From NCBI GenBank assembly GCA_040878325.1, contig JBBDMM010000010.1, positions 26,782 through 90,781 on the forward strand: a stretch of DNA of 64,000 nucleotides. Direction: 5' to 3'. The position numbers and the translations under genes are program-made. This DNA comes from Acidimicrobiia bacterium (lineage in GTDB: Bacteria; Actinomycetota; Acidimicrobiia; Spongiisociales; UBA11373). Each line of letters begins with the position of its first letter. Positions within the stretch are counted from its first letter, which is position 1. This document shows, in pieces, positions 1-64,000 of the stretch. Under the pieces are notes generated by a model. The model did not search any database, was not told the origin of the DNA, and saw nothing but the letters and a program-made list of their open reading frames with translations.

Positions 1-200
1 GGCTTCCGGGGGAGGTGGCTGACGGGCGATTAGCCCGGCAGACGAAGGGGGCAGCGAAGCGAACGAAGTGAGCCCCCTGCGAGCACTCCGACGACCGGTT
101 GAGGAGGCGTCCTCCCCCGGCTTCCGGGGGAGGTGGCTGACGGGCGATTAGCCCGGCAGACGAAGGGGGCAGCTGACCCTGCGAGCACTCCGACGACCGA
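1..200. repeat. Tandem pair of hairpin-type intergenic repeats
   Basis: Positions 1-55 and 119-173 are identical, giving a 118-base period. Each copy starts with a GC hairpin: in copy 2 the arms CCTCCCCCGG (111-120) and CCGGGGGAGG (124-133) flank a 3-base loop, and copy 1 is cut inside its hairpin by the window edge. A second motif follows, ending in a CTGCGAGCACTCCGACGACC-like tail. Related elements occur near 6201-6445 and 9001-9060, so this is a dispersed family resembling REP/BIME elements. I see no coding capacity here; open frames through it look incidental. Confidence 0.8.
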
Positions 201-296
201 GCCTCCGGAAAACGGTTGCCGGGCTGCCCGGCAACCGAAAGGGCCAAGACAGACCAATGGAGGTTCGCTCCAGGATCCGGACCTGTGGGTCGGACT

Positions 297-317
297 CGCC
301 AATCGCCAATCGCCATC
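297..317. repeat. Heptanucleotide tandem repeat (CGCCAAT unit)
   Basis: Three consecutive 7-base units (CGCCAAT, CGCCAAT, CGCCATC) lie just upstream of the formiminotransferase gene. Two other 7-base tandem repeats with different units occur at 3591-3637 and 9103-9130. Heptanucleotide short tandem repeats of this sort are known from cyanobacteria; their role is unknown. Confidence 0.6.
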
Positions 318-338
318 GGCCCTAATACCCTCCTCGCG

Positions 339-2012
339 ATGCCCCAGCCTCTTGTCGAATGCGTTCCAAATTTCTCCGAGGGACGGGACCCTGCGGTGAT
401 CGAGGCGATCGCCGCGGCAATCACCGCCGTCGAGGGGGTCACCCTGCTGGACGTCGACCCGGGGGCCTCGACCAACCGCACCGTGGTCACGTTCGTCGGG
501 CCGCCAGATTCGGTGGTGGAGGCGGCGGTGCGGGCGGGCCAGGCGGCGGCGGAGCACATCGACATGAGCCGCCACTCCGGTGCCCATCCCCGGTTCGGGG
601 GGATGGACGTGTGCCCCTTCGTCCCGGTGCGGGACATCACCATGGAAGAGGTGGCCACCCTGGCGCGCGACGCGGCGCGTCGGCTCGGCGAGGCCGGGCT
701 CACGGTCTTTCTGTACGAGCAAGCGGCGTCGGCTCCACATCGCCAGAACCTTGCCGAGGTGCGGGCGGGGGAGTACGAGGGCCTGGCGGCGAAGCTCGCC
801 GACCCGCAGTGGCAGCCCGACTTCGGGCCCTCCGAGTTCCAGCCCCGCACCGGTGCCACCGCGGTGGGCGCCCGTGAGTTCCTCGTCGCCTACAACGTGA
901 ACCTCAACACCACCTCGACCCGCCGGGCGAATGCGGTCGCCTTCGACGTGCGGGAACGGGGCCGGGTGAAGCGAGCGGGGGATCCGCTCACCGGCGAGAT
1001 CGTCCGCGGCACCGACGGTGAACCCGAGTACGAGCCGGGGGTGCTGCCCGGGGTGAAGGCGATCGGGTGGTTCATCGAGGAGTACGGGGTCTGCCAGGTG
1101 TCGATGAACCTCACCGACATCGGCGTCACCCCGATCCATGTCGCCTTCGAGGCGGTGGCCGAGAGCGCCGCGTCGCGGGGGATGCGGGTGACGGGGTCGG
1201 AGATCGTGGGAATGGTGCCGCTGCGGGCGATGCTCGACGCCGGCGAGTTCTACCTGCGGCGGCAGCAGCGGTCCATCGGTGTCCCTGACGAGGAGATCGT
1301 CCACCTCGCCATCCGGTCCATGGGCCTCGACGAGTTCGGCCCGTTTGACCCTCGCCAGCGGATCATCGAATGGCGACTCGAGGCGGGCGGCTCGCGGCTG
1401 GTCGACAAGTCGGTCACCGGCTTGGTCCACGCAGTGGCGTCGGAGTCGCCGGCGCCGGGCGGCGGTTCGGTGGCGGCGCTGGCCGGGTCGCTGGGGGCGG
1501 CGCTGGGCACGATGGTGGCCAACTTGTCCGCCCACAAGCGCGGCTGGGACGATCGGTGGGAGGAGTTCTCCGCATGGGCCGTGCGGGGCAAGGCCCTGCA
1601 CCAGCGGCTGCTCGCCCTGGTGGACGAGGACACCGCCGCGTTCGACGCCCTGGTCGAGGCGATGCGGACGCCCCGCGACGATCCCGCTCGGGTCGGAGCG
1701 GTGGAGGCGGCAACCCGGGGCGCCATCGAAGTGCCGCTGCAGGTGATGGCGGCCTCGCTCGAAGCGATGGAGGTGATCGGGGCGATGGCCGCCGAAGGTC
1801 TGGCATCGTCGGTGAGCGACGCCGGGGTCGGCGCGTTGCTCGTCCGGGCCGCGTTGCGGGGGGCTCACCTCAACGTGAAGATCAACGCCACCGGGCTTAC
1901 CGACCAAAGAACCCGCGACGACTACCTGGCCCGGGCCGACGAGATCGCCGTCGCTGCCTCCACCCACGAGGACGAGATCCTCGAGGTGGTCGAGCGGCGT
2001 TTCGGGGAGTAG
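339..2012 (+). CDS. Bifunctional glutamate formimidoyltransferase / formimidoyl-THF cyclodeaminase
   Basis: The product (557 aa) would transfer the formimino group of formiminoglutamate to tetrahydrofolate and then deaminate it to methenyl-THF, the last step of one histidine degradation route, in the cytosol. Residues 1 to about 330 match the formiminotransferase domain, opening VECVPNFSEGRD and carrying the MSRHSGAHPRFGG region with the probable catalytic His83. Residues from about 350 match the cyclodeaminase domain (ESPAPGGGSVAALAGSLGA). Length and order match mammalian FTCD (541 aa). The ATG at 339 was chosen because the family starts there; longer starts run into repeat DNA. No other histidine-utilisation gene is nearby, so a general folate one-carbon role is possible. 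Confidence 0.92.
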   Translation: MPQPLVECVPNFSEGRDPAVIEAIAAAITAVEGVTLLDVDPGASTNRTVVTFVGPPDSVVEAAVRAGQAAAEHIDMSRHSGAHPRFGGMDVCPFVPVRDITMEEVATLARDAARRLGEAGLTVFLYEQAASAPHRQNLAEVRAGEYEGLAAKLADPQWQPDFGPSEFQPRTGATAVGAREFLVAYNVNLNTTSTRRANAVAFDVRERGRVKRAGDPLTGEIVRGTDGEPEYEPGVLPGVKAIGWFIEEYGVCQVSMNLTDIGVTPIHVAFEAVAESAASRGMRVTGSEIVGMVPLRAMLDAGEFYLRRQQRSIGVPDEEIVHLAIRSMGLDEFGPFDPRQRIIEWRLEAGGSRLVDKSVTGLVHAVASESPAPGGGSVAALAGSLGAALGTMVANLSAHKRGWDDRWEEFSAWAVRGKALHQRLLALVDEDTAAFDALVEAMRTPRDDPARVGAVEAATRGAIEVPLQVMAASLEAMEVIGAMAAEGLASSVSDAGVGALLVRAALRGAHLNVKINATGLTDQRTRDDYLARADEIAVAASTHEDEILEVVERRFGE

Positions 2013-2014
2013 CC

Positions 2015-3283
2015 GTGTCCTCGCTGCCCCGGCACCTCCTTCCCGACAACGCGTCCGTGGGCGACGACGGCAACCTGGTGATCGCCGGATGCGACACGCT
2101 TGCCCTCGCAGCCGAATTCGGCACCCCCCTCTTCGTCTACGACGAGCAGCACATCCGGGACCGCTGCCGCCAGGCGGTCGCCGCCTTCGGGGATCACGCG
2201 GTGTACGCCACCAAGGCGTTCCTCTGCCTGGCGATGGCCCGCCTTGCCCACGAGGCGGGAATGCGGCTCGACGTGGCCACCGCCGGGGAGATGTTCGTTG
2301 CCCTTGAGGCCGGGGTCCCGCCGGATCGCCTGGTGGTGCACGGCAACAACAAGTCGCCGTCCGAGTTGGAGACTGCCCTCGACCAGGGGGTGGGGCGCCT
2401 GGTGGTCGACGGGTTCGACGAGCTCGACCGCATCGAGGCCCTGGTCGCCGGCGGGCGCGCTGCCCCCACGGTGTTCCTCCGGGTGGCGCCAGGGGTGGAG
2501 GCCCACACCCACGAGTACCTGGCCACCGGGCAGGACGATTCGAAGTTCGGGTTCACTCTGGCCAACGGCGACGCCGCCCGGGCGATCGAGCGGGTGCTGG
2601 CTTCGGACGCTTTCGACCTGCGCGGCATCCATTGCCACCTCGGTTCCCAGGTGTTTCGGGTGGAGTCGTACGCCGAAGGGCTGCGCACGGTCGCCGGCTT
2701 CGCCGCGGCATACGGGCTGCCCGACCTGGCCATCGGCGGCGGGCTTGGTGTGGCGTATGTCGAGGGTGAGACCGCCCCCACGATCCCCGAGTGGGCGGAG
2801 ACCCTGCGGCATGCTGCCGGGGCGGTGGGCCTCGAGGCCACCCTGTGGGCCGAGCCGGGGCGGGCGATCGTCGCCTCGGCCGCGGTCACGCTGTACACGG
2901 TGGGCGGCATCAAGGAGATCCCAGGGGTGCGCACCTATGTGGCGGTGGATGGGGGGATGAGCGACAACCCCCGCCCGGTGCTCTACGGCTCCGGGTACGA
3001 GACGTTCTTGCCCCGTGCGGTCGGGTCCGATCGCCCCCGGCTGATTCGCCTGGTGGGGAAGCACTGCGAGTCGGGCGACGTACTGGTGCGCGATGGCCGG
3101 GTGCCCGCCGACCTGGCGGTGGGCGACGTCATCGCCACCCCGGTCACCGGTGCCTACGGCCACTCGATGGGCTCCAACTACAACAAGATGCGCCGCCCCG
3201 CAGTCGTCTTCGCCCGCGACGGCAACGCCCGCCTGGTGGTCCGCCGTGAATCCCTAGAGGATCTGATCACCAACGACGTGTGA
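2015..3283 (+). CDS. lysA: Diaminopimelate decarboxylase (PLP-dependent)
   Basis: Alanine-racemase-fold type III PLP enzyme (422 aa) that decarboxylates meso-diaminopimelate to lysine. Visible family marks are the PLP lysine in HAVYATKAF (K67), HCHLGSQ, the glycine-rich GGGLG phosphate loop, AEPGR, and the HCESGDVL and GAYGHSMGSNYN motifs of the C-terminal barrel. The GTG at 2015 lies two bases after the stop of the formiminotransferase gene, so the two are probably co-transcribed, an unusual pairing. A related ornithine/arginine or carboxynorspermidine decarboxylase cannot be excluded, but length and motifs favour LysA. Confidence 0.9.
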   Translation: MSSLPRHLLPDNASVGDDGNLVIAGCDTLALAAEFGTPLFVYDEQHIRDRCRQAVAAFGDHAVYATKAFLCLAMARLAHEAGMRLDVATAGEMFVALEAGVPPDRLVVHGNNKSPSELETALDQGVGRLVVDGFDELDRIEALVAGGRAAPTVFLRVAPGVEAHTHEYLATGQDDSKFGFTLANGDAARAIERVLASDAFDLRGIHCHLGSQVFRVESYAEGLRTVAGFAAAYGLPDLAIGGGLGVAYVEGETAPTIPEWAETLRHAAGAVGLEATLWAEPGRAIVASAAVTLYTVGGIKEIPGVRTYVAVDGGMSDNPRPVLYGSGYETFLPRAVGSDRPRLIRLVGKHCESGDVLVRDGRVPADLAVGDVIATPVTGAYGHSMGSNYNKMRRPAVVFARDGNARLVVRRESLEDLITNDV

Positions 3284-3364
3284 ACCCCCTATTGCGGATG
3301 TGCGAAATCTTGTCACCCGATTTCCCGGGGCGCGTCACACGCCCGCGATACGGTGCACCCCACG

Positions 3365-3598
3365 ATGGCGAACACGCGCGAAGCCTTGGCCGACATCGTC
3401 GGGTTGACCGACGGTGAACTGCGCGATTTCTCATCCACCATCGGAGACCTCGTCGCGGCGGAAGACTTTGGAGCCGCCCGGCGACTGATCTCCGATTGGG
3501 CGCTGACCATTCGGATCCGGAATCACCCCGACTACGCCGCGAACGCCAGCGCTTTCGCCGCCGCCATCGAGCAAGAGGACATTCCCGGAAGCCGGTAG
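3365..3598 (+). CDS. Small protein of unknown function (77 aa)
   Basis: Small acidic protein beginning MANTREALADIVGLTDGELR, predicted mostly helical, with no recognised motif, signal or membrane segment. The ATG at 3365 sits about 10 bases after a TACGGT -10-like box (3349-3354) without a Shine-Dalgarno, which fits a leaderless start; a GTG at 3353 is possible. Its stop codon (3596-3598) lies inside a GCCGGTA heptamer repeat, so the C-terminus was probably set by repeat DNA. Function not recognised. Confidence 0.5.
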   Translation: MANTREALADIVGLTDGELRDFSSTIGDLVAAEDFGAARRLISDWALTIRIRNHPDYAANASAFAAAIEQEDIPGSR

Positions 3599-3637
3599 CC
3601 AAAAGCCGGTAGCCGGTAGCCGGTAGCCGGTAGCCGG
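3591..3637. repeat. Heptanucleotide tandem repeat (GCCGGTA unit)
   Basis: One unit at 3591-3597 is followed after a short AAAA-containing break by 4.7 uninterrupted GCCGGTA units at 3605-3637. The first unit supplies the TAG stop codon of the preceding small gene. Same unit length as the repeats at 297-317 and 9103-9130 but different sequence. Confidence 0.75.
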
Positions 3638-3712
3638 AACGCCATCTCTTCCGCCTCAATTGGATCCGGCTTTCGGCCGATGAGTCGTGGTCGCCCCAGG
3701 TAGGACCATCCC

Positions 3713-4837
3713 GTGCTCGTACATACCCTCAGTTACTCGGCGGCCGATGGGTGGAGCGCCCCGTTCCCCACGGTCGACCCGGCGCGCACCCTGATCTTCT
3801 GCTTTGGGGCCTCCGAATACCTCGCCGACTGTGATCCGATCGTCGAACTGGCCAGCCTCGGCGGGTTCCTCATTGGTTGCTCCACCGCCGGCGAGATCCA
3901 CGGACCTGAGGTCGCCGACGGCACCCTGGCGGTGGCCATCGCCGAGTTCGAACACACCCGGCTGCGCGTCACCGCGGAGCAGATCTCCAGCGGCACCTCG
4001 TATCTGGCGGGTGGGCTGATCGGTGAGGGCCTGCGAGGCGACGGCCTGCGAGCGGTGTTTGTGCTGAGCGACGGCCTCGACGTCAACGGCAGCGACCTGG
4101 TCGCCGGCCTCACTGCTTCCCTACCGGAGGGGGTGGTGGTAACCGGTGGCCTGGCGGGCGATGGTTCCCGATTCGAGCGGACCTGGGTGATCGTCGACGG
4201 CAAGCCGGCGTCAGGCTTCGTCACCGCGGTGGGCCTGTACGGCGACAGGATCGAAGTGGGTCATGGCTCGAAGGGTGGCTGGGACATCTTCGGCCCCGAG
4301 CGAACCGTCACCCGGTCGACCGGGAACGTGGTGTACGAGCTCGATGGGCGTCCGGTGCTCGCCCTCTACAAGGAGTATCTAGGCGACCTGGCCGCCGAGT
4401 TGCCGGCCTCGGGTCTGCTGTTCCCGCTGGCGGTGCGGGCCCCCGGCGACGACAAGCAGCTAGTGCGGACCATCCTCGGCATCGACGAGGAGGCGCAGAG
4501 CCTGATCTTCGCCGGCGATGTCCCCCAGGGGCATCGGGTGCAGTTGATGCAGGCGCAGTTCGATCGGCTGATCGGCGGAGCCGAGGCCGCCGCTGCTGTC
4601 GCCGTCGGGCGCATCCCGGGCGAGCCGTCGCTGAGCGTCGCCATCTCCTGTGTCGGCCGGCGCCTGGTGCTGGGCGAGCGCACTGAAGACGAGCTGGAGG
4701 CGACACTCCATGCGCTCCCCGATGGGATCGCCCAGGTGGGCTTCTACTCGTACGGCGAGATCTCCCCCTACGGAGAGGGGACCTGCGATCTCCACAACCA
4801 GACGATGACCCTGACGACTCTCGGCGAGGTGGCATGA
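3713..4837 (+). CDS. FIST-domain sensory protein
   Basis: Cytoplasmic protein (374 aa) with FIST_N and FIST_C domains, predicted small-ligand (possibly amino-acid) sensors that partner with signalling proteins. Typical FIST features are the early GCSTAGEIHG segment (about residues 59-68), VVVTGGLAGDGSRF and the C-terminal GFYSYGEISP motif. It starts at GTG 3713 and overlaps the next gene, a histidine kinase, by four bases (ATGA), so the pair is translationally coupled and probably works as sensor plus kinase. No response regulator is adjacent. Family assignment is firm; ligand unknown. Confidence 0.88.
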   Translation: MLVHTLSYSAADGWSAPFPTVDPARTLIFCFGASEYLADCDPIVELASLGGFLIGCSTAGEIHGPEVADGTLAVAIAEFEHTRLRVTAEQISSGTSYLAGGLIGEGLRGDGLRAVFVLSDGLDVNGSDLVAGLTASLPEGVVVTGGLAGDGSRFERTWVIVDGKPASGFVTAVGLYGDRIEVGHGSKGGWDIFGPERTVTRSTGNVVYELDGRPVLALYKEYLGDLAAELPASGLLFPLAVRAPGDDKQLVRTILGIDEEAQSLIFAGDVPQGHRVQLMQAQFDRLIGGAEAAAAVAVGRIPGEPSLSVAISCVGRRLVLGERTEDELEATLHALPDGIAQVGFYSYGEISPYGEGTCDLHNQTMTLTTLGEVA

Positions 4838-6357
4838 ACCCGGTGTTTGCCCGCCAGTTGCGGCGGCTCGGCCTCGATGCCGACACTCTTCCCGATGAAC
4901 TGACCGCCTGGCGGGCGCTGCTCGCCCGCGTCAACGCCTTCTATCACGACGCCGACAAGGGCCGCTACCTGCTGGAGCGGGCGATGGACATCTCGTCGCG
5001 CGAGATGCAGAACCTGAACCAGGAGATCGAGGCGCTGTCGGCGGAACGGGTGGAGCGCACCGAGCAGCACTATCACTTGCTGTTCGACCAGACCCCGGTG
5101 GCGACCCTCGAGGTGGACTTCTGTGCGGTGGTCGATTGGATCGATCAGCTGCAGGCGCTCGGGGTCGAGGACATGGGGTTTCACCTCGCCGCCGACCGGG
5201 GCGCCCTCGACCACATGATCTCGCTGGTGCGGGTGGTCGACTGCAACCAGGCGGCCGCCGAGCTGTGGCGGGTACCTGAACGCGAACGCCTGCTCGGTGC
5301 GGTCAATCCTCACTCGCCGATCAACGCCAGCGCTGCCCTCGCCTGGCGACGGCAGTTCGAGGCGATCTGGGCGGGGGAGACCGCCATCCGTTTCGAGTTC
5401 GAGGCCGTCCGCGCCGACGGAGCCACCTACGCCGGGCTGTGCCAATGGACCGCCCCGGTGATCGGGGGCAAGGTCGACCACTCGGGAGTGCTGGTGGTGA
5501 TCATCGACATCACCGAACGGTTCGCCGCCGAGGACCGCATGCGCCAATTGGTGGTGTCGAAGGATGAGTTCCTCGCCTCGGTGAGCCATGAACTGCGCAC
5601 CCCACTCACCTCGGTGCTCGGCTACGCCGACCTGCTGCGCCGCGAGGAGACCGATCCTGAGGAGCAGCGCGCGATCCTGGGCACGATCGCCGACCAGGCG
5701 ACCGACCTCGCCAACATCGTCGAGGACCTGCTGGTGGGTGCCCGAGCCGAGTTGGGTCAGCTCGTGGTGAACCGGATGGAGATCGACCTCGTCGACGAAG
5801 TGGGCCGGCTGCTCACCGGAATGCCCTTGGCCGCCGGGGTCGCCTTCGAGGTGGTCGGGAACAAGCCGATCGCACTGGGTGACGGCGTACGGGTGCGCCA
5901 GATCATGCGGAACCTTCTCTCCAACGCCGAGCGGTACGGCGGTGCGACGGTGGCGGTCCGGGTGGAGTCCGACGGCGACCGGGCCTGCATCGCGGTGCGC
6001 GACGACGGCCCGCCCCTCAACGACGCGACCGCCGCCCAGGTGTTCGACCGGTATTACCGGCATCGCGGCGAGGTGGGCCAGCCCGGCTCGGTGGGCATCG
6101 GCCTCACCATCTCCCGCGACCTCGCCCGCCTGATGGGCGGCGACCTCACCTACCGCCACGAAGACGGCTGGACCGTCTTCGAACTGTCACTCCCCGTCGT
6201 CCTCCCCCGGTATTCCGGGGGAGGTGCCGAGCGGAGCGAGGCGGAGGGGCAGCTGACCCAGAGCGTCCTCCCCCGGTATTCCGGGGGAGGTGCCGAGCGG
6301 AGCGAGGCGGAGGGGGCAGCTGACCCTGCGAGCATTCCGGCGACGGTGCCCTCCTAG
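4834..6357 (+). CDS. Cytoplasmic PAS-type sensor histidine kinase with repeat-derived tail
   Basis: Histidine kinase (507 aa) coupled to the upstream FIST gene. An N-terminal coiled coil (about 55-85) is followed by a PAS-like domain (about 85-230) with no membrane segment. The dimerisation/phosphoacceptor motif SVSHELRTPL has its His near residue 252; the N box LLSNAERYG and G box GSVGIGLTISRDLARLMGG of the HATPase domain follow. After the natural end (FELSLPVV) a C-terminal tail of about 45 residues is encoded by two hairpin repeats and contains VLPRYSGGGAERSEAEG twice. That tail looks like recent repeat insertion that removed the original stop codon and may be non-functional. Confidence 0.9.
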   Translation: MNPVFARQLRRLGLDADTLPDELTAWRALLARVNAFYHDADKGRYLLERAMDISSREMQNLNQEIEALSAERVERTEQHYHLLFDQTPVATLEVDFCAVVDWIDQLQALGVEDMGFHLAADRGALDHMISLVRVVDCNQAAAELWRVPERERLLGAVNPHSPINASAALAWRRQFEAIWAGETAIRFEFEAVRADGATYAGLCQWTAPVIGGKVDHSGVLVVIIDITERFAAEDRMRQLVVSKDEFLASVSHELRTPLTSVLGYADLLRREETDPEEQRAILGTIADQATDLANIVEDLLVGARAELGQLVVNRMEIDLVDEVGRLLTGMPLAAGVAFEVVGNKPIALGDGVRVRQIMRNLLSNAERYGGATVAVRVESDGDRACIAVRDDGPPLNDATAAQVFDRYYRHRGEVGQPGSVGIGLTISRDLARLMGGDLTYRHEDGWTVFELSLPVVLPRYSGGGAERSEAEGQLTQSVLPRYSGGGAERSEAEGAADPASIPATVPS

Positions 6358-6445
6358 TTTGCGGGCGGTAAGCCAGGCAGCCGGAGGGGGCGGCCAAGCG
6401 AACGAAGTGAGCGACCCTGCGGGCATTCCGGCGACGGTGCCCGGG
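6201..6445. repeat. Hairpin repeat array overlapping the kinase 3' end
   Basis: Two perfect 10-bp stem hairpins, CCTCCCCCGG and CCGGGGGAGG around the loop TATT, lie at 6201-6224 and 6267-6290. Each is followed by a GCCGAGCGGAGCGAGGCGGA segment. A third, hairpin-less portion of the same family continues to 6445 with tails similar to that at 1-200. The first two copies are translated as part of the histidine kinase. This is a dispersed palindromic repeat family. Confidence 0.85.
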
Positions 6446-6525
6446 AAGTGACTACTCAAGAAATCACCCCCCATAGCGGTCTTCGATGGCCTACGCTTGC
6501 GGCACTCACCAAGGAGGAGGGCACT

Positions 6526-7560
6526 GTGTCACGCGTAAGGCGCGTTCTCGTCGCATTCGCCATGATCATCGTCGCGCTCCCGGTGCTCACCGGCGCCGGA
6601 GGCCAGGGCGATGCCGCCCGATCCGAGCACCAGCGCATCATCGACTTCTGGACGCCCGAGCGGGTGGCGCAGGCGGTGCCGCGCGACTTCTACTTCGAAC
6701 CCGCCAGCGGCCGCTACAAGCTGGCCAAGCCCCCGGGCACACCGGGAGGCGGACCTGGCGGTGGCGGCGGCGACGGCACCACGGTGACGGGCGCCTCGTG
6801 GAACGGCGGCGGCACCGTCGCCGATACCACCGGCAAGGTGCTCTTCGCTTTGGGCACCAGCTACTACGTGTGCTCGGCGAGCCTCGTGGTTGACGGGAGG
6901 TCGGGCGAGTCACTGGTGCTCACCGCGGGCCACTGCGTCTACGACAACGCGACCGGCGGCGTTGGGTTCGCCACCAACTGGATGTTCATCCCCAACTACG
7001 ATGCCTCGCCGGCGGCGTTGACCACCGACGGTTCGTTCTGCAGCGGCACGCTTTATGGGTGCTGGACGGCGGAGGCGCTGGTAGTGCACTCCGGTTTCGC
7101 CACTGCGGGCGGCTTCAACGAGCAGGCGATCGTTCACGACTTCGCCTTCGCGGTGCTGGGTGATGGCGGCCACAACGGGAGCACGCTGGCCGAGAGCCTG
7201 GGGACCCAGGACATAGTGTTCACCGACGTGGCGAGCGGCACGAAGGTCTACGCCTTCGGATACCCGCACGCCAGTCCGTATGACGGCACCGATCTGGTCT
7301 ATTGCGCCGGGGGCGTCGGCTTCGACACCCAACTCAGCAACCAGACCTACAAGCTCGGCTGCGACATGACGGGCGGCGCCTCGGGCGGACCCTGGTTCAA
7401 GGACTTCGTCGAGAGTGATGGTGAGGGGATCCTGATCTCGGTGAACTCGTACAAGTACCGGAACGACAAGAAGTCGATGTACGGGCCGAAGTTCAACTCG
7501 GATACTCAGGACGTCTATAGCGCAGCCGGTACGGCGACCGGCAACACCGTCGTTCCGTAA
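6526..7560 (+). CDS. Secreted trypsin-like serine protease (S1 family)
   Basis: Exported protein (344 aa). The signal peptide is basic SRVRR followed by a hydrophobic stretch to about residue 24, with cleavage probably near GAGG. A Gly/Pro linker (70-85) precedes a chymotrypsin-fold catalytic domain with triad His136 (VLTAGHC), Asp205 (HDFAFAV) and Ser286 (GGASGGPW), and several cysteines able to form disulfides. GTG 6526 was chosen for a perfect AAGGAGG Shine-Dalgarno at 6511-6517. A strong hairpin terminator follows, so the gene is probably monocistronic. Substrate unknown; extracellular nutrient or matrix proteolysis is an inference. Confidence 0.9.
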   Translation: MSRVRRVLVAFAMIIVALPVLTGAGGQGDAARSEHQRIIDFWTPERVAQAVPRDFYFEPASGRYKLAKPPGTPGGGPGGGGGDGTTVTGASWNGGGTVADTTGKVLFALGTSYYVCSASLVVDGRSGESLVLTAGHCVYDNATGGVGFATNWMFIPNYDASPAALTTDGSFCSGTLYGCWTAEALVVHSGFATAGGFNEQAIVHDFAFAVLGDGGHNGSTLAESLGTQDIVFTDVASGTKVYAFGYPHASPYDGTDLVYCAGGVGFDTQLSNQTYKLGCDMTGGASGGPWFKDFVESDGEGILISVNSYKYRNDKKSMYGPKFNSDTQDVYSAAGTATGNTVVP

Positions 7561-7580
7561 CCCGATCAGATACTGGTTGG

Positions 7581-7612
7581 AAGGTCGGCTCCCCGTCGGG
7601 GGAGCCGACCTT
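7581..7612 (+). terminator. Strong stem-loop terminator after the protease gene
   Basis: A 14-bp perfect inverted repeat (7581-7594 with 7599-7612) with a 4-base loop GTCG lies 20 bases after the protease stop. The T-run is weak, as is common in high-GC actinobacteria. It also separates the gene from the convergent toxin-antitoxin pair. Confidence 0.85.
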
Positions 7613-7662
7613 GTTGGTGGGATGCGTCGAAGGGCGGCCCCGCGGGAGACGCCATCTGGCTT

Positions 7663-7938
7663 CTACCTGGGCCGGTAGATGTCGACCCGATGGTCGATCA
7701 ACACCACCAGCACCCTGCCGGCGGCCCGGTCGATCTCGTATACGACGCGATACGCCCCCACCCGTGCACTGAACAGGCCGGCGAGGTCGCCGCGCAGCGG
7801 CTTGCCGACCCGCTCCGGGTTCTCGGTCAGGGGCCCGAGCATGAAGTCCAGCACCGCGACCGCCACCTTGGCGGGGATGCGATCGAGGGCGCGCCGCGCC
7901 GGGGCGGCGACAAACAGTTCCAGGTCAGGCGGAGTCAC
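7663..7938 (-). CDS. RelE/ParE-family toxin
   Basis: A 91-residue toxin of the RelE/ParE fold. The family pattern is clear: an ARRALDRIP helix, the PERVGKPLRGDLAGLFSAR core, YRVVYEID and a C-terminal basic RVDIYRP motif. RelE-type toxins cleave mRNA on the ribosome and ParE-type toxins poison gyrase; the basic C-terminus favours RelE but does not settle it. GTG 7938 was chosen because it overlaps the antitoxin end by 14 bases, typical of translational coupling. Confidence 0.85.
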   Translation of the reverse strand: MTPPDLELFVAAPARRALDRIPAKVAVAVLDFMLGPLTENPERVGKPLRGDLAGLFSARVGAYRVVYEIDRAAGRVLVVLIDHRVDIYRPR

Positions 7939-8218
7939 TGGTGGCGGATCGGAGTTGCTCTCGCAGCGCCTCCATTTCGGTTCGGCCGACGACTTCTCCG
8001 CGGGCGAGGGCCGCCCGGCCGGCCTCGAGTTCCGCGACGAGGCTGGGGTCGGAGAGGATCTCAAGGGTCTCTTCGATCGCTTCGAGGTCGTCGCAACCGA
8101 CCAGTACGGCCACCGGGCGCCCGTTGCGGGTGATGGTGACCCGTTCCTGGGTCTCGGTGAGCTCGTCGACGACCTCGGAGAGCTTGGCCTTGACCTCGGT
8201 GAGCGGGAGGACTTTCAT
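7925..8218 (-). CDS. Phd/YefM-family antitoxin
   Basis: A 97-residue antitoxin beginning MKVLPLTEVKAKLSEVVDEL, the Phd/YefM N-terminal DNA-binding fold, with the family's RVTITRNGRPVAVLV strand. The C-terminal acidic helical half probably wraps the toxin encoded just downstream. The ATG at 8218 stands 7 bases after a TAGAAT -10 box, favouring a leaderless start; an in-frame ATG at 8224 is less likely. Autoregulation through the inverted repeat over this -10 box is expected. Confidence 0.87.
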   Translation of the reverse strand: MKVLPLTEVKAKLSEVVDELTETQERVTITRNGRPVAVLVGCDDLEAIEETLEILSDPSLVAELEAGRAALARGEVVGRTEMEALREQLRSATSDSA

Positions 8219-8224
8219 GACCAT

Positions 8225-8240
8225 GATTCTAGTCAGAATC
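8225..8240 (-). promoter_or_regulatory. Promoter and candidate operator of the RelE/Phd-type pair
   Basis: An inverted repeat GATTCT (8225-8230), spacer AGTC, AGAATC (8235-8240) overlaps the -10 box TAGAAT read on the minus strand (8226-8231). Position directly upstream of a Phd-type gene fits autorepression by the antitoxin-toxin complex. The remaining bases up to 8381 hold only this promoter region and the downstream end of the next minus-strand gene. Confidence 0.6.
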
Positions 8241-8381
8241 CCCTTCTTCCGGGAGAGGGTGGAAACCATTACAAACAGTGGCACCCGAGGGAAGGGTGTC
8301 GATCCCGTGCCGCTAGTGCCCTGACACCGGCCCAACGCGTCGCGCATCGCGAATTGCCGGCCGAGCGCCAGCGAGGCCCGC

Positions 8382-8780
8382 TTACGCCACGAAGGCGACC
8401 AGCATTCCCCCGTAGATGGCGGTGAGGGCCGTCATGGCGGTCACCATCACGGTGGTGTTGGTCTTCAGGTGCTTCTGCATCATTTCGAACATGTGGTGCA
8501 TGTTCTCGTCCATGCGATCGAGCCGATCCTCGATCCGCTCGAAGCGGCGCTCGAACCGCTGCTCCATCCCGTTGAACCGCTTCTCGAGCCCGTCAAACCG
8601 CTGCTGGAGGTTGTCGAAGCGGACCCCGACCGCCTCGAACTGGCGGTCGACGTCGGCCTTCTTGGCCAGCTCGTCGGGCGGGGAGGGGAGACGGGTCATC
8701 AGGGTCTGGGCGTGGTCGGCACCAAGGACCTCCTCGAGGCGAGCATACAGGGCCCGCAGTGACGGGTCGGGCAAGGACAT
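8382..8780 (-). CDS. Coiled-coil protein with C-terminal membrane helix (copy 1)
   Basis: A 132-residue protein beginning MSLPDPSLRALYARLEEVLG. Residues about 45-100 form a charged coiled coil with repeating RF-(D/N/E)-x-(L/M/I) units (LQQRFDGLEKRFNGMEQRF). The last 20 or so residues (VMVTAMTALTAIYGGMLVAFV) form a membrane helix. A paralogue lies at 36997-37401 on the other strand, sharing the N-terminus, the coil, the tail anchor and an upstream motif. The start is set by GGAG in CAGGAGCCGAAT just before ATG 8780. Function unknown; a membrane-tethered oligomeric scaffold is a guess. Confidence 0.75.
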   Translation of the reverse strand: MSLPDPSLRALYARLEEVLGADHAQTLMTRLPSPPDELAKKADVDRQFEAVGVRFDNLQQRFDGLEKRFNGMEQRFERRFERIEDRLDRMDENMHHMFEMMQKHLKTNTTVMVTAMTALTAIYGGMLVAFVA

Positions 8781-8930
8781 ATTCGGCTCCTGATCGAATG
8801 GAGGGGCATCGTCTCTCCAGGGTGTGACACGTTGCTGCCCGCCGAAATTCGACGCGCACAAGGCCCAATGCCCCTAGGCCGCCGACCCCCGATCCCGTAC
8901 AACCAGGGAGAGAAACACCAGAGGGGGCCA

Positions 8931-10706
8931 ATGGACCGCACGTTCCTGATCCTCGGCGGCGGCGGCATGGTGGGCACCGAAGTAGCTCGCCAGATTCTGC
9001 GTCTCCCCCCGTCGCAGACGGGGGGAGTACCCGCCGAAGGCGGGGGAGGGGGGCAGCGGAGACAGCGTGCGCGTGGACACGACTCTTCTCTTGCGGAAGG
9101 CTGGAGACTGGAGACTGGCGACTGGAGACTCATCCTCGCCACCCTCACCGAACCCGAGGCCCAAGAAGCCGTCGATGCCCTGCAACAGGTCGCCCCGAAC
9201 GGCGTCGACATCGTTGGCGAGTGCGGCGACATCTTCCTCGCCGAAGGCCTCTGCCACATGCCACGGAGGCAACTTCTCGATGACCCGGACGCCCGCCGCC
9301 AGGTGTTCGACGACATGCTGGGCCCGATCGACGCCGCCTACGAGCGTTCCCATCTCGCCGCCCTCATCCGCAAGTACCGCCCCGATGTGATCGTCGATGC
9401 GGTGAACACCGCCACCGCCATCTCGTATCAGGACGTGTCGACCGCGGCGGTGATCGCCGAACGCGACGCCGAATCCCTCCTCGCAGGCCAGAACCCAGAT
9501 GATCTCCCCGACCACATCCAGTCGCTGATCCTGTCGATCGCGGTGCCCCAACTGGTGCGCCATGTGATGATCCTCGAGCGGGCGATGCGCGACGCCGGCA
9601 CCCGCCTGTACCTGAAGGTGGGCACCACCGGCACCGGGGGGATGGGCCTCAACGTGCCCTACACCCACAGCGAGGACCGCCCTTCGGCCAAGCTGCTGGG
9701 CAAGACTGCGGTGGGTTTCGCCCACACCGGGCTGCTGTTCCTGATGGCCCGCACCCCGGGCGGCCCGAACGTCAAGGAAGTGAAGCCGGGCGCCCTGATC
9801 GGCTACCGCAATGTGGAGCACCGGACGATCCGGGAGCGGGGCGAGACCGTGTGGTGCTACCAGGGGGTGCGGGAGCCGCTGGGGGAGCGCCTCGACCTGC
9901 ATCGGGATTCGAAAGACTTCACCCCGCTGTTCGACCTGCAGTTGCCGGTGGTGGACACCGGGGAGAACGGGGTGTTCACCAAGGGCGAGTTCGAGGCGAT
10001 CACCGAGTTGGGCCAGATGGAGCTGGTCACCCCCGAGGAGGTGGCGGCGGTGTGCCTGCGGGAGATCACCGGCGCCAGCACCGGCCACGACCTGATCGCC
10101 GCCATCGACGGAGCGGTGATGGACCCCTCGTACCGGGGCGGGGTGCTGCGGTCCCGGGTGTTGACCCGCCTGGAGTGGCTGGAACGCGAGACCAAGACCC
10201 ACAGCGTGGCGCTGGGCCAACTGGGCCCGCCCGAGTTGTCCAAACTGTTGTGGGAGGCGGAGTTGATCGGGATGTGCCAGGGGACCATCCCCGGTGCGCT
10301 CCAGGCGACCCCGGCCGAGTTGAGCCGGGAGGTGACCCAGTTGCTGGACCGCCGGGCGGGGCTTAGCGACACGATCGTGTCCCTGGGCATCCCCATCCTC
10401 GAGTCCGACGGCGACACCCTCCGCCGGGGCCCCCGGTTGCGGATCCCCGAAATGCCCGGGGAGGACACCGTGGCGGTGACCGCCGCCGACCGGGACCGTT
10501 GGGCGGCCAAGGGCTGGGTCGACCTGCGGGAGGCCAACTTCGAACGCTGGCAGAAGCGGCTGCGGGCGATCATCGAAGCCCGCCCCGAAAAGGGCGAAAC
10601 CGGCTCCTCATCGGTAGCCGCCGGCACCTCGGAGACCGAAGAGATCCGCGCCGGCGCAGTGGTGGCCTGGGTGCTGGCCAACGAGATGGGCGGACATCGG
10701 GGCTGA
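8931..10706 (+). CDS. Large NAD(P)-binding Rossmann-fold protein with an in-frame repeat insertion
   Basis: A 591-residue protein starting FLILGGGGMVGTEVARQIL, a GxGxxG-like dinucleotide-binding motif, so an oxidoreductase or epimerase relative is likely; the rest has no assigned substrate. A conserved-looking core (NVPYTHSED then SAKLLGKTAVGF) recurs in three decayed copies downstream. Between the first helix and the second strand (residues about 25-67) lies a low-complexity insert encoded by a hairpin repeat plus a heptamer repeat (9001-9130); removing it joins VARQILR to LILATLTEPEA naturally. The ATG at 8931 has a purine-rich GAGGGGG upstream. The family was not identified further. Confidence 0.75.
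   Translation: MDRTFLILGGGGMVGTEVARQILRLPPSQTGGVPAEGGGGGQRRQRARGHDSSLAEGWRLETGDWRLILATLTEPEAQEAVDALQQVAPNGVDIVGECGDIFLAEGLCHMPRRQLLDDPDARRQVFDDMLGPIDAAYERSHLAALIRKYRPDVIVDAVNTATAISYQDVSTAAVIAERDAESLLAGQNPDDLPDHIQSLILSIAVPQLVRHVMILERAMRDAGTRLYLKVGTTGTGGMGLNVPYTHSEDRPSAKLLGKTAVGFAHTGLLFLMARTPGGPNVKEVKPGALIGYRNVEHRTIRERGETVWCYQGVREPLGERLDLHRDSKDFTPLFDLQLPVVDTGENGVFTKGEFEAITELGQMELVTPEEVAAVCLREITGASTGHDLIAAIDGAVMDPSYRGGVLRSRVLTRLEWLERETKTHSVALGQLGPPELSKLLWEAELIGMCQGTIPGALQATPAELSREVTQLLDRRAGLSDTIVSLGIPILESDGDTLRRGPRLRIPEMPGEDTVAVTAADRDRWAAKGWVDLREANFERWQKRLRAIIEARPEKGETGSSSVAAGTSETEEIRAGAVVAWVLANEMGGHRG
9001..9130 (+). repeat. Palindromic plus heptamer repeat inserted in frame in a coding sequence
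   Basis: An 11-bp perfect hairpin (CTCCCCCCGTC at 9003-9013, GACGGGGGGAG at 9017-9027, loop GCA) is followed by a GGGGGAGGGGGGCAG segment like that of the other hairpin repeats. It ends in four exact 7-base units (GGAGACT, GGAGACT, GGCGACT, GGAGACT) at 9103-9130. The whole block stays open in the Rossmann-protein frame. Confidence 0.85.
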
Positions 10707-10737
10707 GGCCTGATCCTCAGGCGACGACGCGAACCTG

Positions 10738-10787
10738 AGCGTTGCGGGCGAGCCCCAACGAGGCCCTTTCACGCCACGGAGGCGATC
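10738..10787 (-). pseudogene. Remnant of a coiled-coil gene 3' end
   Basis: About 47 bases closely match the end of the coiled-coil gene and its downstream flank at 8351-8397, in the same minus orientation. The fragment reads IASVA then stop, against VAFVA then stop in the intact gene, and continues with the same GGGCCTCG flank. The two matching segments form direct repeats on either side of the Rossmann-fold gene. Confidence 0.55.
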
Positions 10788-10825
10788 GGAGCGCGCGCCC
10801 GGTTCGGCGCGTACCATCTCGCGCC

Positions 10826-12736
10826 ATGCGGAATGTCGCCGCGGCTGCCCTACTCATGGTCTTCGGGCAGGCGTGCTCCGGGACAACGGCCGAGACGGTG
10901 ACGACCATCGTTCCTTCGGCGTCCACCGGTGGGTTGACCACGACCACCGATCTCGGTACGACGACGACGGAGATGTCGACCACCACTTTGGTAGCCATGG
11001 CGGACGACGGTTACCTGCCCGTTGGTGCCCTCGCACTGAGGCGGCAGTTTCCCGGGGGCGAGTCGCGGGGCGCGATCGTGCCCGACGCGACCTTGGCCGT
11101 CAGCGACGATCGGGTCCTCATCGTCACCAACGACTTCTTGCGACTGTTCACCGACACCGGAACGCCGCTCGCTGATACCTCATTGAGGAGTTTCGCTCGC
11201 GCATCTTCCACCAGTGCCGTGGGCGACCCCCGATTGGTATTCGACCACACAAGTCGGAGGTTCTTCGTGGTCGTACAGGGTTTCGAACTGAACTGTCCGC
11301 CAGACGATTGTCTGTCGACGCTCCACCTATTGGTGTCGAAGACGGAGAGCCCCGGTTCGCTCGGCAGCGCCGATTGGAACTCATTCGACCTTGACGCACG
11401 GCTCCGGCTGACCAGTGAGGGACCCCACGACAAGGCGCATTTCCCGGACTACCCGGCACTGGCTGTCAACGGTCCCTATGTCGTGATCGGGGTCCAGATG
11501 GAGCGCTTCTCCGACGAGCGAACCGAGTACCAGCTAATCAGGGTCCTCGACAAGGAGGTCCTCCTCGCCGGCGGCCCCGTCACCTCGTGGCGAGACTTCC
11601 CGCTTGAGAAGGGAGCCTGGGGCCCGGGTGCGTTCACTCAGAATCTGCTCCCGGCGAAGTACTCGAATCCCGCCGATGCCGCCGCGCCGTTCTTTCTCGC
11701 CGGCGTCGTCGGCGAGGGCACCTGCGACCTCGTGTTGTTCGCCATCTCCGGCCCGCCGGGTGACCCCGACCTCACGGTTCGAACCGTCGAACTCCCTGGA
11801 GAGTGCGAGCGACCCGTCGACGCCGAGCAGCCCGGTGACGCTCCGGCGGTGCTGATCGACCAGGCGTGGATCTCCGACCGTCCCGTATACCAGAGCGGGT
11901 ATCTGTGGGTGGCCAGGGTGGTTGCCGTGGCACCGCCGAACGACCTGCGCTCGGCCATCAAGATCGTCCGGCTCGACGTTCGCGACTTTCCCGACCAGGT
12001 CGACCAGGTCGAGGAGTACTTCCTTGAGGTGCCGGGCGCATGGCTCTCTTACCCGGCCCTTGAGGTCGATGACGAAGGCAATCTAGTGGTGGTGTTCGCC
12101 CAGTCGAGTCCCGATATGTATCCCTCGGCGTTGTACACGGGACGGCTTGCCGACGACCCGCCCGGGGAGCTGCGCCCGCACGCGGTGCTCAAGCGGGGAG
12201 AGGCGAGCCAGAATCAGCTCGACGCGCTGGGCCGTAACAAGTACGGCGACTACTTCGGGGCAGCCCTTGACCCCGATGGTTCCGGGGTTTGGGTCCACGG
12301 CGAGTACGTGCTCTGCCACGCTCGCTGGGGCACTTGGGTGGGATTCGTTGGATTCGAGGCCGCCACCATGGAGCTCGGTGTCGACTCCGTGGGCGTCGGC
12401 CCGCCCACTGACTGCGGGCCATCCATCAGTGGAAGGGTCGAGAGCCAGGCCATCGACGTCGCCGACGTCTTCGTGTTCGCCCACGGAGACGCCGGCGGGT
12501 ACGGCGACGCCAATGCCAGGATCAACGGTGAGTTCATCCTGGATCTCCCGGCCGATCGGTATGTCATTTCCTTCTACACCCACTGCGGCCAGCCGGGCTT
12601 TCCGTGTTCTTCCTACCCCGACGAGGTGTTTCTCGGCTATTACAGCGAGGCCGGTCTTGTGCGTTCGCTCGCAGAGGCGACTCCGATCACAGTGATCGAC
12701 CGAGAGGTCGCGGGGCTAGTGGTGGAACTGCCGTAG
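10826..12736 (+). CDS. Secreted lipoprotein with Thr-rich linker, unknown function
   Basis: A 636-residue exported lipoprotein. A short signal peptide ends in a lipobox-like FGQAC (Cys19), followed by a long Thr/Ser-rich linker (about 20-60) of the kind that spans the cell wall in high-GC Gram-positives. The main body looks beta-rich, with repeated VVxGVQ- and VVVFAQ-like strands and several Cys pairs, possibly a beta-propeller; the C-terminal segment SGRVESQAIDVADVFVF to ADRYVISFYTHCG resembles a carboxypeptidase-regulatory-like domain. ATG 10826 lies 9 bases after TACCAT (10811-10816), a leaderless-type start. No enzymatic motif seen. Confidence 0.75.
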   Translation: MRNVAAAALLMVFGQACSGTTAETVTTIVPSASTGGLTTTTDLGTTTTEMSTTTLVAMADDGYLPVGALALRRQFPGGESRGAIVPDATLAVSDDRVLIVTNDFLRLFTDTGTPLADTSLRSFARASSTSAVGDPRLVFDHTSRRFFVVVQGFELNCPPDDCLSTLHLLVSKTESPGSLGSADWNSFDLDARLRLTSEGPHDKAHFPDYPALAVNGPYVVIGVQMERFSDERTEYQLIRVLDKEVLLAGGPVTSWRDFPLEKGAWGPGAFTQNLLPAKYSNPADAAAPFFLAGVVGEGTCDLVLFAISGPPGDPDLTVRTVELPGECERPVDAEQPGDAPAVLIDQAWISDRPVYQSGYLWVARVVAVAPPNDLRSAIKIVRLDVRDFPDQVDQVEEYFLEVPGAWLSYPALEVDDEGNLVVVFAQSSPDMYPSALYTGRLADDPPGELRPHAVLKRGEASQNQLDALGRNKYGDYFGAALDPDGSGVWVHGEYVLCHARWGTWVGFVGFEAATMELGVDSVGVGPPTDCGPSISGRVESQAIDVADVFVFAHGDAGGYGDANARINGEFILDLPADRYVISFYTHCGQPGFPCSSYPDEVFLGYYSEAGLVRSLAEATPITVIDREVAGLVVELP

Positions 12737-12767
12737 CGGGAGGTTCCGCCCCTACCGTGGCGCCGGG

Positions 12768-12818
12768 GCAGTGGTGGCCTGGGTGCTGGCCAACGAGATG
12801 GGCGGATATCGGGGCTGA
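12768..12818 (+). pseudogene. Near-identical copy of the Rossmann gene 3' end
   Basis: These 51 bases match the last 51 bases of the Rossmann-fold gene (10656-10706) at all but one position, including the TGA stop. No start or upstream part of the gene is present. The high identity implies recent duplication or gene conversion. The rest of this gap (12737-12849) shows no other feature. Confidence 0.75.
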
Positions 12819-12849
12819 CCCCGGCCCGGCGACCGTTGATGCCCGCGGA

Positions 12850-14817
12850 TCAGTGCCAGTCGACGACGTGGACGCCGATCGGGTCGGCGATCCCCTTGAG
12901 GTCGACGGTACGGGCCTCACTCAACGGGAAGGGGATGGTTCCCGCCGCTTCCACCGTGTCGGCCGAGGCGAGGATCTCATCGCCCCCCGCCAGGGATCCC
13001 ACCCGGGCGGCGGCGTGGACCCCGTGCCCCGAGTAGTCTGTCCCCTGGCGGGTGGCCTCGGCAAGATGCATTCCGATGCGCACCGACGGGGCGAATCCGT
13101 GCTCGCGACGGTGAGCCGCCAGCCGTCGCTGGATGGCGACGGCGCTGTCGATGGCCTTCCGGGCGTCGTCGAACGATGCAAAGAACCCGTCCCCGGTGTG
13201 CCGCACCACCTCGCCACCGGCGCTCTCGATCTCGTGACGCAGCACCCGGTCGTGCCAGGTGAGCAGTTCCTCCCAGGCGGCATCGCCGATGAGTCCGATC
13301 AGGTCGGTGGAGGTGACGATGTCACTGAAGACGAAGGTCTTGAGGACCCGGCGGCGGGTCGACTCCTGCGTCTGGATGCCGACCGTGGCACCCAGGTTGT
13401 CGAGGCCGCGAAGATCGGCGGCGGCTCCCAACTGCTCGAAGGTCGAGCGGGCCGAGCGGAATTCGAGCATCGCCCCGGTCTCGTCACCGGCGGCACGGCG
13501 TGCCCGCCCCAGCATGGTGCGGGCGAGGGCGGCCTCGTACGGCAGGTCGATCTCCTGCCACAACCGCCACGCCTGCCCGAGCGACTCCGTGGCGGCGCCA
13601 GGCTCGTCATCGTGGAGCTGCACCGATCCCCGGCAGGTGAGCGCCGTCGCCCGCCACGCCGGGCTCTCGAAGGGTTCCGTCAACCTCTCCAGCGTGGCGA
13701 CCTCTGCCCGGGCGGTCTCGAGGTCGCCCGCCGCCAGGGCGATCTCCACCCGGGCCGGCAACAGCGAGGCGCGGCGCAGGGCCGCGGTGGTCTCAGCACC
13801 GCCGACGGCGCTGAGCGCCCCGACGATGGCCCGCTCCGCCTCTTCGAGCTTGCCCTGGTCGCGCATGAGCAGGGCATACCCGGGCTGGGCGGAATGGCCT
13901 CGCTCGTATGCCTCCATGTAGGCCTGCTCCGCTCCCTCGATGTCGCCCATGCGACGCCTCACCTCGCCGATCTCATAGTGGGCGGAGCCGATTGCATCGT
14001 TGAGCCGGAACCGTTCCAGCTCGGCGCAGGCGGTCCGGGCTTCCCGCTCGGCCTCCGGCCAGGACCCGTGGAGCCGCTTCAACTCGGCGCGATGGACCTG
14101 GCATACGCCGGGGTAGCCGCCCACCGAATGGGTGCGCATCCACCGTTCGGCCTCCTCGGTCCACTCGCCAGCCCGGCGGTAATCGGCGAGGTTGCGGCAG
14201 GCGGCGATGGTGTTGCAGTAGACGTCGCTGGTGGCGCGGAGATCCTCCTCCTGGGACATCGCCATCACCGCGGCCTCGTCGATGACCCGGATCCCCTCGC
14301 GCCAGTCGCCGCCTTCGATCAGGCCGTAGCCCTTGAAGCTCATCGCCATCGACTGCAGCCCGCGGACCCCCTGGCGTCGGGCGATCGCGATGGCCTCCTC
14401 GGCGGCCTCGATGCCCCGCTCGAAGTCGCTCCCCATGATCAGGGCGCCGGCGGCGTGGAGCAGCTTCACCCAGCCGTGCCCCGTCGATTCGGGTTGGCCC
14501 TCGACGAGACTCTCGGCGCGAGCCATCCAGCCGGCGCCGACCGACTCCTTGAGCCGGCGGAAAGCGAGGTAGGAGAGCAGGGCGGCTACCGCCGCCGCGT
14601 CGGTGGGACGCTCCTCGGCGATGAACGCGGAGTAGGCGCGTTCGAAGGTGGCGACCGCCTCGTCGGTGTGAGCGCTCCACCACAGGGCATCGCCGAGCGC
14701 CACGAGGTCATCGGGGCTGAGGCCCTCATCGTGATCGGCCTTCGAGAGCGCCTCACGGGCCTCGTCCCAGTCGTGCCTCTTGATGGCTTCCCGCCCCTGA
14801 GCAACGAGATCGGGCAT
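12850..14817 (-). CDS. TPR-repeat protein with C-terminal class III cyclase-like domain
   Basis: A 655-residue cytoplasmic protein: helical TPR-like repeats to about residue 480, then a class III nucleotide cyclase homology domain (about 485-655). The first metal-binding Asp is in VFSDIVTST and the second in RHTGDGFFASF, but the transition-state Asn is replaced by His (GVHAAARV) and the substrate Lys position is Arg, so catalysis is uncertain. Most cyclase fusions in this window carry the cyclase N-terminally; here it is C-terminal. ATG 14817 matches the natural start MPDLVAQGREAIKRHDWDEA. It faces other cyclase genes but forms no operon. Confidence 0.85.
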   Translation of the reverse strand: MPDLVAQGREAIKRHDWDEAREALSKADHDEGLSPDDLVALGDALWWSAHTDEAVATFERAYSAFIAEERPTDAAAVAALLSYLAFRRLKESVGAGWMARAESLVEGQPESTGHGWVKLLHAAGALIMGSDFERGIEAAEEAIAIARRQGVRGLQSMAMSFKGYGLIEGGDWREGIRVIDEAAVMAMSQEEDLRATSDVYCNTIAACRNLADYRRAGEWTEEAERWMRTHSVGGYPGVCQVHRAELKRLHGSWPEAEREARTACAELERFRLNDAIGSAHYEIGEVRRRMGDIEGAEQAYMEAYERGHSAQPGYALLMRDQGKLEEAERAIVGALSAVGGAETTAALRRASLLPARVEIALAAGDLETARAEVATLERLTEPFESPAWRATALTCRGSVQLHDDEPGAATESLGQAWRLWQEIDLPYEAALARTMLGRARRAAGDETGAMLEFRSARSTFEQLGAAADLRGLDNLGATVGIQTQESTRRRVLKTFVFSDIVTSTDLIGLIGDAAWEELLTWHDRVLRHEIESAGGEVVRHTGDGFFASFDDARKAIDSAVAIQRRLAAHRREHGFAPSVRIGMHLAEATRQGTDYSGHGVHAAARVGSLAGGDEILASADTVEAAGTIPFPLSEARTVDLKGIADPIGVHVVDWH

Positions 14818-14936
14818 TCCACCCCCTCGGGCGAGCGACAAGCCGAGGTTAGTCGTAGGTGGTTCCTGTCCGGGTTCGGTCGACGCCAACGGCTCGCCCG
14901 ACGATTGTCGACGGGCGACGAACGACCATGCCGAAC

Positions 14937-15030
14937 GCACCGGGGGGATGGGCCCGACACTCACAGCGAGGGCCGCCGCTTCGCGAGACTGCTGGGGAAG
15001 ACGGCGGCGGGCTTCGCTCGAACTGGCCTC
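14937..15030 (+). pseudogene. Decayed internal fragment of a Rossmann-type gene
   Basis: One frame encodes THSEGRRFARLLGKTAAGF, closely resembling THSEDRPSAKLLGKTAVGF in the Rossmann-fold protein (DNA 9658-9720), and it is preceded by the same GCACCGGGGGGATGGGCC sequence. It is bounded by unrelated DNA and lies in the gap between a minus-strand TPR-cyclase gene and a secreted protein gene. The gap 14818-15078 otherwise holds only a promoter. Confidence 0.6.
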
Positions 15031-15078
15031 GTCCCTTTCACGGGCATCGAGGCCCTCGTTTTCGTAGACTCCCGATCC

Positions 15079-16266
15079 ATGTCTCGCCGCGCGGCCCTGC
15101 TGCTCACCGTCCTCGGTCTGCTGGCAGCGGCGGTGCCCGCCGCCGTCGCCGGCCACGAGCCCCTGCGGCTCACCGAGGGGGAGTGGTCGGGGACGCTCAC
15201 CTTCATGGCCGGGCTGAGCGGGGAGGTCGGGGAGGAGGGGCGCGTTTCGGTGGACGGCTACCAGATCGGCGACTTCCATCTCGAGGTCATCGCCGAGGAG
15301 GTCACCGGCCTCTACGCGTTGTCCGGCAGCGCCGGTGCCGAACTCAGCGGCCCCGGGCTGGCGGCCACTGGCCGCGGAACCTTCACCGGCTTCGGCAACG
15401 TGCTGGGAACCGCGGAGGTGCCGGTGCTCCACCTCACCGGGGGCACGGTGACCGTGGTGGTCGAGACGGGCTCGACGTCGGTGACCCAGGACGTCGACGT
15501 CTCCGGCCTGGTTCCCCCAACCGAGCTGGAGATCGAACGCCTCCATTGCGGGGTCGCCTCGGGTAGCTGGGGGGGCGAGGTGTTCATCAGCAACGTCTCG
15601 GCGGCGGGGCTGACCCCCCGGGTCCGCCAGGGCTCGTTCACGGCGTTCGAGGTCGACCGGGTCACCCAGGACCAGATCGATGAGCTGCAGGAGGCTTTGG
15701 GGGACTGGTTCCGCGACTGGGGCGACACGCTCTTCGGCCCCGGTACGGGCGCCACCTCGGACGTTGGTGGCCTCCCCGCTGTCAACACGGAGGCCCTGAT
15801 GGCTCGGATGGTGAGTGCGGTAGAGACCCTCAACAAATTCCAGAACCTCAAGGAGTGCGCCCGGGAGTTGATCGGTGAGGATCAGATCGAGGAATGGGAG
15901 AGCGGGATCGCCGGGTTCATCGCCATGTCGATCCAGGCGATCCTCTCACAGAGCGACGCCTCGGCGTACCGGGTAGACGTACTCACGCGGGTCGCCGCCG
16001 CCACCGGGGCGATCGGCGAAGGATCGCCGTTCCCCGAGACCGCCGTCACCACCGAGGAGATGCTCCGCCTCGAGGCCGAGGAGATTCTTCAGGCGAATGC
16101 GGTGACCGACGGCACCGACGCCGCCGGCAACCCGTGCAGCGAGGTGGCGCCCTGCCTCACCGACGACCCCGACGTGACCCTGATGGTGACCCGGGGGGCG
16201 CGCATGGGCTGGGACTACACCCTGGGCGGGGAGACGAGGCCGGCGACCGGATGGGCCTCGGCATGA
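15079..16266 (+). CDS. Secreted protein of unknown function
   Basis: A 395-residue exported protein with a clear signal peptide (MSRRAALLLTVLGLLAAAVP, cleavage near AVAG). The N-terminal half is beta-rich and Gly-rich (about 30-190); the C-terminal half is helical and acidic with scattered Cys. The ATG at 15079 lies 8 bases after a TAGACT -10 box (15065-15070), a leaderless-type start. It overlaps the following lipoprotein gene by four bases (ATGA), so the two products are probably made together and act outside the membrane. No family recognised. Confidence 0.75.
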   Translation: MSRRAALLLTVLGLLAAAVPAAVAGHEPLRLTEGEWSGTLTFMAGLSGEVGEEGRVSVDGYQIGDFHLEVIAEEVTGLYALSGSAGAELSGPGLAATGRGTFTGFGNVLGTAEVPVLHLTGGTVTVVVETGSTSVTQDVDVSGLVPPTELEIERLHCGVASGSWGGEVFISNVSAAGLTPRVRQGSFTAFEVDRVTQDQIDELQEALGDWFRDWGDTLFGPGTGATSDVGGLPAVNTEALMARMVSAVETLNKFQNLKECARELIGEDQIEEWESGIAGFIAMSIQAILSQSDASAYRVDVLTRVAAATGAIGEGSPFPETAVTTEEMLRLEAEEILQANAVTDGTDAAGNPCSEVAPCLTDDPDVTLMVTRGARMGWDYTLGGETRPATGWASA

Positions 16267-16730
16267 CCCGCCTCGGCGCCCTGGTGCTGGTGGCGGCGCT
16301 GCTATCGGGCTGCGGGGACGACGGGGCGACGACCTTCCCCGGAACCGCCGGCACCACCGCGGCGACGACGAGCACGAGCACCGCGGGCGACGAGCCCGGG
16401 GACGAGCCCGCGGCAAACCTGCCCGCCGTGCTCGGCCTGCAGGAGATCACCCTGCTCACGGCGACCAGCGGGGTGGGCATCCGCCCCATCCTGGAGTGGG
16501 AGGCGGTCGACGGCGCCGTCGGCTACGAGGTGGCGCTCAACGCACCGGGCGGCAGCATCTACTGGGCAGGGTGGGCCACCGGTACCAGCATCCCGGTGGG
16601 CGGTGAACCCCTGATCGACCCGGCCTTCTCCGGCCCGAGCGTATCCGCGGGGATGACCTGGAGCGTCGCCGCCTACGACGCCAGCGGGTACTTGGTGGCG
16701 GTCAGTGCGATGAGGCCGATCTCGCCCTGA
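16263..16730 (+). CDS. Small lipoprotein of unknown function
   Basis: A 155-residue lipoprotein with signal peptide MTRLGALVLVAALLSGC (lipobox LLSGC), a Thr/Ala/Glu-rich linker and one compact beta domain (about 55-155) reminiscent of a fibronectin type III-like fold (ILEWEAVDGAVGYEVAL). It is translationally coupled to the upstream secreted protein through an ATGA overlap. Function unknown. Confidence 0.72.
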   Translation: MTRLGALVLVAALLSGCGDDGATTFPGTAGTTAATTSTSTAGDEPGDEPAANLPAVLGLQEITLLTATSGVGIRPILEWEAVDGAVGYEVALNAPGGSIYWAGWATGTSIPVGGEPLIDPAFSGPSVSAGMTWSVAAYDASGYLVAVSAMRPISP

Positions 16731-16841
16731 GCCAGCGGTCGGGCCTCCGTCGGCCTCGCCCCAGGGCCCGGGGGAGTGAGGTCGCTTGGATCTCGGCGGA
16801 CCGCGTGCGGCCTGTCGAGTCTTGAAACTACCGTTCCCGGC

Positions 16842-18815
16842 GTGACCGTCACCGGGGTCCGGCGCCGTCTCCATTCGATTGCCGCCGTCGTCGTCTTCGC
16901 CGTGGCGATGGGGGGCGTGTCTTTGCCTTTCTTCAAGGGCGAGTTGTTCGGGGCCATCTGGCTGGTCATGGTGGCTTTCTGCCTGCTCGGAGCCCTGGTG
17001 CTGTGGCGGCGGCCCGGGAACCCGATCGGGTGGGTCTTCGCGGGCATGGGCGTCAGCGGCCTGATGGCGGGGTTTGCGCCGGAGGGGGGCGTCGGCGAGC
17101 TGTTCGGCGGCTTCGGCTGGGTTACTTTCATGTTCCTCACGGTCGCCATAGTCCCCATGCTCTTTCCCTCGGGGCGGACCTTGTCCCCTCGCTGGCGACG
17201 GGTTCTCTATGCCGCCCTGGGGTTATACGCCTGCTTCGCGTTCCTCTGGATCTTCCACGATCAAGTGTGCGCCGAGTGGGCGTCTGACGGGGAAGATTGT
17301 GTGCGCACGGTGGACAACCCGATCGGCATTGCGGGCATCGATAATCCGGAGTCCTCCCTGCCGGGGGCGATTCTCGGTGTGGGTCTCCTCGGAGTCGTCC
17401 TCGCCGGCTTGGTCTCGTTGGGTATACGCCTCCGCCGGGCTCGCGGGGTCGAGCGACAGCAGCTGAAGTGGCTGCTTCTTGCCATCGGGGCTCTAGTGGG
17501 GTTCATCGTGTTGGTCGACGTGGTAGCGATCGACCTGCTCGGGTTGCCGGTGCCCGCTGCCGCCTACAGCGTGATCGAAGCCGCAGTCTGGCTTGGGCTG
17601 CCGGCGGCGGCCGGTATCTCGATCTTTCGCTACGGGCTGTACGACATCGACCGCATCATCAGCCGCACCGTGGCCTACGCCATCCTCGTGGCCACCCTCA
17701 CCGCCGCCTACGTGGCAGCCGTGGTCGGCATCGGCGCCCTCGTCGATCTGTGGGGCCCGTCTCCGGAGCAACTCGACTTCAACCTGCCCGTCGTGGCCAC
17801 CGCGCTGGTGGCGCTGGCGTTCCACCCGCTGCGGGAACGGGCTCGGGGCCTCGCCAACCGCCTCGTGTACGGGAAGCGCCGCACCCCCTATGAGGCTCTC
17901 GCCGGCGTGGGCGGCGGCTCGCTCGAAGAGGTGCTTCCCCAGATCGCCCGGTTGGCCACCGAGGCCACCGCCGCCCGCCGGGCGATGGTGTGGCTGTCGA
18001 ACGGGGTCGAACTACGCCCCGCCGCCGCCTTCCCCGACGAGGGTCTGTTGCCGGCGGCGGTGCCGCTCGAGGCGGGCGAGCCCCCGGCCCGCCTCGGCGG
18101 GGGGCACGGCTTCGCGCTGACCCATCAAGATGACCTGCTCGGGGCGATCTCCGTTTACGTCGCCCCGGGCGAGGAGTTGGCGGCCGATGACAGCCGGCTG
18201 CTGTCCGACCTGGCCTCCCATGCAGCGGTGACGCTGCGGGGGCTGCTCGACGCCGCCCCCCTCCCCACGGGGATCGTCACCTTCTTGATGACCGACATCG
18301 AAGGCTCCACCCGGCTATGGGAGGAGGATCCGGATGCCATGGGGCTGGCGCTGCGAGACCACGACCTGCTGGTGCGGCAGACGGTGACGGGTGGGGGAGG
18401 CATGCTCATCAAGTGGAGGGGTGAGGGCGACAGCACCTTCTCGGTGTTCACCGATGCGGCGGGGGCGATCGTGACGGCGCTGGCGCTGCAGGAGGCGCTG
18501 CGCACCCACCAATGGCCTACACCCCGCCCCGTCTCGATCCGCGCCGCCCTCCACACCGGCGAGGCCGAGTTGCGTGAGCGCGACTACTTCGGCCAGACCG
18601 TCAACCGCTGCGCCCGCCTCCGCGCCATCGCCGTCGGAGGCCAGACGCTGGTATCAGCGGCCACCCGGGAACTATCCCGGGAGTCCCTGCCGAACACGGT
18701 GACCCTGCGCGACCTGGGCGAGCGCCCCTTGAAGGACATGAGCGAACCGGAACGGGTGTACGAGGTGGTGGGGGTGGGAGGTGGGGTGTCTACCACCGGT
18801 GGTGTTCTGTCCTGA
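16842..18815 (+). CDS. Membrane-bound class III cyclase with 7-8 TM helices and GAF-like domain
   Basis: A 657-residue sensor cyclase. Residues about 10-310 contain seven or eight membrane helices, 355-470 resemble a GAF domain, and 475-640 form a class III cyclase domain beginning VTFLMTDIEGSTRLWEEDP. The first metal Asp (TDIEGS) and the Asn/Arg of VNRCARL are present; the second metal site is in the variant GEGDSTFSVF rather than GDGF, common in a branch of actinobacterial cyclases. GTG 16842 follows TACCGT (16829-16834) by 7 bases, a leaderless-type start. Probably converts a membrane or ligand signal into cAMP or cGMP; substrate undetermined. Confidence 0.85.
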   Translation: MTVTGVRRRLHSIAAVVVFAVAMGGVSLPFFKGELFGAIWLVMVAFCLLGALVLWRRPGNPIGWVFAGMGVSGLMAGFAPEGGVGELFGGFGWVTFMFLTVAIVPMLFPSGRTLSPRWRRVLYAALGLYACFAFLWIFHDQVCAEWASDGEDCVRTVDNPIGIAGIDNPESSLPGAILGVGLLGVVLAGLVSLGIRLRRARGVERQQLKWLLLAIGALVGFIVLVDVVAIDLLGLPVPAAAYSVIEAAVWLGLPAAAGISIFRYGLYDIDRIISRTVAYAILVATLTAAYVAAVVGIGALVDLWGPSPEQLDFNLPVVATALVALAFHPLRERARGLANRLVYGKRRTPYEALAGVGGGSLEEVLPQIARLATEATAARRAMVWLSNGVELRPAAAFPDEGLLPAAVPLEAGEPPARLGGGHGFALTHQDDLLGAISVYVAPGEELAADDSRLLSDLASHAAVTLRGLLDAAPLPTGIVTFLMTDIEGSTRLWEEDPDAMGLALRDHDLLVRQTVTGGGGMLIKWRGEGDSTFSVFTDAAGAIVTALALQEALRTHQWPTPRPVSIRAALHTGEAELRERDYFGQTVNRCARLRAIAVGGQTLVSAATRELSRESLPNTVTLRDLGERPLKDMSEPERVYEVVGVGGGVSTTGGVLS

Positions 18816-18874
18816 GCAGGGGAAGGACCAAAGGGCGGGGACTGCAGCACCCGGGGGAGGAGCCCCGAGATCAG

Positions 18875-18934
18875 TACACCCACAGCGAGAACGACTACTC
18901 GGCCAAGCTGCTCGGTCAATACGACGGTGGGTTC
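18875..18934 (+). pseudogene. Second decayed internal fragment of a Rossmann-type gene
   Basis: The frame reads YTHSENDYSAKLLGQYDGGF, again matching the YTHSED then SAKLLGKTAVGF core of the Rossmann-fold protein. Nothing else of that gene is present. It lies at the left border of the accessory island. Confidence 0.55.
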
Positions 18935-18974
18935 CGCCCCGTGCCAGATTGGCTCATCTACTGAGATTGCGGAC

Positions 18975-19014
18975 TAATATCATTGTGATTGTTGCTCTCA
19001 TCCCCCATGAGAGC
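18975..19014 (+). promoter_or_regulatory. Candidate promoter and operator of defence operon A
   Basis: A TAATAT -10 box (18975-18980) is followed by a perfect inverted repeat GCTCTCAT (18994-19001), loop CCCCC, ATGAGAGC (19007-19014). The repeat falls in the predicted 5' leader, where it could be a repressor site or an RNA hairpin, about 75 bases before the first gene. No clear -35 box is visible. Confidence 0.45.
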
Positions 19015-19087
19015 GATTGTCACGAAGATCCGAGCAGCTGAATGTGCAATCCTTTGCGTGTCAACGAATCGCAAGGAGGTACAGGTC

Positions 19088-19435
19088 GTGTTCCCCACCC
19101 GCCACGCAATCCAGAGATTTCAGGAACGAGTTGCACCAGTGACAGCGGCCGAGGCTGCCCGACGCATCCGGGAGGCCGCCGCCTCGGCAACGATCCGCAC
19201 CCGTCCGAGATGGTGGACGCCCGTGGCGCCCGCGGCCGGCATCCGCTTCGCGTACCCGCACACTCTGCCGGGAGTCTGCTTGCTGATCCGCGAAGACGCG
19301 GTCATCACCATCTTTGAGCGCCGTAGCTGCCGGAGGTGGCATGCCAGCCGGGCCGATAGTCTCGAGTCGGCAGCCGGCCGCTCCCAGCCATATCGGCGAG
19401 CGGCCCCTGGGCAACGCCTCGAGGAGGCCGCATGA
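19088..19435 (+). CDS. Operon A: small protein of unknown function (115 aa)
   Basis: First gene of a five-gene overlapping operon. The product begins FPTRHAIQRFQERVAPVTAAEAARRI; a His-x(3)-Arg-Phe-x(2)-Arg helix near the N-terminus recalls small toxin or RNase-like families (DUF4258-like), but this is tentative. The C-terminus is basic. GTG 19088 was chosen for an AAGGAGG Shine-Dalgarno at 19073-19079. It overlaps the next gene by four bases (ATGA). Function not established. Confidence 0.6.
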   Translation: MFPTRHAIQRFQERVAPVTAAEAARRIREAAASATIRTRPRWWTPVAPAAGIRFAYPHTLPGVCLLIREDAVITIFERRSCRRWHASRADSLESAAGRSQPYRRAAPGQRLEEAA

Positions 19436-20667
19436 GCGTCGGAGGTTCGGGGATTCCCCGGCTGCAGGACCTTTCATACCTTGAGGCGGCGATGGAGGCC
19501 CTGTCACGAGGGGCGACATTCGGAGAAGTCCGCATAGCCCTTGTTGATTGGGCGCGTGATCTTGAGCGCGCGGCGGACTTCGAAGGCTCGTTCTCGGAGA
19601 AGAAGTGGGAGGGGGTCCGAGCCGACGCAACCCAGTATGTCCACAACGTGGTCGACGTCCTCAAGGAGGGAGTTCGATTGGGATGGATCGAGAAGCCATC
19701 TCAGAGCCTGCCCTCAACGCCGCGCTCCGCCTATCTGCACCTCGCCGACAGGTTCAACCTGCGCCCAGCCGGGGAGCAATGGGTCGCTCTGTTACGCGCT
19801 AACAGGCGTGCCGCTTACGACCATCTGGTGGGGTTGCTCCTCGACGTTCATCCACAGTTTGAAGGATTCCTCCGAGCGGTCGGTGCCCGCGAGGACTCCA
19901 CCGCACCTTCGATGACGGTGCCACTGCTCCGGTGGGACCGACATGAGCACGAGGCGGTCTATCTGGACAACTTGATCAGCGTGACTCAAGCCGCTGTCGC
20001 GGCCGGTTCTGTCGGCTGGTCCGTTCCACCCTCTCGGATCGAGGAGTCAATTCGATCGTATGTGACCCGAATCGCACAGCGCCGTGAGGCTCGTGGCAAG
20101 CCCCAGACACGCCGCGGGTTCCTCAAGACTTGTGAGGAAGCGGCGACGAAGTGCGCCTTCGCTGGGGCGGGCGTTCGACTCGACTACGTCAGCATGGAGC
20201 TGCTGAGGCGTTGGACGAAATTTCTCGGCCTTGCGGACTTCACATACCACGCTCCTGAGCCGTACGCCCTGCGCTTCTGGGCGACCTCATCGGTCTTGTC
20301 GGCAGGCGTTGGAACGGCGATCGCGCGGCGCGTTGGCTCTGAGATCCGCGGGGGAGTGCTAAGAGCCACCATCGAAGCCTGGAACGAGCGGCGAAGCCTG
20401 CCAGGTGCAGCGATGTATGCGCCCGTGTGGGAGTTGCGCGCTGCTGTTTGCTGGCGGATGAGGATCAGTGACACGGAGTGGGACAAGGCGATTTCGGAGC
20501 TTGTCCACGGCGGACATGCTGATGTCGGGTACAAGATCCACCTCGACCGGGCGAGCCTCGGGGCCGTGCCCGGCTCAACCAGACCGCTCGTGATACCGAC
20601 CGCAGCCGGACAACTCCGTGTGTACAACGTTATGACCGTGGTCGCGGACCAAAAGGAGAAGAAATGA
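19432..20667 (+). CDS. Operon A: uncharacterised 411-residue protein
   Basis: Soluble, mainly helical protein with no membrane segment, signal peptide or recognised catalytic motif. Basic patches (RRWTKFLGL, RRVGSEIRGG) would allow nucleic-acid contact. It is translationally coupled on both sides through ATGA overlaps, lying between the small first gene and a P-loop ATPase, so it is probably a structural or recognition partner of that ATPase. Base composition is visibly lower in GC than the flanking chromosome. I do not recognise the family. Confidence 0.65.
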   Translation: MSVGGSGIPRLQDLSYLEAAMEALSRGATFGEVRIALVDWARDLERAADFEGSFSEKKWEGVRADATQYVHNVVDVLKEGVRLGWIEKPSQSLPSTPRSAYLHLADRFNLRPAGEQWVALLRANRRAAYDHLVGLLLDVHPQFEGFLRAVGAREDSTAPSMTVPLLRWDRHEHEAVYLDNLISVTQAAVAAGSVGWSVPPSRIEESIRSYVTRIAQRREARGKPQTRRGFLKTCEEAATKCAFAGAGVRLDYVSMELLRRWTKFLGLADFTYHAPEPYALRFWATSSVLSAGVGTAIARRVGSEIRGGVLRATIEAWNERRSLPGAAMYAPVWELRAAVCWRMRISDTEWDKAISELVHGGHADVGYKIHLDRASLGAVPGSTRPLVIPTAAGQLRVYNVMTVVADQKEKK

Positions 20668-22004
20668 CACACAACACACCACGAACCGCTGGCACCGTCT
20701 GGCTCCGGCGCAACTGGAAGCTCACCGACAACCCCTTCCCCACGAGCGGAATTGTTCGGCTCGGCGGCCTGGATCGTCGTGAGAATGGCCTGCTGTACGA
20801 CGATCAAGTGAACGGCGTCAAGTACACGGAAGCGGTCGAGAAGTTTGTACTCGGCGCGGCGTTCTCAGGTCTCCGATTTGGGTTTCTCTGGTCGATGGGA
20901 TTGGGGGGTGCCGACTCTGAAGCGCGTGGCTTCGGGAAGTCCGCGCTGATGCAGCACCTCGCATGGTCGTTGAATGAAGACTTCGGTCAGTCCGCGTATC
21001 TGTCGTGTGGCCTCGATGAGAGCGACGCGGCAGAGGCACCCATCTGCGGGCTGCTCACGAGCTTCGACACGACGCAGATCCGTAGTCTCGCTGCAGCCCT
21101 CTTCACCGCCGTTGAGTATGCCGTCGACTTCAAGACGGAAGATGATGTGCCAACGCTGGCCGTGCGGCTGAGGAATCGTCTTGCTGCTATCGCGGGCTCG
21201 GACGAACCCTCCGAATTGGTCAACCTCGTTCTTGCGGAGCAACGCAAGTTGCGCGGACGCACGCTCGGCCCACCTGACGAGAAGTTGGTGAGGGCCTTGT
21301 GCGCGGACGAGCCGTCGCTTGCAATCGACTACCTCGATCAGGTCAAGCCGGCAACACGAACTCGCAGCGGTGCGAACTTCCTGTCGACGTTTCTCTTGTT
21401 TGCATCAGCAGCCGGGATGAAGCATGTGCTTCTTTGCTGCGACCAATTGGAGGACCTCGCGTCGACGACGACCGCGAAATCGAAGCGTGACCTTGAGACC
21501 GAACGGTTCCGCGATGTCATTCTCGAGACGCTTCCAATGGCCGACATGCTGGCCGTCGTCGTGACGATGCATCCCCGTGCGGCGCTCGTCATCGGGTCGG
21601 CATGGCAGTTGGCCGATCTCCCGAGTTTCGAGCCGAACGAACTCGCCAATAGGCACCGTGTTGTGGTCCTTGAGGTGTTGAAATCCGTGGCAGAAGCCAC
21701 CGGGCTGCTCCGAACCTACCTAGATGCCGCGCGCAAACCGGACAGTGAGAGGAGTTCAGGCGATCTCCACCCGATGACCCAGGATGCCGTTGATGCGATG
21801 TTCGCGCGCTCGAATCGCAAGCCGAGGGACATCCTCCGGAAAGCACATGGAATATTCGAGTACGCCGCCGGAGAGAACGTCGAAGTCATCGATGGCCACA
21901 TTGTCGCCCAGTACCTCGACGCCCTTGGACCTGACGAGGACGACGCTGACGATCGGCCGAGCCTCGCGGGCCCAACCGGCGCGCCGGACTGGAGTTCGGG
22001 TTGA
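20664..22004 (+). CDS. Operon A: P-loop ATPase
   Basis: A 446-residue ATPase. ARGFGKSALMQHLA (about 87-100) is a Walker A-like loop with G91-K92-S93 but a Glu instead of the usual first Gly; HVLLCCDQLEDLA gives a Walker B with Asp and Glu. The N-terminal WKLTDNPFP motif and overall layout recall AAA/STAND-type ATPases of phage-defence systems. Coupled to its neighbours by four-base overlaps (ATGA upstream, TTGA downstream). Likely the energy-using switch of operon A; the exact family was not identified. Confidence 0.72.
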   Translation: MTHNTPRTAGTVWLRRNWKLTDNPFPTSGIVRLGGLDRRENGLLYDDQVNGVKYTEAVEKFVLGAAFSGLRFGFLWSMGLGGADSEARGFGKSALMQHLAWSLNEDFGQSAYLSCGLDESDAAEAPICGLLTSFDTTQIRSLAAALFTAVEYAVDFKTEDDVPTLAVRLRNRLAAIAGSDEPSELVNLVLAEQRKLRGRTLGPPDEKLVRALCADEPSLAIDYLDQVKPATRTRSGANFLSTFLLFASAAGMKHVLLCCDQLEDLASTTTAKSKRDLETERFRDVILETLPMADMLAVVVTMHPRAALVIGSAWQLADLPSFEPNELANRHRVVVLEVLKSVAEATGLLRTYLDAARKPDSERSSGDLHPMTQDAVDAMFARSNRKPRDILRKAHGIFEYAAGENVEVIDGHIVAQYLDALGPDEDDADDRPSLAGPTGAPDWSSG

Positions 22005-22738
22005 CCGCGGTGAGCTTGGCCGTGTTGTGTAGGGACTTGTTCCTTCTGGGCCATGCGCATGTCGCCGCTGGACAGGCCGGTGAAGGCCACGCCTTTGAGA
22101 GACGCGTGCGACACCATCTGGACGCTTCGGGACTGCCTACGGCTCAGGGCTTTCGCGTACTCGGGCGCCATAGTGTGTCCGGTCTGTACCACCAACTCGA
22201 TGAGCAAACCCGTTGCGCCGAGGCGATGGTCGTCGGGGAATGGAAGGCGTACAGGGGAACCATCCCAAAGAACGACTTGTTGCGTTTCAAGGCGGCGACG
22301 GATGATTATTGGCTCTCGGGGCCACGACCGCCGGATGTCCCTGTTATCAGGGTGTTCGGTGGCACCGGTCGGGTAACCGAGGCAATGCGCATCTATGCGG
22401 CCCAGCACGGCATCGTGGTCGTGACTCCCGACCGGTGGCCGATTCCGACCGTACTGGACACTCGCTTGGTTTGGAGACCTGGCGATCTGGAGCCCGTCAG
22501 CGCGATTGACCACAAGACGATGACGAGCCTCATCCGGCCCCTCGGTACGGTCCTCGCCCAACAGCCAGATGGATCGTGGCGGATTCCTCCTGTGCCAGCG
22601 GCCCCAGATCTTCGGCACCGACTCGACGTGTGGGCTCACCACTCGGATCGAGCATGGGGCTGGTGGGATGACAAAGTTCCTGAACGTTTCGACCTCTTGC
22701 TCGAAGAAGGGGCACGCGGACTCGGGAGGGTCGCGTGA
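22001..22738 (+). CDS. Operon A: putative PD-(D/E)XK nuclease
   Basis: A 245-residue protein with a plausible restriction-endonuclease-fold core: an N-terminal helix with E33 (GEGHAFERRVRHHL), then YHQLDE (D67) and VVGEWKAYRG (E80, K82), the D-x(n)-E-x-K signature. The start is a TTG at 22001 overlapping the ATPase stop. It would be the DNA-cutting effector of operon A. Assignment rests on the motif pattern only. Confidence 0.62.
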   Translation: MTAVSLAVLCRDLFLLGHAHVAAGQAGEGHAFERRVRHHLDASGLPTAQGFRVLGRHSVSGLYHQLDEQTRCAEAMVVGEWKAYRGTIPKNDLLRFKAATDDYWLSGPRPPDVPVIRVFGGTGRVTEAMRIYAAQHGIVVVTPDRWPIPTVLDTRLVWRPGDLEPVSAIDHKTMTSLIRPLGTVLAQQPDGSWRIPPVPAAPDLRHRLDVWAHHSDRAWGWWDDKVPERFDLLLEEGARGLGRVA

Positions 22739-23397
22739 CGCTTCTATCAAAGTGCCGCAAGTGCCGATCGATACTCGCACCATGGGAGGTGGCGGCCGGC
22801 GGCTGTAGGTGCGAGGGCCCGAGAACGAAGAGTCTCGCCGAAGTGTTCTACTCGGTGTTATGCACAGCGCAGGACCCGCTGCCTCGCTACGACATCTTGC
22901 GAATCGCCAAGGCGGACTTCGACACCTTCGCTGGTGACATGACGGCGACCGCCGTTCTGGCTGCCGACAAGCGTTTCGTGTGGACAGGCCGTGGCGTTTA
23001 CGGCCTCTACAGGCATGGCCCGCTGCCGGGAGCACGCAATCTTGAGGAAGTATCCAGACTCGTGTTGGCCGCGGTCGGGACCCTCCACGTTGACAGCCTG
23101 GCGTTCATCCTCAAGCAGCTTGGATACCGTTTTTCACTTGCGTCACTCCGTAACGCGCTCAGCAGATCTGAGTACATCACGTGGAGGGGCGGCTGGCACC
23201 ATGCGTCTAGCGACATAGCGCGCCGGGCCCTTCGCTCCGACCTTCGTGCCGTTCCGGGCAAGGAGGCGGCGGAGTTTGATGAGATCATTGACAGGCTCCG
23301 GATTGTGGGCAATCGCGCAGTCGCCCGGCGCAAGAGGATCGTGAGCGCCCCCCGTACCCTGTCGGAGATCTCCGGGATCGATTGGGGTGGCGCTTGA
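22735..23397 (+). CDS. Operon A: zinc-ribbon protein with HARE-HTH-like domain
   Basis: A 220-residue protein with an N-terminal C-x(2)-C then C-x-C zinc-binding pattern (KCRKCRS, GCRCEG). Two winged-helix-like regions follow; one ends in DKRFVWTGRGVYGLYRHG, closely resembling the HARE-HTH signature of proteins tied to DNA modification and restriction. The basic C-terminal tail (ARRKRIVSA) suits DNA binding. It ends the operon and overlaps the nuclease gene by four bases (GTGA). It may recognise target DNA or sense modified bases; this is inference. Confidence 0.62.
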   Translation: MTLLSKCRKCRSILAPWEVAAGGCRCEGPRTKSLAEVFYSVLCTAQDPLPRYDILRIAKADFDTFAGDMTATAVLAADKRFVWTGRGVYGLYRHGPLPGARNLEEVSRLVLAAVGTLHVDSLAFILKQLGYRFSLASLRNALSRSEYITWRGGWHHASSDIARRALRSDLRAVPGKEAAEFDEIIDRLRIVGNRAVARRKRIVSAPRTLSEISGIDWGGA

Positions 23398-23715
23398 GGG
23401 ACGGTGGGGTTCCGTGACTCGAGATTTCCCAATACGCAGCGAAGCAACTACCGGTTCCATATGGCAACGTCGATAGCGATCATGGGAGGCGTCAAAAGGG
23501 GTGACGCCGAATCGCTTGCTGCCGTCGATCTCTCATTAATCAAGCACTCCCTGAATCCTGCCTACAAGGCCGTCGATAAGGTCATGAACAAGGAGGTCGC
23601 CCCTGCAACACGCTAGACCAAGTCGCAAAGTCCTCGATCTCCACCCGCAATCGCCAGCCCCGGCATCGCGCCGGTCGGCCTGTCTATTGTGCGGCCCGGC
23701 GCGGGAGGACACAGT
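23398..23715 (+). other. Intergenic region with promoter of operon B
   Basis: The 318-base gap holds a TATTGT -10-like box at 23685-23690 and a strong GGGAGGA Shine-Dalgarno at 23703-23709 in front of the next gene. An open frame at 23461-23616 (51 aa, MATSIAIMGGVKRGD onward) has no ribosome-binding site and no family; it is not annotated as a gene. No other structure was seen. Confidence 0.5.
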
Positions 23716-25617
23716 TTGAACTGGCTATGGGATCAGACCGATGCTGGGAAGATCGGTCTATCTGGCGATATCGCGAAACTGTTCCGACACGAGGAGCCCA
23801 AGCAGCCCGGCGTCTTCGCTCAAGATGCACCACCTGCTGCCGCCACTCTGCTTGCCCGCGAAGTGATCCAGAACTCCTGGGACGCAGCGATCGAGCTCAA
23901 GGAGCAGCTAGGCCCCTCGGCGGATCATCAGTTCTCGATCACCTTCGAATTCGCCGACTTGATCGGTGATGAGAAACGCGCGCTAATCGAGGCGCTCGAC
24001 CTGGCAGGCCTGGCCGACCGGGTCGGGCAGATCGATCGCCGGTCGATTGGACTGGGCCAGCACGACTGCCTTGATCAACTCGATGACTCGGGGGCCCCCC
24101 TGAGCGTGCTGAGGATCCTTGAGCACGGTGCCACCGGGATGTATGGGCCGTGGACCCAGAACAAGTCACACATGTATCTGGCTCTCGTCAGCCTCGGGTA
24201 TACCGAGAAGTTGGCTGGCGCTGGTGGGTCATATGGGTATGGGAAAGCCGGATTGATCAACGGGTCCCGGATACGGTCTGTGATCGCGTACAGCTGCTTC
24301 GCCGAGCGGCAGGATGACCCCGGTGTTACCCGGCGGCTTTTGGGGATGACGTATTGGGGCCAGCACGACATCGGCGGTGCCAATTTCACCGGGATTGGAA
24401 GCCTCAGCACCGGAAGAGGTGGCCTAATCGAGCCCCATATCGATGATGAGGCAGACAGCGTCGCCGCCTCGATGGGCTTCACCGCGAGAAGTAGTGATGA
24501 GGTCGCTGGGCTCGGCACATCCTTCCTCCTCATCGATCCAACGGTTGGGCCGGAGGATCTGAGGCGGGCCATCGAGCGATCATGGTGGCCGGCCCTGCAC
24601 GAGGGCGACTTCATCATCGATATCACCGGTGCAGACGGGTCGTCCCACCCGCCGCGCCCGATGCAGGACGAGACCCTGCGGTCGTTCATCGATGCGTGGG
24701 AACTGGCGGTCGGACGCCGAGACGCTCGCCGCGACGAGTGGGCGAGCGAGCTGTCAGGCCCGAGCGCCGCATCCCCAGATGGCGAACGTTTCGACGCCGT
24801 CGGGAACCTGGGCTTGGTCGCGGATCTTTCGGGCTGGTCCTACGCGGACGCGCAGGTCGGGCCCGAGGACGAAGAGGTCAGCCAAAAGAGTCTCGTTGCG
24901 CTGACCAGGGGACCCCGCATGGTCGTTGAGTACTTTGTGGCTGGGCAGAGTCCGCCCTATCTGCGTGGGGCGTTCAGTGCTTCTTCCGAGATAGACGACC
25001 TGTTGAGGCGAACTGAGCCCAAGGCCCACGATTCCTGGAGAACCAAGCCAAGCGACGGGGAGGTCGACCCCTATGCGGCGACTTTGGCAGACCATGTCAT
25101 CAAGCGAATTCGCTCTGCGGTCAACAACCATCGCGGTCGCCTCAAGCCGGCAGTGCCCCCACCCGAGGATCTGAACCTTCCGTTCTTCAATGAGATCATG
25201 CGGCGAGTCATGTCGGGTGCAGGGAAGGGAACTCGACAGCCTGTACCCGAGGTGCGCGAGATTTCGATTCATCTCAGGCAGGGCCCCAGGGAGTCCTCAA
25301 ACGGATTGATCGAAATGGAGGGCACCGCGACGTTCTCATTGTCGGACCATTACGACGGGGAATCGGCGGATGTAGAGGTGTCGATCTCCTACAAGTTCAT
25401 CGAAGATGGCCGCGTCGGGGCGTCGGCGGACCTAACCCTTTCAGCGCCCGACGGTGCCGTCGCCGTTGGGCCTGGGGTGTACCGTGCCAGGCTTGATCGC
25501 GAGAGCACGATCGCGATCGGCTTCTGCTCGGAACCCTATGACCCCCGGTGGTCCGGACGGCTATTTGCCAATGCCGAGATCACAAAGGTTGCTCACTCGG
25601 GAATAGCTACCGAATGA
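23716..25617 (+). CDS. Operon B: GHKL ATPase (MORC/MutL-like)
   Basis: A 633-residue ATPase of the GHKL fold. The N box LLAREVIQNSWDAA has E49, N53 and D56; a degenerate second motif ILEHGATGM (about 134-142) and a glycine-rich lid GGSYGYGKAGL (about 170-180) follow. The C-terminal half (about 290-633) is beta-rich and unassigned. Prokaryotic MORC/MutL-like ATPases are known partners of restriction-modification genes, which fits the methyltransferase and Vsr genes downstream. TTG 23716 was chosen for its Shine-Dalgarno; an in-frame GTG at 23689 overlaps the -10 box. Likely a DNA clamp or conformational switch. Confidence 0.8.
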   Translation: MNWLWDQTDAGKIGLSGDIAKLFRHEEPKQPGVFAQDAPPAAATLLAREVIQNSWDAAIELKEQLGPSADHQFSITFEFADLIGDEKRALIEALDLAGLADRVGQIDRRSIGLGQHDCLDQLDDSGAPLSVLRILEHGATGMYGPWTQNKSHMYLALVSLGYTEKLAGAGGSYGYGKAGLINGSRIRSVIAYSCFAERQDDPGVTRRLLGMTYWGQHDIGGANFTGIGSLSTGRGGLIEPHIDDEADSVAASMGFTARSSDEVAGLGTSFLLIDPTVGPEDLRRAIERSWWPALHEGDFIIDITGADGSSHPPRPMQDETLRSFIDAWELAVGRRDARRDEWASELSGPSAASPDGERFDAVGNLGLVADLSGWSYADAQVGPEDEEVSQKSLVALTRGPRMVVEYFVAGQSPPYLRGAFSASSEIDDLLRRTEPKAHDSWRTKPSDGEVDPYAATLADHVIKRIRSAVNNHRGRLKPAVPPPEDLNLPFFNEIMRRVMSGAGKGTRQPVPEVREISIHLRQGPRESSNGLIEMEGTATFSLSDHYDGESADVEVSISYKFIEDGRVGASADLTLSAPDGAVAVGPGVYRARLDRESTIAIGFCSEPYDPRWSGRLFANAEITKVAHSGIATE

Positions 25618-26603
25618 GTAGAGAGACCAGGACGGTCCGCCCCTTCGTCGGTCTTGATGCCCTTGAGCGGTGCTTGGATCACACGACCCTTTACTTCGGC
25701 CAGGAACCGTGTGAACCCAACTCAAGTTTAGCAGCTGACATAGAGATCCATGAGTTCCTGATAAGGCCCGTATCGCTGGAGTGGGTGCCCGAGGGCCAGT
25801 TCGAGGCCTTCCGCGCTGGACTCCTAGAGGCATGCGTTGCGGCGGGTATAGCCCCTGAGTCTGTGAGTCTCGCTGCGGTTGCGATGAGCGGCTTTCTGAA
25901 GCTGTCGCAGGTGGTGCTCAATGTTTCGCTTGTGGAGCTCGATCGTCTGGATCGCGTTGTCGACCTCGCCGCTGACCCACGTCCTGACCCGTTTCGCACT
26001 CCGTTCAACGGATTCGGTGTCGACGTGTATCTCCTGCTTTCGGAGGCCGTCGATGCTCGGCCCCTGAAGCCGTCGAAGAAAGGAACCTGGCTCTCGCGGG
26101 TCAGTTTCCGAATCGACACGCACCTCGCGCCAGCCCTGCTTCCGCCCACTCCGCTGACCGGTGAGCTCCGACAGCAACTGGGCCTTCCGGCTCGCACGCT
26201 TCGATATTTGCAGTTCGGGGATCACGATCTCCTCGAGCCCTACCGTGAGCAGGAACAGCCAGTCTTCTACGTCGACGAAGACATCCTCGCGCAGCTAAGC
26301 GTTCGTCGGACGTCGGCTGCGAGCAAAGCGATCCAGCTTCAGCTAGCCCAGGACTTCGTGGCCGCGGTGGTTCGTCGCGCCGCAGGTCAGCCGGATCTTG
26401 AGACGGTCGCCTACGACGATGTTCGCGAGAGTCTCCTCGGTAGCGTCATCCGGCTCGCCGCCGGTCCAAAAGCCTTGGATGGCGATCGGCAAACCCTTCT
26501 GGTGATGGTCCGCAACGACCCCGAGTACGTCATCGCCAGAGCCGAGCACTTCGTCGATGTGGCAAGCGGATTTGTAAATGTCCTGAAGGACGGGGACTCA
26601 TGA
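25614..26603 (+). CDS. Operon B: uncharacterised 329-residue protein
   Basis: Soluble protein of mixed alpha/beta character with no recognised catalytic motif. It begins MSRETRTVRPFVGLDALERC and overlaps the GHKL ATPase gene by four bases (ATGA) and the next gene likewise, so it is made in step with both. No membrane segment or signal. By position it is probably a dedicated subunit of the ATPase complex. Family not recognised. Confidence 0.65.
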   Translation: MSRETRTVRPFVGLDALERCLDHTTLYFGQEPCEPNSSLAADIEIHEFLIRPVSLEWVPEGQFEAFRAGLLEACVAAGIAPESVSLAAVAMSGFLKLSQVVLNVSLVELDRLDRVVDLAADPRPDPFRTPFNGFGVDVYLLLSEAVDARPLKPSKKGTWLSRVSFRIDTHLAPALLPPTPLTGELRQQLGLPARTLRYLQFGDHDLLEPYREQEQPVFYVDEDILAQLSVRRTSAASKAIQLQLAQDFVAAVVRRAAGQPDLETVAYDDVRESLLGSVIRLAAGPKALDGDRQTLLVMVRNDPEYVIARAEHFVDVASGFVNVLKDGDS

Positions 26604-27292
26604 CCTACCCCGTCCTGACCGGAACGAAGTGCGCAGAGCTCGCTCGGCAGCTCTTGCAGGGGACGTCCCCTGCGATCGAGGCGTTTGCCGACTGGGTGGG
26701 CGTTGGCCCTGAGGTCGACCTCGGCCCGATTGAGCGGGCTGCGGCGCTGATTCTCGCCGAGATGACGTCCGCCGGTGATTCCGACAAGGACATGTTCGAG
26801 GGCCGTTACTGCGTGCTCATTCACGACGCGTTGGCGGCGGTTCCGATCGAGATTCGGGATGACCGGGGCTTCTGGCGGTTCCTCGCCCTCAAGTACTTCT
26901 GGCCATTCATCAAGTGGCGCGAGGCAGAAGCGTTCGAGCGTGAGAACCACCTGAGATATGTGGACGCTGCCTCCAGTACGGAGTCAGTCATCACTCGAAT
27001 GCACCTTCGGGCGGCGGCAGTCGGCGGTCAGGAGTGGGCGCGTTTGGCTGGTGGAATCCCCAAGTCCACGGACTTCTGGCGCAGTCACATCCTTAGAGTG
27101 CGAACCTGTACCGCGCCGCCGGTGGCGAGGGCCTTTGCGTCTCGCCAGATGGACGAGAGGCTCAGCACCCCCTTGGTTCGGCAAGTAGCGCGCCGGGTGA
27201 ATCGAACATGGACGAACGTGGAGTTGCACCTTTACGATGACGATGAGGCGCGCGATCTCATCGATGATCTCTGGTTGGGTGATGCCGAGTGA
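26600..27292 (+). CDS. Operon B: uncharacterised 230-residue protein (possibly DUF6339-like)
   Basis: Soluble helical protein. The block GFWRFLALKYFWPFIKWREAE followed by an arm of Arg/Trp-rich sequence recalls small uncharacterised proteins (DUF6339-like) found beside DNA-methyltransferase defence genes; this is a tentative memory-based match. Four-base overlaps on both sides (ATGA upstream, GTGA into the methyltransferase) show tight co-translation. Role unknown. Confidence 0.62.
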   Translation: MTYPVLTGTKCAELARQLLQGTSPAIEAFADWVGVGPEVDLGPIERAAALILAEMTSAGDSDKDMFEGRYCVLIHDALAAVPIEIRDDRGFWRFLALKYFWPFIKWREAEAFERENHLRYVDAASSTESVITRMHLRAAAVGGQEWARLAGGIPKSTDFWRSHILRVRTCTAPPVARAFASRQMDERLSTPLVRQVARRVNRTWTNVELHLYDDDEARDLIDDLWLGDAE

Positions 27293-28611
27293 CTGAACGG
27301 CTGGTGATGGATACTTACTCGGCTCTGCAAGGTGGTAGGCAGACCTTTGAGGGGGTCGCCGGGCGCGTCGTGCATCGGTTGTCATTGGGCGCTCTCCGGT
27401 CGACGTCATCCGTGGCATCTCCCGACTGGGCAAACTCCGATCCCAAAGGCGCGTGGTGGCGCGCCTACCTCGAGGGCAGCGTTCCGGTTCCAGGGGTCGT
27501 CGAGAGTCGCGTGCTGCGCACCGTCGATCTTTTCTGTGGACCCGGTGGCTTGGCCAATGGACTCAAGGCCTTGTGTTCTGACCTCGGCGTTACGGTGGTT
27601 TCAGAGCTGGCGGTCGATCAGGATCCGAACGCCACGGTCGTGTACGCGGCGAACCACGGGACCCGCCGTCGTTCGACTGATTCGGTGGCTCGGCTAGTCG
27701 ACTTCAGCGTCCGCAAGCGGCCCGAAGGTGCCGATTTCACATATCCACCGGACTTGACCGACCGCGGGCTTTCGCAAGCGATCAACGGGGTCGATTTGGT
27801 CCTGGCAGGACCACCGTGCCAAGGCCACTCGAACCTGAACAACCACACCCGCCGTGAGGATCCTCGTAACAGCCTGTACTTGACCGTGCCGGCATTCGCG
27901 GTCGCGATCGGCGCGCCGATGTGCATTATCGAGAATGTCCCGGCGGTCCTGAACGACTCCACTCGTGTCGTTGAGATTGCGAGATCCCTATTCGAGCGCA
28001 ACGGATACCACGTCGAGACTGGGATGCTGTCAGCCGCTCACATGGGTTGGCCCCAAACCAGGCGTCGCCACTTCCTAGTCGCGCGGCGCGAGGTGCCGCC
28101 CATTCCTTTGGACACGGTCGCTCGCACGCTGGGGGAGGATTCCCCGAGATCCGTTTGGTGGGCGATCGGGGATCTCGAGGACATCACGAGCGACAGCCTT
28201 CTCGACGCCGTCACCGGGCTCTCTGCCGAGAACGTGAGCCGGATCGACTGGCTGTTCGACAACGATGAGCACGACCTGGCACTGCCGGAGCGCCCGGTGA
28301 GCCACAGGGGTGGAACCACCTATACGGCCGTCTACGGGCGCCTACAAAAGGATGCACCGTCCCAGACAATCACCACTGGATTCATGTCGCCGGGTCGGGG
28401 CAGATACGTGCATCCGACTCGCCGTCGCGTCTTGACGGCGCATGAAGCCGCTCGCATCCAAGGGTTCCCCGACACTTATGCATTCAATCCGAATCCATCC
28501 CAGCCACCGACGCGGGCCCTTCTTGCCAAGTGGATTGGCGACGCAGTCCCTATGCCCCTCGGATATGGAGCTGCGCTTTCGGCCCTAGGGGGTGGGCTTG
28601 GCCAAGAATGA
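27289..28611 (+). CDS. Operon B: DNA (cytosine-5-)-methyltransferase
   Basis: A 440-residue C5-cytosine methyltransferase. Motifs in order: I DLFCGPGGLANGL (about 80-92), IV LAGPPCQGHSNLN with catalytic Cys177, VI IIENVPAV (ENV 215-217), VIII QTRRRHF (256-262), and X IGDAVPMPLGYGAAL near the C-terminus. The N-terminal 70 residues precede the catalytic core and may be an adapter. GTG 27289 overlaps the previous stop; an ATG at 27307 is possible. It probably marks host DNA so that operon B ignores it; the target sequence cannot be predicted. A Vsr gene follows, consistent with m5C chemistry. Confidence 0.93.
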   Translation: MTERLVMDTYSALQGGRQTFEGVAGRVVHRLSLGALRSTSSVASPDWANSDPKGAWWRAYLEGSVPVPGVVESRVLRTVDLFCGPGGLANGLKALCSDLGVTVVSELAVDQDPNATVVYAANHGTRRRSTDSVARLVDFSVRKRPEGADFTYPPDLTDRGLSQAINGVDLVLAGPPCQGHSNLNNHTRREDPRNSLYLTVPAFAVAIGAPMCIIENVPAVLNDSTRVVEIARSLFERNGYHVETGMLSAAHMGWPQTRRRHFLVARREVPPIPLDTVARTLGEDSPRSVWWAIGDLEDITSDSLLDAVTGLSAENVSRIDWLFDNDEHDLALPERPVSHRGGTTYTAVYGRLQKDAPSQTITTGFMSPGRGRYVHPTRRRVLTAHEAARIQGFPDTYAFNPNPSQPPTRALLAKWIGDAVPMPLGYGAALSALGGGLGQE

Positions 28612-28915
28612 GAGTTGGTCGGATACTGAGATCAGGGCCTCGCTCGAGTGCTACACGGCCATGGTGTTGCTAGAGCATGCCGGCATCGGGTTCTCGAAGG
28701 CCGACTTCCGTCGATTAGTAGAAGGGATGCTCGCCGGTCGATCTGAGAAGGCGATCGACTTCAAGTGGTGCAATGTCAGCGCCATCCTTGAAGAATCCGG
28801 GTTCTCCTATTTAAGCGCGTACAAGCCGATGGAGCACTATCAGGAGCGACTGCGAGAACTGACCGGCGTCTGGATGCTCGAGCACCCGCTTCTCCGCAAG
28901 CTCCTGAGCGGGTGA
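28592..28915 (+). CDS. Operon B: small stand-alone domain otherwise fused to HNH nucleases
   Basis: A 107-residue protein with the pattern SWSDTEIRASLECYTAM, then AGRSEKAIDFKWCNVSAIL, then YKPMEHYQERL. Known HNH endonucleases carry a similar N-terminal region (W-S/D-E ... RS-x-I-x-K ... N-(I/V)-SA-(V/I)-L ... YKP). Here the domain stands alone, so it may act as a DNA-recognition or adapter subunit. GTG 28592 overlaps the methyltransferase end by 20 bases. Function of the domain is not established. Confidence 0.65.
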   Translation: MGLAKNESWSDTEIRASLECYTAMVLLEHAGIGFSKADFRRLVEGMLAGRSEKAIDFKWCNVSAILEESGFSYLSAYKPMEHYQERLRELTGVWMLEHPLLRKLLSG

Positions 28916-28919
28916 GCTG

Positions 28920-29345
28920 TTGGTCGTGAGCGGACCTTCCGCCAGCTCGCCTGCTGCCCTCAAGCGGATGCAGGCGACTCGTCGGCGCGATACCCCGAAG
29001 GAGGTCGCCCTACGGAGTGCGCTCCACCGCCTGGGACTGCGGTTTCGGCTCCACCGACCGATCGAAGGTGTCGCTCGAACCAGGCCCGACGTCGTCTTCA
29101 TATCGGCCCGGGTAGCTGTATTCGTGGACGGATGCTTCTGGCATCGCTGTCCCGAGCACGGGACCGACCCCAAGGCGAACACTCGATGGTGGAAGGAGAA
29201 GTTGGACCGCAACGTCGAGCGCGACCGGCGGGTGGGCGAGCAGCTCGCCGAATTGGGATGGAGGGTGATGCGGATTTGGGAACACGAAGACCCTGATCAA
29301 GCTGCGGACCGGGTAAACGCGGCTGTCCGTGCGTTACAGCGATAG
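28920..29345 (+). CDS. vsr: Operon B: Vsr-family very-short-patch-repair-type endonuclease
   Basis: A 141-residue nuclease with the Vsr signature: ATRRRDTPKEVALRSALH (with the helix Glu), RPDVVF with catalytic Asp57, and FVDGCFWHRCPEHG. Classical Vsr nicks beside T:G mismatches produced by deamination of 5-methylcytosine, matching the adjacent C5 methyltransferase; in defence operons Vsr-like proteins may also be the restriction nuclease. Start TTG 28920 or GTG 28926; neither has a good Shine-Dalgarno. It is the last gene of the run. Confidence 0.88.
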   Translation: MVVSGPSASSPAALKRMQATRRRDTPKEVALRSALHRLGLRFRLHRPIEGVARTRPDVVFISARVAVFVDGCFWHRCPEHGTDPKANTRWWKEKLDRNVERDRRVGEQLAELGWRVMRIWEHEDPDQAADRVNAAVRALQR

Positions 29346-29434
29346 CTCTTCCGCTGGACGGTCGAACCTCGACACTCACGCTCGATCGAAGTGCTCGACG
29401 CTTCGCGTCGGTGAAACCCGTCGCGCTCGCGGCG

Positions 29435-29440
29435 TATCGT
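29435..29440 (+). promoter_or_regulatory. Leaderless-type promoter of the twin-nuclease operon
   Basis: TATCGT lies 7 bases before the ATG at 29448, so transcription probably starts at or next to the start codon. No Shine-Dalgarno is present. The gap 29346-29447 shows nothing else. Confidence 0.5.
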
Positions 29441-29447
29441 CCCCGCA

Positions 29448-30254
29448 ATGGTTTCAGGCGAGGGGCAACGAGTCATCGACACCGTGATCACGCGTCAGCG
29501 CGATTGGGCGGCCGGCCGAGCGCTCGATCCGAGCGGCACGCGGTTCTTGCATCCAGAGGATGCGCTTCAGGTCGAGCTTGATCCGACGACACGCGCCGAG
29601 TTTGCAGCCGGTGCCGGGGGAGAACTCGATCGCCTCACCAGCCTGCGCAGCTCGAGCTGTCTGGCCATCAACGTCTTTTCCCCTTGGCGTGGCTCGCCCG
29701 GCCCGGTACTCGATGCTCTTGGGTGGAACGTGAGCCAGGCGCCCCTGCAGTTCGAGGCCCGGCAGCCGACCGGATTGGGAGGTGTCGCGCCGCATCTCGA
29801 CGTACTTGCCTCTGGGACCGGAAAGGCACTCGGGATCGAGTGCAAGTTTCTCGAGCTGTACGCCGAGGCGAGGAACACCTTCCGCCCTTCGTACTTTGAT
29901 CGCGACGGTCTGTGGAGGGGGCTACCTCGGGCTGAGGCGTTGGCGCGAAGCATCGCCGAGGGATTGGTGAGGTTCCGATGGTTGGCGGCCGGTCAGTTGG
30001 TGAAGCATGCGCTTGGCTTGTCCAAGAACCAGCCGGACGGCTTCGCGCTTCGGCTTGTGTGGTATCGGGTAGAGGGGCCGATCGCCGACGCGCTCGAGAC
30101 TGAGATCGCGGACTTCGGGCGAGCGGTGGGGGAGGAGCTGTCATTCGAGGCGATCACCTATCAGCGGCTCATCTCGGCGCTGCGACAATACGCCGAACCG
30201 ATTCCGGGCTACTTCGACTACCTCGCGGCGCGCTACGGGCTCGACGGGCGATGA
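29448..30254 (+). CDS. Putative PD-(D/E)XK restriction endonuclease (PGN_0703-like)
   Basis: A 268-residue protein with a restriction-fold core HLDVLASGTGKALGIECKF: Asp118, Glu131 and Lys133 form the D-x(n)-E-x-K signature. Layout and the ECKFLELYA helix recall the PGN_0703-type putative restriction endonucleases, though this was not searched. It overlaps the next gene, also PD-(D/E)XK-like, by four bases (ATGA). Lying directly after the methyltransferase/Vsr operon, it could supply its cutting activity or form a separate two-nuclease module. Confidence 0.68.
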   Translation: MVSGEGQRVIDTVITRQRDWAAGRALDPSGTRFLHPEDALQVELDPTTRAEFAAGAGGELDRLTSLRSSSCLAINVFSPWRGSPGPVLDALGWNVSQAPLQFEARQPTGLGGVAPHLDVLASGTGKALGIECKFLELYAEARNTFRPSYFDRDGLWRGLPRAEALARSIAEGLVRFRWLAAGQLVKHALGLSKNQPDGFALRLVWYRVEGPIADALETEIADFGRAVGEELSFEAITYQRLISALRQYAEPIPGYFDYLAARYGLDGR

Positions 30255-30982
30255 GCCTTCCGCTCCTTGATCTGTGCAGTCGTCCCGAGGTGAATCGCCG
30301 TGACGGATTGGCCTCAGCAGTCGCTGGAGTCGACGTAGATGAGCTGGCGGCGGCATACAGGGACACGGTGTCGCTGGCTCCCCGGAGGAGGGCGCCGTAT
30401 CTGGTGGCGACACACGACGGAGCGGGTGGAGCGTCCAATTTCAAGAGCGAGAAGGTGCTGGCCAAGGCGATCTTCAATGCGGACCGACCACTCCAGGTCG
30501 GGGATCGCCATGTACAGATCATCGATTACGAGGTGCCGCTGAGAGACGTCCGCGCCGACGCCGGAGTCGGGGAGATCGACCTTCTCGGGGTGGAGGTCCA
30601 GGAACCCCGTCTCTGGATCATTGAACTCAAAGTGCACCCGAACTCTGACACTCCCCTTAAGGCACTGCTTCAGGCGCTCCGCTACAGCGCCATCCTCGAG
30701 GCGAACAGCGACAAGATCGCCTCAGAAGTCTTTGAGCGCCGGGGTGTCCGAGTCGAGTGGCCCGCGTCGATCGCCGTTGCCGCCGACGGTTCGTACTGGA
30801 CGAGGTTGGCTGACACGGTCCCGGCCGGCGAGTCGTTGGTGGCACTACGCAGGCTTTCCATGCAGGTGACCAAACGGCTCTCGATCCCGATTCATCTGGT
30901 CGATCTGGGGAACCTGGTGGCCGAGATGGGCGCGAATCAACGAGTGCTGCTCCGAGACCCGCTCACCGTGGAGACGCTTTGA
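30251..30982 (+). CDS. Putative PD-(D/E)XK nuclease (NucS/RecB-like core)
   Basis: A 243-residue protein. Core features are a helix with Glu67 (FKSEKVLAKAIF), GVGEIDLLGVE with Asp110, and LWIIELKVH with Glu125 and Lys127, the order of a PD-(D/E)XK nuclease. The segment QIIDYEVPLRDVRAD before it fits the beta hairpin of this fold. Translationally coupled to the preceding nuclease gene, so the two probably form a heteromer. Substrate unknown. Confidence 0.65.
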   Translation: MSLPLLDLCSRPEVNRRDGLASAVAGVDVDELAAAYRDTVSLAPRRRAPYLVATHDGAGGASNFKSEKVLAKAIFNADRPLQVGDRHVQIIDYEVPLRDVRADAGVGEIDLLGVEVQEPRLWIIELKVHPNSDTPLKALLQALRYSAILEANSDKIASEVFERRGVRVEWPASIAVAADGSYWTRLADTVPAGESLVALRRLSMQVTKRLSIPIHLVDLGNLVAEMGANQRVLLRDPLTVETL

Positions 30983-31051
30983 GTCCTCGGAGGGGCGGCG
31001 GAGCGCACCTCCCTGGATTCTGGGATTCCGGAACGTGTCGCATCGAGGACG

Positions 31052-31094
31052 TATCTTCGAAGGGATGACTCGAACGCGAACGCCTCCAGGATGA
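31052..31094 (+). promoter_or_regulatory. Promoter and short upstream ORF before the RecQ-type gene
   Basis: A TATCTT box (31052-31057) is followed 7 bases later by ATG 31065, opening a 9-codon frame (MTRTRTPPG) whose TGA overlaps the helicase ATG at 31091 (ATGA). Leaderless translation of this mini-ORF could deliver ribosomes to the helicase start, which lacks a Shine-Dalgarno. Inferred from spacing only. Confidence 0.4.
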
Positions 31095-33139
31095 CCTACG
31101 ACCGAGCCCTTGAGCTGCTCCGGTCTGCGACCGGGTCGAATGTGGCCGAGTTTCGTGGCGGGCAGTGGGAATCGATCGAAGCGGTGGTTGTCGGGCGGCG
31201 CCGGGTCTTGGTCGTCCAGCGCACGGGGTGGGGCAAGTCGGCGGTGTACTTCGTTGCGACTCGTCTGCTGCGTGAGGCGGGCATGGGACCAACCGTCGTG
31301 GTGTCGCCGCTTCTCGCACTGATGCGGAATCAGATCGAAATGGCCGCGCGGCTCGGTCTTTCGGCTAAGACGGTCAACTCGACGAATCGAGACGACTGGG
31401 ACGCGATCTTTGTCGAGATCGCCGAAGGCCGCGTCGACGTCCTCTTCATCTCCCCGGAGAGGCTGAACAACCCGGAGTTCCGCTCGGAAGTGTTGCCCGA
31501 TCTCCTGAAGTCCCTTGGTCTCCTTGTGGTCGATGAGGTCCACTGCATCTCGGACTGGGGCCACGACTTCCGGCCCGACTACCGCCGGTTGGCCAATGTC
31601 GTGGCCCTGTTGCCCCCGGGGGTGGCGGTGCTCGGCACCACCGCGACGGCGAACGATCGGGTGGTGTCGGATGTTCGGGAGCAGCTGGGCGAGAACCTGA
31701 TGGTGGTGCGAGGGCCGCTCGACCGAACCAGCCTGCGGCTGCAAATTGTCGGGCTTGAGTCACCGGCCGACCGGCTCGCCTGGCTCGCCGGCACCATTCC
31801 AGGCCTTGCAGGCTCGGGAATCGTCTACACGCTGACGATCAAAGGTGCCCAGCGGGTCGCCCGCTGGCTTCGGTCCCAGGGGGTCGACGCGGTTGCCTAT
31901 TCGAGCGAGACCCCTGACGAGGAGCGGATCGACATCGAGCGACGGCTCAGCGATGGCTCGCTGAAGGTGGTCGTGGCCACCTCGGCACTTGGGATGGGTT
32001 ACGACAACCCCTTCATCCAGTTCGTCATCCACTACCAGTCGCCGGGCTCACCGGTGGCGTACTACCAGCAGGTCGGCCGCGCCGGGAGGGCGGTCGACTC
32101 GGCCATCGGCATCCTCATGACGGGATCAGAAGACGCCGACATCCAGGACTACTTCATCCGCACTGCGTTCCCCACGGAGGAGCATGTCGCGGAGATCCTG
32201 GGGGCTCTCGATGGTGCAGATGGCCTTACGGTGCGGCAGCTCGAGCAAGTCAACATCCCGGCGGCCCGCCTCGCCGGTGCTCTCAAGGTGCTCGAGGTGG
32301 AGGGGGCGGTGTACCGCGAAGGTTCGCGGTGGTACCGATCGGCCGAGCGGTACCAGTACCCCAGGGAGCGCGTTGCGGCCGTGACAGCCCAACGTCGTGC
32401 CGAACAGGCGATCATGCGCGAGATCATCGAAGGGGATGGATGCATCCTGCATCAACTGCGTCTCAGCCTCGACGATGACTCGAGCGCGCCATGCGGGCGG
32501 TGCAGCAACTGCGTCGGCGAAGTTCTCCCTGTCGCAGTTCCCGGTGGCCTCGCGCAGGCGGCGGTCGACTTCATTCGGGGGGAGTCCACCACCATCGAAC
32601 CTCGTAAGCGGTGGCCGTTCCCGATCAACGGAACCACCACGATCGGGCGTCCCTTTGCCGAGGGGCGGGCGTTGACGCGGTGGGGGGACCCTGGGTTGGC
32701 CGCCCTGGTGGAGCGGGGCAAGTACCGCGACGGTTCCTTCTCTGACGACCTCGTGATCGCGGCGGTGGAATCCATTCGCCGGTGGTCGCCGCGCCCGGCC
32801 CCAGAATGGGTGACCTCGGTGCCCGGTCTTGCTTCAGGTGATCTGGTCGGCGACTTCGCGGTTCGTTTGGCCGATCGCCTCCGTCTGCCATACCTCCCGG
32901 CCGTGAGAAAGTTGAGGGTGAATCGGCCGCAGAAGACCATGGAGAACTCGACCCGGCAGGTCAAGAACCTACTGGGGGTGTTCGAAGTGGTGTCGCCCTG
33001 TGCTGGGCCGGTTCTCCTGGTGGACGACATGGTGGATTCACGGTGGACCCTGACCGTTGTCGGCGATCTTCTCGGGAGGAGCGGGGTAAGTCACGTGTAC
33101 CCTCTCGCGCTCGCGGACACATCACGGGGAAGCGGATGA
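31091..33139 (+). CDS. RecQ-family helicase fused to a C-terminal phosphoribosyltransferase-like domain (copy 1)
   Basis: A 682-residue fusion. The RecQ part shows the Q-like FRGGQWESIEA, Walker A QRTGWGKSAV (GKS 48-50), the DEVHCISDWGHDFRPDYRRL box (148-167), motif VI YYQQVGRAGRA and a cysteine zinc cluster CILHQLRL then CGRCSNC. After an unassigned region (about 500-590), the C-terminus carries VLLVDDMVDSRWTLTVVGDL, the PRPP-binding signature of type I phosphoribosyltransferases such as ComF. RecQ enzymes unwind DNA 3' to 5'. The stop overlaps the DprA-like start (ATGA). A close paralogue lies at 52243-54294. Probably genome defence or DNA uptake control; the nucleotide chemistry is unproven. 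Confidence 0.88.
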   Translation: MTYDRALELLRSATGSNVAEFRGGQWESIEAVVVGRRRVLVVQRTGWGKSAVYFVATRLLREAGMGPTVVVSPLLALMRNQIEMAARLGLSAKTVNSTNRDDWDAIFVEIAEGRVDVLFISPERLNNPEFRSEVLPDLLKSLGLLVVDEVHCISDWGHDFRPDYRRLANVVALLPPGVAVLGTTATANDRVVSDVREQLGENLMVVRGPLDRTSLRLQIVGLESPADRLAWLAGTIPGLAGSGIVYTLTIKGAQRVARWLRSQGVDAVAYSSETPDEERIDIERRLSDGSLKVVVATSALGMGYDNPFIQFVIHYQSPGSPVAYYQQVGRAGRAVDSAIGILMTGSEDADIQDYFIRTAFPTEEHVAEILGALDGADGLTVRQLEQVNIPAARLAGALKVLEVEGAVYREGSRWYRSAERYQYPRERVAAVTAQRRAEQAIMREIIEGDGCILHQLRLSLDDDSSAPCGRCSNCVGEVLPVAVPGGLAQAAVDFIRGESTTIEPRKRWPFPINGTTTIGRPFAEGRALTRWGDPGLAALVERGKYRDGSFSDDLVIAAVESIRRWSPRPAPEWVTSVPGLASGDLVGDFAVRLADRLRLPYLPAVRKLRVNRPQKTMENSTRQVKNLLGVFEVVSPCAGPVLLVDDMVDSRWTLTVVGDLLGRSGVSHVYPLALADTSRGSG

Positions 33140-34074
33140 AGCTGTCAGACGACGCCAAGGCCGTGCTCGTGCTGACCACTCGCCTCGGCGACCCGCAGCG
33201 CCCCGCTCTTCCCCCTGGCCAGTGGCACTCCTTCTCGCAGGCTCTCGGCGACTCTGGCCTCAGGCCATGCGATGTGTTCTCGCCCGACGCTCTCGAACGC
33301 ATGGGACTCGACCCGGAGCGGAGGGCGCGGATCGATACCCTCGTCGCCGACGCCGCCCACGTGATGGTGGACCTCGAGTCGGTGAGTGCCCGTGGCATCT
33401 GGGCGATCACCGCGGCGGATGAGGATTACCCAGAGCGGCTCAGAACCCTGGACTCCCTGGCACCACCGGTTATTTTCGGGGTCGGTGACCACCACCTCCT
33501 CGGTCGGCGGGGGGTGGGGATTGTCGGGTCGCGTGACGTGGGGCCCGACGGGGTGGACGTGGCCCGGGAGGTTGCTACCGCCGCGGCCGAAGAAAGCCTG
33601 ACAGTTCTGTCGGGGGCGGCACGCGGCGTCGATCAGCAGGCGATGGCAGCGGCGTATCAGGCGGGCGGGTCAGTAATAGGCGTCCTCGCCGACAGCCTGG
33701 AACGGCAGATCAAGACCGCCGATGTGCGGTCCTCGCTCGACGCAGGCACCACATGCTTGGTCACCCAGCAGCATCCCAAGACTGGCTTCACTCCGGCGGC
33801 GGCGATGGCCCGCAACAAACTGGTCTACGCGATGGCATCAGCGACGTTCGTGGTGGCATCGGGCCTGAAGGGTGGGACCTGGGAGGGGGCGACGGAAGCG
33901 CTGCGAAGAGGCTTCGGGCGCGTGGCGGTCTGGCGCGGCCCAGGCCAGGGGCCGGGGAACGCGGAACTCGAGAAACTCGGTGCCCGCTCGGTCGACAAGG
34001 TTGCCGACCTGTTCGAATACGTCGCGGAGGAACGGCTGCCAGAGCATGAGCAACTCACGATCGAGCTGAGTTAG
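33136..34074 (+). CDS. DprA/Smf-like protein (copy 1)
   Basis: A 312-residue protein of the DprA Rossmann-like fold: VGIVGSRDVGPDGVDVA, LTVLSGAARGVDQQAMAAA and GGSVIGVLADSL match the order of DprA motifs; FTPAAAMARNKLVYAMA and GTWEGATEAL complete the fold. DprA normally binds ssDNA and loads RecA during transformation; here it is translationally coupled to the RecQ-PRTase fusion and has a non-standard N-terminal domain (1-90). A partner of identical length follows the second RecQ copy. Confidence 0.87.
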   Translation: MKLSDDAKAVLVLTTRLGDPQRPALPPGQWHSFSQALGDSGLRPCDVFSPDALERMGLDPERRARIDTLVADAAHVMVDLESVSARGIWAITAADEDYPERLRTLDSLAPPVIFGVGDHHLLGRRGVGIVGSRDVGPDGVDVAREVATAAAEESLTVLSGAARGVDQQAMAAAYQAGGSVIGVLADSLERQIKTADVRSSLDAGTTCLVTQQHPKTGFTPAAAMARNKLVYAMASATFVVASGLKGGTWEGATEALRRGFGRVAVWRGPGQGPGNAELEKLGARSVDKVADLFEYVAEERLPEHEQLTIELS

Positions 34075-34086
34075 CCGGGGTCGGGG

Positions 34087-34167
34087 CTAGGACTCGCGCG
34101 GAGCCAACCGTCGCGCCAATGCCAACAGCACCGCCTTGTCCTCGGCGGCGTACTCGCTATCAGCCAC
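34087..34167 (-). CDS. Possible 26-residue coupled peptide
   Basis: A short frame (MADSEYAAEDKAVLLALARR onward) starts at GTG 34167, inside the last codons of the AbiEi-like gene, and runs 78 bases past it. The overlap and helical, charged composition would suit a coupled antitoxin-like peptide, but nothing in its sequence proves translation. Confidence 0.2.
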   Translation of the reverse strand: MADSEYAAEDKAVLLALARRLAPRES

Positions 34168-35254
34168 GCCAGGCATCCTCGTTCTCCGTCATCCAAGCGA
34201 GCAGTTCCTCAGCCTCTGCGGGTCCACGTCCGGGTGCGAGGTCAACGAACAGTTGAGTCAACGCAACCTGCACCAACCCTCCTTCGCGGCGCGTCCTCGC
34301 GAAGATGACCTGATCGAATGGCTCGAGCAGGATCACGTTTGCCCCACGGTCGGCGGGTCGGATATCGAGGACTCCAGCGAGGCTGGGGAGATTTGAGCTG
34401 TACACGAGGGCAAGTCGCGGGGGAGCGACTCTGAGGCCTTGCGGCAACGCATAGGTGCCAGACAGGGCGTACTCCTGCGCACTGGACGTCTGAAGGTCGC
34501 GGATGACTGCATCAAGCCCACGAGGTGCGATGTACTCCGCCGCCCGGTTCGATCCGAGCAGCGAGTAGTCCTGCGTCCATCGTCTGAGGGTGCCGATCCA
34601 GTCGACGAACGCAATCGAGCCATCCCGGTCACGTTCGAGGAGCTCCTCATTCTCCAGCAGCCCCGCAACCCGGGACAGGGTCGCGGGTGCTACGTCCGCT
34701 CGTTCCGCTAGCTCACGGAGCCCGGTGGGCGCCTTGAAGTCCACGAGTGCGCGCAGCGCGGCTCCGGTTGCCCGACCCCGGAGGCTCTTTAGGGTCGAGT
34801 TCCCTGGGTTGGGGTTTCGGTCCGCACCCTGGGTCTCGATGAAGACAGCGGGCCTGGCGCTGGTTAGCCAGAGGTTTCCGGTCAGATCAGCGTATCCGAT
34901 GCCGCGTTCCCGGAGCTTGGCGCGTGCAGTAGGAGAGATGTACGGAGAAGCCAACAGCCCGATCGCGGAGGTGCCCGTGCCCTGGTCGATTGACGATACA
35001 TACCGGGATAGTTGCTGGGCTGCATTGGCCAGGTCGCGTGTCGTGCTCGTGGTCTTGGCCTCGATGACGAGAGTGACTGATGTGCCGTCGGGTGCTTCGA
35101 GCGTGAGCATCATGTCGGGCCGTAGTTGAGGGGGCAGGCGGCTATTCGGGGTTTCGCGGTAAGACCATGTGGCAGGCAGGCGCTCTTTGAGCGATTGCAC
35201 CACTTCAGCGAGGAGTTCGCTCTCGGGTCGATCCGCGGTAGTTCGATTGATCAT
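34160..35254 (-). CDS. AbiEi-like winged-helix protein with N-terminal PD-(D/E)XK-like domain
   Basis: A 364-residue protein. The N-terminal 130 residues carry LRPDMMLTLEAPDG then LVIEAKTTS (Pro46-Asp47, Glu65, Lys67), a PD-(D/E)XK-like core. Residues about 175-215 form a winged helix (GLRELAERADVAPATLSRVAGLLENEELLER), followed by an unassigned C-terminal domain. The layout recalls type IV antitoxin/regulator AbiEi relatives, but no AbiEii nucleotidyltransferase follows. It is divergent from two small genes across a 61-base gap full of inverted repeats, so it probably represses itself and them. Confidence 0.7.
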   Translation of the reverse strand: MINRTTADRPESELLAEVVQSLKERLPATWSYRETPNSRLPPQLRPDMMLTLEAPDGTSVTLVIEAKTTSTTRDLANAAQQLSRYVSSIDQGTGTSAIGLLASPYISPTARAKLRERGIGYADLTGNLWLTSARPAVFIETQGADRNPNPGNSTLKSLRGRATGAALRALVDFKAPTGLRELAERADVAPATLSRVAGLLENEELLERDRDGSIAFVDWIGTLRRWTQDYSLLGSNRAAEYIAPRGLDAVIRDLQTSSAQEYALSGTYALPQGLRVAPPRLALVYSSNLPSLAGVLDIRPADRGANVILLEPFDQVIFARTRREGGLVQVALTQLFVDLAPGRGPAEAEELLAWMTENEDAWRG

Positions 35255-35259
35255 GGTGG

Positions 35260-35315
35260 TGTTTCAGTTATCGTCTTGTTTCGTGAGATCTGAAACAATA
35301 TCATTTCTGAAACAG
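35260..35315. promoter_or_regulatory. Nested inverted-repeat operator in a divergent promoter
   Basis: An inner repeat TTGTTTC (35276-35282) and GAAACAA (35292-35298) is enclosed by outer arms TGTTTCAG (35260-35267) and CTGAAACA (35307-35314). All four half-sites share GTTTC/GAAAC. The array fills the gap between the AbiEi-like gene (minus) and a small gene (plus), an ideal place for an autoregulatory winged-helix dimer pair. Confidence 0.65.
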
Positions 35316-35498
35316 ATGGTCAACGAGAGGGCCTCGCCGCCATGGCGCGCAGCACGCCCTTCTGACTACTTCAAGCTGTACTGCCCGTGCCCGGAGAAGC
35401 ACTTCAAGACGGTACACTTGACGCCGTCCGGCGCTAACTACGCCAAGAACCTTCGCAAGTGGTTAGAGCGACAGTCATGTTGGGAGGGTGACTTCTGA
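35316..35498 (+). CDS. Small basic protein (60 aa), possible toxin-like partner
   Basis: A 60-residue basic protein ending FKTVHLTPSGANYAKNLRKW then LERQSCWEGDF. The HLTPSGANYAKN segment has the feel of small RNA-binding (HicA-like) proteins, but identity is not certain. The ATG at 35316 directly abuts the nested operator. The stop overlaps the ATG of the next gene by one base (TGATG), so the two are coupled. Confidence 0.45.
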   Translation: MVNERASPPWRAARPSDYFKLYCPCPEKHFKTVHLTPSGANYAKNLRKWLERQSCWEGDF

Positions 35499-35833
35499 TG
35501 CGGATTTCCGTCAGCACGCTGTTCCATGTCTCCGGACGCGACGACGAGTTGGAATCCCATCTTGATGACGTCATGGAGCGACTACTTGAGATAGGGGTCC
35601 TTGATCCCTCTATCGGAGGCTCCCTGGCGTCTGGCCAGGTCGAGGTGTCGGTGGATGTCGAGGCGAAGAACATCCGACGGACGCTGCGTGCCGCCTTCGA
35701 CATCGTCCTCCGGGCGATCACCGCAGCCGGTGGCACGGTGATCGACTCGCTGGGGGAGCCGATCCAGTCCCATCGGACGGATGCCACCAACGCGCCGAGC
35801 TGGGACCGCAAGAGCCTTAGCGTTGCGGCCTAG
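35498..35833 (+). CDS. Small protein of unknown function (111 aa)
   Basis: A 111-residue protein, alpha/beta in pattern (MRISVSTLFHVSGRDDELES; GQVEVSVDVEAKNIRRTLRA), with a GGAGGG Shine-Dalgarno a few bases before ATG 35498. It is coupled to the preceding 60-residue gene; together they look like a two-gene module controlled by the shared operator. Family not recognised. Confidence 0.5.
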   Translation: MRISVSTLFHVSGRDDELESHLDDVMERLLEIGVLDPSIGGSLASGQVEVSVDVEAKNIRRTLRAAFDIVLRAITAAGGTVIDSLGEPIQSHRTDATNAPSWDRKSLSVAA

Positions 35834-35849
35834 TCATTGGCTCGATGCC

Positions 35850-36161
35850 ATGAAGAAGTGGGATGAGCTGACCAGTGACCGTCGTGCCGCTCCTGGCTAT
35901 CGGGAGCGGGTCGACGCCGAGAAGCGCAAGGCGCTCGGGGAGCTGCATGAGTTCAACCTCGCCGGGCTGCGGCGCATTCTCGACTTCACCTAGGAGGAGC
36001 TCGCCGGGCGCATGGGCACCGACCAGTCGCGGATCTCGCGGGTCGAGAACGAGGCCGACATGCGACTGTCCACCCTCCGGGCCTATGTCGAGGCCCTCGG
36101 CGGACAGATCAGGATCCTCGCCGAGATCCCCGGCCAGGAGGCGTTTTCGCTTTCGGTGTGA
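35850..36161 (+). pseudogene. HigA-type (XRE) antitoxin gene with a nonsense mutation
   Basis: The 104-codon sequence is nearly identical to the intact antitoxin gene at 44668-44979, but codon 48 is TAG (35991-35993) where the intact copy has CAG, cutting the protein just before the helix-turn-helix. The rest of the frame continues intact to the natural TGA at 36159-36161. No toxin gene or remnant precedes it. The gap 36162-36254 shows nothing. Confidence 0.85.
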
Positions 36162-36254
36162 TGCCCCTGCCCGATCGGCACGGTTTGGAGCCCGAATGGT
36201 TAGTCCGCCCGGCTCAGAAGGGTATTGACACGTGAAGAGAAGATGGAGAGGCTG

Positions 36255-36488
36255 CTACCCGGGCCGCTTCACATAGGCTCCGGGATCCTCGCGTTGCTTC
36301 TTGATCGACTCCATGAGGTCTTCGTTCCTGAGAAGGGCCGCCTCGGCTTCGGTCATCACCACTGCCGGCTTCAGGGTGATGGTGCCATCGGGTGCGACGG
36401 TTGCCAGGTAGCGCCGGTGACTCGCAATCTTCCCCAGGCTGGCGCGGAGCCGCTGGTCGAGTTCTACCAACAGTGGGTCGGGTGACAT
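36255..36488 (-). CDS. Putative antitoxin-like small protein
   Basis: A 77-residue protein (MSPDPLLVELDQRLRASLGK onward) with a short beta segment, TVAPDGTITLKPAVVMT, and an acidic/basic helical tail ending DPGAYVKRPG. Size, layout and the divergent RelE-like gene next door suggest an antitoxin. Its ATG (36488) lies inside an inverted repeat that could be its own operator. Assignment is by context. Confidence 0.45.
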   Translation of the reverse strand: MSPDPLLVELDQRLRASLGKIASHRRYLATVAPDGTITLKPAVVMTEAEAALLRNEDLMESIKKQREDPGAYVKRPG

Positions 36489-36498
36489 CGGTGTCACC
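36481..36498. promoter_or_regulatory. Inverted repeat at a divergent small-gene pair
   Basis: GGTGACA (36481-36487), spacer TCGG, TGTCACC (36492-36498) covers the start of the minus-strand gene. The GTGACA/TGTCAC half-site also occurs at 36947-36966. Confidence 0.5.
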
Positions 36499-36568
36499 CT
36501 ACTTCTTTGGGGCCAATGCGGCAAGAGGGTATCGGGGTAATGGGGCACGATGAGGGTGAGGGTGATCT

Positions 36569-36829
36569 ATGGCCGAGGTGTGGTTGAGCCCGGGGATCGC
36601 CCTCCCGCAGTACGAGAGCCTCCGGGGCGACGCCCGAATGCGCCGCGTGCTGGGCCGGGTCGATGGGATCCTCGACGCTCTCGAGAGAGACCCTGGCCAA
36701 GCTTGGCTGAGAGCGCACCGGTTTCGTGACCCGCCGCTCTGGTGCGTCACGTTCGACGCCGGCGGTGAATCGTGGGCGATCCTGTGGTCGATGGGCGAGG
36801 ATGGCAAGGTGCTCGTGGACTTCCTCTAG
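36569..36829 (+). CDS. Putative RelE/ParE-fold small protein
   Basis: An 86-residue protein: a helical N-terminal half with ALERDPGQAWLRAHRFRD, then strands WCVTFDAG, SWAILWSM and KVLVDFL, the helix-then-strand layout of RelE/ParE toxins. Catalytic residues cannot be assigned. It diverges from the antitoxin-like gene, unlike the usual co-directional order. The 167-base gap after it holds an inverted repeat and the next promoter. Confidence 0.5.
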   Translation: MAEVWLSPGIALPQYESLRGDARMRRVLGRVDGILDALERDPGQAWLRAHRFRDPPLWCVTFDAGGESWAILWSMGEDGKVLVDFL

Positions 36830-36945
36830 GGTCGGCGAGGTTCGCCTGAGCGGTCTGGGTGGAGAGGCGCGATCGAAGCACGGCGGATGCGCTAGTGACA
36901 TCACGGCATCGCGATGGCGCTTGTGAGTCCAACTTGAGGTCCCTT

Positions 36946-36966
36946 CGTGTCACACCCAGGTGACAC
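36946..36966 (+). promoter_or_regulatory. Conserved upstream motif of the coiled-coil genes
   Basis: CGTGTCACACCCAGG is followed by TGACACC, making a GTGTCAC/GTGACAC inverted repeat with a 6-base spacer. The sequence GTGTCACACCC(A/T)GG also lies upstream of the paralogous gene on the minus strand at about 8815-8828, and both are followed by TCGA(A)TCAGG before the start. It is probably a shared operator or promoter element. Confidence 0.5.
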
Positions 36967-36996
36967 CTTGATCACCCGTCGAATCAGGTGGTTCTC

Positions 36997-37401
36997 GTGT
37001 CTGTAACCGATCCACAACTCCGATCGCTGTATGCTCGGCTTGAGGAGGTCCTCGGCCCCGATCACGCCGAAACGCTCATGACCCATCTTCCTCCGAGGCA
37101 CGAACTCGCCACCAAGGGTGATCTTCAGGAACAGATAGGTCTGGTGCGCTCGGATCTTCAGGAACAGATAGGTCTGGTGCGCTCTGATCTTCAGGAACAG
37201 ATAGGTCTGGTGCGCTCGGAGGTCGCCCTTCTCACCGTCCGCTTCGATGGTCTCGACGAGCGGTTTGATCGTCTCGAGGACCGCTTCGAAGGGCTCTATT
37301 CCCTCATGCACGCCCAGTTCCGCAACTATTCGGTGGTGGCCGCCTCGTTCATGACCGGGATGACCGCGGTGTTCGGGGTGATGCTGGCCTCGTTCGGGTA
37401 G
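36997..37401 (+). CDS. Coiled-coil protein with C-terminal membrane helix (copy 2)
   Basis: A 134-residue paralogue of the gene at 8382-8780. It begins SVTDPQLRSLYARLEEVLGP, has a coiled coil lengthened by three exact 11-residue units (DLQEQIGLVRS, from three 33-base repeats at 37120-37218), then FDGLDERFDRLEDRFEGL and a C-terminal membrane helix (SVVAASFMTGMTAVFGVMLA). GTG 36997 was chosen over GTG 36988 by alignment with copy 1 and its upstream region. Function unknown. Confidence 0.75.
   Translation: MSVTDPQLRSLYARLEEVLGPDHAETLMTHLPPRHELATKGDLQEQIGLVRSDLQEQIGLVRSDLQEQIGLVRSEVALLTVRFDGLDERFDRLEDRFEGLYSLMHAQFRNYSVVAASFMTGMTAVFGVMLASFG
37120..37218 (+). repeat. Three 33-base tandem repeats within the coiled-coil gene
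   Basis: Units 37120-37152, 37153-37185 and 37186-37218 are almost identical and encode one 11-residue coiled-coil (hendecad) unit each. Copy number could change by slippage and alter rod length without breaking the frame. Confidence 0.85.
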
Positions 37402-37425
37402 GAGCCCTTGCCCGGCGGATCGGGC

Positions 37426-39936
37426 CTACTCGATCCCCAGGAGTGCCCGAAGCCGGGCCGGGTCGAAGGTCACGGCGTTCGTCGGCATGTCCGGCCAACG
37501 CTCCAGCGATCGCAGCAGGCGGAGCAGATCCTCGCGGCGGGTGGGGTCGTCGACGGCCTGACGCGGTGTGAGGCCCCCCAGGGCGGGGATGGACTCGTCG
37601 ACCCAGGCCCGCTCCTTCTCCCGGATCCACTCCTCCAGATGGCGTCGCTCCTCCTCGGAGACCTCCTCGGCCGGCGTCTCGGGGAGCCCGTCCGACAGGT
37701 GGCTCAGGTGGGCGAAAGACCTCGCCGGCTCCCGTGACTCGGCGAGCACCTCGACCCCGGGGAGGCTCTCCAGCAACCGGGTCATCCGCTCCTCCGAATT
37801 GGTGCGGACCACCAGGTTGTCGCTGTGGCGGACCAGGGTGGCCCGGAGCAGCTCCTCGCCGTCGACCTCGACCGTCTCGACCCACCGATCAGGCCCTTCC
37901 ACCCGGTAGGCATCGTCGAGGTACGCGGCGAGGGTCGGCCAGCTGTCGTCGTCGGGAACGGGCATCAACTCGGCCTCACAGAACACGAGGGGCTCACCCT
38001 CTCGATTGGCGAAGGAGGGCGGGTGGGACCACGACCCGTACCAGGCGGCGAGGGCGTCGGCGTCGGGAACCCGGTCGAGCAGGCGCAGCAGGGAGGCTCG
38101 CTGCCTGAGATCGATCTCCAGCACATTGCCGATCAGTTGCCGGGTGTCGCCAACCGTCACCACCCGTCCCAGGAGCAGGTCACCGGGGGAGCGTCCCTGG
38201 GATCCCAGGGCCTCGGCAATGTCCTCTCGGTCACCGGTCCGAGTGTCGCGTAGGGTCATGCCCTCACCGGGCGGGGCTTCGACCACCTCGTAGAGGGCCC
38301 GTCGCGACCGCGACCAGTCGCCCAGGGTGGCGCGGTCCTCGTCGGTGAGTAGCGGCCCCCTCACCTCCAGGTACTCCTCCAGGCCGCCCCCCTCGAAGAT
38401 GAAGAGATCGAGGATGAACGGGTCGTCCATCATCTTGCCGAGGCCCTCGAACAACTCCTCGTCGTCCTCGGCCTCGGCGGCCGCCGACAACGCCAGTCCG
38501 AAGAGCCGTTTCCGGCGGTTCCCGGCGGTGGCGAAATCGATGACCCGGCGGGTGAGGAGGCCGATCCGCTCGGACGTGGTCAACTTGGGTTCGAGCAGGC
38601 AGCATGCCTTGAACTTGTTCCCCGACCCGCACGGGCAGGGATCGTTGCGTCGGGTGCCGCGACGCTCGATCAGCCGGGCGAGATACGCCAGGTCGGGGGA
38701 GTCCGCGGGAACCCCGCTGCGACGCAGCAGCCGGAGCGCCTCGATGTTGCGACCGCGGTCGAGGCGGTAGCGGGCCAGCTCCAGGGCCCCTGGGCCGTAC
38801 CCGGGATCGTGGCCGACCGCCGCCTCGTGGTGTGCCTCGGCGGCGAGGGCGTCGTCGATGAACTCGGCATGGACCCCACGGAGGAATTCGGCGGCGGCGG
38901 CCCCAGACCCTCCCGCTTCGGCCAGGTAGGCGGCGAACTCGTCGAGACCGGCCGTGTCGTAGAAGTCGTCCTCCATGGCGTACACCGCGAGCGCCGGGGC
39001 CACGGTCCCGTGGGAGAGGGCTTTGAGCAGCGGGGCCCGGTCGGTCCGATCACCGTCGATCTCGAAGTCCGACCATGCTTCCCGGACTCGGGCGAAGGCC
39101 TGCCGGCAGCATGGCTCGAAGTCCATCCTCCGAAAGAGCGACTCGAATTGCTCCCTCTGGTGGACGACGAACTGGTCCTCGAAGTTGGTGCCGGCAGGTC
39201 CCACCAGTTCCCCGCGACGCTCCAGGCCGGCGAGAGGGAGGAGCTCGGTGATCGGGTGCACCGGGTTGCGAAACAGCGATAGCTCCTCGTCCGACATCAT
39301 GGCCTCCATGAGAAGGATCGGGATGTCCACCCCCACCCCGTCGCGGTCCACGACGTCGGCGAAGGCCTGCTCGAGGGCATCGGACTCGTCGCCGTCGGTC
39401 GACCCTTCCACCCGCTCCACCCGGATGTGGTCGCCGACGCGGCGAAAACCGATCAGGTCCCCGGCGGCAAACCCCTCGAGCCATCCATCGGGCCCTGCGA
39501 GGGCGTACCCGTCCCCGCCCCGCTCCTCGCTGCCGAAACGCTTCTCAAGCAGCCCCCCGCCCTCGAGGGCAGGGTCGTTCTCGATCGCCCAGTCGACGAC
39601 CATCAGATCGGGCACCGCGGCCACCTCGCCGCCATGGAGTTCCGCCTCGGTGAGGCGGTGGGTGAAGACGCTCCCGTCGAGGGCCACATCGATCCGGGCG
39701 ACATACCGGTGACGAGTCGTCCAGATCCCCTCGGTGGAGTTGAGCAGGTCGTCGAGGATCGTTTCCGGGTCGGATTCGGTGAGGGCGGCGAGGTCGTCCA
39801 GGTCGTCGAAGTCGCCAACGAGGTCGAGCAACTCGTCGAAATGCATCGGGCCATGCCGGAGCTCATCCCAGGCGAGGCCGACGACGCGGCGCTCGAGATC
39901 ATCGATGTCGTCCCGGGGCTCGTTGTCTGCGGTCAT
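37426..39936 (-). CDS. Large SEC-C motif protein, unknown function
   Basis: An 836-residue cytoplasmic, acidic protein. A SEC-C zinc motif, NDPCPCGSGNKFKACC, sits in the middle (about residues 430-447) instead of at the usual C-terminus. The N-terminal region (1-130) resembles a winged-helix or DUF-type module; the remainder is helical. SEC-C motifs bind zinc and are found in SecA and many uncharacterised proteins. ATG 39936 starts MTADNEPRDDIDDLERRVVG. It is convergent with the coiled-coil gene. Confidence 0.75.
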   Translation of the reverse strand: MTADNEPRDDIDDLERRVVGLAWDELRHGPMHFDELLDLVGDFDDLDDLAALTESDPETILDDLLNSTEGIWTTRHRYVARIDVALDGSVFTHRLTEAELHGGEVAAVPDLMVVDWAIENDPALEGGGLLEKRFGSEERGGDGYALAGPDGWLEGFAAGDLIGFRRVGDHIRVERVEGSTDGDESDALEQAFADVVDRDGVGVDIPILLMEAMMSDEELSLFRNPVHPITELLPLAGLERRGELVGPAGTNFEDQFVVHQREQFESLFRRMDFEPCCRQAFARVREAWSDFEIDGDRTDRAPLLKALSHGTVAPALAVYAMEDDFYDTAGLDEFAAYLAEAGGSGAAAAEFLRGVHAEFIDDALAAEAHHEAAVGHDPGYGPGALELARYRLDRGRNIEALRLLRRSGVPADSPDLAYLARLIERRGTRRNDPCPCGSGNKFKACCLLEPKLTTSERIGLLTRRVIDFATAGNRRKRLFGLALSAAAEAEDDEELFEGLGKMMDDPFILDLFIFEGGGLEEYLEVRGPLLTDEDRATLGDWSRSRRALYEVVEAPPGEGMTLRDTRTGDREDIAEALGSQGRSPGDLLLGRVVTVGDTRQLIGNVLEIDLRQRASLLRLLDRVPDADALAAWYGSWSHPPSFANREGEPLVFCEAELMPVPDDDSWPTLAAYLDDAYRVEGPDRWVETVEVDGEELLRATLVRHSDNLVVRTNSEERMTRLLESLPGVEVLAESREPARSFAHLSHLSDGLPETPAEEVSEEERRHLEEWIREKERAWVDESIPALGGLTPRQAVDDPTRREDLLRLLRSLERWPDMPTNAVTFDPARLRALLGIE

Positions 39937-40024
39937 GGGGCGCGAACGGTACCCGGGCGTGGAGTTCCCGGGAAGGGGTGCCGGCCGGCGGCTTCTGCGT
40001 CTCCACGGCGGGCGGGGCGCGCCG

Positions 40025-40135
40025 GTCGCTCCAGATGCCCTCGAGATCGCCGCGCTGAGGCGAACCGACACGTCGCGGGTTGTCCGTGAGCAAGAAGTCG
40101 ATCACCGCGACGGCGACCGGCTCCGAGGGTGATCT
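40025..40135 (-). pseudogene. Remnant of a RelE-type toxin gene
   Basis: The minus strand encodes VAVAVIDFLLTDNPRRVGSP then QRGDLEGIWS, clearly related to VAVAVLDFMLGPLTENPERV then GKPLRGDLAGLFS of the intact toxin at 7663-7938. The start and C-terminal half are missing. The surrounding gap (39937-40209) also carries a GTGAC/GTCAC inverted repeat near 40170-40187, perhaps its former operator. Confidence 0.55.
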
Positions 40136-40209
40136 CCGCCGACACCCGGCACCTCGCCTCACCGATCGGGGTGACGGCTCGTGTCACCCGGATGGGGAAG
40201 GTCGACTCG

Positions 40210-43125
40210 CTATGGCTTCGGGTCGCTCGCTTCGTCGAGGAAAACCTGAGCGCCCAGAGCCTCGGCCACGTCCTTCATCCGGTGGCGGTCGGCCTCAGCG
40301 GCCTCCCGCTGGTCGACACTCGCATGAAGGCTTGCCCTGGTGCGCAGCAGGGCCGGAACCCACACGACTTCGCCGATCTCATCCGCCGCGGCGAGGGACC
40401 GATCGGCCGCGGCGATCCCCTCCTGGAATCGGCCGGCGTCGAGGCACACATCGGCATAGAGGAGGCCGTAGTACGTTTCGTTGGCCCGGGCGCCGGTGGC
40501 GTAGAAGGGAGGCAGCAGTTCCGCGAAGCGATCGGCGGCCGCGGCCGGGTTGCCCTCCTTGGCGTCGACCCAAGCGCCGATCAGCGCCGCCATCGCCGAG
40601 AAGTACTTGAACTCGAAGGTGGCCGCAAGGTCCTTGGCCTCGGCGACGTGGCGCCCCGCGGTGGCGACGTCGTCCATCAGCTGGGCGAGCATGGCGAGCC
40701 CCAGGTGCGAATAGGTGTTGGAGAAGGGATGGTCCAGAGTGGATGTCCGGTGGGTGGCGGCGGAGGCGGCCTCGAGTGCACCAGCCGTGTCGCCGAGGAG
40801 CCACCGCAGCCAGCCGAGGTAGGCGAGCCCGACCGAGACCGGGTCCTGGCCGTATCGGTTGATGTGCTCGGCGTCATCGACCCACCGCGCGGTCTGTAGT
40901 AGCTCGTCGAGGTGCAACCGGGCTTCGTGTAGATCTCCTCTCCAGAACCGGGTGGTGCCGGCGGCGAGGTGAGCCTCCAGCATCATGTCGACGTCGCCGA
41001 AGCGCTGGGCCATCCGCATCAGGTCGTCGGCGAGTTCCAGACCCTCGGCCAGCCGGGCCCGCAGCAAGAAGAAACGGAAGAGCCCGAACACCACGGGGAA
41101 GTGCTCGCGCACGTCGGGGGTCTTCCGGGCGAGTTCCCGGGCCGCCGTGTAGGTGGCTTCCACCCGGTCCGACCCGGGGCCCTCCAGGGCCATCAGGGCC
41201 GCGCCGCGGGCGGTGCGAAGCCTGAGTTCCCACTCCAGCCGCTTCTCGGCGTCGGCGACCCCGTCGAGGCTGTCGATCGCCAGATCGAGGGTGCCGAGGG
41301 CGTAGTTGTTGGCGGAACGCTGGATGCTCCGCTGCGCGACGGTGTGCCAGTGCCCCAGCGCCTCGAGGATTTCCCCGGCGGCAGCGAGGTGATGGGCCAG
41401 GCCGGGCAGCTGGCCTCCGGCGGCCTCGATCTCCCGGGCCACCCGGCCGTGGATCTCTCGCCGGGTCTTGAGGAGGAGCGTCCCGTAGGCGACCTCCCGC
41501 GTGAGGGCATGCCTGAACACGTACTCGTCGGGATCGTCGCCAGGGGAGATGAACTCGGAGGCGACCAACTCCTCCAGCTCGCGGTCCAGGCTGGCGGAAC
41601 CGGCGACCGTCTCCAGGATCGGCGCGGTGAACCGGGGGCCAATGACGCTGGCGGTCTGCAACATCATTCGGGCGGTATCGGGGAGGCGATCGATCCGAGC
41701 CGCGATGAACTCCTGCACCGAGGCAGGCACGACGTGGGCTGCTGCCGGGCCGGCAACGCCTCCCGGAGCCACCTGCTGGGCTCGCACGAGCTCCTCAACG
41801 AAGAAGGCATTCCCGCTGGCCCGTTGGACGATCGCCGCTTCCTCATCGCCTGTCACCGCGCCGGAGGCGAGGGAGCGCACCAGGGCGCGGGTTGCCTCCT
41901 CCGTCAGCGGCTGCAGAGTCAGCCGCTGCACGCGCGAGTGACCGATCCAGGGCGGTGCGAATCCGGGCCGCGCCAGCAGGAGGATCAGCGTTCCCGAGCG
42001 CTCCTCCAGGAGGGCGCCGATCAGCTCGGCCGAGGTGGCGTCGGCCCACTGGGCGTCGTCGACGACCGCCACTGTCTTCGCATCGGTCTCGCCCAGGGCC
42101 CGGGCCATGACGGTGCTCCAGCGGGCCTTCTTCGACGGAGGGGGAAGCGCGCGATACCTCGCGTCGCCGGGATCGAGTTCGAACAGGTCGCGCAGGGCGG
42201 GTCTGTTGAGGCCCTGCTGCGAGGCGATTCCGTCGAGCGCGTTGCCGAGATCGGGCGACAAGCGATCGAGGTGCCACAGGTCAGCCAGCAGGTCGACGAT
42301 GGGATCCAACGGCCCCGCGGTCACCGGCTCGCACGAAGTGGTCGCCACCCTTATGCCTTGGTCGAGTCCGTCCAGGAAGTCCGTGGCGAGTCGGGTCTTG
42401 CCGATACCGGGCGGACCCTCGACGATCATCACTCGTGTCTCGCCGGTCCCGGCCGAGCGGAGGGCATCCCTCATCGCCTCCAGATCGGCGTCGCGGCCGA
42501 CCAGGGGCCCGGCGGTATAGGCACGGCGACCACCGAGGAAGCGAACCGGCTCGAACAGAGGGAGTTCGTGGCGCTTGCCCTTGAGCGGATGGACTCCCCG
42601 GGGCACATACTCGAATCTGCCCTTGGTACGTTGGTAGACGTTCGGGCCCACCAGGATCTGATCCGGTCCGGCGGCCCCCTGAATGCGCGCCGCGACGTTC
42701 ACAGAGTCGCCGATCACCGTGTAGTCCATTCGGGTGGCCGATCCCAGGTAACCGGCCACGACGAGTCCCGTCTCCACCCCGACATGGACCCGGATGCGCT
42801 CGAGCGTGTCCCCGGCCAGGTCGCCGTCCAGCGCCCTTACCCGGTCGACGATCTCGAGGGCGGCGCGCACTGCGCGCTCGGGGTCGTCCTCGGTGGCGCG
42901 GGGGGCGCCGAAGAGCACCATGACGGCGTCGCCCAGAAACTTGTCGACGTATCCCCCAAATTTCTCGACCGCGCTCGCCACGGTGTCGAAATAGCGGTTG
43001 ATCACCTCGGTGACCTCCTCCGGATCACGCCGTTCGACCATCGCGGTGAACCCGCTCAGGTCGACGAACAGCACAGTGACGACCCGCCGCTCGTCCGGGT
43101 ACTTCCGATCGATGCCGTTCCTCAT
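40210..43125 (-). CDS. Class III nucleotide cyclase fused to AAA ATPase and TPR repeats
   Basis: A 971-residue signalling protein. The N-terminal class III cyclase domain (about 15-190) has all classical residues: Asp in VLFVDLSGFT, substrate Lys and second metal Asp in VDKFLGDAV, Asp in MDYTVIGD, and Asn/Arg in SVNVAARI, so it should be active, probably as an adenylate cyclase. A P-loop NTPase follows (VEGPPGIGKTRLA, about 233-245; VAVVDDAQWAD Walker B), then TPR-like helices to the end. ATG 43125 has a GAGGTGA Shine-Dalgarno. Input signal unknown; the TPR part likely senses a protein partner. Confidence 0.9.
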   Translation of the reverse strand: MRNGIDRKYPDERRVVTVLFVDLSGFTAMVERRDPEEVTEVINRYFDTVASAVEKFGGYVDKFLGDAVMVLFGAPRATEDDPERAVRAALEIVDRVRALDGDLAGDTLERIRVHVGVETGLVVAGYLGSATRMDYTVIGDSVNVAARIQGAAGPDQILVGPNVYQRTKGRFEYVPRGVHPLKGKRHELPLFEPVRFLGGRRAYTAGPLVGRDADLEAMRDALRSAGTGETRVMIVEGPPGIGKTRLATDFLDGLDQGIRVATTSCEPVTAGPLDPIVDLLADLWHLDRLSPDLGNALDGIASQQGLNRPALRDLFELDPGDARYRALPPPSKKARWSTVMARALGETDAKTVAVVDDAQWADATSAELIGALLEERSGTLILLLARPGFAPPWIGHSRVQRLTLQPLTEEATRALVRSLASGAVTGDEEAAIVQRASGNAFFVEELVRAQQVAPGGVAGPAAAHVVPASVQEFIAARIDRLPDTARMMLQTASVIGPRFTAPILETVAGSASLDRELEELVASEFISPGDDPDEYVFRHALTREVAYGTLLLKTRREIHGRVAREIEAAGGQLPGLAHHLAAAGEILEALGHWHTVAQRSIQRSANNYALGTLDLAIDSLDGVADAEKRLEWELRLRTARGAALMALEGPGSDRVEATYTAARELARKTPDVREHFPVVFGLFRFFLLRARLAEGLELADDLMRMAQRFGDVDMMLEAHLAAGTTRFWRGDLHEARLHLDELLQTARWVDDAEHINRYGQDPVSVGLAYLGWLRWLLGDTAGALEAASAATHRTSTLDHPFSNTYSHLGLAMLAQLMDDVATAGRHVAEAKDLAATFEFKYFSAMAALIGAWVDAKEGNPAAAADRFAELLPPFYATGARANETYYGLLYADVCLDAGRFQEGIAAADRSLAAADEIGEVVWVPALLRTRASLHASVDQREAAEADRHRMKDVAEALGAQVFLDEASDPKP

Positions 43126-43226
43126 CTGAGTCACCTCGGTGCGGGGGACGATACCCTCCGGGTGTCGGCGTCGGTCCTCGAGGGGCAGGCCTTTGAGAAA
43201 CCTGGCGTCGGTAGAGGTGAAGCGAC

Positions 43227-43994
43227 ATGGACCTAGCCGTCAGGGATGGGGCGCGGTTGGCATTTGAGGATCGTCCCGGTGGGCCCGGCACCCCGGTCCT
43301 GTTCCTCCACGGTGCGATGAGCAGCCGGGCCACCTTTTCCCCGCAGATGGAACACTTCGGCGGGCGTCGGCGGATCGCCCTCGACCTCCGCGGCCACGGC
43401 CAGAGCGAGGTGACCGAGCACGGTTACGACGTCCCCGCGCTGGCACGGGATGCGGCCGACCTATGCGACCACCTCGAACTGGAGTCCGTCGTCCTCATCG
43501 GACACAGCCTCGGCGGTGCCGCCGCCCTCCAGTTGGCCGCCGATGATGCTGCCAGGGTGGTCGGACTGGCGATCCTCGATTCCCCGATCATGATCCCGCC
43601 GGACTTCCGTGCCGGTGTCGAGCAACTCGCCGCCGCGGCCCGATCACCCATGTACGACGAAGCTATCAACGGGTTCCTGGGCCAGTTCGCCGGCATCGAC
43701 GAGGCGGTGCGGCGACAGGTCTTCGCCGACCTCGCCAACACCCCTCAGGAGGTGGTCGCCTCCTGCCTCGAGAGCACGGTCGCGTTCGACAGCGAGGGGG
43801 CGGCGACAGAATGTCGGATGCCGATCCTGTATGTGAGCTCGGGGCCGTGGTTCGCCGACGTCGGCCGCTTCCGGGATCTGTGCCCGCAGCTGGTGACCGC
43901 GCAGACCATGGGCTCGGGCCACTACCACCACCTCGAGGTGCCCCGCCAGGTCAATGCCCTGCTCGACCGGTTCCTCGAGATCAACGGCCTCTAA
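43227..43994 (+). CDS. Alpha/beta-fold hydrolase
   Basis: A 255-residue cytosolic hydrolase. VLFLHGAMSS gives the oxyanion region, Ser94 in LIGHSLGGA the nucleophile, and His in GSGHYHHLEVP the catalytic base; the acid is probably the Asp of LDSPIM or a later Asp. A GAGGTGAAG Shine-Dalgarno precedes ATG 43227. It is divergent from the cyclase-AAA-TPR gene. Probable esterase, lactonase or C-C hydrolase; substrate unknown. Confidence 0.88.
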   Translation: MDLAVRDGARLAFEDRPGGPGTPVLFLHGAMSSRATFSPQMEHFGGRRRIALDLRGHGQSEVTEHGYDVPALARDAADLCDHLELESVVLIGHSLGGAAALQLAADDAARVVGLAILDSPIMIPPDFRAGVEQLAAAARSPMYDEAINGFLGQFAGIDEAVRRQVFADLANTPQEVVASCLESTVAFDSEGAATECRMPILYVSSGPWFADVGRFRDLCPQLVTAQTMGSGHYHHLEVPRQVNALLDRFLEINGL

Positions 43995-44026
43995 GGTTGT
44001 CCCCGATGCACCGGGAGGGAGGGACC

Positions 44027-44410
44027 ATGGCCGAGCCGTTGGTTTTCATCAGCACCTGGAGGATCGCCGAGGGGAGGGTGGCCGACCTCGAGGCCTATTA
44101 CCGGCGGGTGGTCGAGATCGTCGAAGCCAAGGAGCCTCAGATTATCGCCTTCCACGGCTTCCTCGATGAGGATGGCACCGAGTTCACCAGCATTCAGGTG
44201 CATCCCGACGCCGACTCCATGGAGTTCCACATGACGGTGCTGCGGGAAAATTGGGAGGAGTCATTCGCCCAGTTCGGCGAGTGGGCGGAGAGCACCGGGG
44301 TGCAGTACCTGGGGACTCCCCCGGAGAGCGCCCGGGTCATGGACCGCCAGCTGAACTCTCCGGTGACGGTCAAGCCGCGCCATCTCGGCGGGTTCACCCG
44401 GGGCGGGTGA
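44027..44410 (+). CDS. Dimeric alpha/beta-barrel (ABM-like) protein
   Basis: A 127-residue protein starting MAEPLVFISTWRIAEGRVAD, typical of the antibiotic-biosynthesis-monooxygenase/EthD-like dimeric alpha+beta barrel: strand, helix, FHGFLDEDGTEFTSIQVHPD, helix and a final strand. A GGGAGGGAGGG Shine-Dalgarno precedes ATG 44027. The ending HLGGFTRGG stops at 44410, and a toxin-gene remnant continues directly in the same reading frame. Confidence 0.68.
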   Translation: MAEPLVFISTWRIAEGRVADLEAYYRRVVEIVEAKEPQIIAFHGFLDEDGTEFTSIQVHPDADSMEFHMTVLRENWEESFAQFGEWAESTGVQYLGTPPESARVMDRQLNSPVTVKPRHLGGFTRGG

Positions 44411-44671
44411 ACCGGGGGGCTGCAGGAGCACGGACCGAACCTCGGTCGGCCGATTGTCGACCGGATCGAGGGTTCGAGAATTCACAACCTGAAGGAGCTG
44501 AGGGTCAAATCAGATGGCGAACTGCGGATCCTCCTCGTATTCGACCCCTGGCGGACCGCCGTGCTCTTGCTCGGCGGGGATAAGACGGGCCAGTGGAAGG
44601 AGTGGTACCCCGCAGCCATCTCGCAGGCCGAACAGCTTTACGCCGATTACCTGGAGGGATTGAGCCGATGA
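44411..44671 (+). pseudogene. HigB/Gp49-type toxin gene lacking its 5' end
   Basis: The frame encodes LQEHGPNLGRPIVDRIEGSR, IHNLKELRVKSDGELRILLV and FDPWRTAVLLLGGDKTGQWK, the C-terminal two thirds of a Gp49/HigB-type toxin. There is no start codon in its proper place, and the frame is closed by the TGA of the preceding ABM-like gene at 44408-44410. The end overlaps the HigA-type antitoxin start (ATGA), as in an intact module. The toxin is therefore dead, or at best translated by stop readthrough. Confidence 0.75.
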
Positions 44672-44979
44672 AGACGTGGGACGAGCTGACCAGTGACCGT
44701 CGTGCCGCTACCGGCTATCGGGAGCGGGTCGACGCCGAGAAGCGCAAGGCGCTCGGCGAGCTGCATGAGTTCAACCTCGCCGAGCTGCGGCGCATCCTCG
44801 AGTTCACCCAGGAGGAGCTCGCCGGGCGTATGGGGTCCGATCAGTCGCGGATCTCGCGAGTCGAGAACGAGGCCGACATGCGACTGTCCACCCTCCGGGC
44901 CTATGTCGAGGCCCTCGGCGGACAGATCAGGATCCTCGCCGAGATCCCCGGCCAGGAGGCATTCCCGCTCTCGGTGTGA
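44668..44979 (+). CDS. HigA-type XRE antitoxin
   Basis: A 103-residue antitoxin. An N-terminal helical region is followed by a helix-turn-helix, LAELRRILEFTQEELAGRMG then SDQSRISRVENEADMRLSTL, and a strand RILAEIPG. It is complete and probably still represses its own locus, but its toxin is truncated. A near-identical copy with a nonsense codon is at 35850-36161, evidence for spread of the module. Confidence 0.85.
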   Translation: MKTWDELTSDRRAATGYRERVDAEKRKALGELHEFNLAELRRILEFTQEELAGRMGSDQSRISRVENEADMRLSTLRAYVEALGGQIRILAEIPGQEAFPLSV

Positions 44980-45083
44980 TGCCCTGACCTATCGCGATTT
45001 CCAGGCCGCTGCCGACCAGGCGACGGTGCGGGTGGCGAGGCGGGTCGTGACGCTGATCTTGGGACAAGCAACTCGAGGCGCGG

Positions 45084-46391
45084 ATGATGGCCGACCAACT
45101 ACGCGCCGAGTCGGTACCGTGGCTGTCAACAGCGTCGGGAGGCTTTACGGTGCGACCTGACACCCAGGAGTTCGAAGACCAGCCGGACGAGACCCGTCCG
45201 CAGCCGGCCGAACTGAAGGGGACGCCGATCCATGACACGCTGCGTCGGATCGTCGTCTGGTTCCGGCTGCTCGCTCTGGTGTGGATGTCGGCATTGGTCC
45301 TTGCCACGCTGCTCACCGACTCGGGAGCCTCCAAGCCGTGGGTGATCGCCGCCGAGGCGGCCGCGGTCGCAATCACCATCGGCGCCTTCGTCCTCTCCCG
45401 GCTGCGGCGACTCGACGCCTGGTGGTGGGTGCTGATCGATGGGGCCGCCACCGTGTTCATCATCATCGCTCCCGGCCTGGCGGATGCGGGCAACTACTTC
45501 TACGGGGGGATGGGGCTGTCGTGGCTGCTGATCGTCGTGTGGGCGTATCCGACCCTGCTGGCGGGGGCGGTGTCGATCGTCACCCTGGTGGCGGCCCAGA
45601 TGGTGGGCGGCGCCGTGGGGATTCGTGAGATCGCGGCTACCGATCTCGTCGGGGACATCGCGGTATGGATCGTCTCGGGCATCGTCTACGGATGGGCTCT
45701 GTGGGCCCTTCGCAACACCGATGTCGGCCGCGAGCGGGCCGAGGCCAAGATGATCGAGGCCAACGCCCGCACCGAGCGCCTGCTACTCAACATCCTCCCC
45801 GCGCCGATCGCCGAGCAACTGAAGGCGGGGGTGTCGCCGATCGCCGATCGTCTCGACCGGGTCACCATTCTGTTCGCCGACGTCGTCGAGTCGACGCCGC
45901 TGGCGGAGGCGCTCGATCCCGACGATTTCGTCAACCTGCTCGATCGGGTCTTCACCCACTTCGACGAGCTGGTGGATCGCCACGGGCTGGAGAAGATCGG
46001 GTCGATCGGCGATGGCTACATGGCGGTGGCCGGCGCGCCGCTTCCCCGGCCCGACCATGCCCAGGTGGCAGCAGACCTGGCGCTGGCGATGCTCGGCTCG
46101 CTCGAATCGTTCAGCGAGAACGGCGGGCGGCCGGTGCGGATGCGCTTCGGGCTCCACACCGGGCCGGTCGTCGCCGGCGTCATCGGCCGGAGGAAGTTTC
46201 GCTACGACCTCTTCGGCGACGCCGTCAACACCGCGAGTCGGATGGAGTCACACGGCGTCGCCGACCGGATCCAGGCGAGCACCGCCACCCGCCAGGCACT
46301 CGGCGACTCCTACCGCTTCGAACTTCGGGGGACGATCGAGGTCAAGGGCAAGGGCGAGATGGAGACCTTCTTCCTCCTTGGCCGTGCGTGA
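45084..46391 (+). CDS. Membrane-bound class III adenylate cyclase
   Basis: A 435-residue integral membrane cyclase. Five or six hydrophobic helices occupy about residues 55-205, followed by a signalling helix (about 210-240, ending LLLNILPAPIAEQLK) and a complete cyclase domain: VTILFADVVEST, LEKIGSIGDGYMAVAG with Lys and metal Asp, YDLFGDAVNTASRME with Asp, Asn and Arg. All catalytic positions are conserved, so cAMP production is expected. Start ATG 45084 or 45087. Similar architecture to mycobacterial Rv1625c-type cyclases. Confidence 0.92.
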   Translation: MMADQLRAESVPWLSTASGGFTVRPDTQEFEDQPDETRPQPAELKGTPIHDTLRRIVVWFRLLALVWMSALVLATLLTDSGASKPWVIAAEAAAVAITIGAFVLSRLRRLDAWWWVLIDGAATVFIIIAPGLADAGNYFYGGMGLSWLLIVVWAYPTLLAGAVSIVTLVAAQMVGGAVGIREIAATDLVGDIAVWIVSGIVYGWALWALRNTDVGRERAEAKMIEANARTERLLLNILPAPIAEQLKAGVSPIADRLDRVTILFADVVESTPLAEALDPDDFVNLLDRVFTHFDELVDRHGLEKIGSIGDGYMAVAGAPLPRPDHAQVAADLALAMLGSLESFSENGGRPVRMRFGLHTGPVVAGVIGRRKFRYDLFGDAVNTASRMESHGVADRIQASTATRQALGDSYRFELRGTIEVKGKGEMETFFLLGRA

Positions 46392-46504
46392 TTGTCGGGG
46401 TCTTCTCGGATGAAGCCGAGTCAGCCGCCAGCCCGCAGAACTACACGTGTCCGGCTGGCCGGTAGAGGCGACCAACCCTCACGGCACCCCCGGATGCCCA
46501 TCAC

Positions 46505-46510
46505 TATCTT
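46505..46510 (+). promoter_or_regulatory. Leaderless-type promoter
   Basis: TATCTT lies 6 bases before GTG 46517 with no Shine-Dalgarno between, so the cyclase-NTPase gene is probably transcribed without a leader. Confidence 0.45.
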
Positions 46511-46516
46511 GTCTTT

Positions 46517-49363
46517 GTGCCCCTGCCCGGCGGCGTCGTCACCTTCGTCTTCTCCGACATCGAGGGGAGCACGCGGCTGTGGGAGTCCGAGCCCGAGGCG
46601 ATGCGCCAGTCGCTCGCCCGCCACGACGACCTCGTCTCGGCGATGGTCGAGGAGGCCGGCGGCGCCATCTTCAAGCACACCGGGGACGGCTTCGGGGCCG
46701 CTTTCGCCTCGGTGTCGGCGGCGCTCGAGTCTGCCGCCCGGGTCGCTGCGGCCGTCGCCGAGGAGGCCTGGCCCGGGCCGTCGCTGAGCGTTCGCCTCGG
46801 GGTGCACACCGGAGAGGCCGAGCCCCGCGGCGGTGACTACTTCGGGCCTACGGTCACCCGGGCGGCCCGGGTCACCGACGCGGCCAATGGCGGCCAGATC
46901 CTGGTGGCGGAGTCGTCCCACCAGCTGGTGAGAGGCGTCGCCCCCAACGGGACCGCCTTCGTCCACGCCGGAGAGCATCGCCTCAAGGATCTCGGCGAGC
47001 CGATCGGCCTGTACCGCCTGGTCGGGCCGGGCGCCGGCGACGAGCGGCAGTTGCGGACCCTCGAGCAGGCCCCGCACAATTTTCCGGTCCAGCTGAGCTC
47101 CTTCATTGGCCGGGAGGCGGAGATCAAGGAGCTCGCCGACCTGGTCCGGACCTCCCGGCTGGTCACCCTGACCGGCATCGGCGGCGTCGGCAAGACTCGC
47201 CTGTCGCTCCAGGTGGCCGCCGAGATACTGTCCGACTTCGACCACGGCGCCTGGTTCGTCGAGCTGGCGCCCCTGGCCGAGCCGGGGCTCCTCCCCGACA
47301 CCGTCGCCGAGGAGCTCGGGGTCCCGCAGGACAGCACCCTGACCGCCGAGACCCGGACCCTGCGCTACTTGGCCAAGCGCAGTGCCTTGCTCGTGATCGA
47401 CAACTGTGAGCACCTCATCGACGACGTGGCCGGCTTCGTCGACCGCCTGCTCCGGTCGTGCCCGGACGTGCACGTCCTGGCCACCAGCCGCGAGGGGCTC
47501 GCCGTCACCGGCGAAGTGCTGTGGAAGGTGCCGTCGCTGCGCGTCGACGACGACGCCGCGGCGGTCGTGCTCTTCGCCGAGCGGGCCCGGTTGGTCCGCC
47601 CCGACTTCACCGTGACCGACGACAACCGGGAGCTCGTCGCCAGGCTGTGCGTCCGCCTCGACGGGATCCCGCTCGCCATCGAGCTTGCCACGGCCCGCCT
47701 CCCGATACTGACGCTCGAGCAGATCGCCGAGCATCTCGCCGACCGCTTCCGCCTGCTCACCGGGGGGAGCCGCACCGCCGTCGAGCGGCAGCGCACCCTG
47801 CGGGCGATGATGGACTGGAGCTACGGCCTGCTCGGCGAGAAGGAGCAGACGCTGCTGCGCCGCCTGTCGGTGTTTTCCGACGGGTTCACCTTCGCCGCAG
47901 CCGAGGACGTGTGCTCGGACGAGGCGGTCCCGCGGTTGGAGGTCCTCGACCTGCTCCAGCGGCTGGTGGAGGCGTCGATGGTCACCTTCGAGTCCGATCT
48001 CCGGCCCCGGTACCGGTTGCTGGAGACGGTGCGCCAATACTCGCTGGACAAGCTCCTGGAAGCCGGCGACTCCGACCGCGTGAGGCTTCGCCACGCCGAG
48101 TACTTCAAGACGACGGCGGGGACGCTCCGCGACCGGCTCGAACGCGGCGACGAGGCGGCGGCGATGGAGGACGGGCAAGCCGACCTGGGCAATTTCCGGT
48201 CCGCCATGATCTGGGCGGCAGAGGCGGGCCACGGCGAGACGCTACTCGGGTTGGCGGTCGGCCTCAGACCGTACTTCTGGAACCGGGTGATGTACCGGGA
48301 GTCGGTCCGATGGTTGACCACCGCGATCGACATGACCGGCGACAACCCCTCGACGCCATTCCACGAGGCGGTGGCGTTCGCCCTCACCGACGCCGGGAAC
48401 AGCGCCGACGCCGACACGATCGAGAGGTACCGGCCGCTGGCGGAGCGGCTCTACGAATCGGCCGAGGACGACCTGTCCAAGGGATCACTGGCCAATGCGC
48501 TCGGCGCGTTGAGCATCGGCATTGATGCCCGTCGCGCCGACGAGCTGTTCCGGTCCGCCCATCAGACGCTGCGTCGCGCGGGGAGCCCCCGTTGGACCGG
48601 ACCGCTGCAGAACCGCTTCATCACCGCCTGGTTCTTGAACAGCCGGGAGTCCGAGGAGGAGGTCCTCGGATTGGTCGAGGAGGCGGTCGCCGAGGGCCTG
48701 GCGATCCACCAGGCCGTGGTCGAGACAACCTTTCTGGCCCTCGCCGAGGAGTATGAGGCCGTGATCGACAAGGTGGAGCGTGACCGCCCCAAGGACGACT
48801 GGGAGAAGGTGATGCTGCTCCTGTTCCAGGTGGTAGCCGAGCGGGCCCTGGGGCGTCTCGACGACGCTCTCGAGACCGTCGAGCGAGCCGCCACCATCCT
48901 CGGGCCCAACTCGCCGGGCACCACCGAGTGGCACGAGAGCATGATCCTCATCCAGCAGGGCGACCTCGATGGAGCCATCGCCGCCTTCGACACGCCGTAC
49001 AAACACGACTACGCGGATGCCTTCTCGCGATTGACCGCCTCGGCGTTCTGGGCGATGGTGTCCGAGCATCGCGGGGACCACGAGACCGCCGCTCTGCTTT
49101 GGGGCTTCAGGGACCGGGTCGCCGAGGCGTCCTCCCTCCACTTCCAGCGTTTCGAGGAGGAGTTCCAGGAGGAATCTCGCACACGGTCATCCGACGCCAT
49201 GGGAGCAGAGCGCTTCGCCGAGCTGGTCGCTCGGGGCGGGGAGACGCCATGGGAAGACCTGCCGCTGGTGCGTGGGGAACGCGCCGCCAGGGGAGCCTCG
49301 GAGACTCGACGTCCGGAGCCTGGCGGCACCGCGGCCAGTCGCGACGGCCCCTTACCCTTCTGA
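46517..49363 (+). CDS. Class III cyclase fused to an NB-ARC-like NTPase and TPR repeats
   Basis: A 948-residue protein: N-terminal cyclase domain (1-170), NTPase (Walker A LTGIGGVGKTRLSLQ about 218-232; Walker B LLVIDNCEHL), then winged helix and TPR-like repeats. The cyclase has both metal Asp (FSDIEGST, HTGDGF) and the substrate Lys (IFKHTGDG), but Thr replaces the transition-state Asn in VTRAARV, so activity may be low or lost. The arrangement resembles AfsR/LuxR-like STAND regulators. Its end overlaps the convergent lipoprotein gene by 12 bases. Confidence 0.9.
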   Translation: MPLPGGVVTFVFSDIEGSTRLWESEPEAMRQSLARHDDLVSAMVEEAGGAIFKHTGDGFGAAFASVSAALESAARVAAAVAEEAWPGPSLSVRLGVHTGEAEPRGGDYFGPTVTRAARVTDAANGGQILVAESSHQLVRGVAPNGTAFVHAGEHRLKDLGEPIGLYRLVGPGAGDERQLRTLEQAPHNFPVQLSSFIGREAEIKELADLVRTSRLVTLTGIGGVGKTRLSLQVAAEILSDFDHGAWFVELAPLAEPGLLPDTVAEELGVPQDSTLTAETRTLRYLAKRSALLVIDNCEHLIDDVAGFVDRLLRSCPDVHVLATSREGLAVTGEVLWKVPSLRVDDDAAAVVLFAERARLVRPDFTVTDDNRELVARLCVRLDGIPLAIELATARLPILTLEQIAEHLADRFRLLTGGSRTAVERQRTLRAMMDWSYGLLGEKEQTLLRRLSVFSDGFTFAAAEDVCSDEAVPRLEVLDLLQRLVEASMVTFESDLRPRYRLLETVRQYSLDKLLEAGDSDRVRLRHAEYFKTTAGTLRDRLERGDEAAAMEDGQADLGNFRSAMIWAAEAGHGETLLGLAVGLRPYFWNRVMYRESVRWLTTAIDMTGDNPSTPFHEAVAFALTDAGNSADADTIERYRPLAERLYESAEDDLSKGSLANALGALSIGIDARRADELFRSAHQTLRRAGSPRWTGPLQNRFITAWFLNSRESEEEVLGLVEEAVAEGLAIHQAVVETTFLALAEEYEAVIDKVERDRPKDDWEKVMLLLFQVVAERALGRLDDALETVERAATILGPNSPGTTEWHESMILIQQGDLDGAIAAFDTPYKHDYADAFSRLTASAFWAMVSEHRGDHETAALLWGFRDRVAEASSLHFQRFEEEFQEESRTRSSDAMGAERFAELVARGGETPWEDLPLVRGERAARGASETRRPEPGGTAASRDGPLPF

Positions 49364-49900
49364 GCACTCCTGCGCGGTGGACAGCGCCACGTTGGCGGCC
49401 ATGATGAGCAGGAAGCCCTCGTCGACCGTGGCGACAGCCGCGGCGAGGGCGGCGTCGTCTCCCGCCCGGGCGGCGTCGGAGGCCGCGGCGTATCCCTCCT
49501 CATCCATCTCCATGGCCTGGAGCATCATGCCCACCGCCTCGTCGAATCCGGGAAGCGGTGTCCCGAGCGCCTCTATCTGGTCGGCCAGGCTCCCGATCGC
49601 GGCCGAGACCGTGAGCAACGCATCCGCCGCTTCGTCTCCCTGCCTCCCCAATACGGCCGCGGCGTCAAACGTCTGGTAGAGCAGGCTCTGGGCGATGCCG
49701 CCCATGGCGTCGCCATAGGAATGGCAGTCCAGCGCAACGGTCGTGGTGGTCGGAGGCGTGGTCGTGGTGGTCGTGGTGGCGGGCAGGGTGGTCGTCGTCG
49801 GAGCCGTCGTCGGAGTCGTTGTCGAGGGTGCGGCGTCACCCCCGCACGCGGCGACCAGCAGGAGAACCACTGCGCCCGCAACCCGTGCGGTATATGCCAC
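49352..49900 (-). CDS. Thr-rich lipoprotein of unknown function
   Basis: A 182-residue lipoprotein: signal peptide ending in lipobox VAAC, a long Thr/Pro-rich wall-spanning linker (about 20-58), then a helical domain rich in Ala, Asp and Gly (EAVGMMLQAMEMDEEGYAAA). GTG 49900 has a GGAGG Shine-Dalgarno; ATG 49939 would add 13 residues. No family recognised. Confidence 0.7.
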   Translation of the reverse strand: MAYTARVAGAVVLLLVAACGGDAAPSTTTPTTAPTTTTLPATTTTTTTPPTTTTVALDCHSYGDAMGGIAQSLLYQTFDAAAVLGRQGDEAADALLTVSAAIGSLADQIEALGTPLPGFDEAVGMMLQAMEMDEEGYAAASDAARAGDDAALAAAVATVDEGFLLIMAANVALSTAQECSEG

Positions 49901-50041
49901 GACGCCTCCAAGTCTCGGTGTTGCCGTTTTCAGCAACATGGTATCGCGACGCGTTCTGGGCTTCTCATGACTTACCTCTTAGTGCGATGGGTGCGGCGAG
50001 CACCCGGTCGGAGATCTGGATTGGGTCGCTGCCTCAGAGGT

Positions 50042-51265
50042 TCATGGCGTGGGATTGAGGGCTCCGCTTTGCTCCTGGATCGCCTTTACCGATCCGTCCG
50101 TTACGCGTAGCCAGACGCTGCACTGTTCTCCAGGGCACTGGATCGATCCATCATCGAGGGGCCAGTCGGCAAACGCTGCTCGGAGGTGATGGCCATCGCG
50201 ATGCAGGTAGTCGACAACCGCCTGGGTCGAGATCGTCACGGTGAAAAGAAGGCGACTCGTGTTTCGCACGTACACGCCGTCCACCGCATTGAGCCCGTCG
50301 AAGGCGGCCTCCGCGACGGCGGGGGAACCCTCGTAGAAGCACGCCATGTCGAAGACCAATCGACTGGGGGCTTCGACGGCGTCGACCACGTATCCGAACC
50401 AGACACCATCCGGTAGGTAATCGTCGACACCTGGCACACAACCCGATCCACCGGCAGGGTGGCCCGCACCGTTCGAGGGGAGTCGCTGCCCGGGGTCCGG
50501 TGCCGGAGCGTCCAGCAGAATGGCCACCACCGTCGTGGTGGCTGGCATCGTCGTAGTCGGAGGAGTCGTGGTCGGGAAGAGCTTGCCCTCTTCCTTCGAG
50601 GTCGTGCTGGGCGGACTCTCGCGGCCGACATTGGCGACGACGATGGCGGCGGTCGCGGCGGCGATGGCGACCATCATCACCGTGGCGGCGATCCATATCC
50701 CGGTGCGACGGCGGACAGGCCAGCGCCGTCGCTGCTTGGGCCCGAACTCGACCGCGAATACCGTTTCGGATCGGGCCACGCCCTTGAGCTGCCGCTGGCC
50801 GCGGTCAACCAGTCTGATGCCCTCCTCGAGGTGATGGCGCAGCAGGTCGGCGGTCGTGTGGGATGCCAGCACCTCGCCGCTCTTCGCCGCCGACATGAGC
50901 CGCGAGGCCCGGTTGACCGGTGGTCCGAAGTAGTCGCCGCCGCGCTCGTCGGCGATCCCTGTGTCGAGTGCCATTCGGACGCGGAGCACTCCCAGGCCAG
51001 GCCAGACGCGCTCGAGTGACTGTTGGATCTCGACTGCGGCGTCGGCTGCGCTCATCGGGTCGGAAAAGGCGGCGGCAAACGAATCACCGGCGGTGGAGAA
51101 GACGTAACCCCCGTGGCTCTCGATTGCGTGACGCACCGTCTCGTCGTGCCACGCGAGGGCCCCCTTCATCTCCTGCGGATTCCGCTCCCAGAGGCGGGTG
51201 CTCCCCTCGAGATCGGTCAGAAGGAAAGTGAGCGTGCCACTTGGGGGACTTGCGGATTTCTCCAC
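50042..51265 (-). CDS. Membrane protein with cytoplasmic class III cyclase and extracellular domain
   Basis: A 407-residue protein. The N-terminal cyclase domain (LTFLLTDLEGSTRLWERNP; FSTAGDSFAAAF; DYFGPPVNRASRL) keeps both metal Asp and the Asn/Arg pair but has Ser at the Lys position. One membrane helix (about 188-212) leads to a Thr-rich linker and an extracellular domain with several Cys. GTG 51265 follows a TAGGGT box, a leaderless-type start. It may couple an outside signal to nucleotide production. Confidence 0.82.
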   Translation of the reverse strand: MEKSASPPSGTLTFLLTDLEGSTRLWERNPQEMKGALAWHDETVRHAIESHGGYVFSTAGDSFAAAFSDPMSAADAAVEIQQSLERVWPGLGVLRVRMALDTGIADERGGDYFGPPVNRASRLMSAAKSGEVLASHTTADLLRHHLEEGIRLVDRGQRQLKGVARSETVFAVEFGPKQRRRWPVRRRTGIWIAATVMMVAIAAATAAIVVANVGRESPPSTTSKEEGKLFPTTTPPTTTMPATTTVVAILLDAPAPDPGQRLPSNGAGHPAGGSGCVPGVDDYLPDGVWFGYVVDAVEAPSRLVFDMACFYEGSPAVAEAAFDGLNAVDGVYVRNTSRLLFTVTISTQAVVDYLHRDGHHLRAAFADWPLDDGSIQCPGEQCSVWLRVTDGSVKAIQEQSGALNPTP

Positions 51266-51327
51266 CGGTTGAAGAACCCTACACAAAGCGTTGCGCCGGT
51301 GCCCGGGTCAGGAGGGACGGCGATCGC

Positions 51328-52074
51328 CTAGTTCGGGAGGCCTCCGATCCTTCCCCGGTACGCCCCGATGTCGTGAAGGGAGAGGGCGGCGACCTCCTTG
51401 ATCCTTCCCCAATGGGTCAACCGGAAGGTGACGTCATCGAGGGCGACGCGCCAGGCGTTGGTCCCGAGGTGGGCGGCGCCGCCGCGGTCGAAGTAGACCC
51501 GTGACCCGACGTGGCGGTAGCCCTGGAGCAGCAGGGGCACCCGGGTGACCAGATCGACGTGATTGATCGCCCGGTAGGTTCGGTCCTCGAGCCTTTCCGC
51601 GAAGGCGCGGCTGAAGTCGCGGTGACCCACCCGGGGTTGCCCGTAGGTGTAGACGGCGGCGACCGGGTGGCCGGCCCGGTCGGCGCGGAAGGAGCCCAGG
51701 GTGGCGAGGGCGCCGCCGAGGCTGTGCCCGGTGAACACCACCGGCTTCCCGGACCCGGCTATCGCATCGAGGATCCCCTGCCACACCTCCTCGACGCCGG
51801 TGCCGAAACCGGAGTGGATGCGGCCGAACTCGCTGGCTGTCGGCTTGAACTGGGCGTTGCGGCTCCAGTCGATCGGGTTCGCCTCGGTGCCACGGAATGC
51901 GACGTACAGGTGATCGGCATCGGAGGCGGTGAACGCCTGGGTGGACTGCGCCGAGAACCACTGGAACCCGGTCAGGCCGAGGGACTCCGTGGCGGCCTGC
52001 GCTCCCAGGCGGTTGAGATATGCCGCCGCCGACAGCTCGACGGTGAGGGTGGCGAGTCTCCTGTCGAAAGGCAC
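51328..52074 (-). CDS. Class 3 lipase
   Basis: A 248-residue lipase_3-family hydrolase: LYVAFRGTE oxyanion region, nucleophile Ser118 in VVFTGHSLGGALA, acid Asp in INHVDLVTRVP and His in LSLHDIGAYRG. No signal peptide is visible, so it is cytosolic or secreted by an unrecognised route. GTG 52074 has a GAGGAGG Shine-Dalgarno. Triacylglycerol or phospholipid substrates are possible. Confidence 0.9.
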   Translation of the reverse strand: MPFDRRLATLTVELSAAAYLNRLGAQAATESLGLTGFQWFSAQSTQAFTASDADHLYVAFRGTEANPIDWSRNAQFKPTASEFGRIHSGFGTGVEEVWQGILDAIAGSGKPVVFTGHSLGGALATLGSFRADRAGHPVAAVYTYGQPRVGHRDFSRAFAERLEDRTYRAINHVDLVTRVPLLLQGYRHVGSRVYFDRGGAAHLGTNAWRVALDDVTFRLTHWGRIKEVAALSLHDIGAYRGRIGGLPN

Positions 52075-52242
52075 CGGGCCTCCTCGGGGTGAAACTCCGC
52101 GACTCTACTCCGTGGAAGGTCCTGGGATGAGGTGGGTGGAAGCGGGTGTTGGATCTCCTCAAGGTGCAGATCGGGTCCGGTCCATTTCTGTCCGACGGCA
52201 TCCGTAGCCTGTTATTAGTTGCCATCCCCAGGAGGGCTGAAC

Positions 52243-54294
52243 TTGGACACGACTCATGAACGCGCACTGGACTTGCTGCGAGCGATCACCGTCGACGATG
52301 CGGAGTTCCGGCCGGGGCAGTGGGAGGCGATCGAGGCGGTGGTCGTCCACCGCCGTCGCGTTCTCGTCGTCCAGCGAACCGGGTGGGGCAAGTCGGCGGT
52401 GTACTTCATCGCCACTGCACTCCTCCGTGAGGCTGGGATGGGCCCCACGGTCGTGGTCTCCCCGCTGCTGGCACTCATGCGCAATCAGATCGAGATGGCC
52501 GAACGCCTCGGGATCAACGCGAGGACGGTCAACTGGACGAATCGTGGCGACTGGGATCAGGTATTCGCCGAAATCGCACGCGGGGAGATCGACGTCCTCT
52601 TCATCTCCCCGGAGCGCCTCAACAACCCCGAGTTTCGAACGAGCGTGCTCCCTGATCTGCTGCGAGCGCTGGGGCTCCTGGTAGTGGACGAGGTGCACTG
52701 CATTTCGGATTGGGGTCACGACTTTCGGCCCGACTACCGGCGGCTCTCGCGGATCGTCGACCTGCTTCCGCCAGGCGTGGCCATCCTGGGGACCACCGCC
52801 ACGGCCAACGATCGGGTGATTCGCGACGTCGAGGAACAGCTCGGTGACGACCTCATTCTGGTGCGCGGACCGTTGGATCGGCCGAGCTTGAGACTCCAGG
52901 TCATGGCGATGGCCTCGCGTGCCGAGCGGCTGGCGTGGCTGGCAGAAATCCTGCCCAGCCTCGAAGGGTCCGGCATCGTGTACGCGCTGACTGTCAAGGA
53001 TGTGCGTCGGGTCGCCGATTGGCTCCGGGACCGGGGGGTCGATGCCGCGGCGTACACCGGCAAGACCGACCCCGAGGAGCGGCTCGAGATCGAGCGTCGG
53101 CTGACCGGCGGTGGCTTGAAGGTTGTCGTCGCCACCTCGGCCCTGGGTATGGGCTACGACAACCCGCACATCCACTTCGTGATCCATTTCCAGTCGCCGG
53201 GTTCCCCGGTCGCCTACTACCAACAGGTAGGGCGCGCCGGTCGCGCCACGGAGTCATCGGTTGGGGTGCTCCTGACCGGCGCAGAGGATGGCGACATCCA
53301 GGACTTCTTCATCCGAACGGCGTTTCCGACGGAGCCCCACGTCGAGGCGATCCTCTCCGCCCTCGACTCCGCCGACGGAATGACGACCCGCCAGCTGGAG
53401 ACCATCAACCTTCCTTTCGGACGGCTCGAGGCCGCTCTCAGGGTCCTTGAAGTGGAGGGCGCGGTCTACCGGGATGGGGCCAGGTGGTACCGCTCAGCGG
53501 AGCGCTACCAGTATCCCGTCGAGCGCGTCGCTGGCGTGATGGAGCAGCGACGCAGCGAGCAGGCCACGATGCGCCGGATCATCGAGTCGGACGACTGCAT
53601 CATGCATCAGCTTCGGTTGAGCCTCGACGACCACACCAGTTCGCCCTGTGGCCGATGCGCCAATTGCGTAGGGGACGTTCTCCCACGTGAGGTCGCCGAG
53701 GAGACGGTGCGCGCCGCCGTCGATTTCATCCGGTCCGAGGCGGCGATCATCGAGCCGCGCAAGAGGTGGCCCCATCCGGTCGATGGCACCTTCGTCATCC
53801 AGCACCCGCTCGAGGAAGGTCGCGCGCTCACCCGCTGGGGGGACCCCGGGTTGGCGCTACTCGTCGAAAGGGGGAAGTACCGGGACGGCGGGTTCTCCGT
53901 GGAACTCGTCGATGCCGCCGCAGACCTGGTCACTCGGTGGGCCCCCGACCCTGCGCCCACGTGGGTTACCTCGGTGCCGACCCTGGGAGGCGACGATCTC
54001 GTGGGAGACTTCTCCCGGTTGCTTGCCGAACGCATCGGCATGGTCTACCAACCGGTGGTTCGCAAGGTCCGGCGCAATCGGCCGCAGAAAGAAATGCAAA
54101 ACTCCACCCAGCAACTTGGCAATGTGTCAGAGGTGTTCGAGGTAGGCCCCTGTCCCTCCGGTCCGGTGCTTCTCGTCGACGATATGGTGGATTCGCTGTG
54201 GACGATGACGACGATCGGAGGGTTGCTCCGGGGGGCAGGCTCGGGGCCCGTGTACCCTCTGGCCCTCGCGGACACATCCCGAGGTGACGAGTGA
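52243..54294 (+). CDS. RecQ-family helicase fused to a phosphoribosyltransferase-like domain (copy 2)
   Basis: A 683-residue close paralogue of the fusion at 31091-33139, alignable end to end. It has Walker A QRTGWGKSAV, DEVHCISDWGHDFRPDYRRL, YYQQVGRAGRA, the cysteine cluster CGRCANC and the C-terminal PRPP-type motif VLLVDDMVDSLWTMTTIGGL. TTG 52243 was chosen: an AGGAGGG Shine-Dalgarno (52230-52236) precedes it and the start matches copy 1. It overlaps the DprA-like gene by four bases (GTGA). This copy has chromosome-like high GC and lies outside the defence island, next to MazEF. Confidence 0.88.
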   Translation: MDTTHERALDLLRAITVDDAEFRPGQWEAIEAVVVHRRRVLVVQRTGWGKSAVYFIATALLREAGMGPTVVVSPLLALMRNQIEMAERLGINARTVNWTNRGDWDQVFAEIARGEIDVLFISPERLNNPEFRTSVLPDLLRALGLLVVDEVHCISDWGHDFRPDYRRLSRIVDLLPPGVAILGTTATANDRVIRDVEEQLGDDLILVRGPLDRPSLRLQVMAMASRAERLAWLAEILPSLEGSGIVYALTVKDVRRVADWLRDRGVDAAAYTGKTDPEERLEIERRLTGGGLKVVVATSALGMGYDNPHIHFVIHFQSPGSPVAYYQQVGRAGRATESSVGVLLTGAEDGDIQDFFIRTAFPTEPHVEAILSALDSADGMTTRQLETINLPFGRLEAALRVLEVEGAVYRDGARWYRSAERYQYPVERVAGVMEQRRSEQATMRRIIESDDCIMHQLRLSLDDHTSSPCGRCANCVGDVLPREVAEETVRAAVDFIRSEAAIIEPRKRWPHPVDGTFVIQHPLEEGRALTRWGDPGLALLVERGKYRDGGFSVELVDAAADLVTRWAPDPAPTWVTSVPTLGGDDLVGDFSRLLAERIGMVYQPVVRKVRRNRPQKEMQNSTQQLGNVSEVFEVGPCPSGPVLLVDDMVDSLWTMTTIGGLLRGAGSGPVYPLALADTSRGDE

Positions 54295-55229
54295 AGCTGT
54301 CGAACGACGCCAAGGCGGTGCTCGTCCTCACCACCCGGCTCGGCGACTCCCGGCGACCATCCCTCGCCCCCGGTCAGTGGCACTCCCTCTCCCGAGCCCT
54401 GGGTGACGCCGGCTTGACGCCCGGCAACGTGTTCGACTCCGAGGCCCTTGGAAGCGCCGGCCTCGACCCGGAGAAGCGGGAGAGGATCGATGCGCTCGTC
54501 GGGGATGCCGCCACTGTAGTCGTCGAGCTGGAGTCCTTGACATCCAAGGGAATCTGGACGGTGACGATTGCCGACGACGACTACCCAGCGGCTCTTCGGC
54601 GACTTGACCACCGAGCTCCACCAGTGCTGTTCGGGGTGGGGGAGCGGTCCTTGCTCGACAGCGGCGGCGTCGGCGTGGTCGGCTCCCGTGACGTGTCCGA
54701 AGAAGGAGTTGCGGTTGCCCGAGAGATCGCGGCCGCCGCCGCCGGTCGGGGTCTGCCTGTCGTTTCGGGCGGGGCCAGGGGAGTGGACCAACAGTCGATG
54801 ACCGCCGCCTACGAAGCCGGCGGGTCGGTCGTCGGTGTTCTGGCCGACAGTTTGCTGCAGAGGATCCGAAGTGCCGATGTGCGCGCCTCTCTCGACACCG
54901 GGGCGACTTGCCTGATCACAGCGCAGCATCCCAACACTGGGTTCTCGCCCGCGGCGGCGATGGCGCGCAACAAGCTGGTCTACTCCCTCGCCGATGTCAC
55001 CGTGGTCGTCGCCTCCGAGGCCAAGGGAGGAACGTGGGAAGGCGCGACGGAGGCGCTGACCCAGAGGATTGGAAGGGTCGCGGTATGGCGGGGCCAGGGG
55101 CAAGGATCTGCGAACGACCAGTTGATCGAGGCCGGAGCACGTCCGATCGAGTCGGTCGACCAGCTGTGGGAACTGCTTGCCGAGGCTGAGGCGCCAATGC
55201 CACAGCAGATGACGATCGAACTGGGCTAA
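54291..55229 (+). CDS. DprA/Smf-like protein (copy 2)
   Basis: A 312-residue paralogue of the gene at 33136-34074, the same length: GVGVVGSRDVSEEGVAVARE, LPVVSGGARGVDQQSMTAAY, GGSVVGVLADSL, FSPAAAMARNKLVYSLA. Translationally coupled to the second RecQ-PRTase gene. Conservation of the pair argues that the two proteins work as one unit. ssDNA binding is expected from the family; the N-terminal 90 residues differ from classical DprA. Confidence 0.86.
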   Translation: MKLSNDAKAVLVLTTRLGDSRRPSLAPGQWHSLSRALGDAGLTPGNVFDSEALGSAGLDPEKRERIDALVGDAATVVVELESLTSKGIWTVTIADDDYPAALRRLDHRAPPVLFGVGERSLLDSGGVGVVGSRDVSEEGVAVAREIAAAAAGRGLPVVSGGARGVDQQSMTAAYEAGGSVVGVLADSLLQRIRSADVRASLDTGATCLITAQHPNTGFSPAAAMARNKLVYSLADVTVVVASEAKGGTWEGATEALTQRIGRVAVWRGQGQGSANDQLIEAGARPIESVDQLWELLAEAEAPMPQQMTIELG

Positions 55230-55319
55230 CACGGTCCGCCGGCCTCGCGACGGGATCGCCAGCGCCACTGGTTCCTGTCACCGGCCGTCCATATCTTGAC
55301 CGCAACGGTCCTCCAGAGA

Positions 55320-55339
55320 TACACGTGTACAATACGTAT
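55320..55339 (+). promoter_or_regulatory. Promoter and palindromic operators of mazEF
   Basis: The perfect palindrome TACACGTGTA (55320-55329) and the adjacent ATACGTAT (55332-55339) flank and overlap a consensus TACAAT -10 box (55328-55333). The ATG of the antitoxin follows 6 bases after it. Autorepression by the MazEF complex is the likely control. Confidence 0.7.
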
Positions 55340-55570
55340 ATGCGGCGGAAGCTGACGATCACCATCGACGAGGCGGTTTACGAGGGGCTCCACCGGCGCA
55401 TCGGGCGTCGGAAGATCAGCCGCTTCCTCGAGGATCTCGCCCGGCCCCACGTCGTCGACGAGGACCTGGAGGAGGCATATCGCGCCATGGCCGCCGACGA
55501 ACGGCGCGAGTCGGAAGCCGCCGAGTGGGCGGAGGGCACCATTGGGGATGTCGCCGATGAGACGCGCTGA
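55340..55570 (+). CDS. mazE: MazE-type ribbon-helix-helix antitoxin
   Basis: A 76-residue antitoxin: [20 protein letters not shown] is a ribbon-helix-helix strand and helix, followed by an acidic toxin-binding tail. The ATG at 55340 is leaderless by spacing to TACAAT. It overlaps the MazF gene by 14 bases. Confidence 0.85.
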
Positions 55571-55877
55571 CGTGTGGTGGGTCTGGTTCGAACCGAGCCG
55601 GGGCGGCGAGATCCGTAAGACCCGACCCGCTGTGATAGTGAGCAACGACGCCGCCAACGCCGCGCTGAATCGGCTGCAGGTGGTGCCGCTCACTTCGAAC
55701 GTCGATCGGCTCTACCCGAGCGAGGCATACATCGAGATCGACGGCACCCGGCATAAGGCCATGGCCGACCAGGTAACCACCGTGACCAAGGCTCGACTCC
55801 AGAGCCGCCTGGGTCGGCTGACCGCGCAGGACATGGAGGCGGTCGAGCGGGCCATGCGCCTGCAGTTGGGCCTGTAG
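55557..55877 (+). CDS. mazF: MazF-type endoribonuclease toxin
   Basis: A 106-residue toxin of the PemK/MazF family: [11 protein letters not shown] at the start, [16 protein letters not shown] with the conserved KTRP loop, and LQVVPLTSN. It would cleave specific sites in RNA. Coupled to the antitoxin upstream; the ATG at 55557 was preferred over an earlier in-frame start because it begins the fold. Confidence 0.92.
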
Positions 55878-55916
55878 GCGAGGATCGCCGCGCAGCAGTA
55901 CACGCTGGTCGACTCG

Positions 55917-56978
55917 CTATCTGGCGAACGCCGATCGCAGCGTTCCGACTACCGGGACCAAGACGGGATGTGCGATCGCCACCGTCTCGGCTAGCGCGGC
56001 GGTCTCCTCGACCGGGTCGCTCTCGAAGGTGTATCGCTCGAAAGTGGGGCCGGCGGTGTGTCCCTCCCCGACGGGGAGCGTGACCAGGAGCCGGGCCACC
56101 GGTTTCATCACCTTCGACATGAGCGTGTACAGCCGGCCCACGAGCGCACCCTGGTCGGCGCCTAGCGCATGCATGCGCTGGATGGTGTCGAAGAGCAGCA
56201 TGTAGAGGGCGTTGAAGAGGTCTGCCGCCGGGCGCACTTCCTCGGGCAGGTCGGCGGCCCGGGGGTTGTCCAGCACCGGCCAGGTGTCGCCGATCGGGAG
56301 GGTGCCGTCGGCCAACTGGATGAACTTGTGATAGTGGGTCAGCTCCCGGTGCCCGGGGTCTGCCCAGAGGTGGTCGCCGAGCCCCTCACCCTGATCCACG
56401 ATCACGTCGATGGCGGCGCACGCCGAGGCGACGTCCTCGATGAGCATCAGGCCTCCGCTGTCCTCCACGTCGAAGGCGACCGGCTGGTAGAAGGAGGGAT
56501 CCGCCAGCTGGCGGCCGGGCTGGTGGTCGGCGAAGAGGTCCACCCGCTCGCCGAGCCTATGGATCGCCAGCTCGAGGGCGGCGTAGAACTGGCCGAGCGT
56601 TTCGTAGTCGTCGGCCTCGGGCGGCGCATCGATCGCCTCGGGTCGCTCGATGACCATGAAGGTGTCCCTGATCAGCTCGGTGGTGCACCGCCGCAACTCG
56701 AGGCGCAGGTCGGGGGTGTGGTGGGCGAGAAGGCTGGGGTATTCGGGGATGAGGTTGTCCATGAAGTCAGGCTCCCCACCCAGCGCCAGGAGCAGGTTCG
56801 TGGTCAGCGCCAGGTGGAGCATCTCCTCGACGACGACGCTGGTGATGAGGTCCCGGGCCTCCGACGGCTCGCCGCGGATCGAGTAGGCGGCGTAGAGGTA
56901 GGGCGGGATGGTCGACATCTCCACCTTCCGCGCCAGGGCCACATGGGAACGCAACTCGTCGAGTGAGTCGATCGGCAT
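55917..56978 (-). CDS. Ferritin-like VioB/RebD-type protein
   Basis: A 353-residue protein with the ferritin-like four-helix bundle found in VioB/RebD-type iminophenyl-pyruvate dimer synthases: ARKVEMSTIPPYLYAAYSI, VVVEEMLHLALTTNLLLALG with an E-x(2)-H metal motif, later ELTHYHKF. Stand-alone relatives of unknown function are common in actinobacteria. ATG 56978 has an AGGAGG Shine-Dalgarno. No pigment-biosynthesis partner is nearby. Confidence 0.82.
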   Translation of the reverse strand: MPIDSLDELRSHVALARKVEMSTIPPYLYAAYSIRGEPSEARDLITSVVVEEMLHLALTTNLLLALGGEPDFMDNLIPEYPSLLAHHTPDLRLELRRCTTELIRDTFMVIERPEAIDAPPEADDYETLGQFYAALELAIHRLGERVDLFADHQPGRQLADPSFYQPVAFDVEDSGGLMLIEDVASACAAIDVIVDQGEGLGDHLWADPGHRELTHYHKFIQLADGTLPIGDTWPVLDNPRAADLPEEVRPAADLFNALYMLLFDTIQRMHALGADQGALVGRLYTLMSKVMKPVARLLVTLPVGEGHTAGPTFERYTFESDPVEETAALAETVAIAHPVLVPVVGTLRSAFAR

Positions 56979-57124
56979 CGGGCCTCCTGACCGGTACCGG
57001 GAGGCTAGGGGGCAAGCCGTTCGCCGTGCCGGCGGGAAATAGGCTGGCCCCCGACAAGCAGCCGGCTCCTGCCCGCATCCGTAGGCCCGTTGCGTTACAT
57101 TGCGCCCACACCAGGGGGGCGTCG

Positions 57125-57922
57125 TTGGCATCCGTGCGGGTCGAGCAGCCTCCTGCGAGTCTGGCTGCGCTCGTGCGTCACGTTGGCGTCATCGGGTGGT
57201 CCGGGCTCCTGACCGGGGTCGTTGTCGGGGGGCTCGGATCCCGGGTGTTCATGCGAATCGCCGGGGCTACCGGCCGGCCAGCCGCCCGAGGTGCCGGAAC
57301 CGAAGCGGGCTTTCGGGTGGGGGAGCTGACCGTCGGGGGCACGATGGCGCTGGTGGTCTTCGTGGGGATCTTCGCCGGGATCATCGGGGCCTTGCTGTAC
57401 GCGATCTTCCGGCCCTGGCTTTCGTGGGCGGGAAGGTTTCGCGGTCTTGTATTCGGCGTGGTGCTGTTCGCTTTCGGGAGTGCGTCGTCTGACGTGATGA
57501 ATCCCGACAACGTCGACTTTCTGATCCTCGGCAACGACCTCATCAACGTGGTGATGATCGTGGCCCTGTTCCTCGCATTCGGGGTAGTGATCGAAGAGAT
57601 CCACCGTGCCCTGGACCGGCGAGTGGCACCGTCCGGGGACCGGATGAGAATCGGGTTGGTGCTTTTCGCCGCTACAGGCGCGCTGCTGAGCATTCCCCTG
57701 ACGATCACCACCATGTTCGGCGACGGCTGTGACTGCGGACCCCCGATCGTTGCTGCCTGGTTCACCATCCTCGCCGGCGTGGGCACGGTGCTGTGGTGGG
57801 TCAGCAGCCGGCGCGGCGCCGCCCGGCTCCCGGCGCAGGTGCTCGGCTATGCCGGGCTCATCGGCACCACCGCGTTCGGGTTGGTGCGGGCGATCTCCGA
57901 TGCCGCCGAGATCATCGGCTGA
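57125..57922 (+). CDS. Polytopic membrane protein, unknown function
   Basis: A 265-residue protein with about six hydrophobic helices (for example VGVIGWSGLLTGVVVGGLGS, MALVVFVGIFAGIIGALLYA, VVMIVALFLAFGVVI). TTG 57125 has a GGGGGG Shine-Dalgarno; GTG 57134 is an alternative. Its last 76 bases overlap the end of the convergent hydrolase gene. No transport motif recognised. Confidence 0.7.
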   Translation: MASVRVEQPPASLAALVRHVGVIGWSGLLTGVVVGGLGSRVFMRIAGATGRPAARGAGTEAGFRVGELTVGGTMALVVFVGIFAGIIGALLYAIFRPWLSWAGRFRGLVFGVVLFAFGSASSDVMNPDNVDFLILGNDLINVVMIVALFLAFGVVIEEIHRALDRRVAPSGDRMRIGLVLFAATGALLSIPLTITTMFGDGCDCGPPIVAAWFTILAGVGTVLWWVSSRRGAARLPAQVLGYAGLIGTTAFGLVRAISDAAEIIG

Positions 57923-59784
57923 CTGGGCTCGTCGTCGATCCACTCCGCCACTCGCTGGTAGAAGTCGGGGTCCTTCCAAAAGCGGGTGTGCGCCACCAGG
58001 GGCAGGTAATCGAAGTGGAACTGCTTGCCCTTGTCGATCTGGAAGTGGTCGAGGCGATGCCCCAATACGTCTCCCCACGACCAGGCGTTGTGCCAGCGGA
58101 ATCCAGCGGGTTGGATCGCGTGGTAGTCCTCGATCTTGAAGTTCCCGTACGGCCGGCCCGTGGAATGCCGTCGCAGCGAGATCAGTGAACTGACGATCTG
58201 CGCCCGTACCGGCTCGCTGACATCGCCGGTCCGCTGGAAGAAGTAGACCACCTTGTCGAGCGGCGACCCGAAGGAGAACAGACCCTTGATCCGGTCGAAA
58301 TCCTCCCGGGCCATCCGAAACTCGTCACCGTCGCTGTCGCTGCGCTGCTCCACGGCGAGCCGGTTGATGGCGTCGTAGGCGATCACGCTGCCGAGCGAAT
58401 GGGCCGCCACCAGCACTTCGTCGTAGTACGGCTTGCGAGTGTCCTTGCGCCGGGGGGACTTCGGAGGGAGCCCCTTCAGCAGTTCCGCCAGAGCCACCAG
58501 CCGGGCGGTGACCAGGTGAAGAATCTCCTCGCGCACGGTGTGGTGCCGTGACCGGGTGTCGAGCCCACCGAAGTAGATGGCGACGTCCCCGATCCACCCG
58601 ATGAGAAACAGGGTGAGCTTTGAGGCGCCGGCCACCGTCGCCAGCCAGAACACCAGGCGCACCGGGTGTACCCACTCCTCGGGTAGCGCCTGGTAGCCCA
58701 GCCATCCGCCGACCACGGTTCCCCCGATGAGGATCGCTGCGGCGACCACCCGGACGACGGCCAACGGACGCCACGGGATCCGCCACACCTGTCCCACCAG
58801 GTACCACCACAACACGATCCCGCCCACCAATCCAGCGGCGGCGGCGAGCAACTGCCAGGCCGGGTCTTCGCCCATACGGAGCACCGCTGCCACCAGCTCC
58901 TGGACCTCGGGATCCCGATAGAGGGCGAAGGCTCCGGCCAGCAGGAGCAGCCCGGTCGCCCACGAGCCGGCCGCCCATCTCCGCAGGTAGCGCCAACGAT
59001 CCTCGGTGCGGGGCGTGGGCTCCGCGCCGACGAAGTCGCACTCGATCGCTCCAAGCCGCCACGCCCGGTATCCCCCGAAGGCCATGAACAGGCTCGCCGC
59101 CGAAAGGACCGTGAACATCGCGAGGAGGGCGAAGTCGGTCCAGGCCGCGTCGATTTCGCGGAAGTCCGTGCCCAGGCCTTTCAGGTAGTTGTCGACATGA
59201 GTCGCGGCGTTGGCGGCCAGCATGAAGAGCACCAGCCCCAGTACCGGCAGGGCGAGCGCCAGCAGCACCTCGCGCAGAAACCCGGCCACACCCGCGCGGG
59301 GGGAGTACTCGTACTCCTGGGCTGGGGCGGCGGCGGGTGGTGCTGCGGTTGGCAGCTCGCGGTCGGCGTCGCGCGGCCACCGGTAGTGGGAGGCGGCGTG
59401 AAGGCTCCAGCGGAGCAACGGGGCGAGCGAAGTGGTGAACAGCCACCTTCCGACTTCCTTCAACTTGATCAGACCCTGGGGGCGGTCCGCCCAATAGACC
59501 TCGTGGAGGTCGATCGTCGTATCGGGTTGCCGGGCGGTCCGCGACTTCGGGGTGATCTTCACCTCCACATAAGACTGCGAGGCGCGGTGGCCCTCGGACG
59601 CGACCACCCGGTGGCGCAGTTCGACCTGGTTGCCCCGGCGTCGGTGAACCCGGCTCAGCTCGACTGCGAAGAGATCCGTCAGCTGGTGGGGTTGCTGCTC
59701 GCCCATGCCGTGGACGAGGAGCAGGGCCACCCGCCTCTCGGGCGGAGCATCCGCCGACTCGTACGACCTGCCCGCTTCCGCCAT
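57847..59784 (-). CDS. Large membrane-associated alpha/beta hydrolase
   Basis: A 645-residue protein with an N-terminal hydrolase-like strand and oxyanion region (ALLLVHGMGEQQ), six or so membrane helices in the middle (about 170-400), and the nucleophile Ser in VAAHSLGSVIAYD (about residue 470) followed by HF-rich C-terminal segments. The split of the fold by membrane helices is unusual. ATG 59784 is the plausible start. Substrate unknown; a lipid-acting esterase is possible. Confidence 0.75.
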   Translation of the reverse strand: MAEAGRSYESADAPPERRVALLLVHGMGEQQPHQLTDLFAVELSRVHRRRGNQVELRHRVVASEGHRASQSYVEVKITPKSRTARQPDTTIDLHEVYWADRPQGLIKLKEVGRWLFTTSLAPLLRWSLHAASHYRWPRDADRELPTAAPPAAAPAQEYEYSPRAGVAGFLREVLLALALPVLGLVLFMLAANAATHVDNYLKGLGTDFREIDAAWTDFALLAMFTVLSAASLFMAFGGYRAWRLGAIECDFVGAEPTPRTEDRWRYLRRWAAGSWATGLLLLAGAFALYRDPEVQELVAAVLRMGEDPAWQLLAAAAGLVGGIVLWWYLVGQVWRIPWRPLAVVRVVAAAILIGGTVVGGWLGYQALPEEWVHPVRLVFWLATVAGASKLTLFLIGWIGDVAIYFGGLDTRSRHHTVREEILHLVTARLVALAELLKGLPPKSPRRKDTRKPYYDEVLVAAHSLGSVIAYDAINRLAVEQRSDSDGDEFRMAREDFDRIKGLFSFGSPLDKVVYFFQRTGDVSEPVRAQIVSSLISLRRHSTGRPYGNFKIEDYHAIQPAGFRWHNAWSWGDVLGHRLDHFQIDKGKQFHFDYLPLVAHTRFWKDPDFYQRVAEWIDDEPSQPMISAASEIARTNPNAVVPMSPA

Positions 59785-59888
59785 GGGTTGCGACTCTACT
59801 CATGGGAGGTCTTGGGAGACTGACGGCAGTGCTGGAGGGGTGGGCGTCGCGACTGGAACCGACAGCAGACGGCAGGCGTCGAACGGAC

Positions 59889-60284
59889 ATGGGAATCCGT
59901 TTCAGCGCCCTCGCCATCGTCATGCTCATTGCCGCCTGCGGTGGCGACGGGGCATCGTCCACCACGGTCGCTCCGACATTTGCCGTGTCCGGTTACGCCC
60001 ATGCCGGGCCGGTCTGCCCGGTGGAGACCACCCCGCCCGATCCCTCGTGTGAGGATCGACCTCTCGGCGGCGCCGTCGTACGCGTGCTCGATTCCGACGG
60101 GGCGGTGGTTGCCGAAGCCACCACCGCCGTCGACGGCACCTTTACCGTGCAGCTACCGGCGGGCGATTACACCGTGGTGGCGCAGCCGGTGGAGGGCCTC
60201 CTCGGCACGCCCGCGGCCATCGAGATAACCGTCGTAGTCGAGGTCTCCGATGTCGACCTCGCCTACGACACCGGCATTCGCTGA
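59889..60284 (+). CDS. Small lipoprotein with carboxypeptidase-regulatory-like domain
   Basis: A 131-residue lipoprotein: signal peptide MGIRFSALAIVMLIAAC (lipobox LIAAC), a short Ser/Thr linker, then a beta-sandwich-like domain (GGAVVRVLDSDGAVVAEATT; GTFTVQLPAGDYTVVAQPV) of the carboxypeptidase-regulatory type. Role unknown, possibly binding or structural at the envelope. Confidence 0.75.
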   Translation: MGIRFSALAIVMLIAACGGDGASSTTVAPTFAVSGYAHAGPVCPVETTPPDPSCEDRPLGGAVVRVLDSDGAVVAEATTAVDGTFTVQLPAGDYTVVAQPVEGLLGTPAAIEITVVVEVSDVDLAYDTGIR

Positions 60285-60286
60285 CC

Positions 60287-60772
60287 TCAGGCGGCCAGCA
60301 GGGCATCGATTTGTCCCATCGCCTGCTTCATGCCCTCTTCGGCGCCCATGGCGAGGATCTGTTCCATCGCCTCGACCGACTCGAAGGTGGTCTCGATCGC
60401 CATCCGGGTGCCGGTCTTGGTCGGGCTCAGGGTGACCACGATCGTCATCGTCGGTAGCTCCGGGTTCGGGTTGCCGTTGTCGTCGGCGAAGCCGTCCTCG
60501 AACTCGAGACGATGGGGGGCATCCACCGAGGTGACCCGCCACCAGCCGTGCGGTTGGTCACCTTCGGGTCCGGTCATGAAATAGGTGACGCTGCCGCCGG
60601 GGGAGAGGTCGTGGTTTTTGAACGTCGCCGGATAGGTCGGCGGACCCCACCACTTCTCGAGCAGGCGGGGATCCGTCCACAACTGCCACACCCGGTCGAC
60701 CGGGGACGCGTAGTCGGCGGTGATCGTCATCGTCAGGGCATCGGTGTCTTTGTGGACGCTCGTCACGGTCAC
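60287..60772 (-). CDS. SRPBCC/AHSA1-family protein
   Basis: A 161-residue START-like protein: ITADYASPVDRVWQLWTDPR, KWWGPPTYPATF and the final helix are typical of the AHSA1 family. GTG 60772 overlaps the ArsR-type stop (GTGA). ArsR-AHSA1 pairs are common; the SRPBCC protein may bind a hydrophobic ligand sensed by the operon. Confidence 0.9.
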   Translation of the reverse strand: MTVTSVHKDTDALTMTITADYASPVDRVWQLWTDPRLLEKWWGPPTYPATFKNHDLSPGGSVTYFMTGPEGDQPHGWWRVTSVDAPHRLEFEDGFADDNGNPNPELPTMTIVVTLSPTKTGTRMAIETTFESVEAMEQILAMGAEEGMKQAMGQIDALLAA

Positions 60773-61110
60773 GGATTGTCTCCCTCGCTCAGTTCGGCGA
60801 GTGTCTCGCCGAATCGTTCTATACGGCCCTTCCACGTGTCCTCGAACCGGTCGAGCAGCGCCTGGGCGACCCGGACGGTCTCGATGTTGGCCCTGACCAG
60901 GTGCTCGCGACCTTCCCGCCGCTTGGCGACCAGCCGGGCTCGCTCGAGCACGGCCACATGCTTCTGTATGGCGGCGAAGCTCATCGGATAGTGGCCGGCG
61001 AGCGCCGTCACCGAGTGCTCGCCGAGCATGGTGCGGCGCAGGATGTCGCGCCGCGTGCGGTCGGCGAGGGCATGGAACACCAGGTCGGTATGTCGATGAT
61101 CTACAACCAT
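60769..61110 (-). CDS. ArsR-family winged-helix repressor
   Basis: A 113-residue regulator: FHALADRTRRDILRRTML, HSVTALAGHYPMSFAAIQKH as the helix-turn-helix, and the wing LVAKRREGREH. No metal-binding Cys is visible, fitting the subgroup that pairs with AHSA1 proteins. ATG 61110 lies inside a perfect 20-base palindrome and 8 bases after a TAACCT box, so the gene is probably leaderless and tightly autoregulated. Confidence 0.88.
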   Translation of the reverse strand: MVVDHRHTDLVFHALADRTRRDILRRTMLGEHSVTALAGHYPMSFAAIQKHVAVLERARLVAKRREGREHLVRANIETVRVAQALLDRFEDTWKGRIERFGETLAELSEGDNP

Positions 61111-61120
61111 ATGGTTGTAG
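61101..61120. promoter_or_regulatory. Perfect 20-base operator palindrome of the ArsR-type gene
   Basis: CTACAACCAT (61101-61110) is followed without spacer by its reverse complement (61111-61120). The regulator's start codon lies in the palindrome, so repressor binding would block both the transcription start and elongation. Confidence 0.8.
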
Positions 61121-61195
61121 GTTACCACTCGATCTCAGGTCGTGAGAGTCAGGTCTTCTCGCGTAGGGCCGAGTACGGATCCCCCCAGCCGTAGG

Positions 61196-64000
61196 TCAGC
61201 CGGCGCGTGTCGTGATCGCGTCGCCCGGCAGGCCCTCGGACCAGATTCGCTCCAAGCCATGGGCTCCCACCGAGGAGATCCACTCCTGAGCGGCGGTCGC
61301 CGCCACCAGAGCGGCCGGGTGGTCGACCCCCACCAGGGCGGCGAAGGCGGTCTGCCAATCGGCCAGTTCCAGAGGCAGGACCAACTTGGCGAGGTGCTCC
61401 AGCCCTTCGGCGAACGCCGCCGCTCCGGCTTCGGCGTCACCTTCAAGAATGGCCAGGGCGGCGTTTCCGATCTGACGGAGCCCTTTGGCGTAGCGGCCGG
61501 GGGGCAGCTCGGTGTCGAGCATCGCCAGCGCGAGGCGGATCCGCTCAGCATCCCGGGTTCGCATCGCCGTGCCGAGTGCGGCGACCGCCGCCCACGTGAC
61601 CGGTACCCCATACGACGCCTTCCATCCGCTATCCCAATCGCCCTCGTCGCGGTGGCCGAGAGCCTGCCAGCCCTGGATCGTGTAGATGGCCTGGGGGTCG
61701 GTGATCTCCCCCAACGACGCGATATCGTCAAGCATCTCCCGGCCATGGCCCGGCTTGGGGCTGCGCATCCCCTCGATGTAGTGGCGGGTCGACCGGACGG
61801 CAGCCTGCTGGAAGGGAGGCAGCTGCTCGACTTCGATCGTGTCGAGGATCTCGAGCGCCTCGTCGAACCGGCCCATCGCCGGCAATTGCCAGGCACGATC
61901 GGTGCGGGCCCGTTCCAGCCATCCGAGGCCACCGTATTTCTGGGTGAGCTCCCAGTGGGCATCGGCGGTGCGCTGCGCCGCCTGGGGATCGTTACCTGCC
62001 TGGATCACCGAGAGATTGTTCAGTGCTCGCAGCGCCTGAGGGTGAAGGCCGTGCTGTTCGGCCAACCGCGCCGCCCCGGCGAGCGTCGCCTCGGCCTCCA
62101 GGTATCGTCCCACGTCGGCGAGGGCGGTGGCCTTCGAGACGATGCCGTCGACCAGGGCCCCGGGCGTGACGAGACGCTCGGCGTTGGGGAGCACCCGGTC
62201 GGCGACTTCGATCGCCTTGTCGGGCCTTTGGTGAAGCATGTGCGCACGCGACATCTCCAACCCCAGGCTCACCTTGGCGGCGGTGTCGAACTCGGTGATC
62301 TCCGAGTAGAGCGGTTCGAGCAGCTCCACTGCCTCATCAGACCGGAAGTAGGAGTTGAGCACGAAGGCGAGGGTGGTGCATGCCTGGTAACACCCGTTCG
62401 AGTCGCCGAGCTCCTCCATGACCGTGATCGCCTCCCGGCCCAACTCGATCGCCTCTTCGAGGTCGCCGCCCCAGGATGCGGCCGCACTCGCCTTGATCAG
62501 GATGGGGGCTCGCTCGGCGGTGCTCTTCGCCAGCGACAGCGCCTGGCGGTACAGCGCCAGCGCCTGGCTGTGCGAACGGAGTTCGCTCGCCCGATTGGCC
62601 GCCCGGATCAAAGCCGCCCGTCCCTTCTCGAGGAGGTCCTCGGTGCCGGCGGGGGCGGTCTGGTGGGCGGCGAGGAAGTGGCGGGCCACCCTTCCGGCGA
62701 TCTCAGGGTCGTCGAGCCCGGCGAAGTACTCGGCCACCTGGCGGTGGCGCACGTGGCGGTCGCCGCGGCTGAGCCGGCCGTAGGCGACCTCGCGGATCAG
62801 GCTCTGCACGAAGCGGTAGCGGCCCCGGTCGGCCGACAGCGGGTCCTCGTCGATGTTGAACAGCTCCTTACGGACCAGGGCGCGAAGCGGCGCCTCCAGT
62901 TCGAGTGGGGTGGCGCCGCGAAGCACCGCCAGGCCCTTCAACGTGAAGGACTGGCCGAGCACGGCAGCGTCCTGCACCAGCTCGCGGTCGGTGGGGTTGA
63001 GGCGGTCGAGGCGGGCCCCGATCACCGCCGCCAGGCTGTCGGGCACCGCCAGCCGGGACAGGTCACCCTTGAGCAGGTAGGCATCGCCCTCGCGCACCAG
63101 GTCGCCGGTGGCGAGCAGCATCCGCACGAACTCCACCGCGTAGAGCGGGATCCCCGCGGCGCGCTCGACGATCGCCTCTACCGCGTGATCGGGGATGCCC
63201 GGCACCATCCCCGCGATCAGCCGGCCCATCTCGGCGTCGGTGAGCGGCGCCAGGTGCACGGCGACTGTGTTGCGCCGCCCCGAACCCCAACCGGGATAGC
63301 GATCCAGGAGGTCGGTGCGGGCGAGGGTGACCACCAGCACCGGATGGCGGTTGGCGCGGTCGACCAGCTCGGTGATGAACTCGTGGACGGCGATGTCGGC
63401 GCGCTGGAACTCTTCGAACAGCATCACCACGGTTCCTCGTTCTGCCACCCGATAGAAGAAGGTGCGAAGCGCGGCGAACAACTCGTTGCGATCGCCCGGG
63501 GGCATCTCGTCGAGCCCGATCAGGGCGGCGAGCCGTGGCTCCACCCAGGCGCGCTCTTCCTCGGAAGGCACGTACTCGGCAACCGCGGTCCGCAGCTTCA
63601 CCCGGCTCTTCGCCTTGTCGTCGCTGTCGGCGGCGATCCCCGCCCGGCTGCGGATCATCTCGCCCACCGACCAGAAGGCGATCCCTTCGCCGTAGGACGG
63701 GGACCGGCCCTGGTGCCAGTAGATGGGGTCGGCGATGCCGTCGATGTACTTCTGCAGCTCCCACGAGAGCCGCGACTTGCCGATGCCCGGGTCGCCGACG
63801 ATCGAGACCAGCCGACCCCGCTGCTCCCTACCGGTGGCGTGCAGCTGGTCCTTGATGAGCCGCATCTCCTCGACCCGGCCGGTGAACGGCGGCTCGATCC
63901 CCTCGGACCTGCCGCGCCCCCCGCGTTGGGCGATCACGCACAGCGCCTGGTAGGCGGCGATCGGCTGCTCCTTGCCCTTCACCTGATGCTCGCCCAGCGA
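61196..64000 (-). CDS. AAA-type ATPase with TPR repeats, probably a cyclase fusion (5' end outside window)
   Basis: The visible 935 residues start inside SLGEHQVKGKEQPIAAYQAL, the usual last strand of a class III cyclase domain, so the gene begins beyond the window edge with a cyclase. A P-loop NTPase follows (VSIVGDPGIGKSRLSWELQK; Walker B VVMLFEEFQRAD), then winged-helix and TPR-like repeats to the end. It is thus of the same type as the gene at 40210-43125. Confidence 0.88.
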   Translation of the reverse strand, partial: SLGEHQVKGKEQPIAAYQALCVIAQRGGRGRSEGIEPPFTGRVEEMRLIKDQLHATGREQRGRLVSIVGDPGIGKSRLSWELQKYIDGIADPIYWHQGRSPSYGEGIAFWSVGEMIRSRAGIAADSDDKAKSRVKLRTAVAEYVPSEEERAWVEPRLAALIGLDEMPPGDRNELFAALRTFFYRVAERGTVVMLFEEFQRADIAVHEFITELVDRANRHPVLVVTLARTDLLDRYPGWGSGRRNTVAVHLAPLTDAEMGRLIAGMVPGIPDHAVEAIVERAAGIPLYAVEFVRMLLATGDLVREGDAYLLKGDLSRLAVPDSLAAVIGARLDRLNPTDRELVQDAAVLGQSFTLKGLAVLRGATPLELEAPLRALVRKELFNIDEDPLSADRGRYRFVQSLIREVAYGRLSRGDRHVRHRQVAEYFAGLDDPEIAGRVARHFLAAHQTAPAGTEDLLEKGRAALIRAANRASELRSHSQALALYRQALSLAKSTAERAPILIKASAAASWGGDLEEAIELGREAITVMEELGDSNGCYQACTTLAFVLNSYFRSDEAVELLEPLYSEITEFDTAAKVSLGLEMSRAHMLHQRPDKAIEVADRVLPNAERLVTPGALVDGIVSKATALADVGRYLEAEATLAGAARLAEQHGLHPQALRALNNLSVIQAGNDPQAAQRTADAHWELTQKYGGLGWLERARTDRAWQLPAMGRFDEALEILDTIEVEQLPPFQQAAVRSTRHYIEGMRSPKPGHGREMLDDIASLGEITDPQAIYTIQGWQALGHRDEGDWDSGWKASYGVPVTWAAVAALGTAMRTRDAERIRLALAMLDTELPPGRYAKGLRQIGNAALAILEGDAEAGAAAFAEGLEHLAKLVLPLELADWQTAFAALVGVDHPAALVAATAAQEWISSVGAHGLERIWSEGLPGDAITTRAG

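What the first reader, a model, noticed from the sequence alone, without database searches (positions are those of the whole stretch)
31091..34074. RecQ helicase fused to a PRTase-like domain and coupled to DprA
One polypeptide joins a complete RecQ helicase, including its zinc cluster, to a C-terminal PRPP-binding motif, and is translationally coupled to a DprA-like gene. Helicase, ssDNA-binding fold and nucleotide-chemistry domain together inside a defence island suggest a DNA-sensing or nucleotide-signalling defence module.
Basis: partly seen in the sequence, partly recalled or inferred. Interest (0 to 1): 0.85.

Follow-up and report, generated by a model that had tools for sequence, protein, structure and literature searches.

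The report
Known PsyrTA/RqlHI toxin-antitoxin pair, duplicated
The helicase-phosphoribosyltransferase fusion and its DprA-like partner are the already described PsyrTA (RqlHI) toxin-antitoxin/defence pair; the mildly unusual points are that this bacterium carries two diverged copies about 19 kb apart and that its antitoxin is a short form.

Summary
Window 31091-33139 encodes a 682-residue RecQ-type helicase with a C-terminal PRTase-fold domain, and 33136-34074 a DprA-like protein starting on an ATGA overlap. The interpretation as a new module is superseded: the proteins match the PADLOC models PsyrT (E=1.9e-255) and PsyrA (E=4e-84). This is the PsyrTA / RqlHI toxin-antitoxin-like system (Sberro 2013; Russell & Mulvey 2015), for which the fusion, operon order, toxic PRTase domain and direct restraint by the DprA-like partner were already shown. 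AlphaFold plus structure search confirm the PRTase fold (best ComF, then the toxin ShosT); the domain is about residues 490-678, not 590-682. It is not housekeeping: full-length PsyrT is in 14 of 98 related genomes, and this genome has its own RecQ and DprA elsewhere. The antitoxin is the short form, lacking the ~130-residue C-terminal extension of E. coli RqlI. Most likely mechanism: a PRTase effector held in check by the DprA-like protein and released on infection or DNA stress; trigger and substrate remain unproven. Known kind, low novelty.

The parts
31091..33139 (+). psyrT/rqlH copy 1: RecQ-like helicase (aa ~1-355), winged-helix-like and four-cysteine zinc region (~356-485), C-terminal PRTase domain (~490-678)
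   Evidence: PADLOC PsyrT E=1.9e-255, 4-679 of 682; 51% identical to E. coli plasmid homologue; AlphaFold pLDDT 88.9; PRTase fold
33136..34074 (+). psyrA/rqlI copy 1: short DprA-like (SLOG/Rossmann) antitoxin, 312 aa, start ATG in ATGA overlap with psyrT stop
   Evidence: PADLOC PsyrA E=4e-84 covering 1-297 of 398; PF02481; start and overlap; no C-terminal extension
52219..54294 (+). psyrT/rqlH copy 2 (start codon uncertain; conserved part begins near 52246)
   Evidence: PADLOC PsyrT E=3.9e-254; 72% identical to copy 1; sister in tree, SH-aLRT 100
54291..55229 (+). psyrA/rqlI copy 2, short DprA-like antitoxin, GTGA overlap with psyrT copy 2
   Evidence: PADLOC PsyrA E=1.6e-89; 65% identical to copy 1
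27289..28611 (+). C5-cytosine DNA methyltransferase (defence neighbour of copy 1)
   Evidence: PF00145 E=5.7e-36; PADLOC DruM/MTase_II
28920..29345 (+). Vsr-type nicking endonuclease (defence neighbour)
   Evidence: PF03852 E=2.2e-16
29448..30254 (+). REase-ARP / PD-(D/E)XK nuclease (defence neighbour)
   Evidence: PF22558 E=1.3e-9

Best explanation
The locus is a PsyrTA (RqlHI) toxin-antitoxin-like defence pair in two copies. PsyrT is a DNA-translocating RecQ-like helicase carrying a PRTase domain. The PRTase domain binds PRPP and, when unrestrained, is the toxic/genotoxic effector. PsyrA, a DprA-like Rossmann protein translated from the overlapping start codon, binds the PRTase end of PsyrT and restrains it. 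On phage infection or DNA stress the restraint is lost, the PRTase perturbs nucleotides (the free pool, or nucleotides near DNA), DNA damage and SOS follow, and the infected cell stops or dies. Shown here: family membership, domain folds, conserved PRPP-loop residues, operon coupling, accessory distribution, defence context, second copy. Shown by others for E. coli RqlHI: PRTase-dependent toxicity, partner binding, SOS induction. Inferred: that these copies act the same way, the trigger, the PRTase substrate, and abortive defence. Identity about 0.97; mechanism beyond toxin restraint about 0.5.
For: Full-length PADLOC PsyrT and matching PsyrA for both pairs. 51% (toxin) and 34% (antitoxin) identity to an E. 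coli pair with the same order and overlap. In E. coli RqlH, PRTase deletion or the PRPP-pocket change D663A abolishes growth inhibition and SOS induction, and RqlI co-precipitates with RqlH only if the PRTase domain is present (PMC4670107); the matching motif D646-x-x-D649 is invariant here. PRTase fold by AlphaFold, nearest ComF and the toxin ShosT, which has a PDB entry with PRPP-Mg. DprA-like partner matches DprA and ShosA in the PDB; ShosTA is reported as a phage-defence toxin-antitoxin system whose PRTase toxin disturbs purine metabolism (PMC12593503). A PsyrA-like gene lies directly downstream in 79 of 85 loci with room for it, redundant loci included. Accessory: 14 of 98 relatives. Embedded in type I RM and BREX operons. 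Divergence of the two copies shows purifying selection (dN/dS about 0.14-0.17 by NG86, dS near saturation).
Against: No function was tested here. One native E. coli PsyrTA gave no detectable phage protection in K-12 and slowed growth (PMC12409345). [quoted passage not shown] coli, and helicase mutants gave complex phenotypes. Orphan PsyrT without PsyrA exists, so restraint by PsyrA is not universally needed. The glycine of the canonical PRPP loop is replaced (DDMVDSRWT), so catalysis may differ from classic PRTases.
Confidence: 0.8

Rival explanations
1. A DNA repair or uptake aid: the helicase unwinds, the DprA-like protein loads recombinase and the PRTase is accessory, as ComFA/ComFC/DprA in competence; not primarily defence.
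For: PRTase domain is closest in fold to ComF (Z 16.2) and the partner is DprA-like; the competence link was noted by others (PMC4670107; PMC5512222). Orphan RqlH exists in actinomycetes in housekeeping-like neighbourhoods.
Against: Patchy, 14 of 98 relatives; the genome has its own DprA and a RecQ-like gene; located within RM/BREX operons elsewhere; toxicity of unrestrained RqlH.
Confidence: 0.1
2. The PRTase acts on nucleotides in DNA during unwinding (modifies bases), and PsyrA helps to resolve the modification, as drawn in the Russell and Mulvey model.
For: Physical joining of helicase and PRTase; SOS induction and raised mutation rate without RqlI (PMC4670107); PADLOC DpdF models, of a DNA-modification system, also match both the helicase and the PRTase end.
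Against: No DNA adduct is reported in the papers read; ShosT, with a related fold, is reported to act on the purine pool.
Confidence: 0.2
3. One reading: a novel nucleotide-signalling module in which PsyrT makes a second messenger sensed by another protein.
For: PRPP-binding motif and SLOG-type partner; some SLOG proteins are proposed to bind nucleotides (general knowledge).
Against: The pair is a known two-gene unit and no constant third partner was seen in the annotated records read; published toxicity needs only RqlH.
Confidence: 0.04

Closest known systems
RqlHI of extraintestinal E. coli (Russell & Mulvey 2015, PMC4670107) / PsyrTA (Sberro et al. 2013)
   Same: RecQ-like helicase + C-terminal PRTase, downstream overlapping DprA-like gene, conserved PRPP motif; 51%/34% identity to an E. 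coli pair.
   Different: Antitoxin lacks the ~130-residue C-terminal extension; two paralogous pairs in one window; nearest relatives are actinobacterial, whereas paired rqlI was reported as nearly absent from Gram-positives (99.6% RqlH only).
Mycobacterium smegmatis RqlH (Ordonez et al. 2012, PMC3378886, as cited in PMC5512222)
   Same: Founding member of the RecQ-like + PRTase clade; 3'-5' translocase and helicase.
   Different: No RqlI partner in M. smegmatis.
ShosTA (PDB 8zvb, 8zvc, 8zvd; 9vzo)
   Same: PRTase toxin + DprA-like antitoxin, phage defence; PRTase fold match Z 11.8, antitoxin sequence match.
   Different: In PADLOC terms the partner is PsyrA, not ShosA (281 vs 103 bits), and this toxin carries a RecQ helicase; sequence identity to ShosT about 11%.
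DpdF (Dpd 7-deazaguanine DNA modification system)
   Same: PADLOC DpdF models match both the helicase part and the PRTase end.
   Different: Much weaker match than PsyrT (300 vs 847 bits; 142 vs a 550-bit cut-off in NCBIfam); other Dpd genes were not searched for here.

Membership tests
PsyrTA / RqlHI | RecQ-like helicase with C-terminal PRTase domain in one polypeptide | tested here: met
   PsyrT model full length; folds
PsyrTA / RqlHI | DprA-like partner directly downstream, same strand, overlapping or adjacent | tested here: met
   ATGA at 33136, GTGA at 54291; PsyrA model
PsyrTA / RqlHI | PRPP-pocket acidic residues required for toxicity (E. coli DIVD663) conserved | tested here: met
   D645, D646, D649, W652, T653 invariant in 56 homologues; aligned with E. 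coli VDDIVDS
PsyrTA / RqlHI | C-terminal extension of PsyrA as in E. coli RqlI (a variable trait, not defining) | tested here: not met
   312 aa, covers 1-297 of the 398-position profile. Short forms are common in the family (tail after the KGGT motif 65-104 vs 133-282 residues), so this marks a variant
PsyrTA / RqlHI | Toxicity of PsyrT alone, neutralised by PsyrA; phage defence | not testable with these tools
   Needs expression and phage assays
Canonical RecQ (NCBIfam recQ equivalog) | Score over the equivalog cut-off; RQC/HRDC domains | tested here: not met
   264 vs 640 bits; no RecQ_Zn_bind, RQC or HRDC Pfam hits
DprA (NCBIfam dprA equivalog) | Score over the equivalog cut-off | tested here: not met
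   100 vs 191 bits; the genome has another, much stronger PF02481 match on contig C18
ShosTA | PRTase toxin paired with ShosA | tested here: not met
   Toxin carries a RecQ helicase and matches PsyrT; partner scores PsyrA 281 vs ShosA 103 bits
DpdF | NCBIfam DpdF equivalog cut-off | tested here: not met
   142 vs 550 bits

The most novel reading that the evidence does not exclude
The two diverged PsyrTA pairs are insulated paralogues that respond to different phages or different DNA states, with the short PsyrA, which lacks the C-terminal region of E. coli RqlI, triggered differently from RqlHI.
Probability: 0.15. Interest if true: 0.4.

Novelty: new member of a known kind. Interest (0 to 1): 0.2.

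Why it matters
It removes a proposed new system from the list and gives it its right name. What is useful is the natural pair of diverged PsyrTA copies in one genome (a ready test of toxin-antitoxin specificity), and evidence that paired PsyrTA with a short antitoxin is frequent in Acidimicrobiia, which extends the published picture that Gram-positive bacteria carry RqlH alone.

Tried and rejected
Pfam did not detect the zinc cluster and gave no PRTase hit in the full-length protein at E<=0.001; for the C-terminal piece alone PF00156 was below its cut-off (E=0.0043), though 41 of 53 homologues match it at E<=0.1, and a profile search against PDB sequences gave PRPP synthetases and PRTases at E down to 1e-6. 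Phage records held no place covering 80% of PsyrT. A paper search for ShosTA by prefix returned unrelated words. The Sberro 2013 paper is not held, so its content is cited through other papers. A recent tandem duplication of the two pairs was rejected: 70% DNA identity, dS about 1.55. A housekeeping role was rejected by patchy presence. A universal pairing claim was rejected: several loci have no recognisable PsyrA downstream.

Full report
Observation. The ORF at 31091-33139 encodes 682 residues and the next gene begins on the ATGA overlap at 33136. The toxin-like protein has a RecQ-type helicase core, four invariant zinc cysteines and an invariant PRPP loop. A 197-residue C-terminal piece (residues 486-682), predicted alone with 53 aligned sequences, gives pLDDT 90. 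Its best structural match is ComF (Z 16.2 over 160 residues), followed by the toxin ShosT (Z 11.8) and many PRTases near Z 10.

Identity. PADLOC models name the pair PsyrT (E=1.9e-255) and PsyrA (E=4e-84). The literature shows that this architecture is known. M. smegmatis RqlH founded the RecQ-like clade to which RqlH belongs (Ordonez 2012, cited in PMC5512222). In E. coli RqlHI the PRTase domain is genotoxic, a single change in the PRPP pocket removes most of the toxicity, and the DprA-like RqlI co-precipitates with RqlH only when the PRTase domain is present (PMC4670107). Rousset et al. 2022 point to DprA homologues as antitoxins in shosTA, syrTA and rqlHI (PMC9122126). The window protein is 51% identical to an E. 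coli homologue, and its motif VDDMVDS aligns with VDDIVDS.

Second copy. A search for DprA in the window's own genome found three genes, two of them in this window. The other one in the window follows a second full PsyrT at 52219-54294. The two PsyrT proteins are each other's closest relatives in a 90-sequence tree (SH-aLRT 100; quick method, no bootstrap), but they are well diverged: 72% protein identity for PsyrT, 65% for PsyrA, 70% DNA identity. The helicase core is more alike (76%) than the PRTase domain (65%) or PsyrA (65%). This would fit co-divergence of toxin and antitoxin, but slower evolution of helicase cores in general explains it equally well.

Distribution and context. Among 98 related genomes searched, 14 hold a full-length or near-full-length PsyrT, and in the listed matches only the window's genome has two. 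The genome also has a separate RecQ-like gene and its own DprA on contig C18. Of 85 fetched PsyrT loci with at least 1.2 kb downstream (redundant loci included), 79 have a PsyrA-like gene there. In the six others inspection found no recognisable PsyrA; orphans are also annotated in Arthrobacter and Tsukamurella. PsyrTA lies between hsdS and hsdR in E. coli and between pglX and pglZ of a BREX-1 operon on an Acinetobacter plasmid. In the window, copy 1 follows a cytosine methyltransferase, a Vsr-type nuclease and a PD-(D/E)XK nuclease; copy 2 has no recognised defence neighbour among the ORFs scanned. The defence-island association is supported for copy 1 by examples; it was not tested statistically.

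Short antitoxin. Both window PsyrA proteins end about 68 residues after the KGGT motif. Across the loci where this motif was found the tail falls into a short group (65-104) and a long group (133-282). The E. coli protein is of the long type. The window pair is thus a common variant, not a unique one. Many of the short-antitoxin pairs come from Acidimicrobiia and other Actinomycetota, a group in which the 2015 survey, covering Gram-positives as a whole, found almost only unpaired RqlH.

Mechanism. Best supported: the PRTase is the effector and PsyrA its restraint. That was shown for E. coli RqlHI and is inferred here from conserved residues and operon structure. How infection releases it is unknown for this family; for the structurally related ShosTA, a review reports a PRTase/pyrophosphatase toxin that disturbs purine pools, a DNA-binding antitoxin and T7 Gp0.7 as trigger (PMC12593503). 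One published test of an E. coli PsyrTA found no detectable phage protection (PMC12409345), so the defence role should not be overstated.

Verdict. A real and correctly observed feature, already described as a system; a new, duplicated member with a short antitoxin. Interest is low.

Noticed in passing
window 52219-55229: Second complete PsyrTA pair, diverged sister of the first, flanked by genes without a defence signature (cyclase-domain protein upstream, ferritin-like protein downstream).
   Followed up: yes
window 23689-30982: Run of co-directional genes upstream of copy 1: weak PDC-M33A match, two unknowns, C5 methyltransferase, PDC-S36, Vsr, PD-(D/E)XK nuclease and an unknown protein; looks like a restriction-type cluster that may form one unit.
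   Followed up: partly
window 34160-35254 (-): Protein with weak IclR-type HTH and NucS-type nuclease-domain matches, convergent with psyrTA copy 1.
   Followed up: no
window 35850-36177 and 44668-44994: Two 328-bp direct copies 93.6% identical, possibly a small mobile repeat.
   Followed up: no
window 37119-37220: Repeated 36-bp units inside a small ORF (repeating EQIGLVRSDLQ on the + strand).
   Followed up: no
window 40210-43134, 45084-46391, 46517-49363, 50042-51286, 61196-63982: Several nucleotide-cyclase-domain and AAA/TPR regulator-like proteins close together.
   Followed up: no
L106 (Acinetobacter plasmid) and L107 (E. coli chromosome): PsyrTA placed inside BREX-1 and type I RM operons, in the same direction as the host operon.
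   Followed up: partly
L009, L033, L044, L058, L062: PsyrT without a recognisable PsyrA on mostly Acidimicrobiia contigs; what restrains it is unknown.
   Followed up: partly
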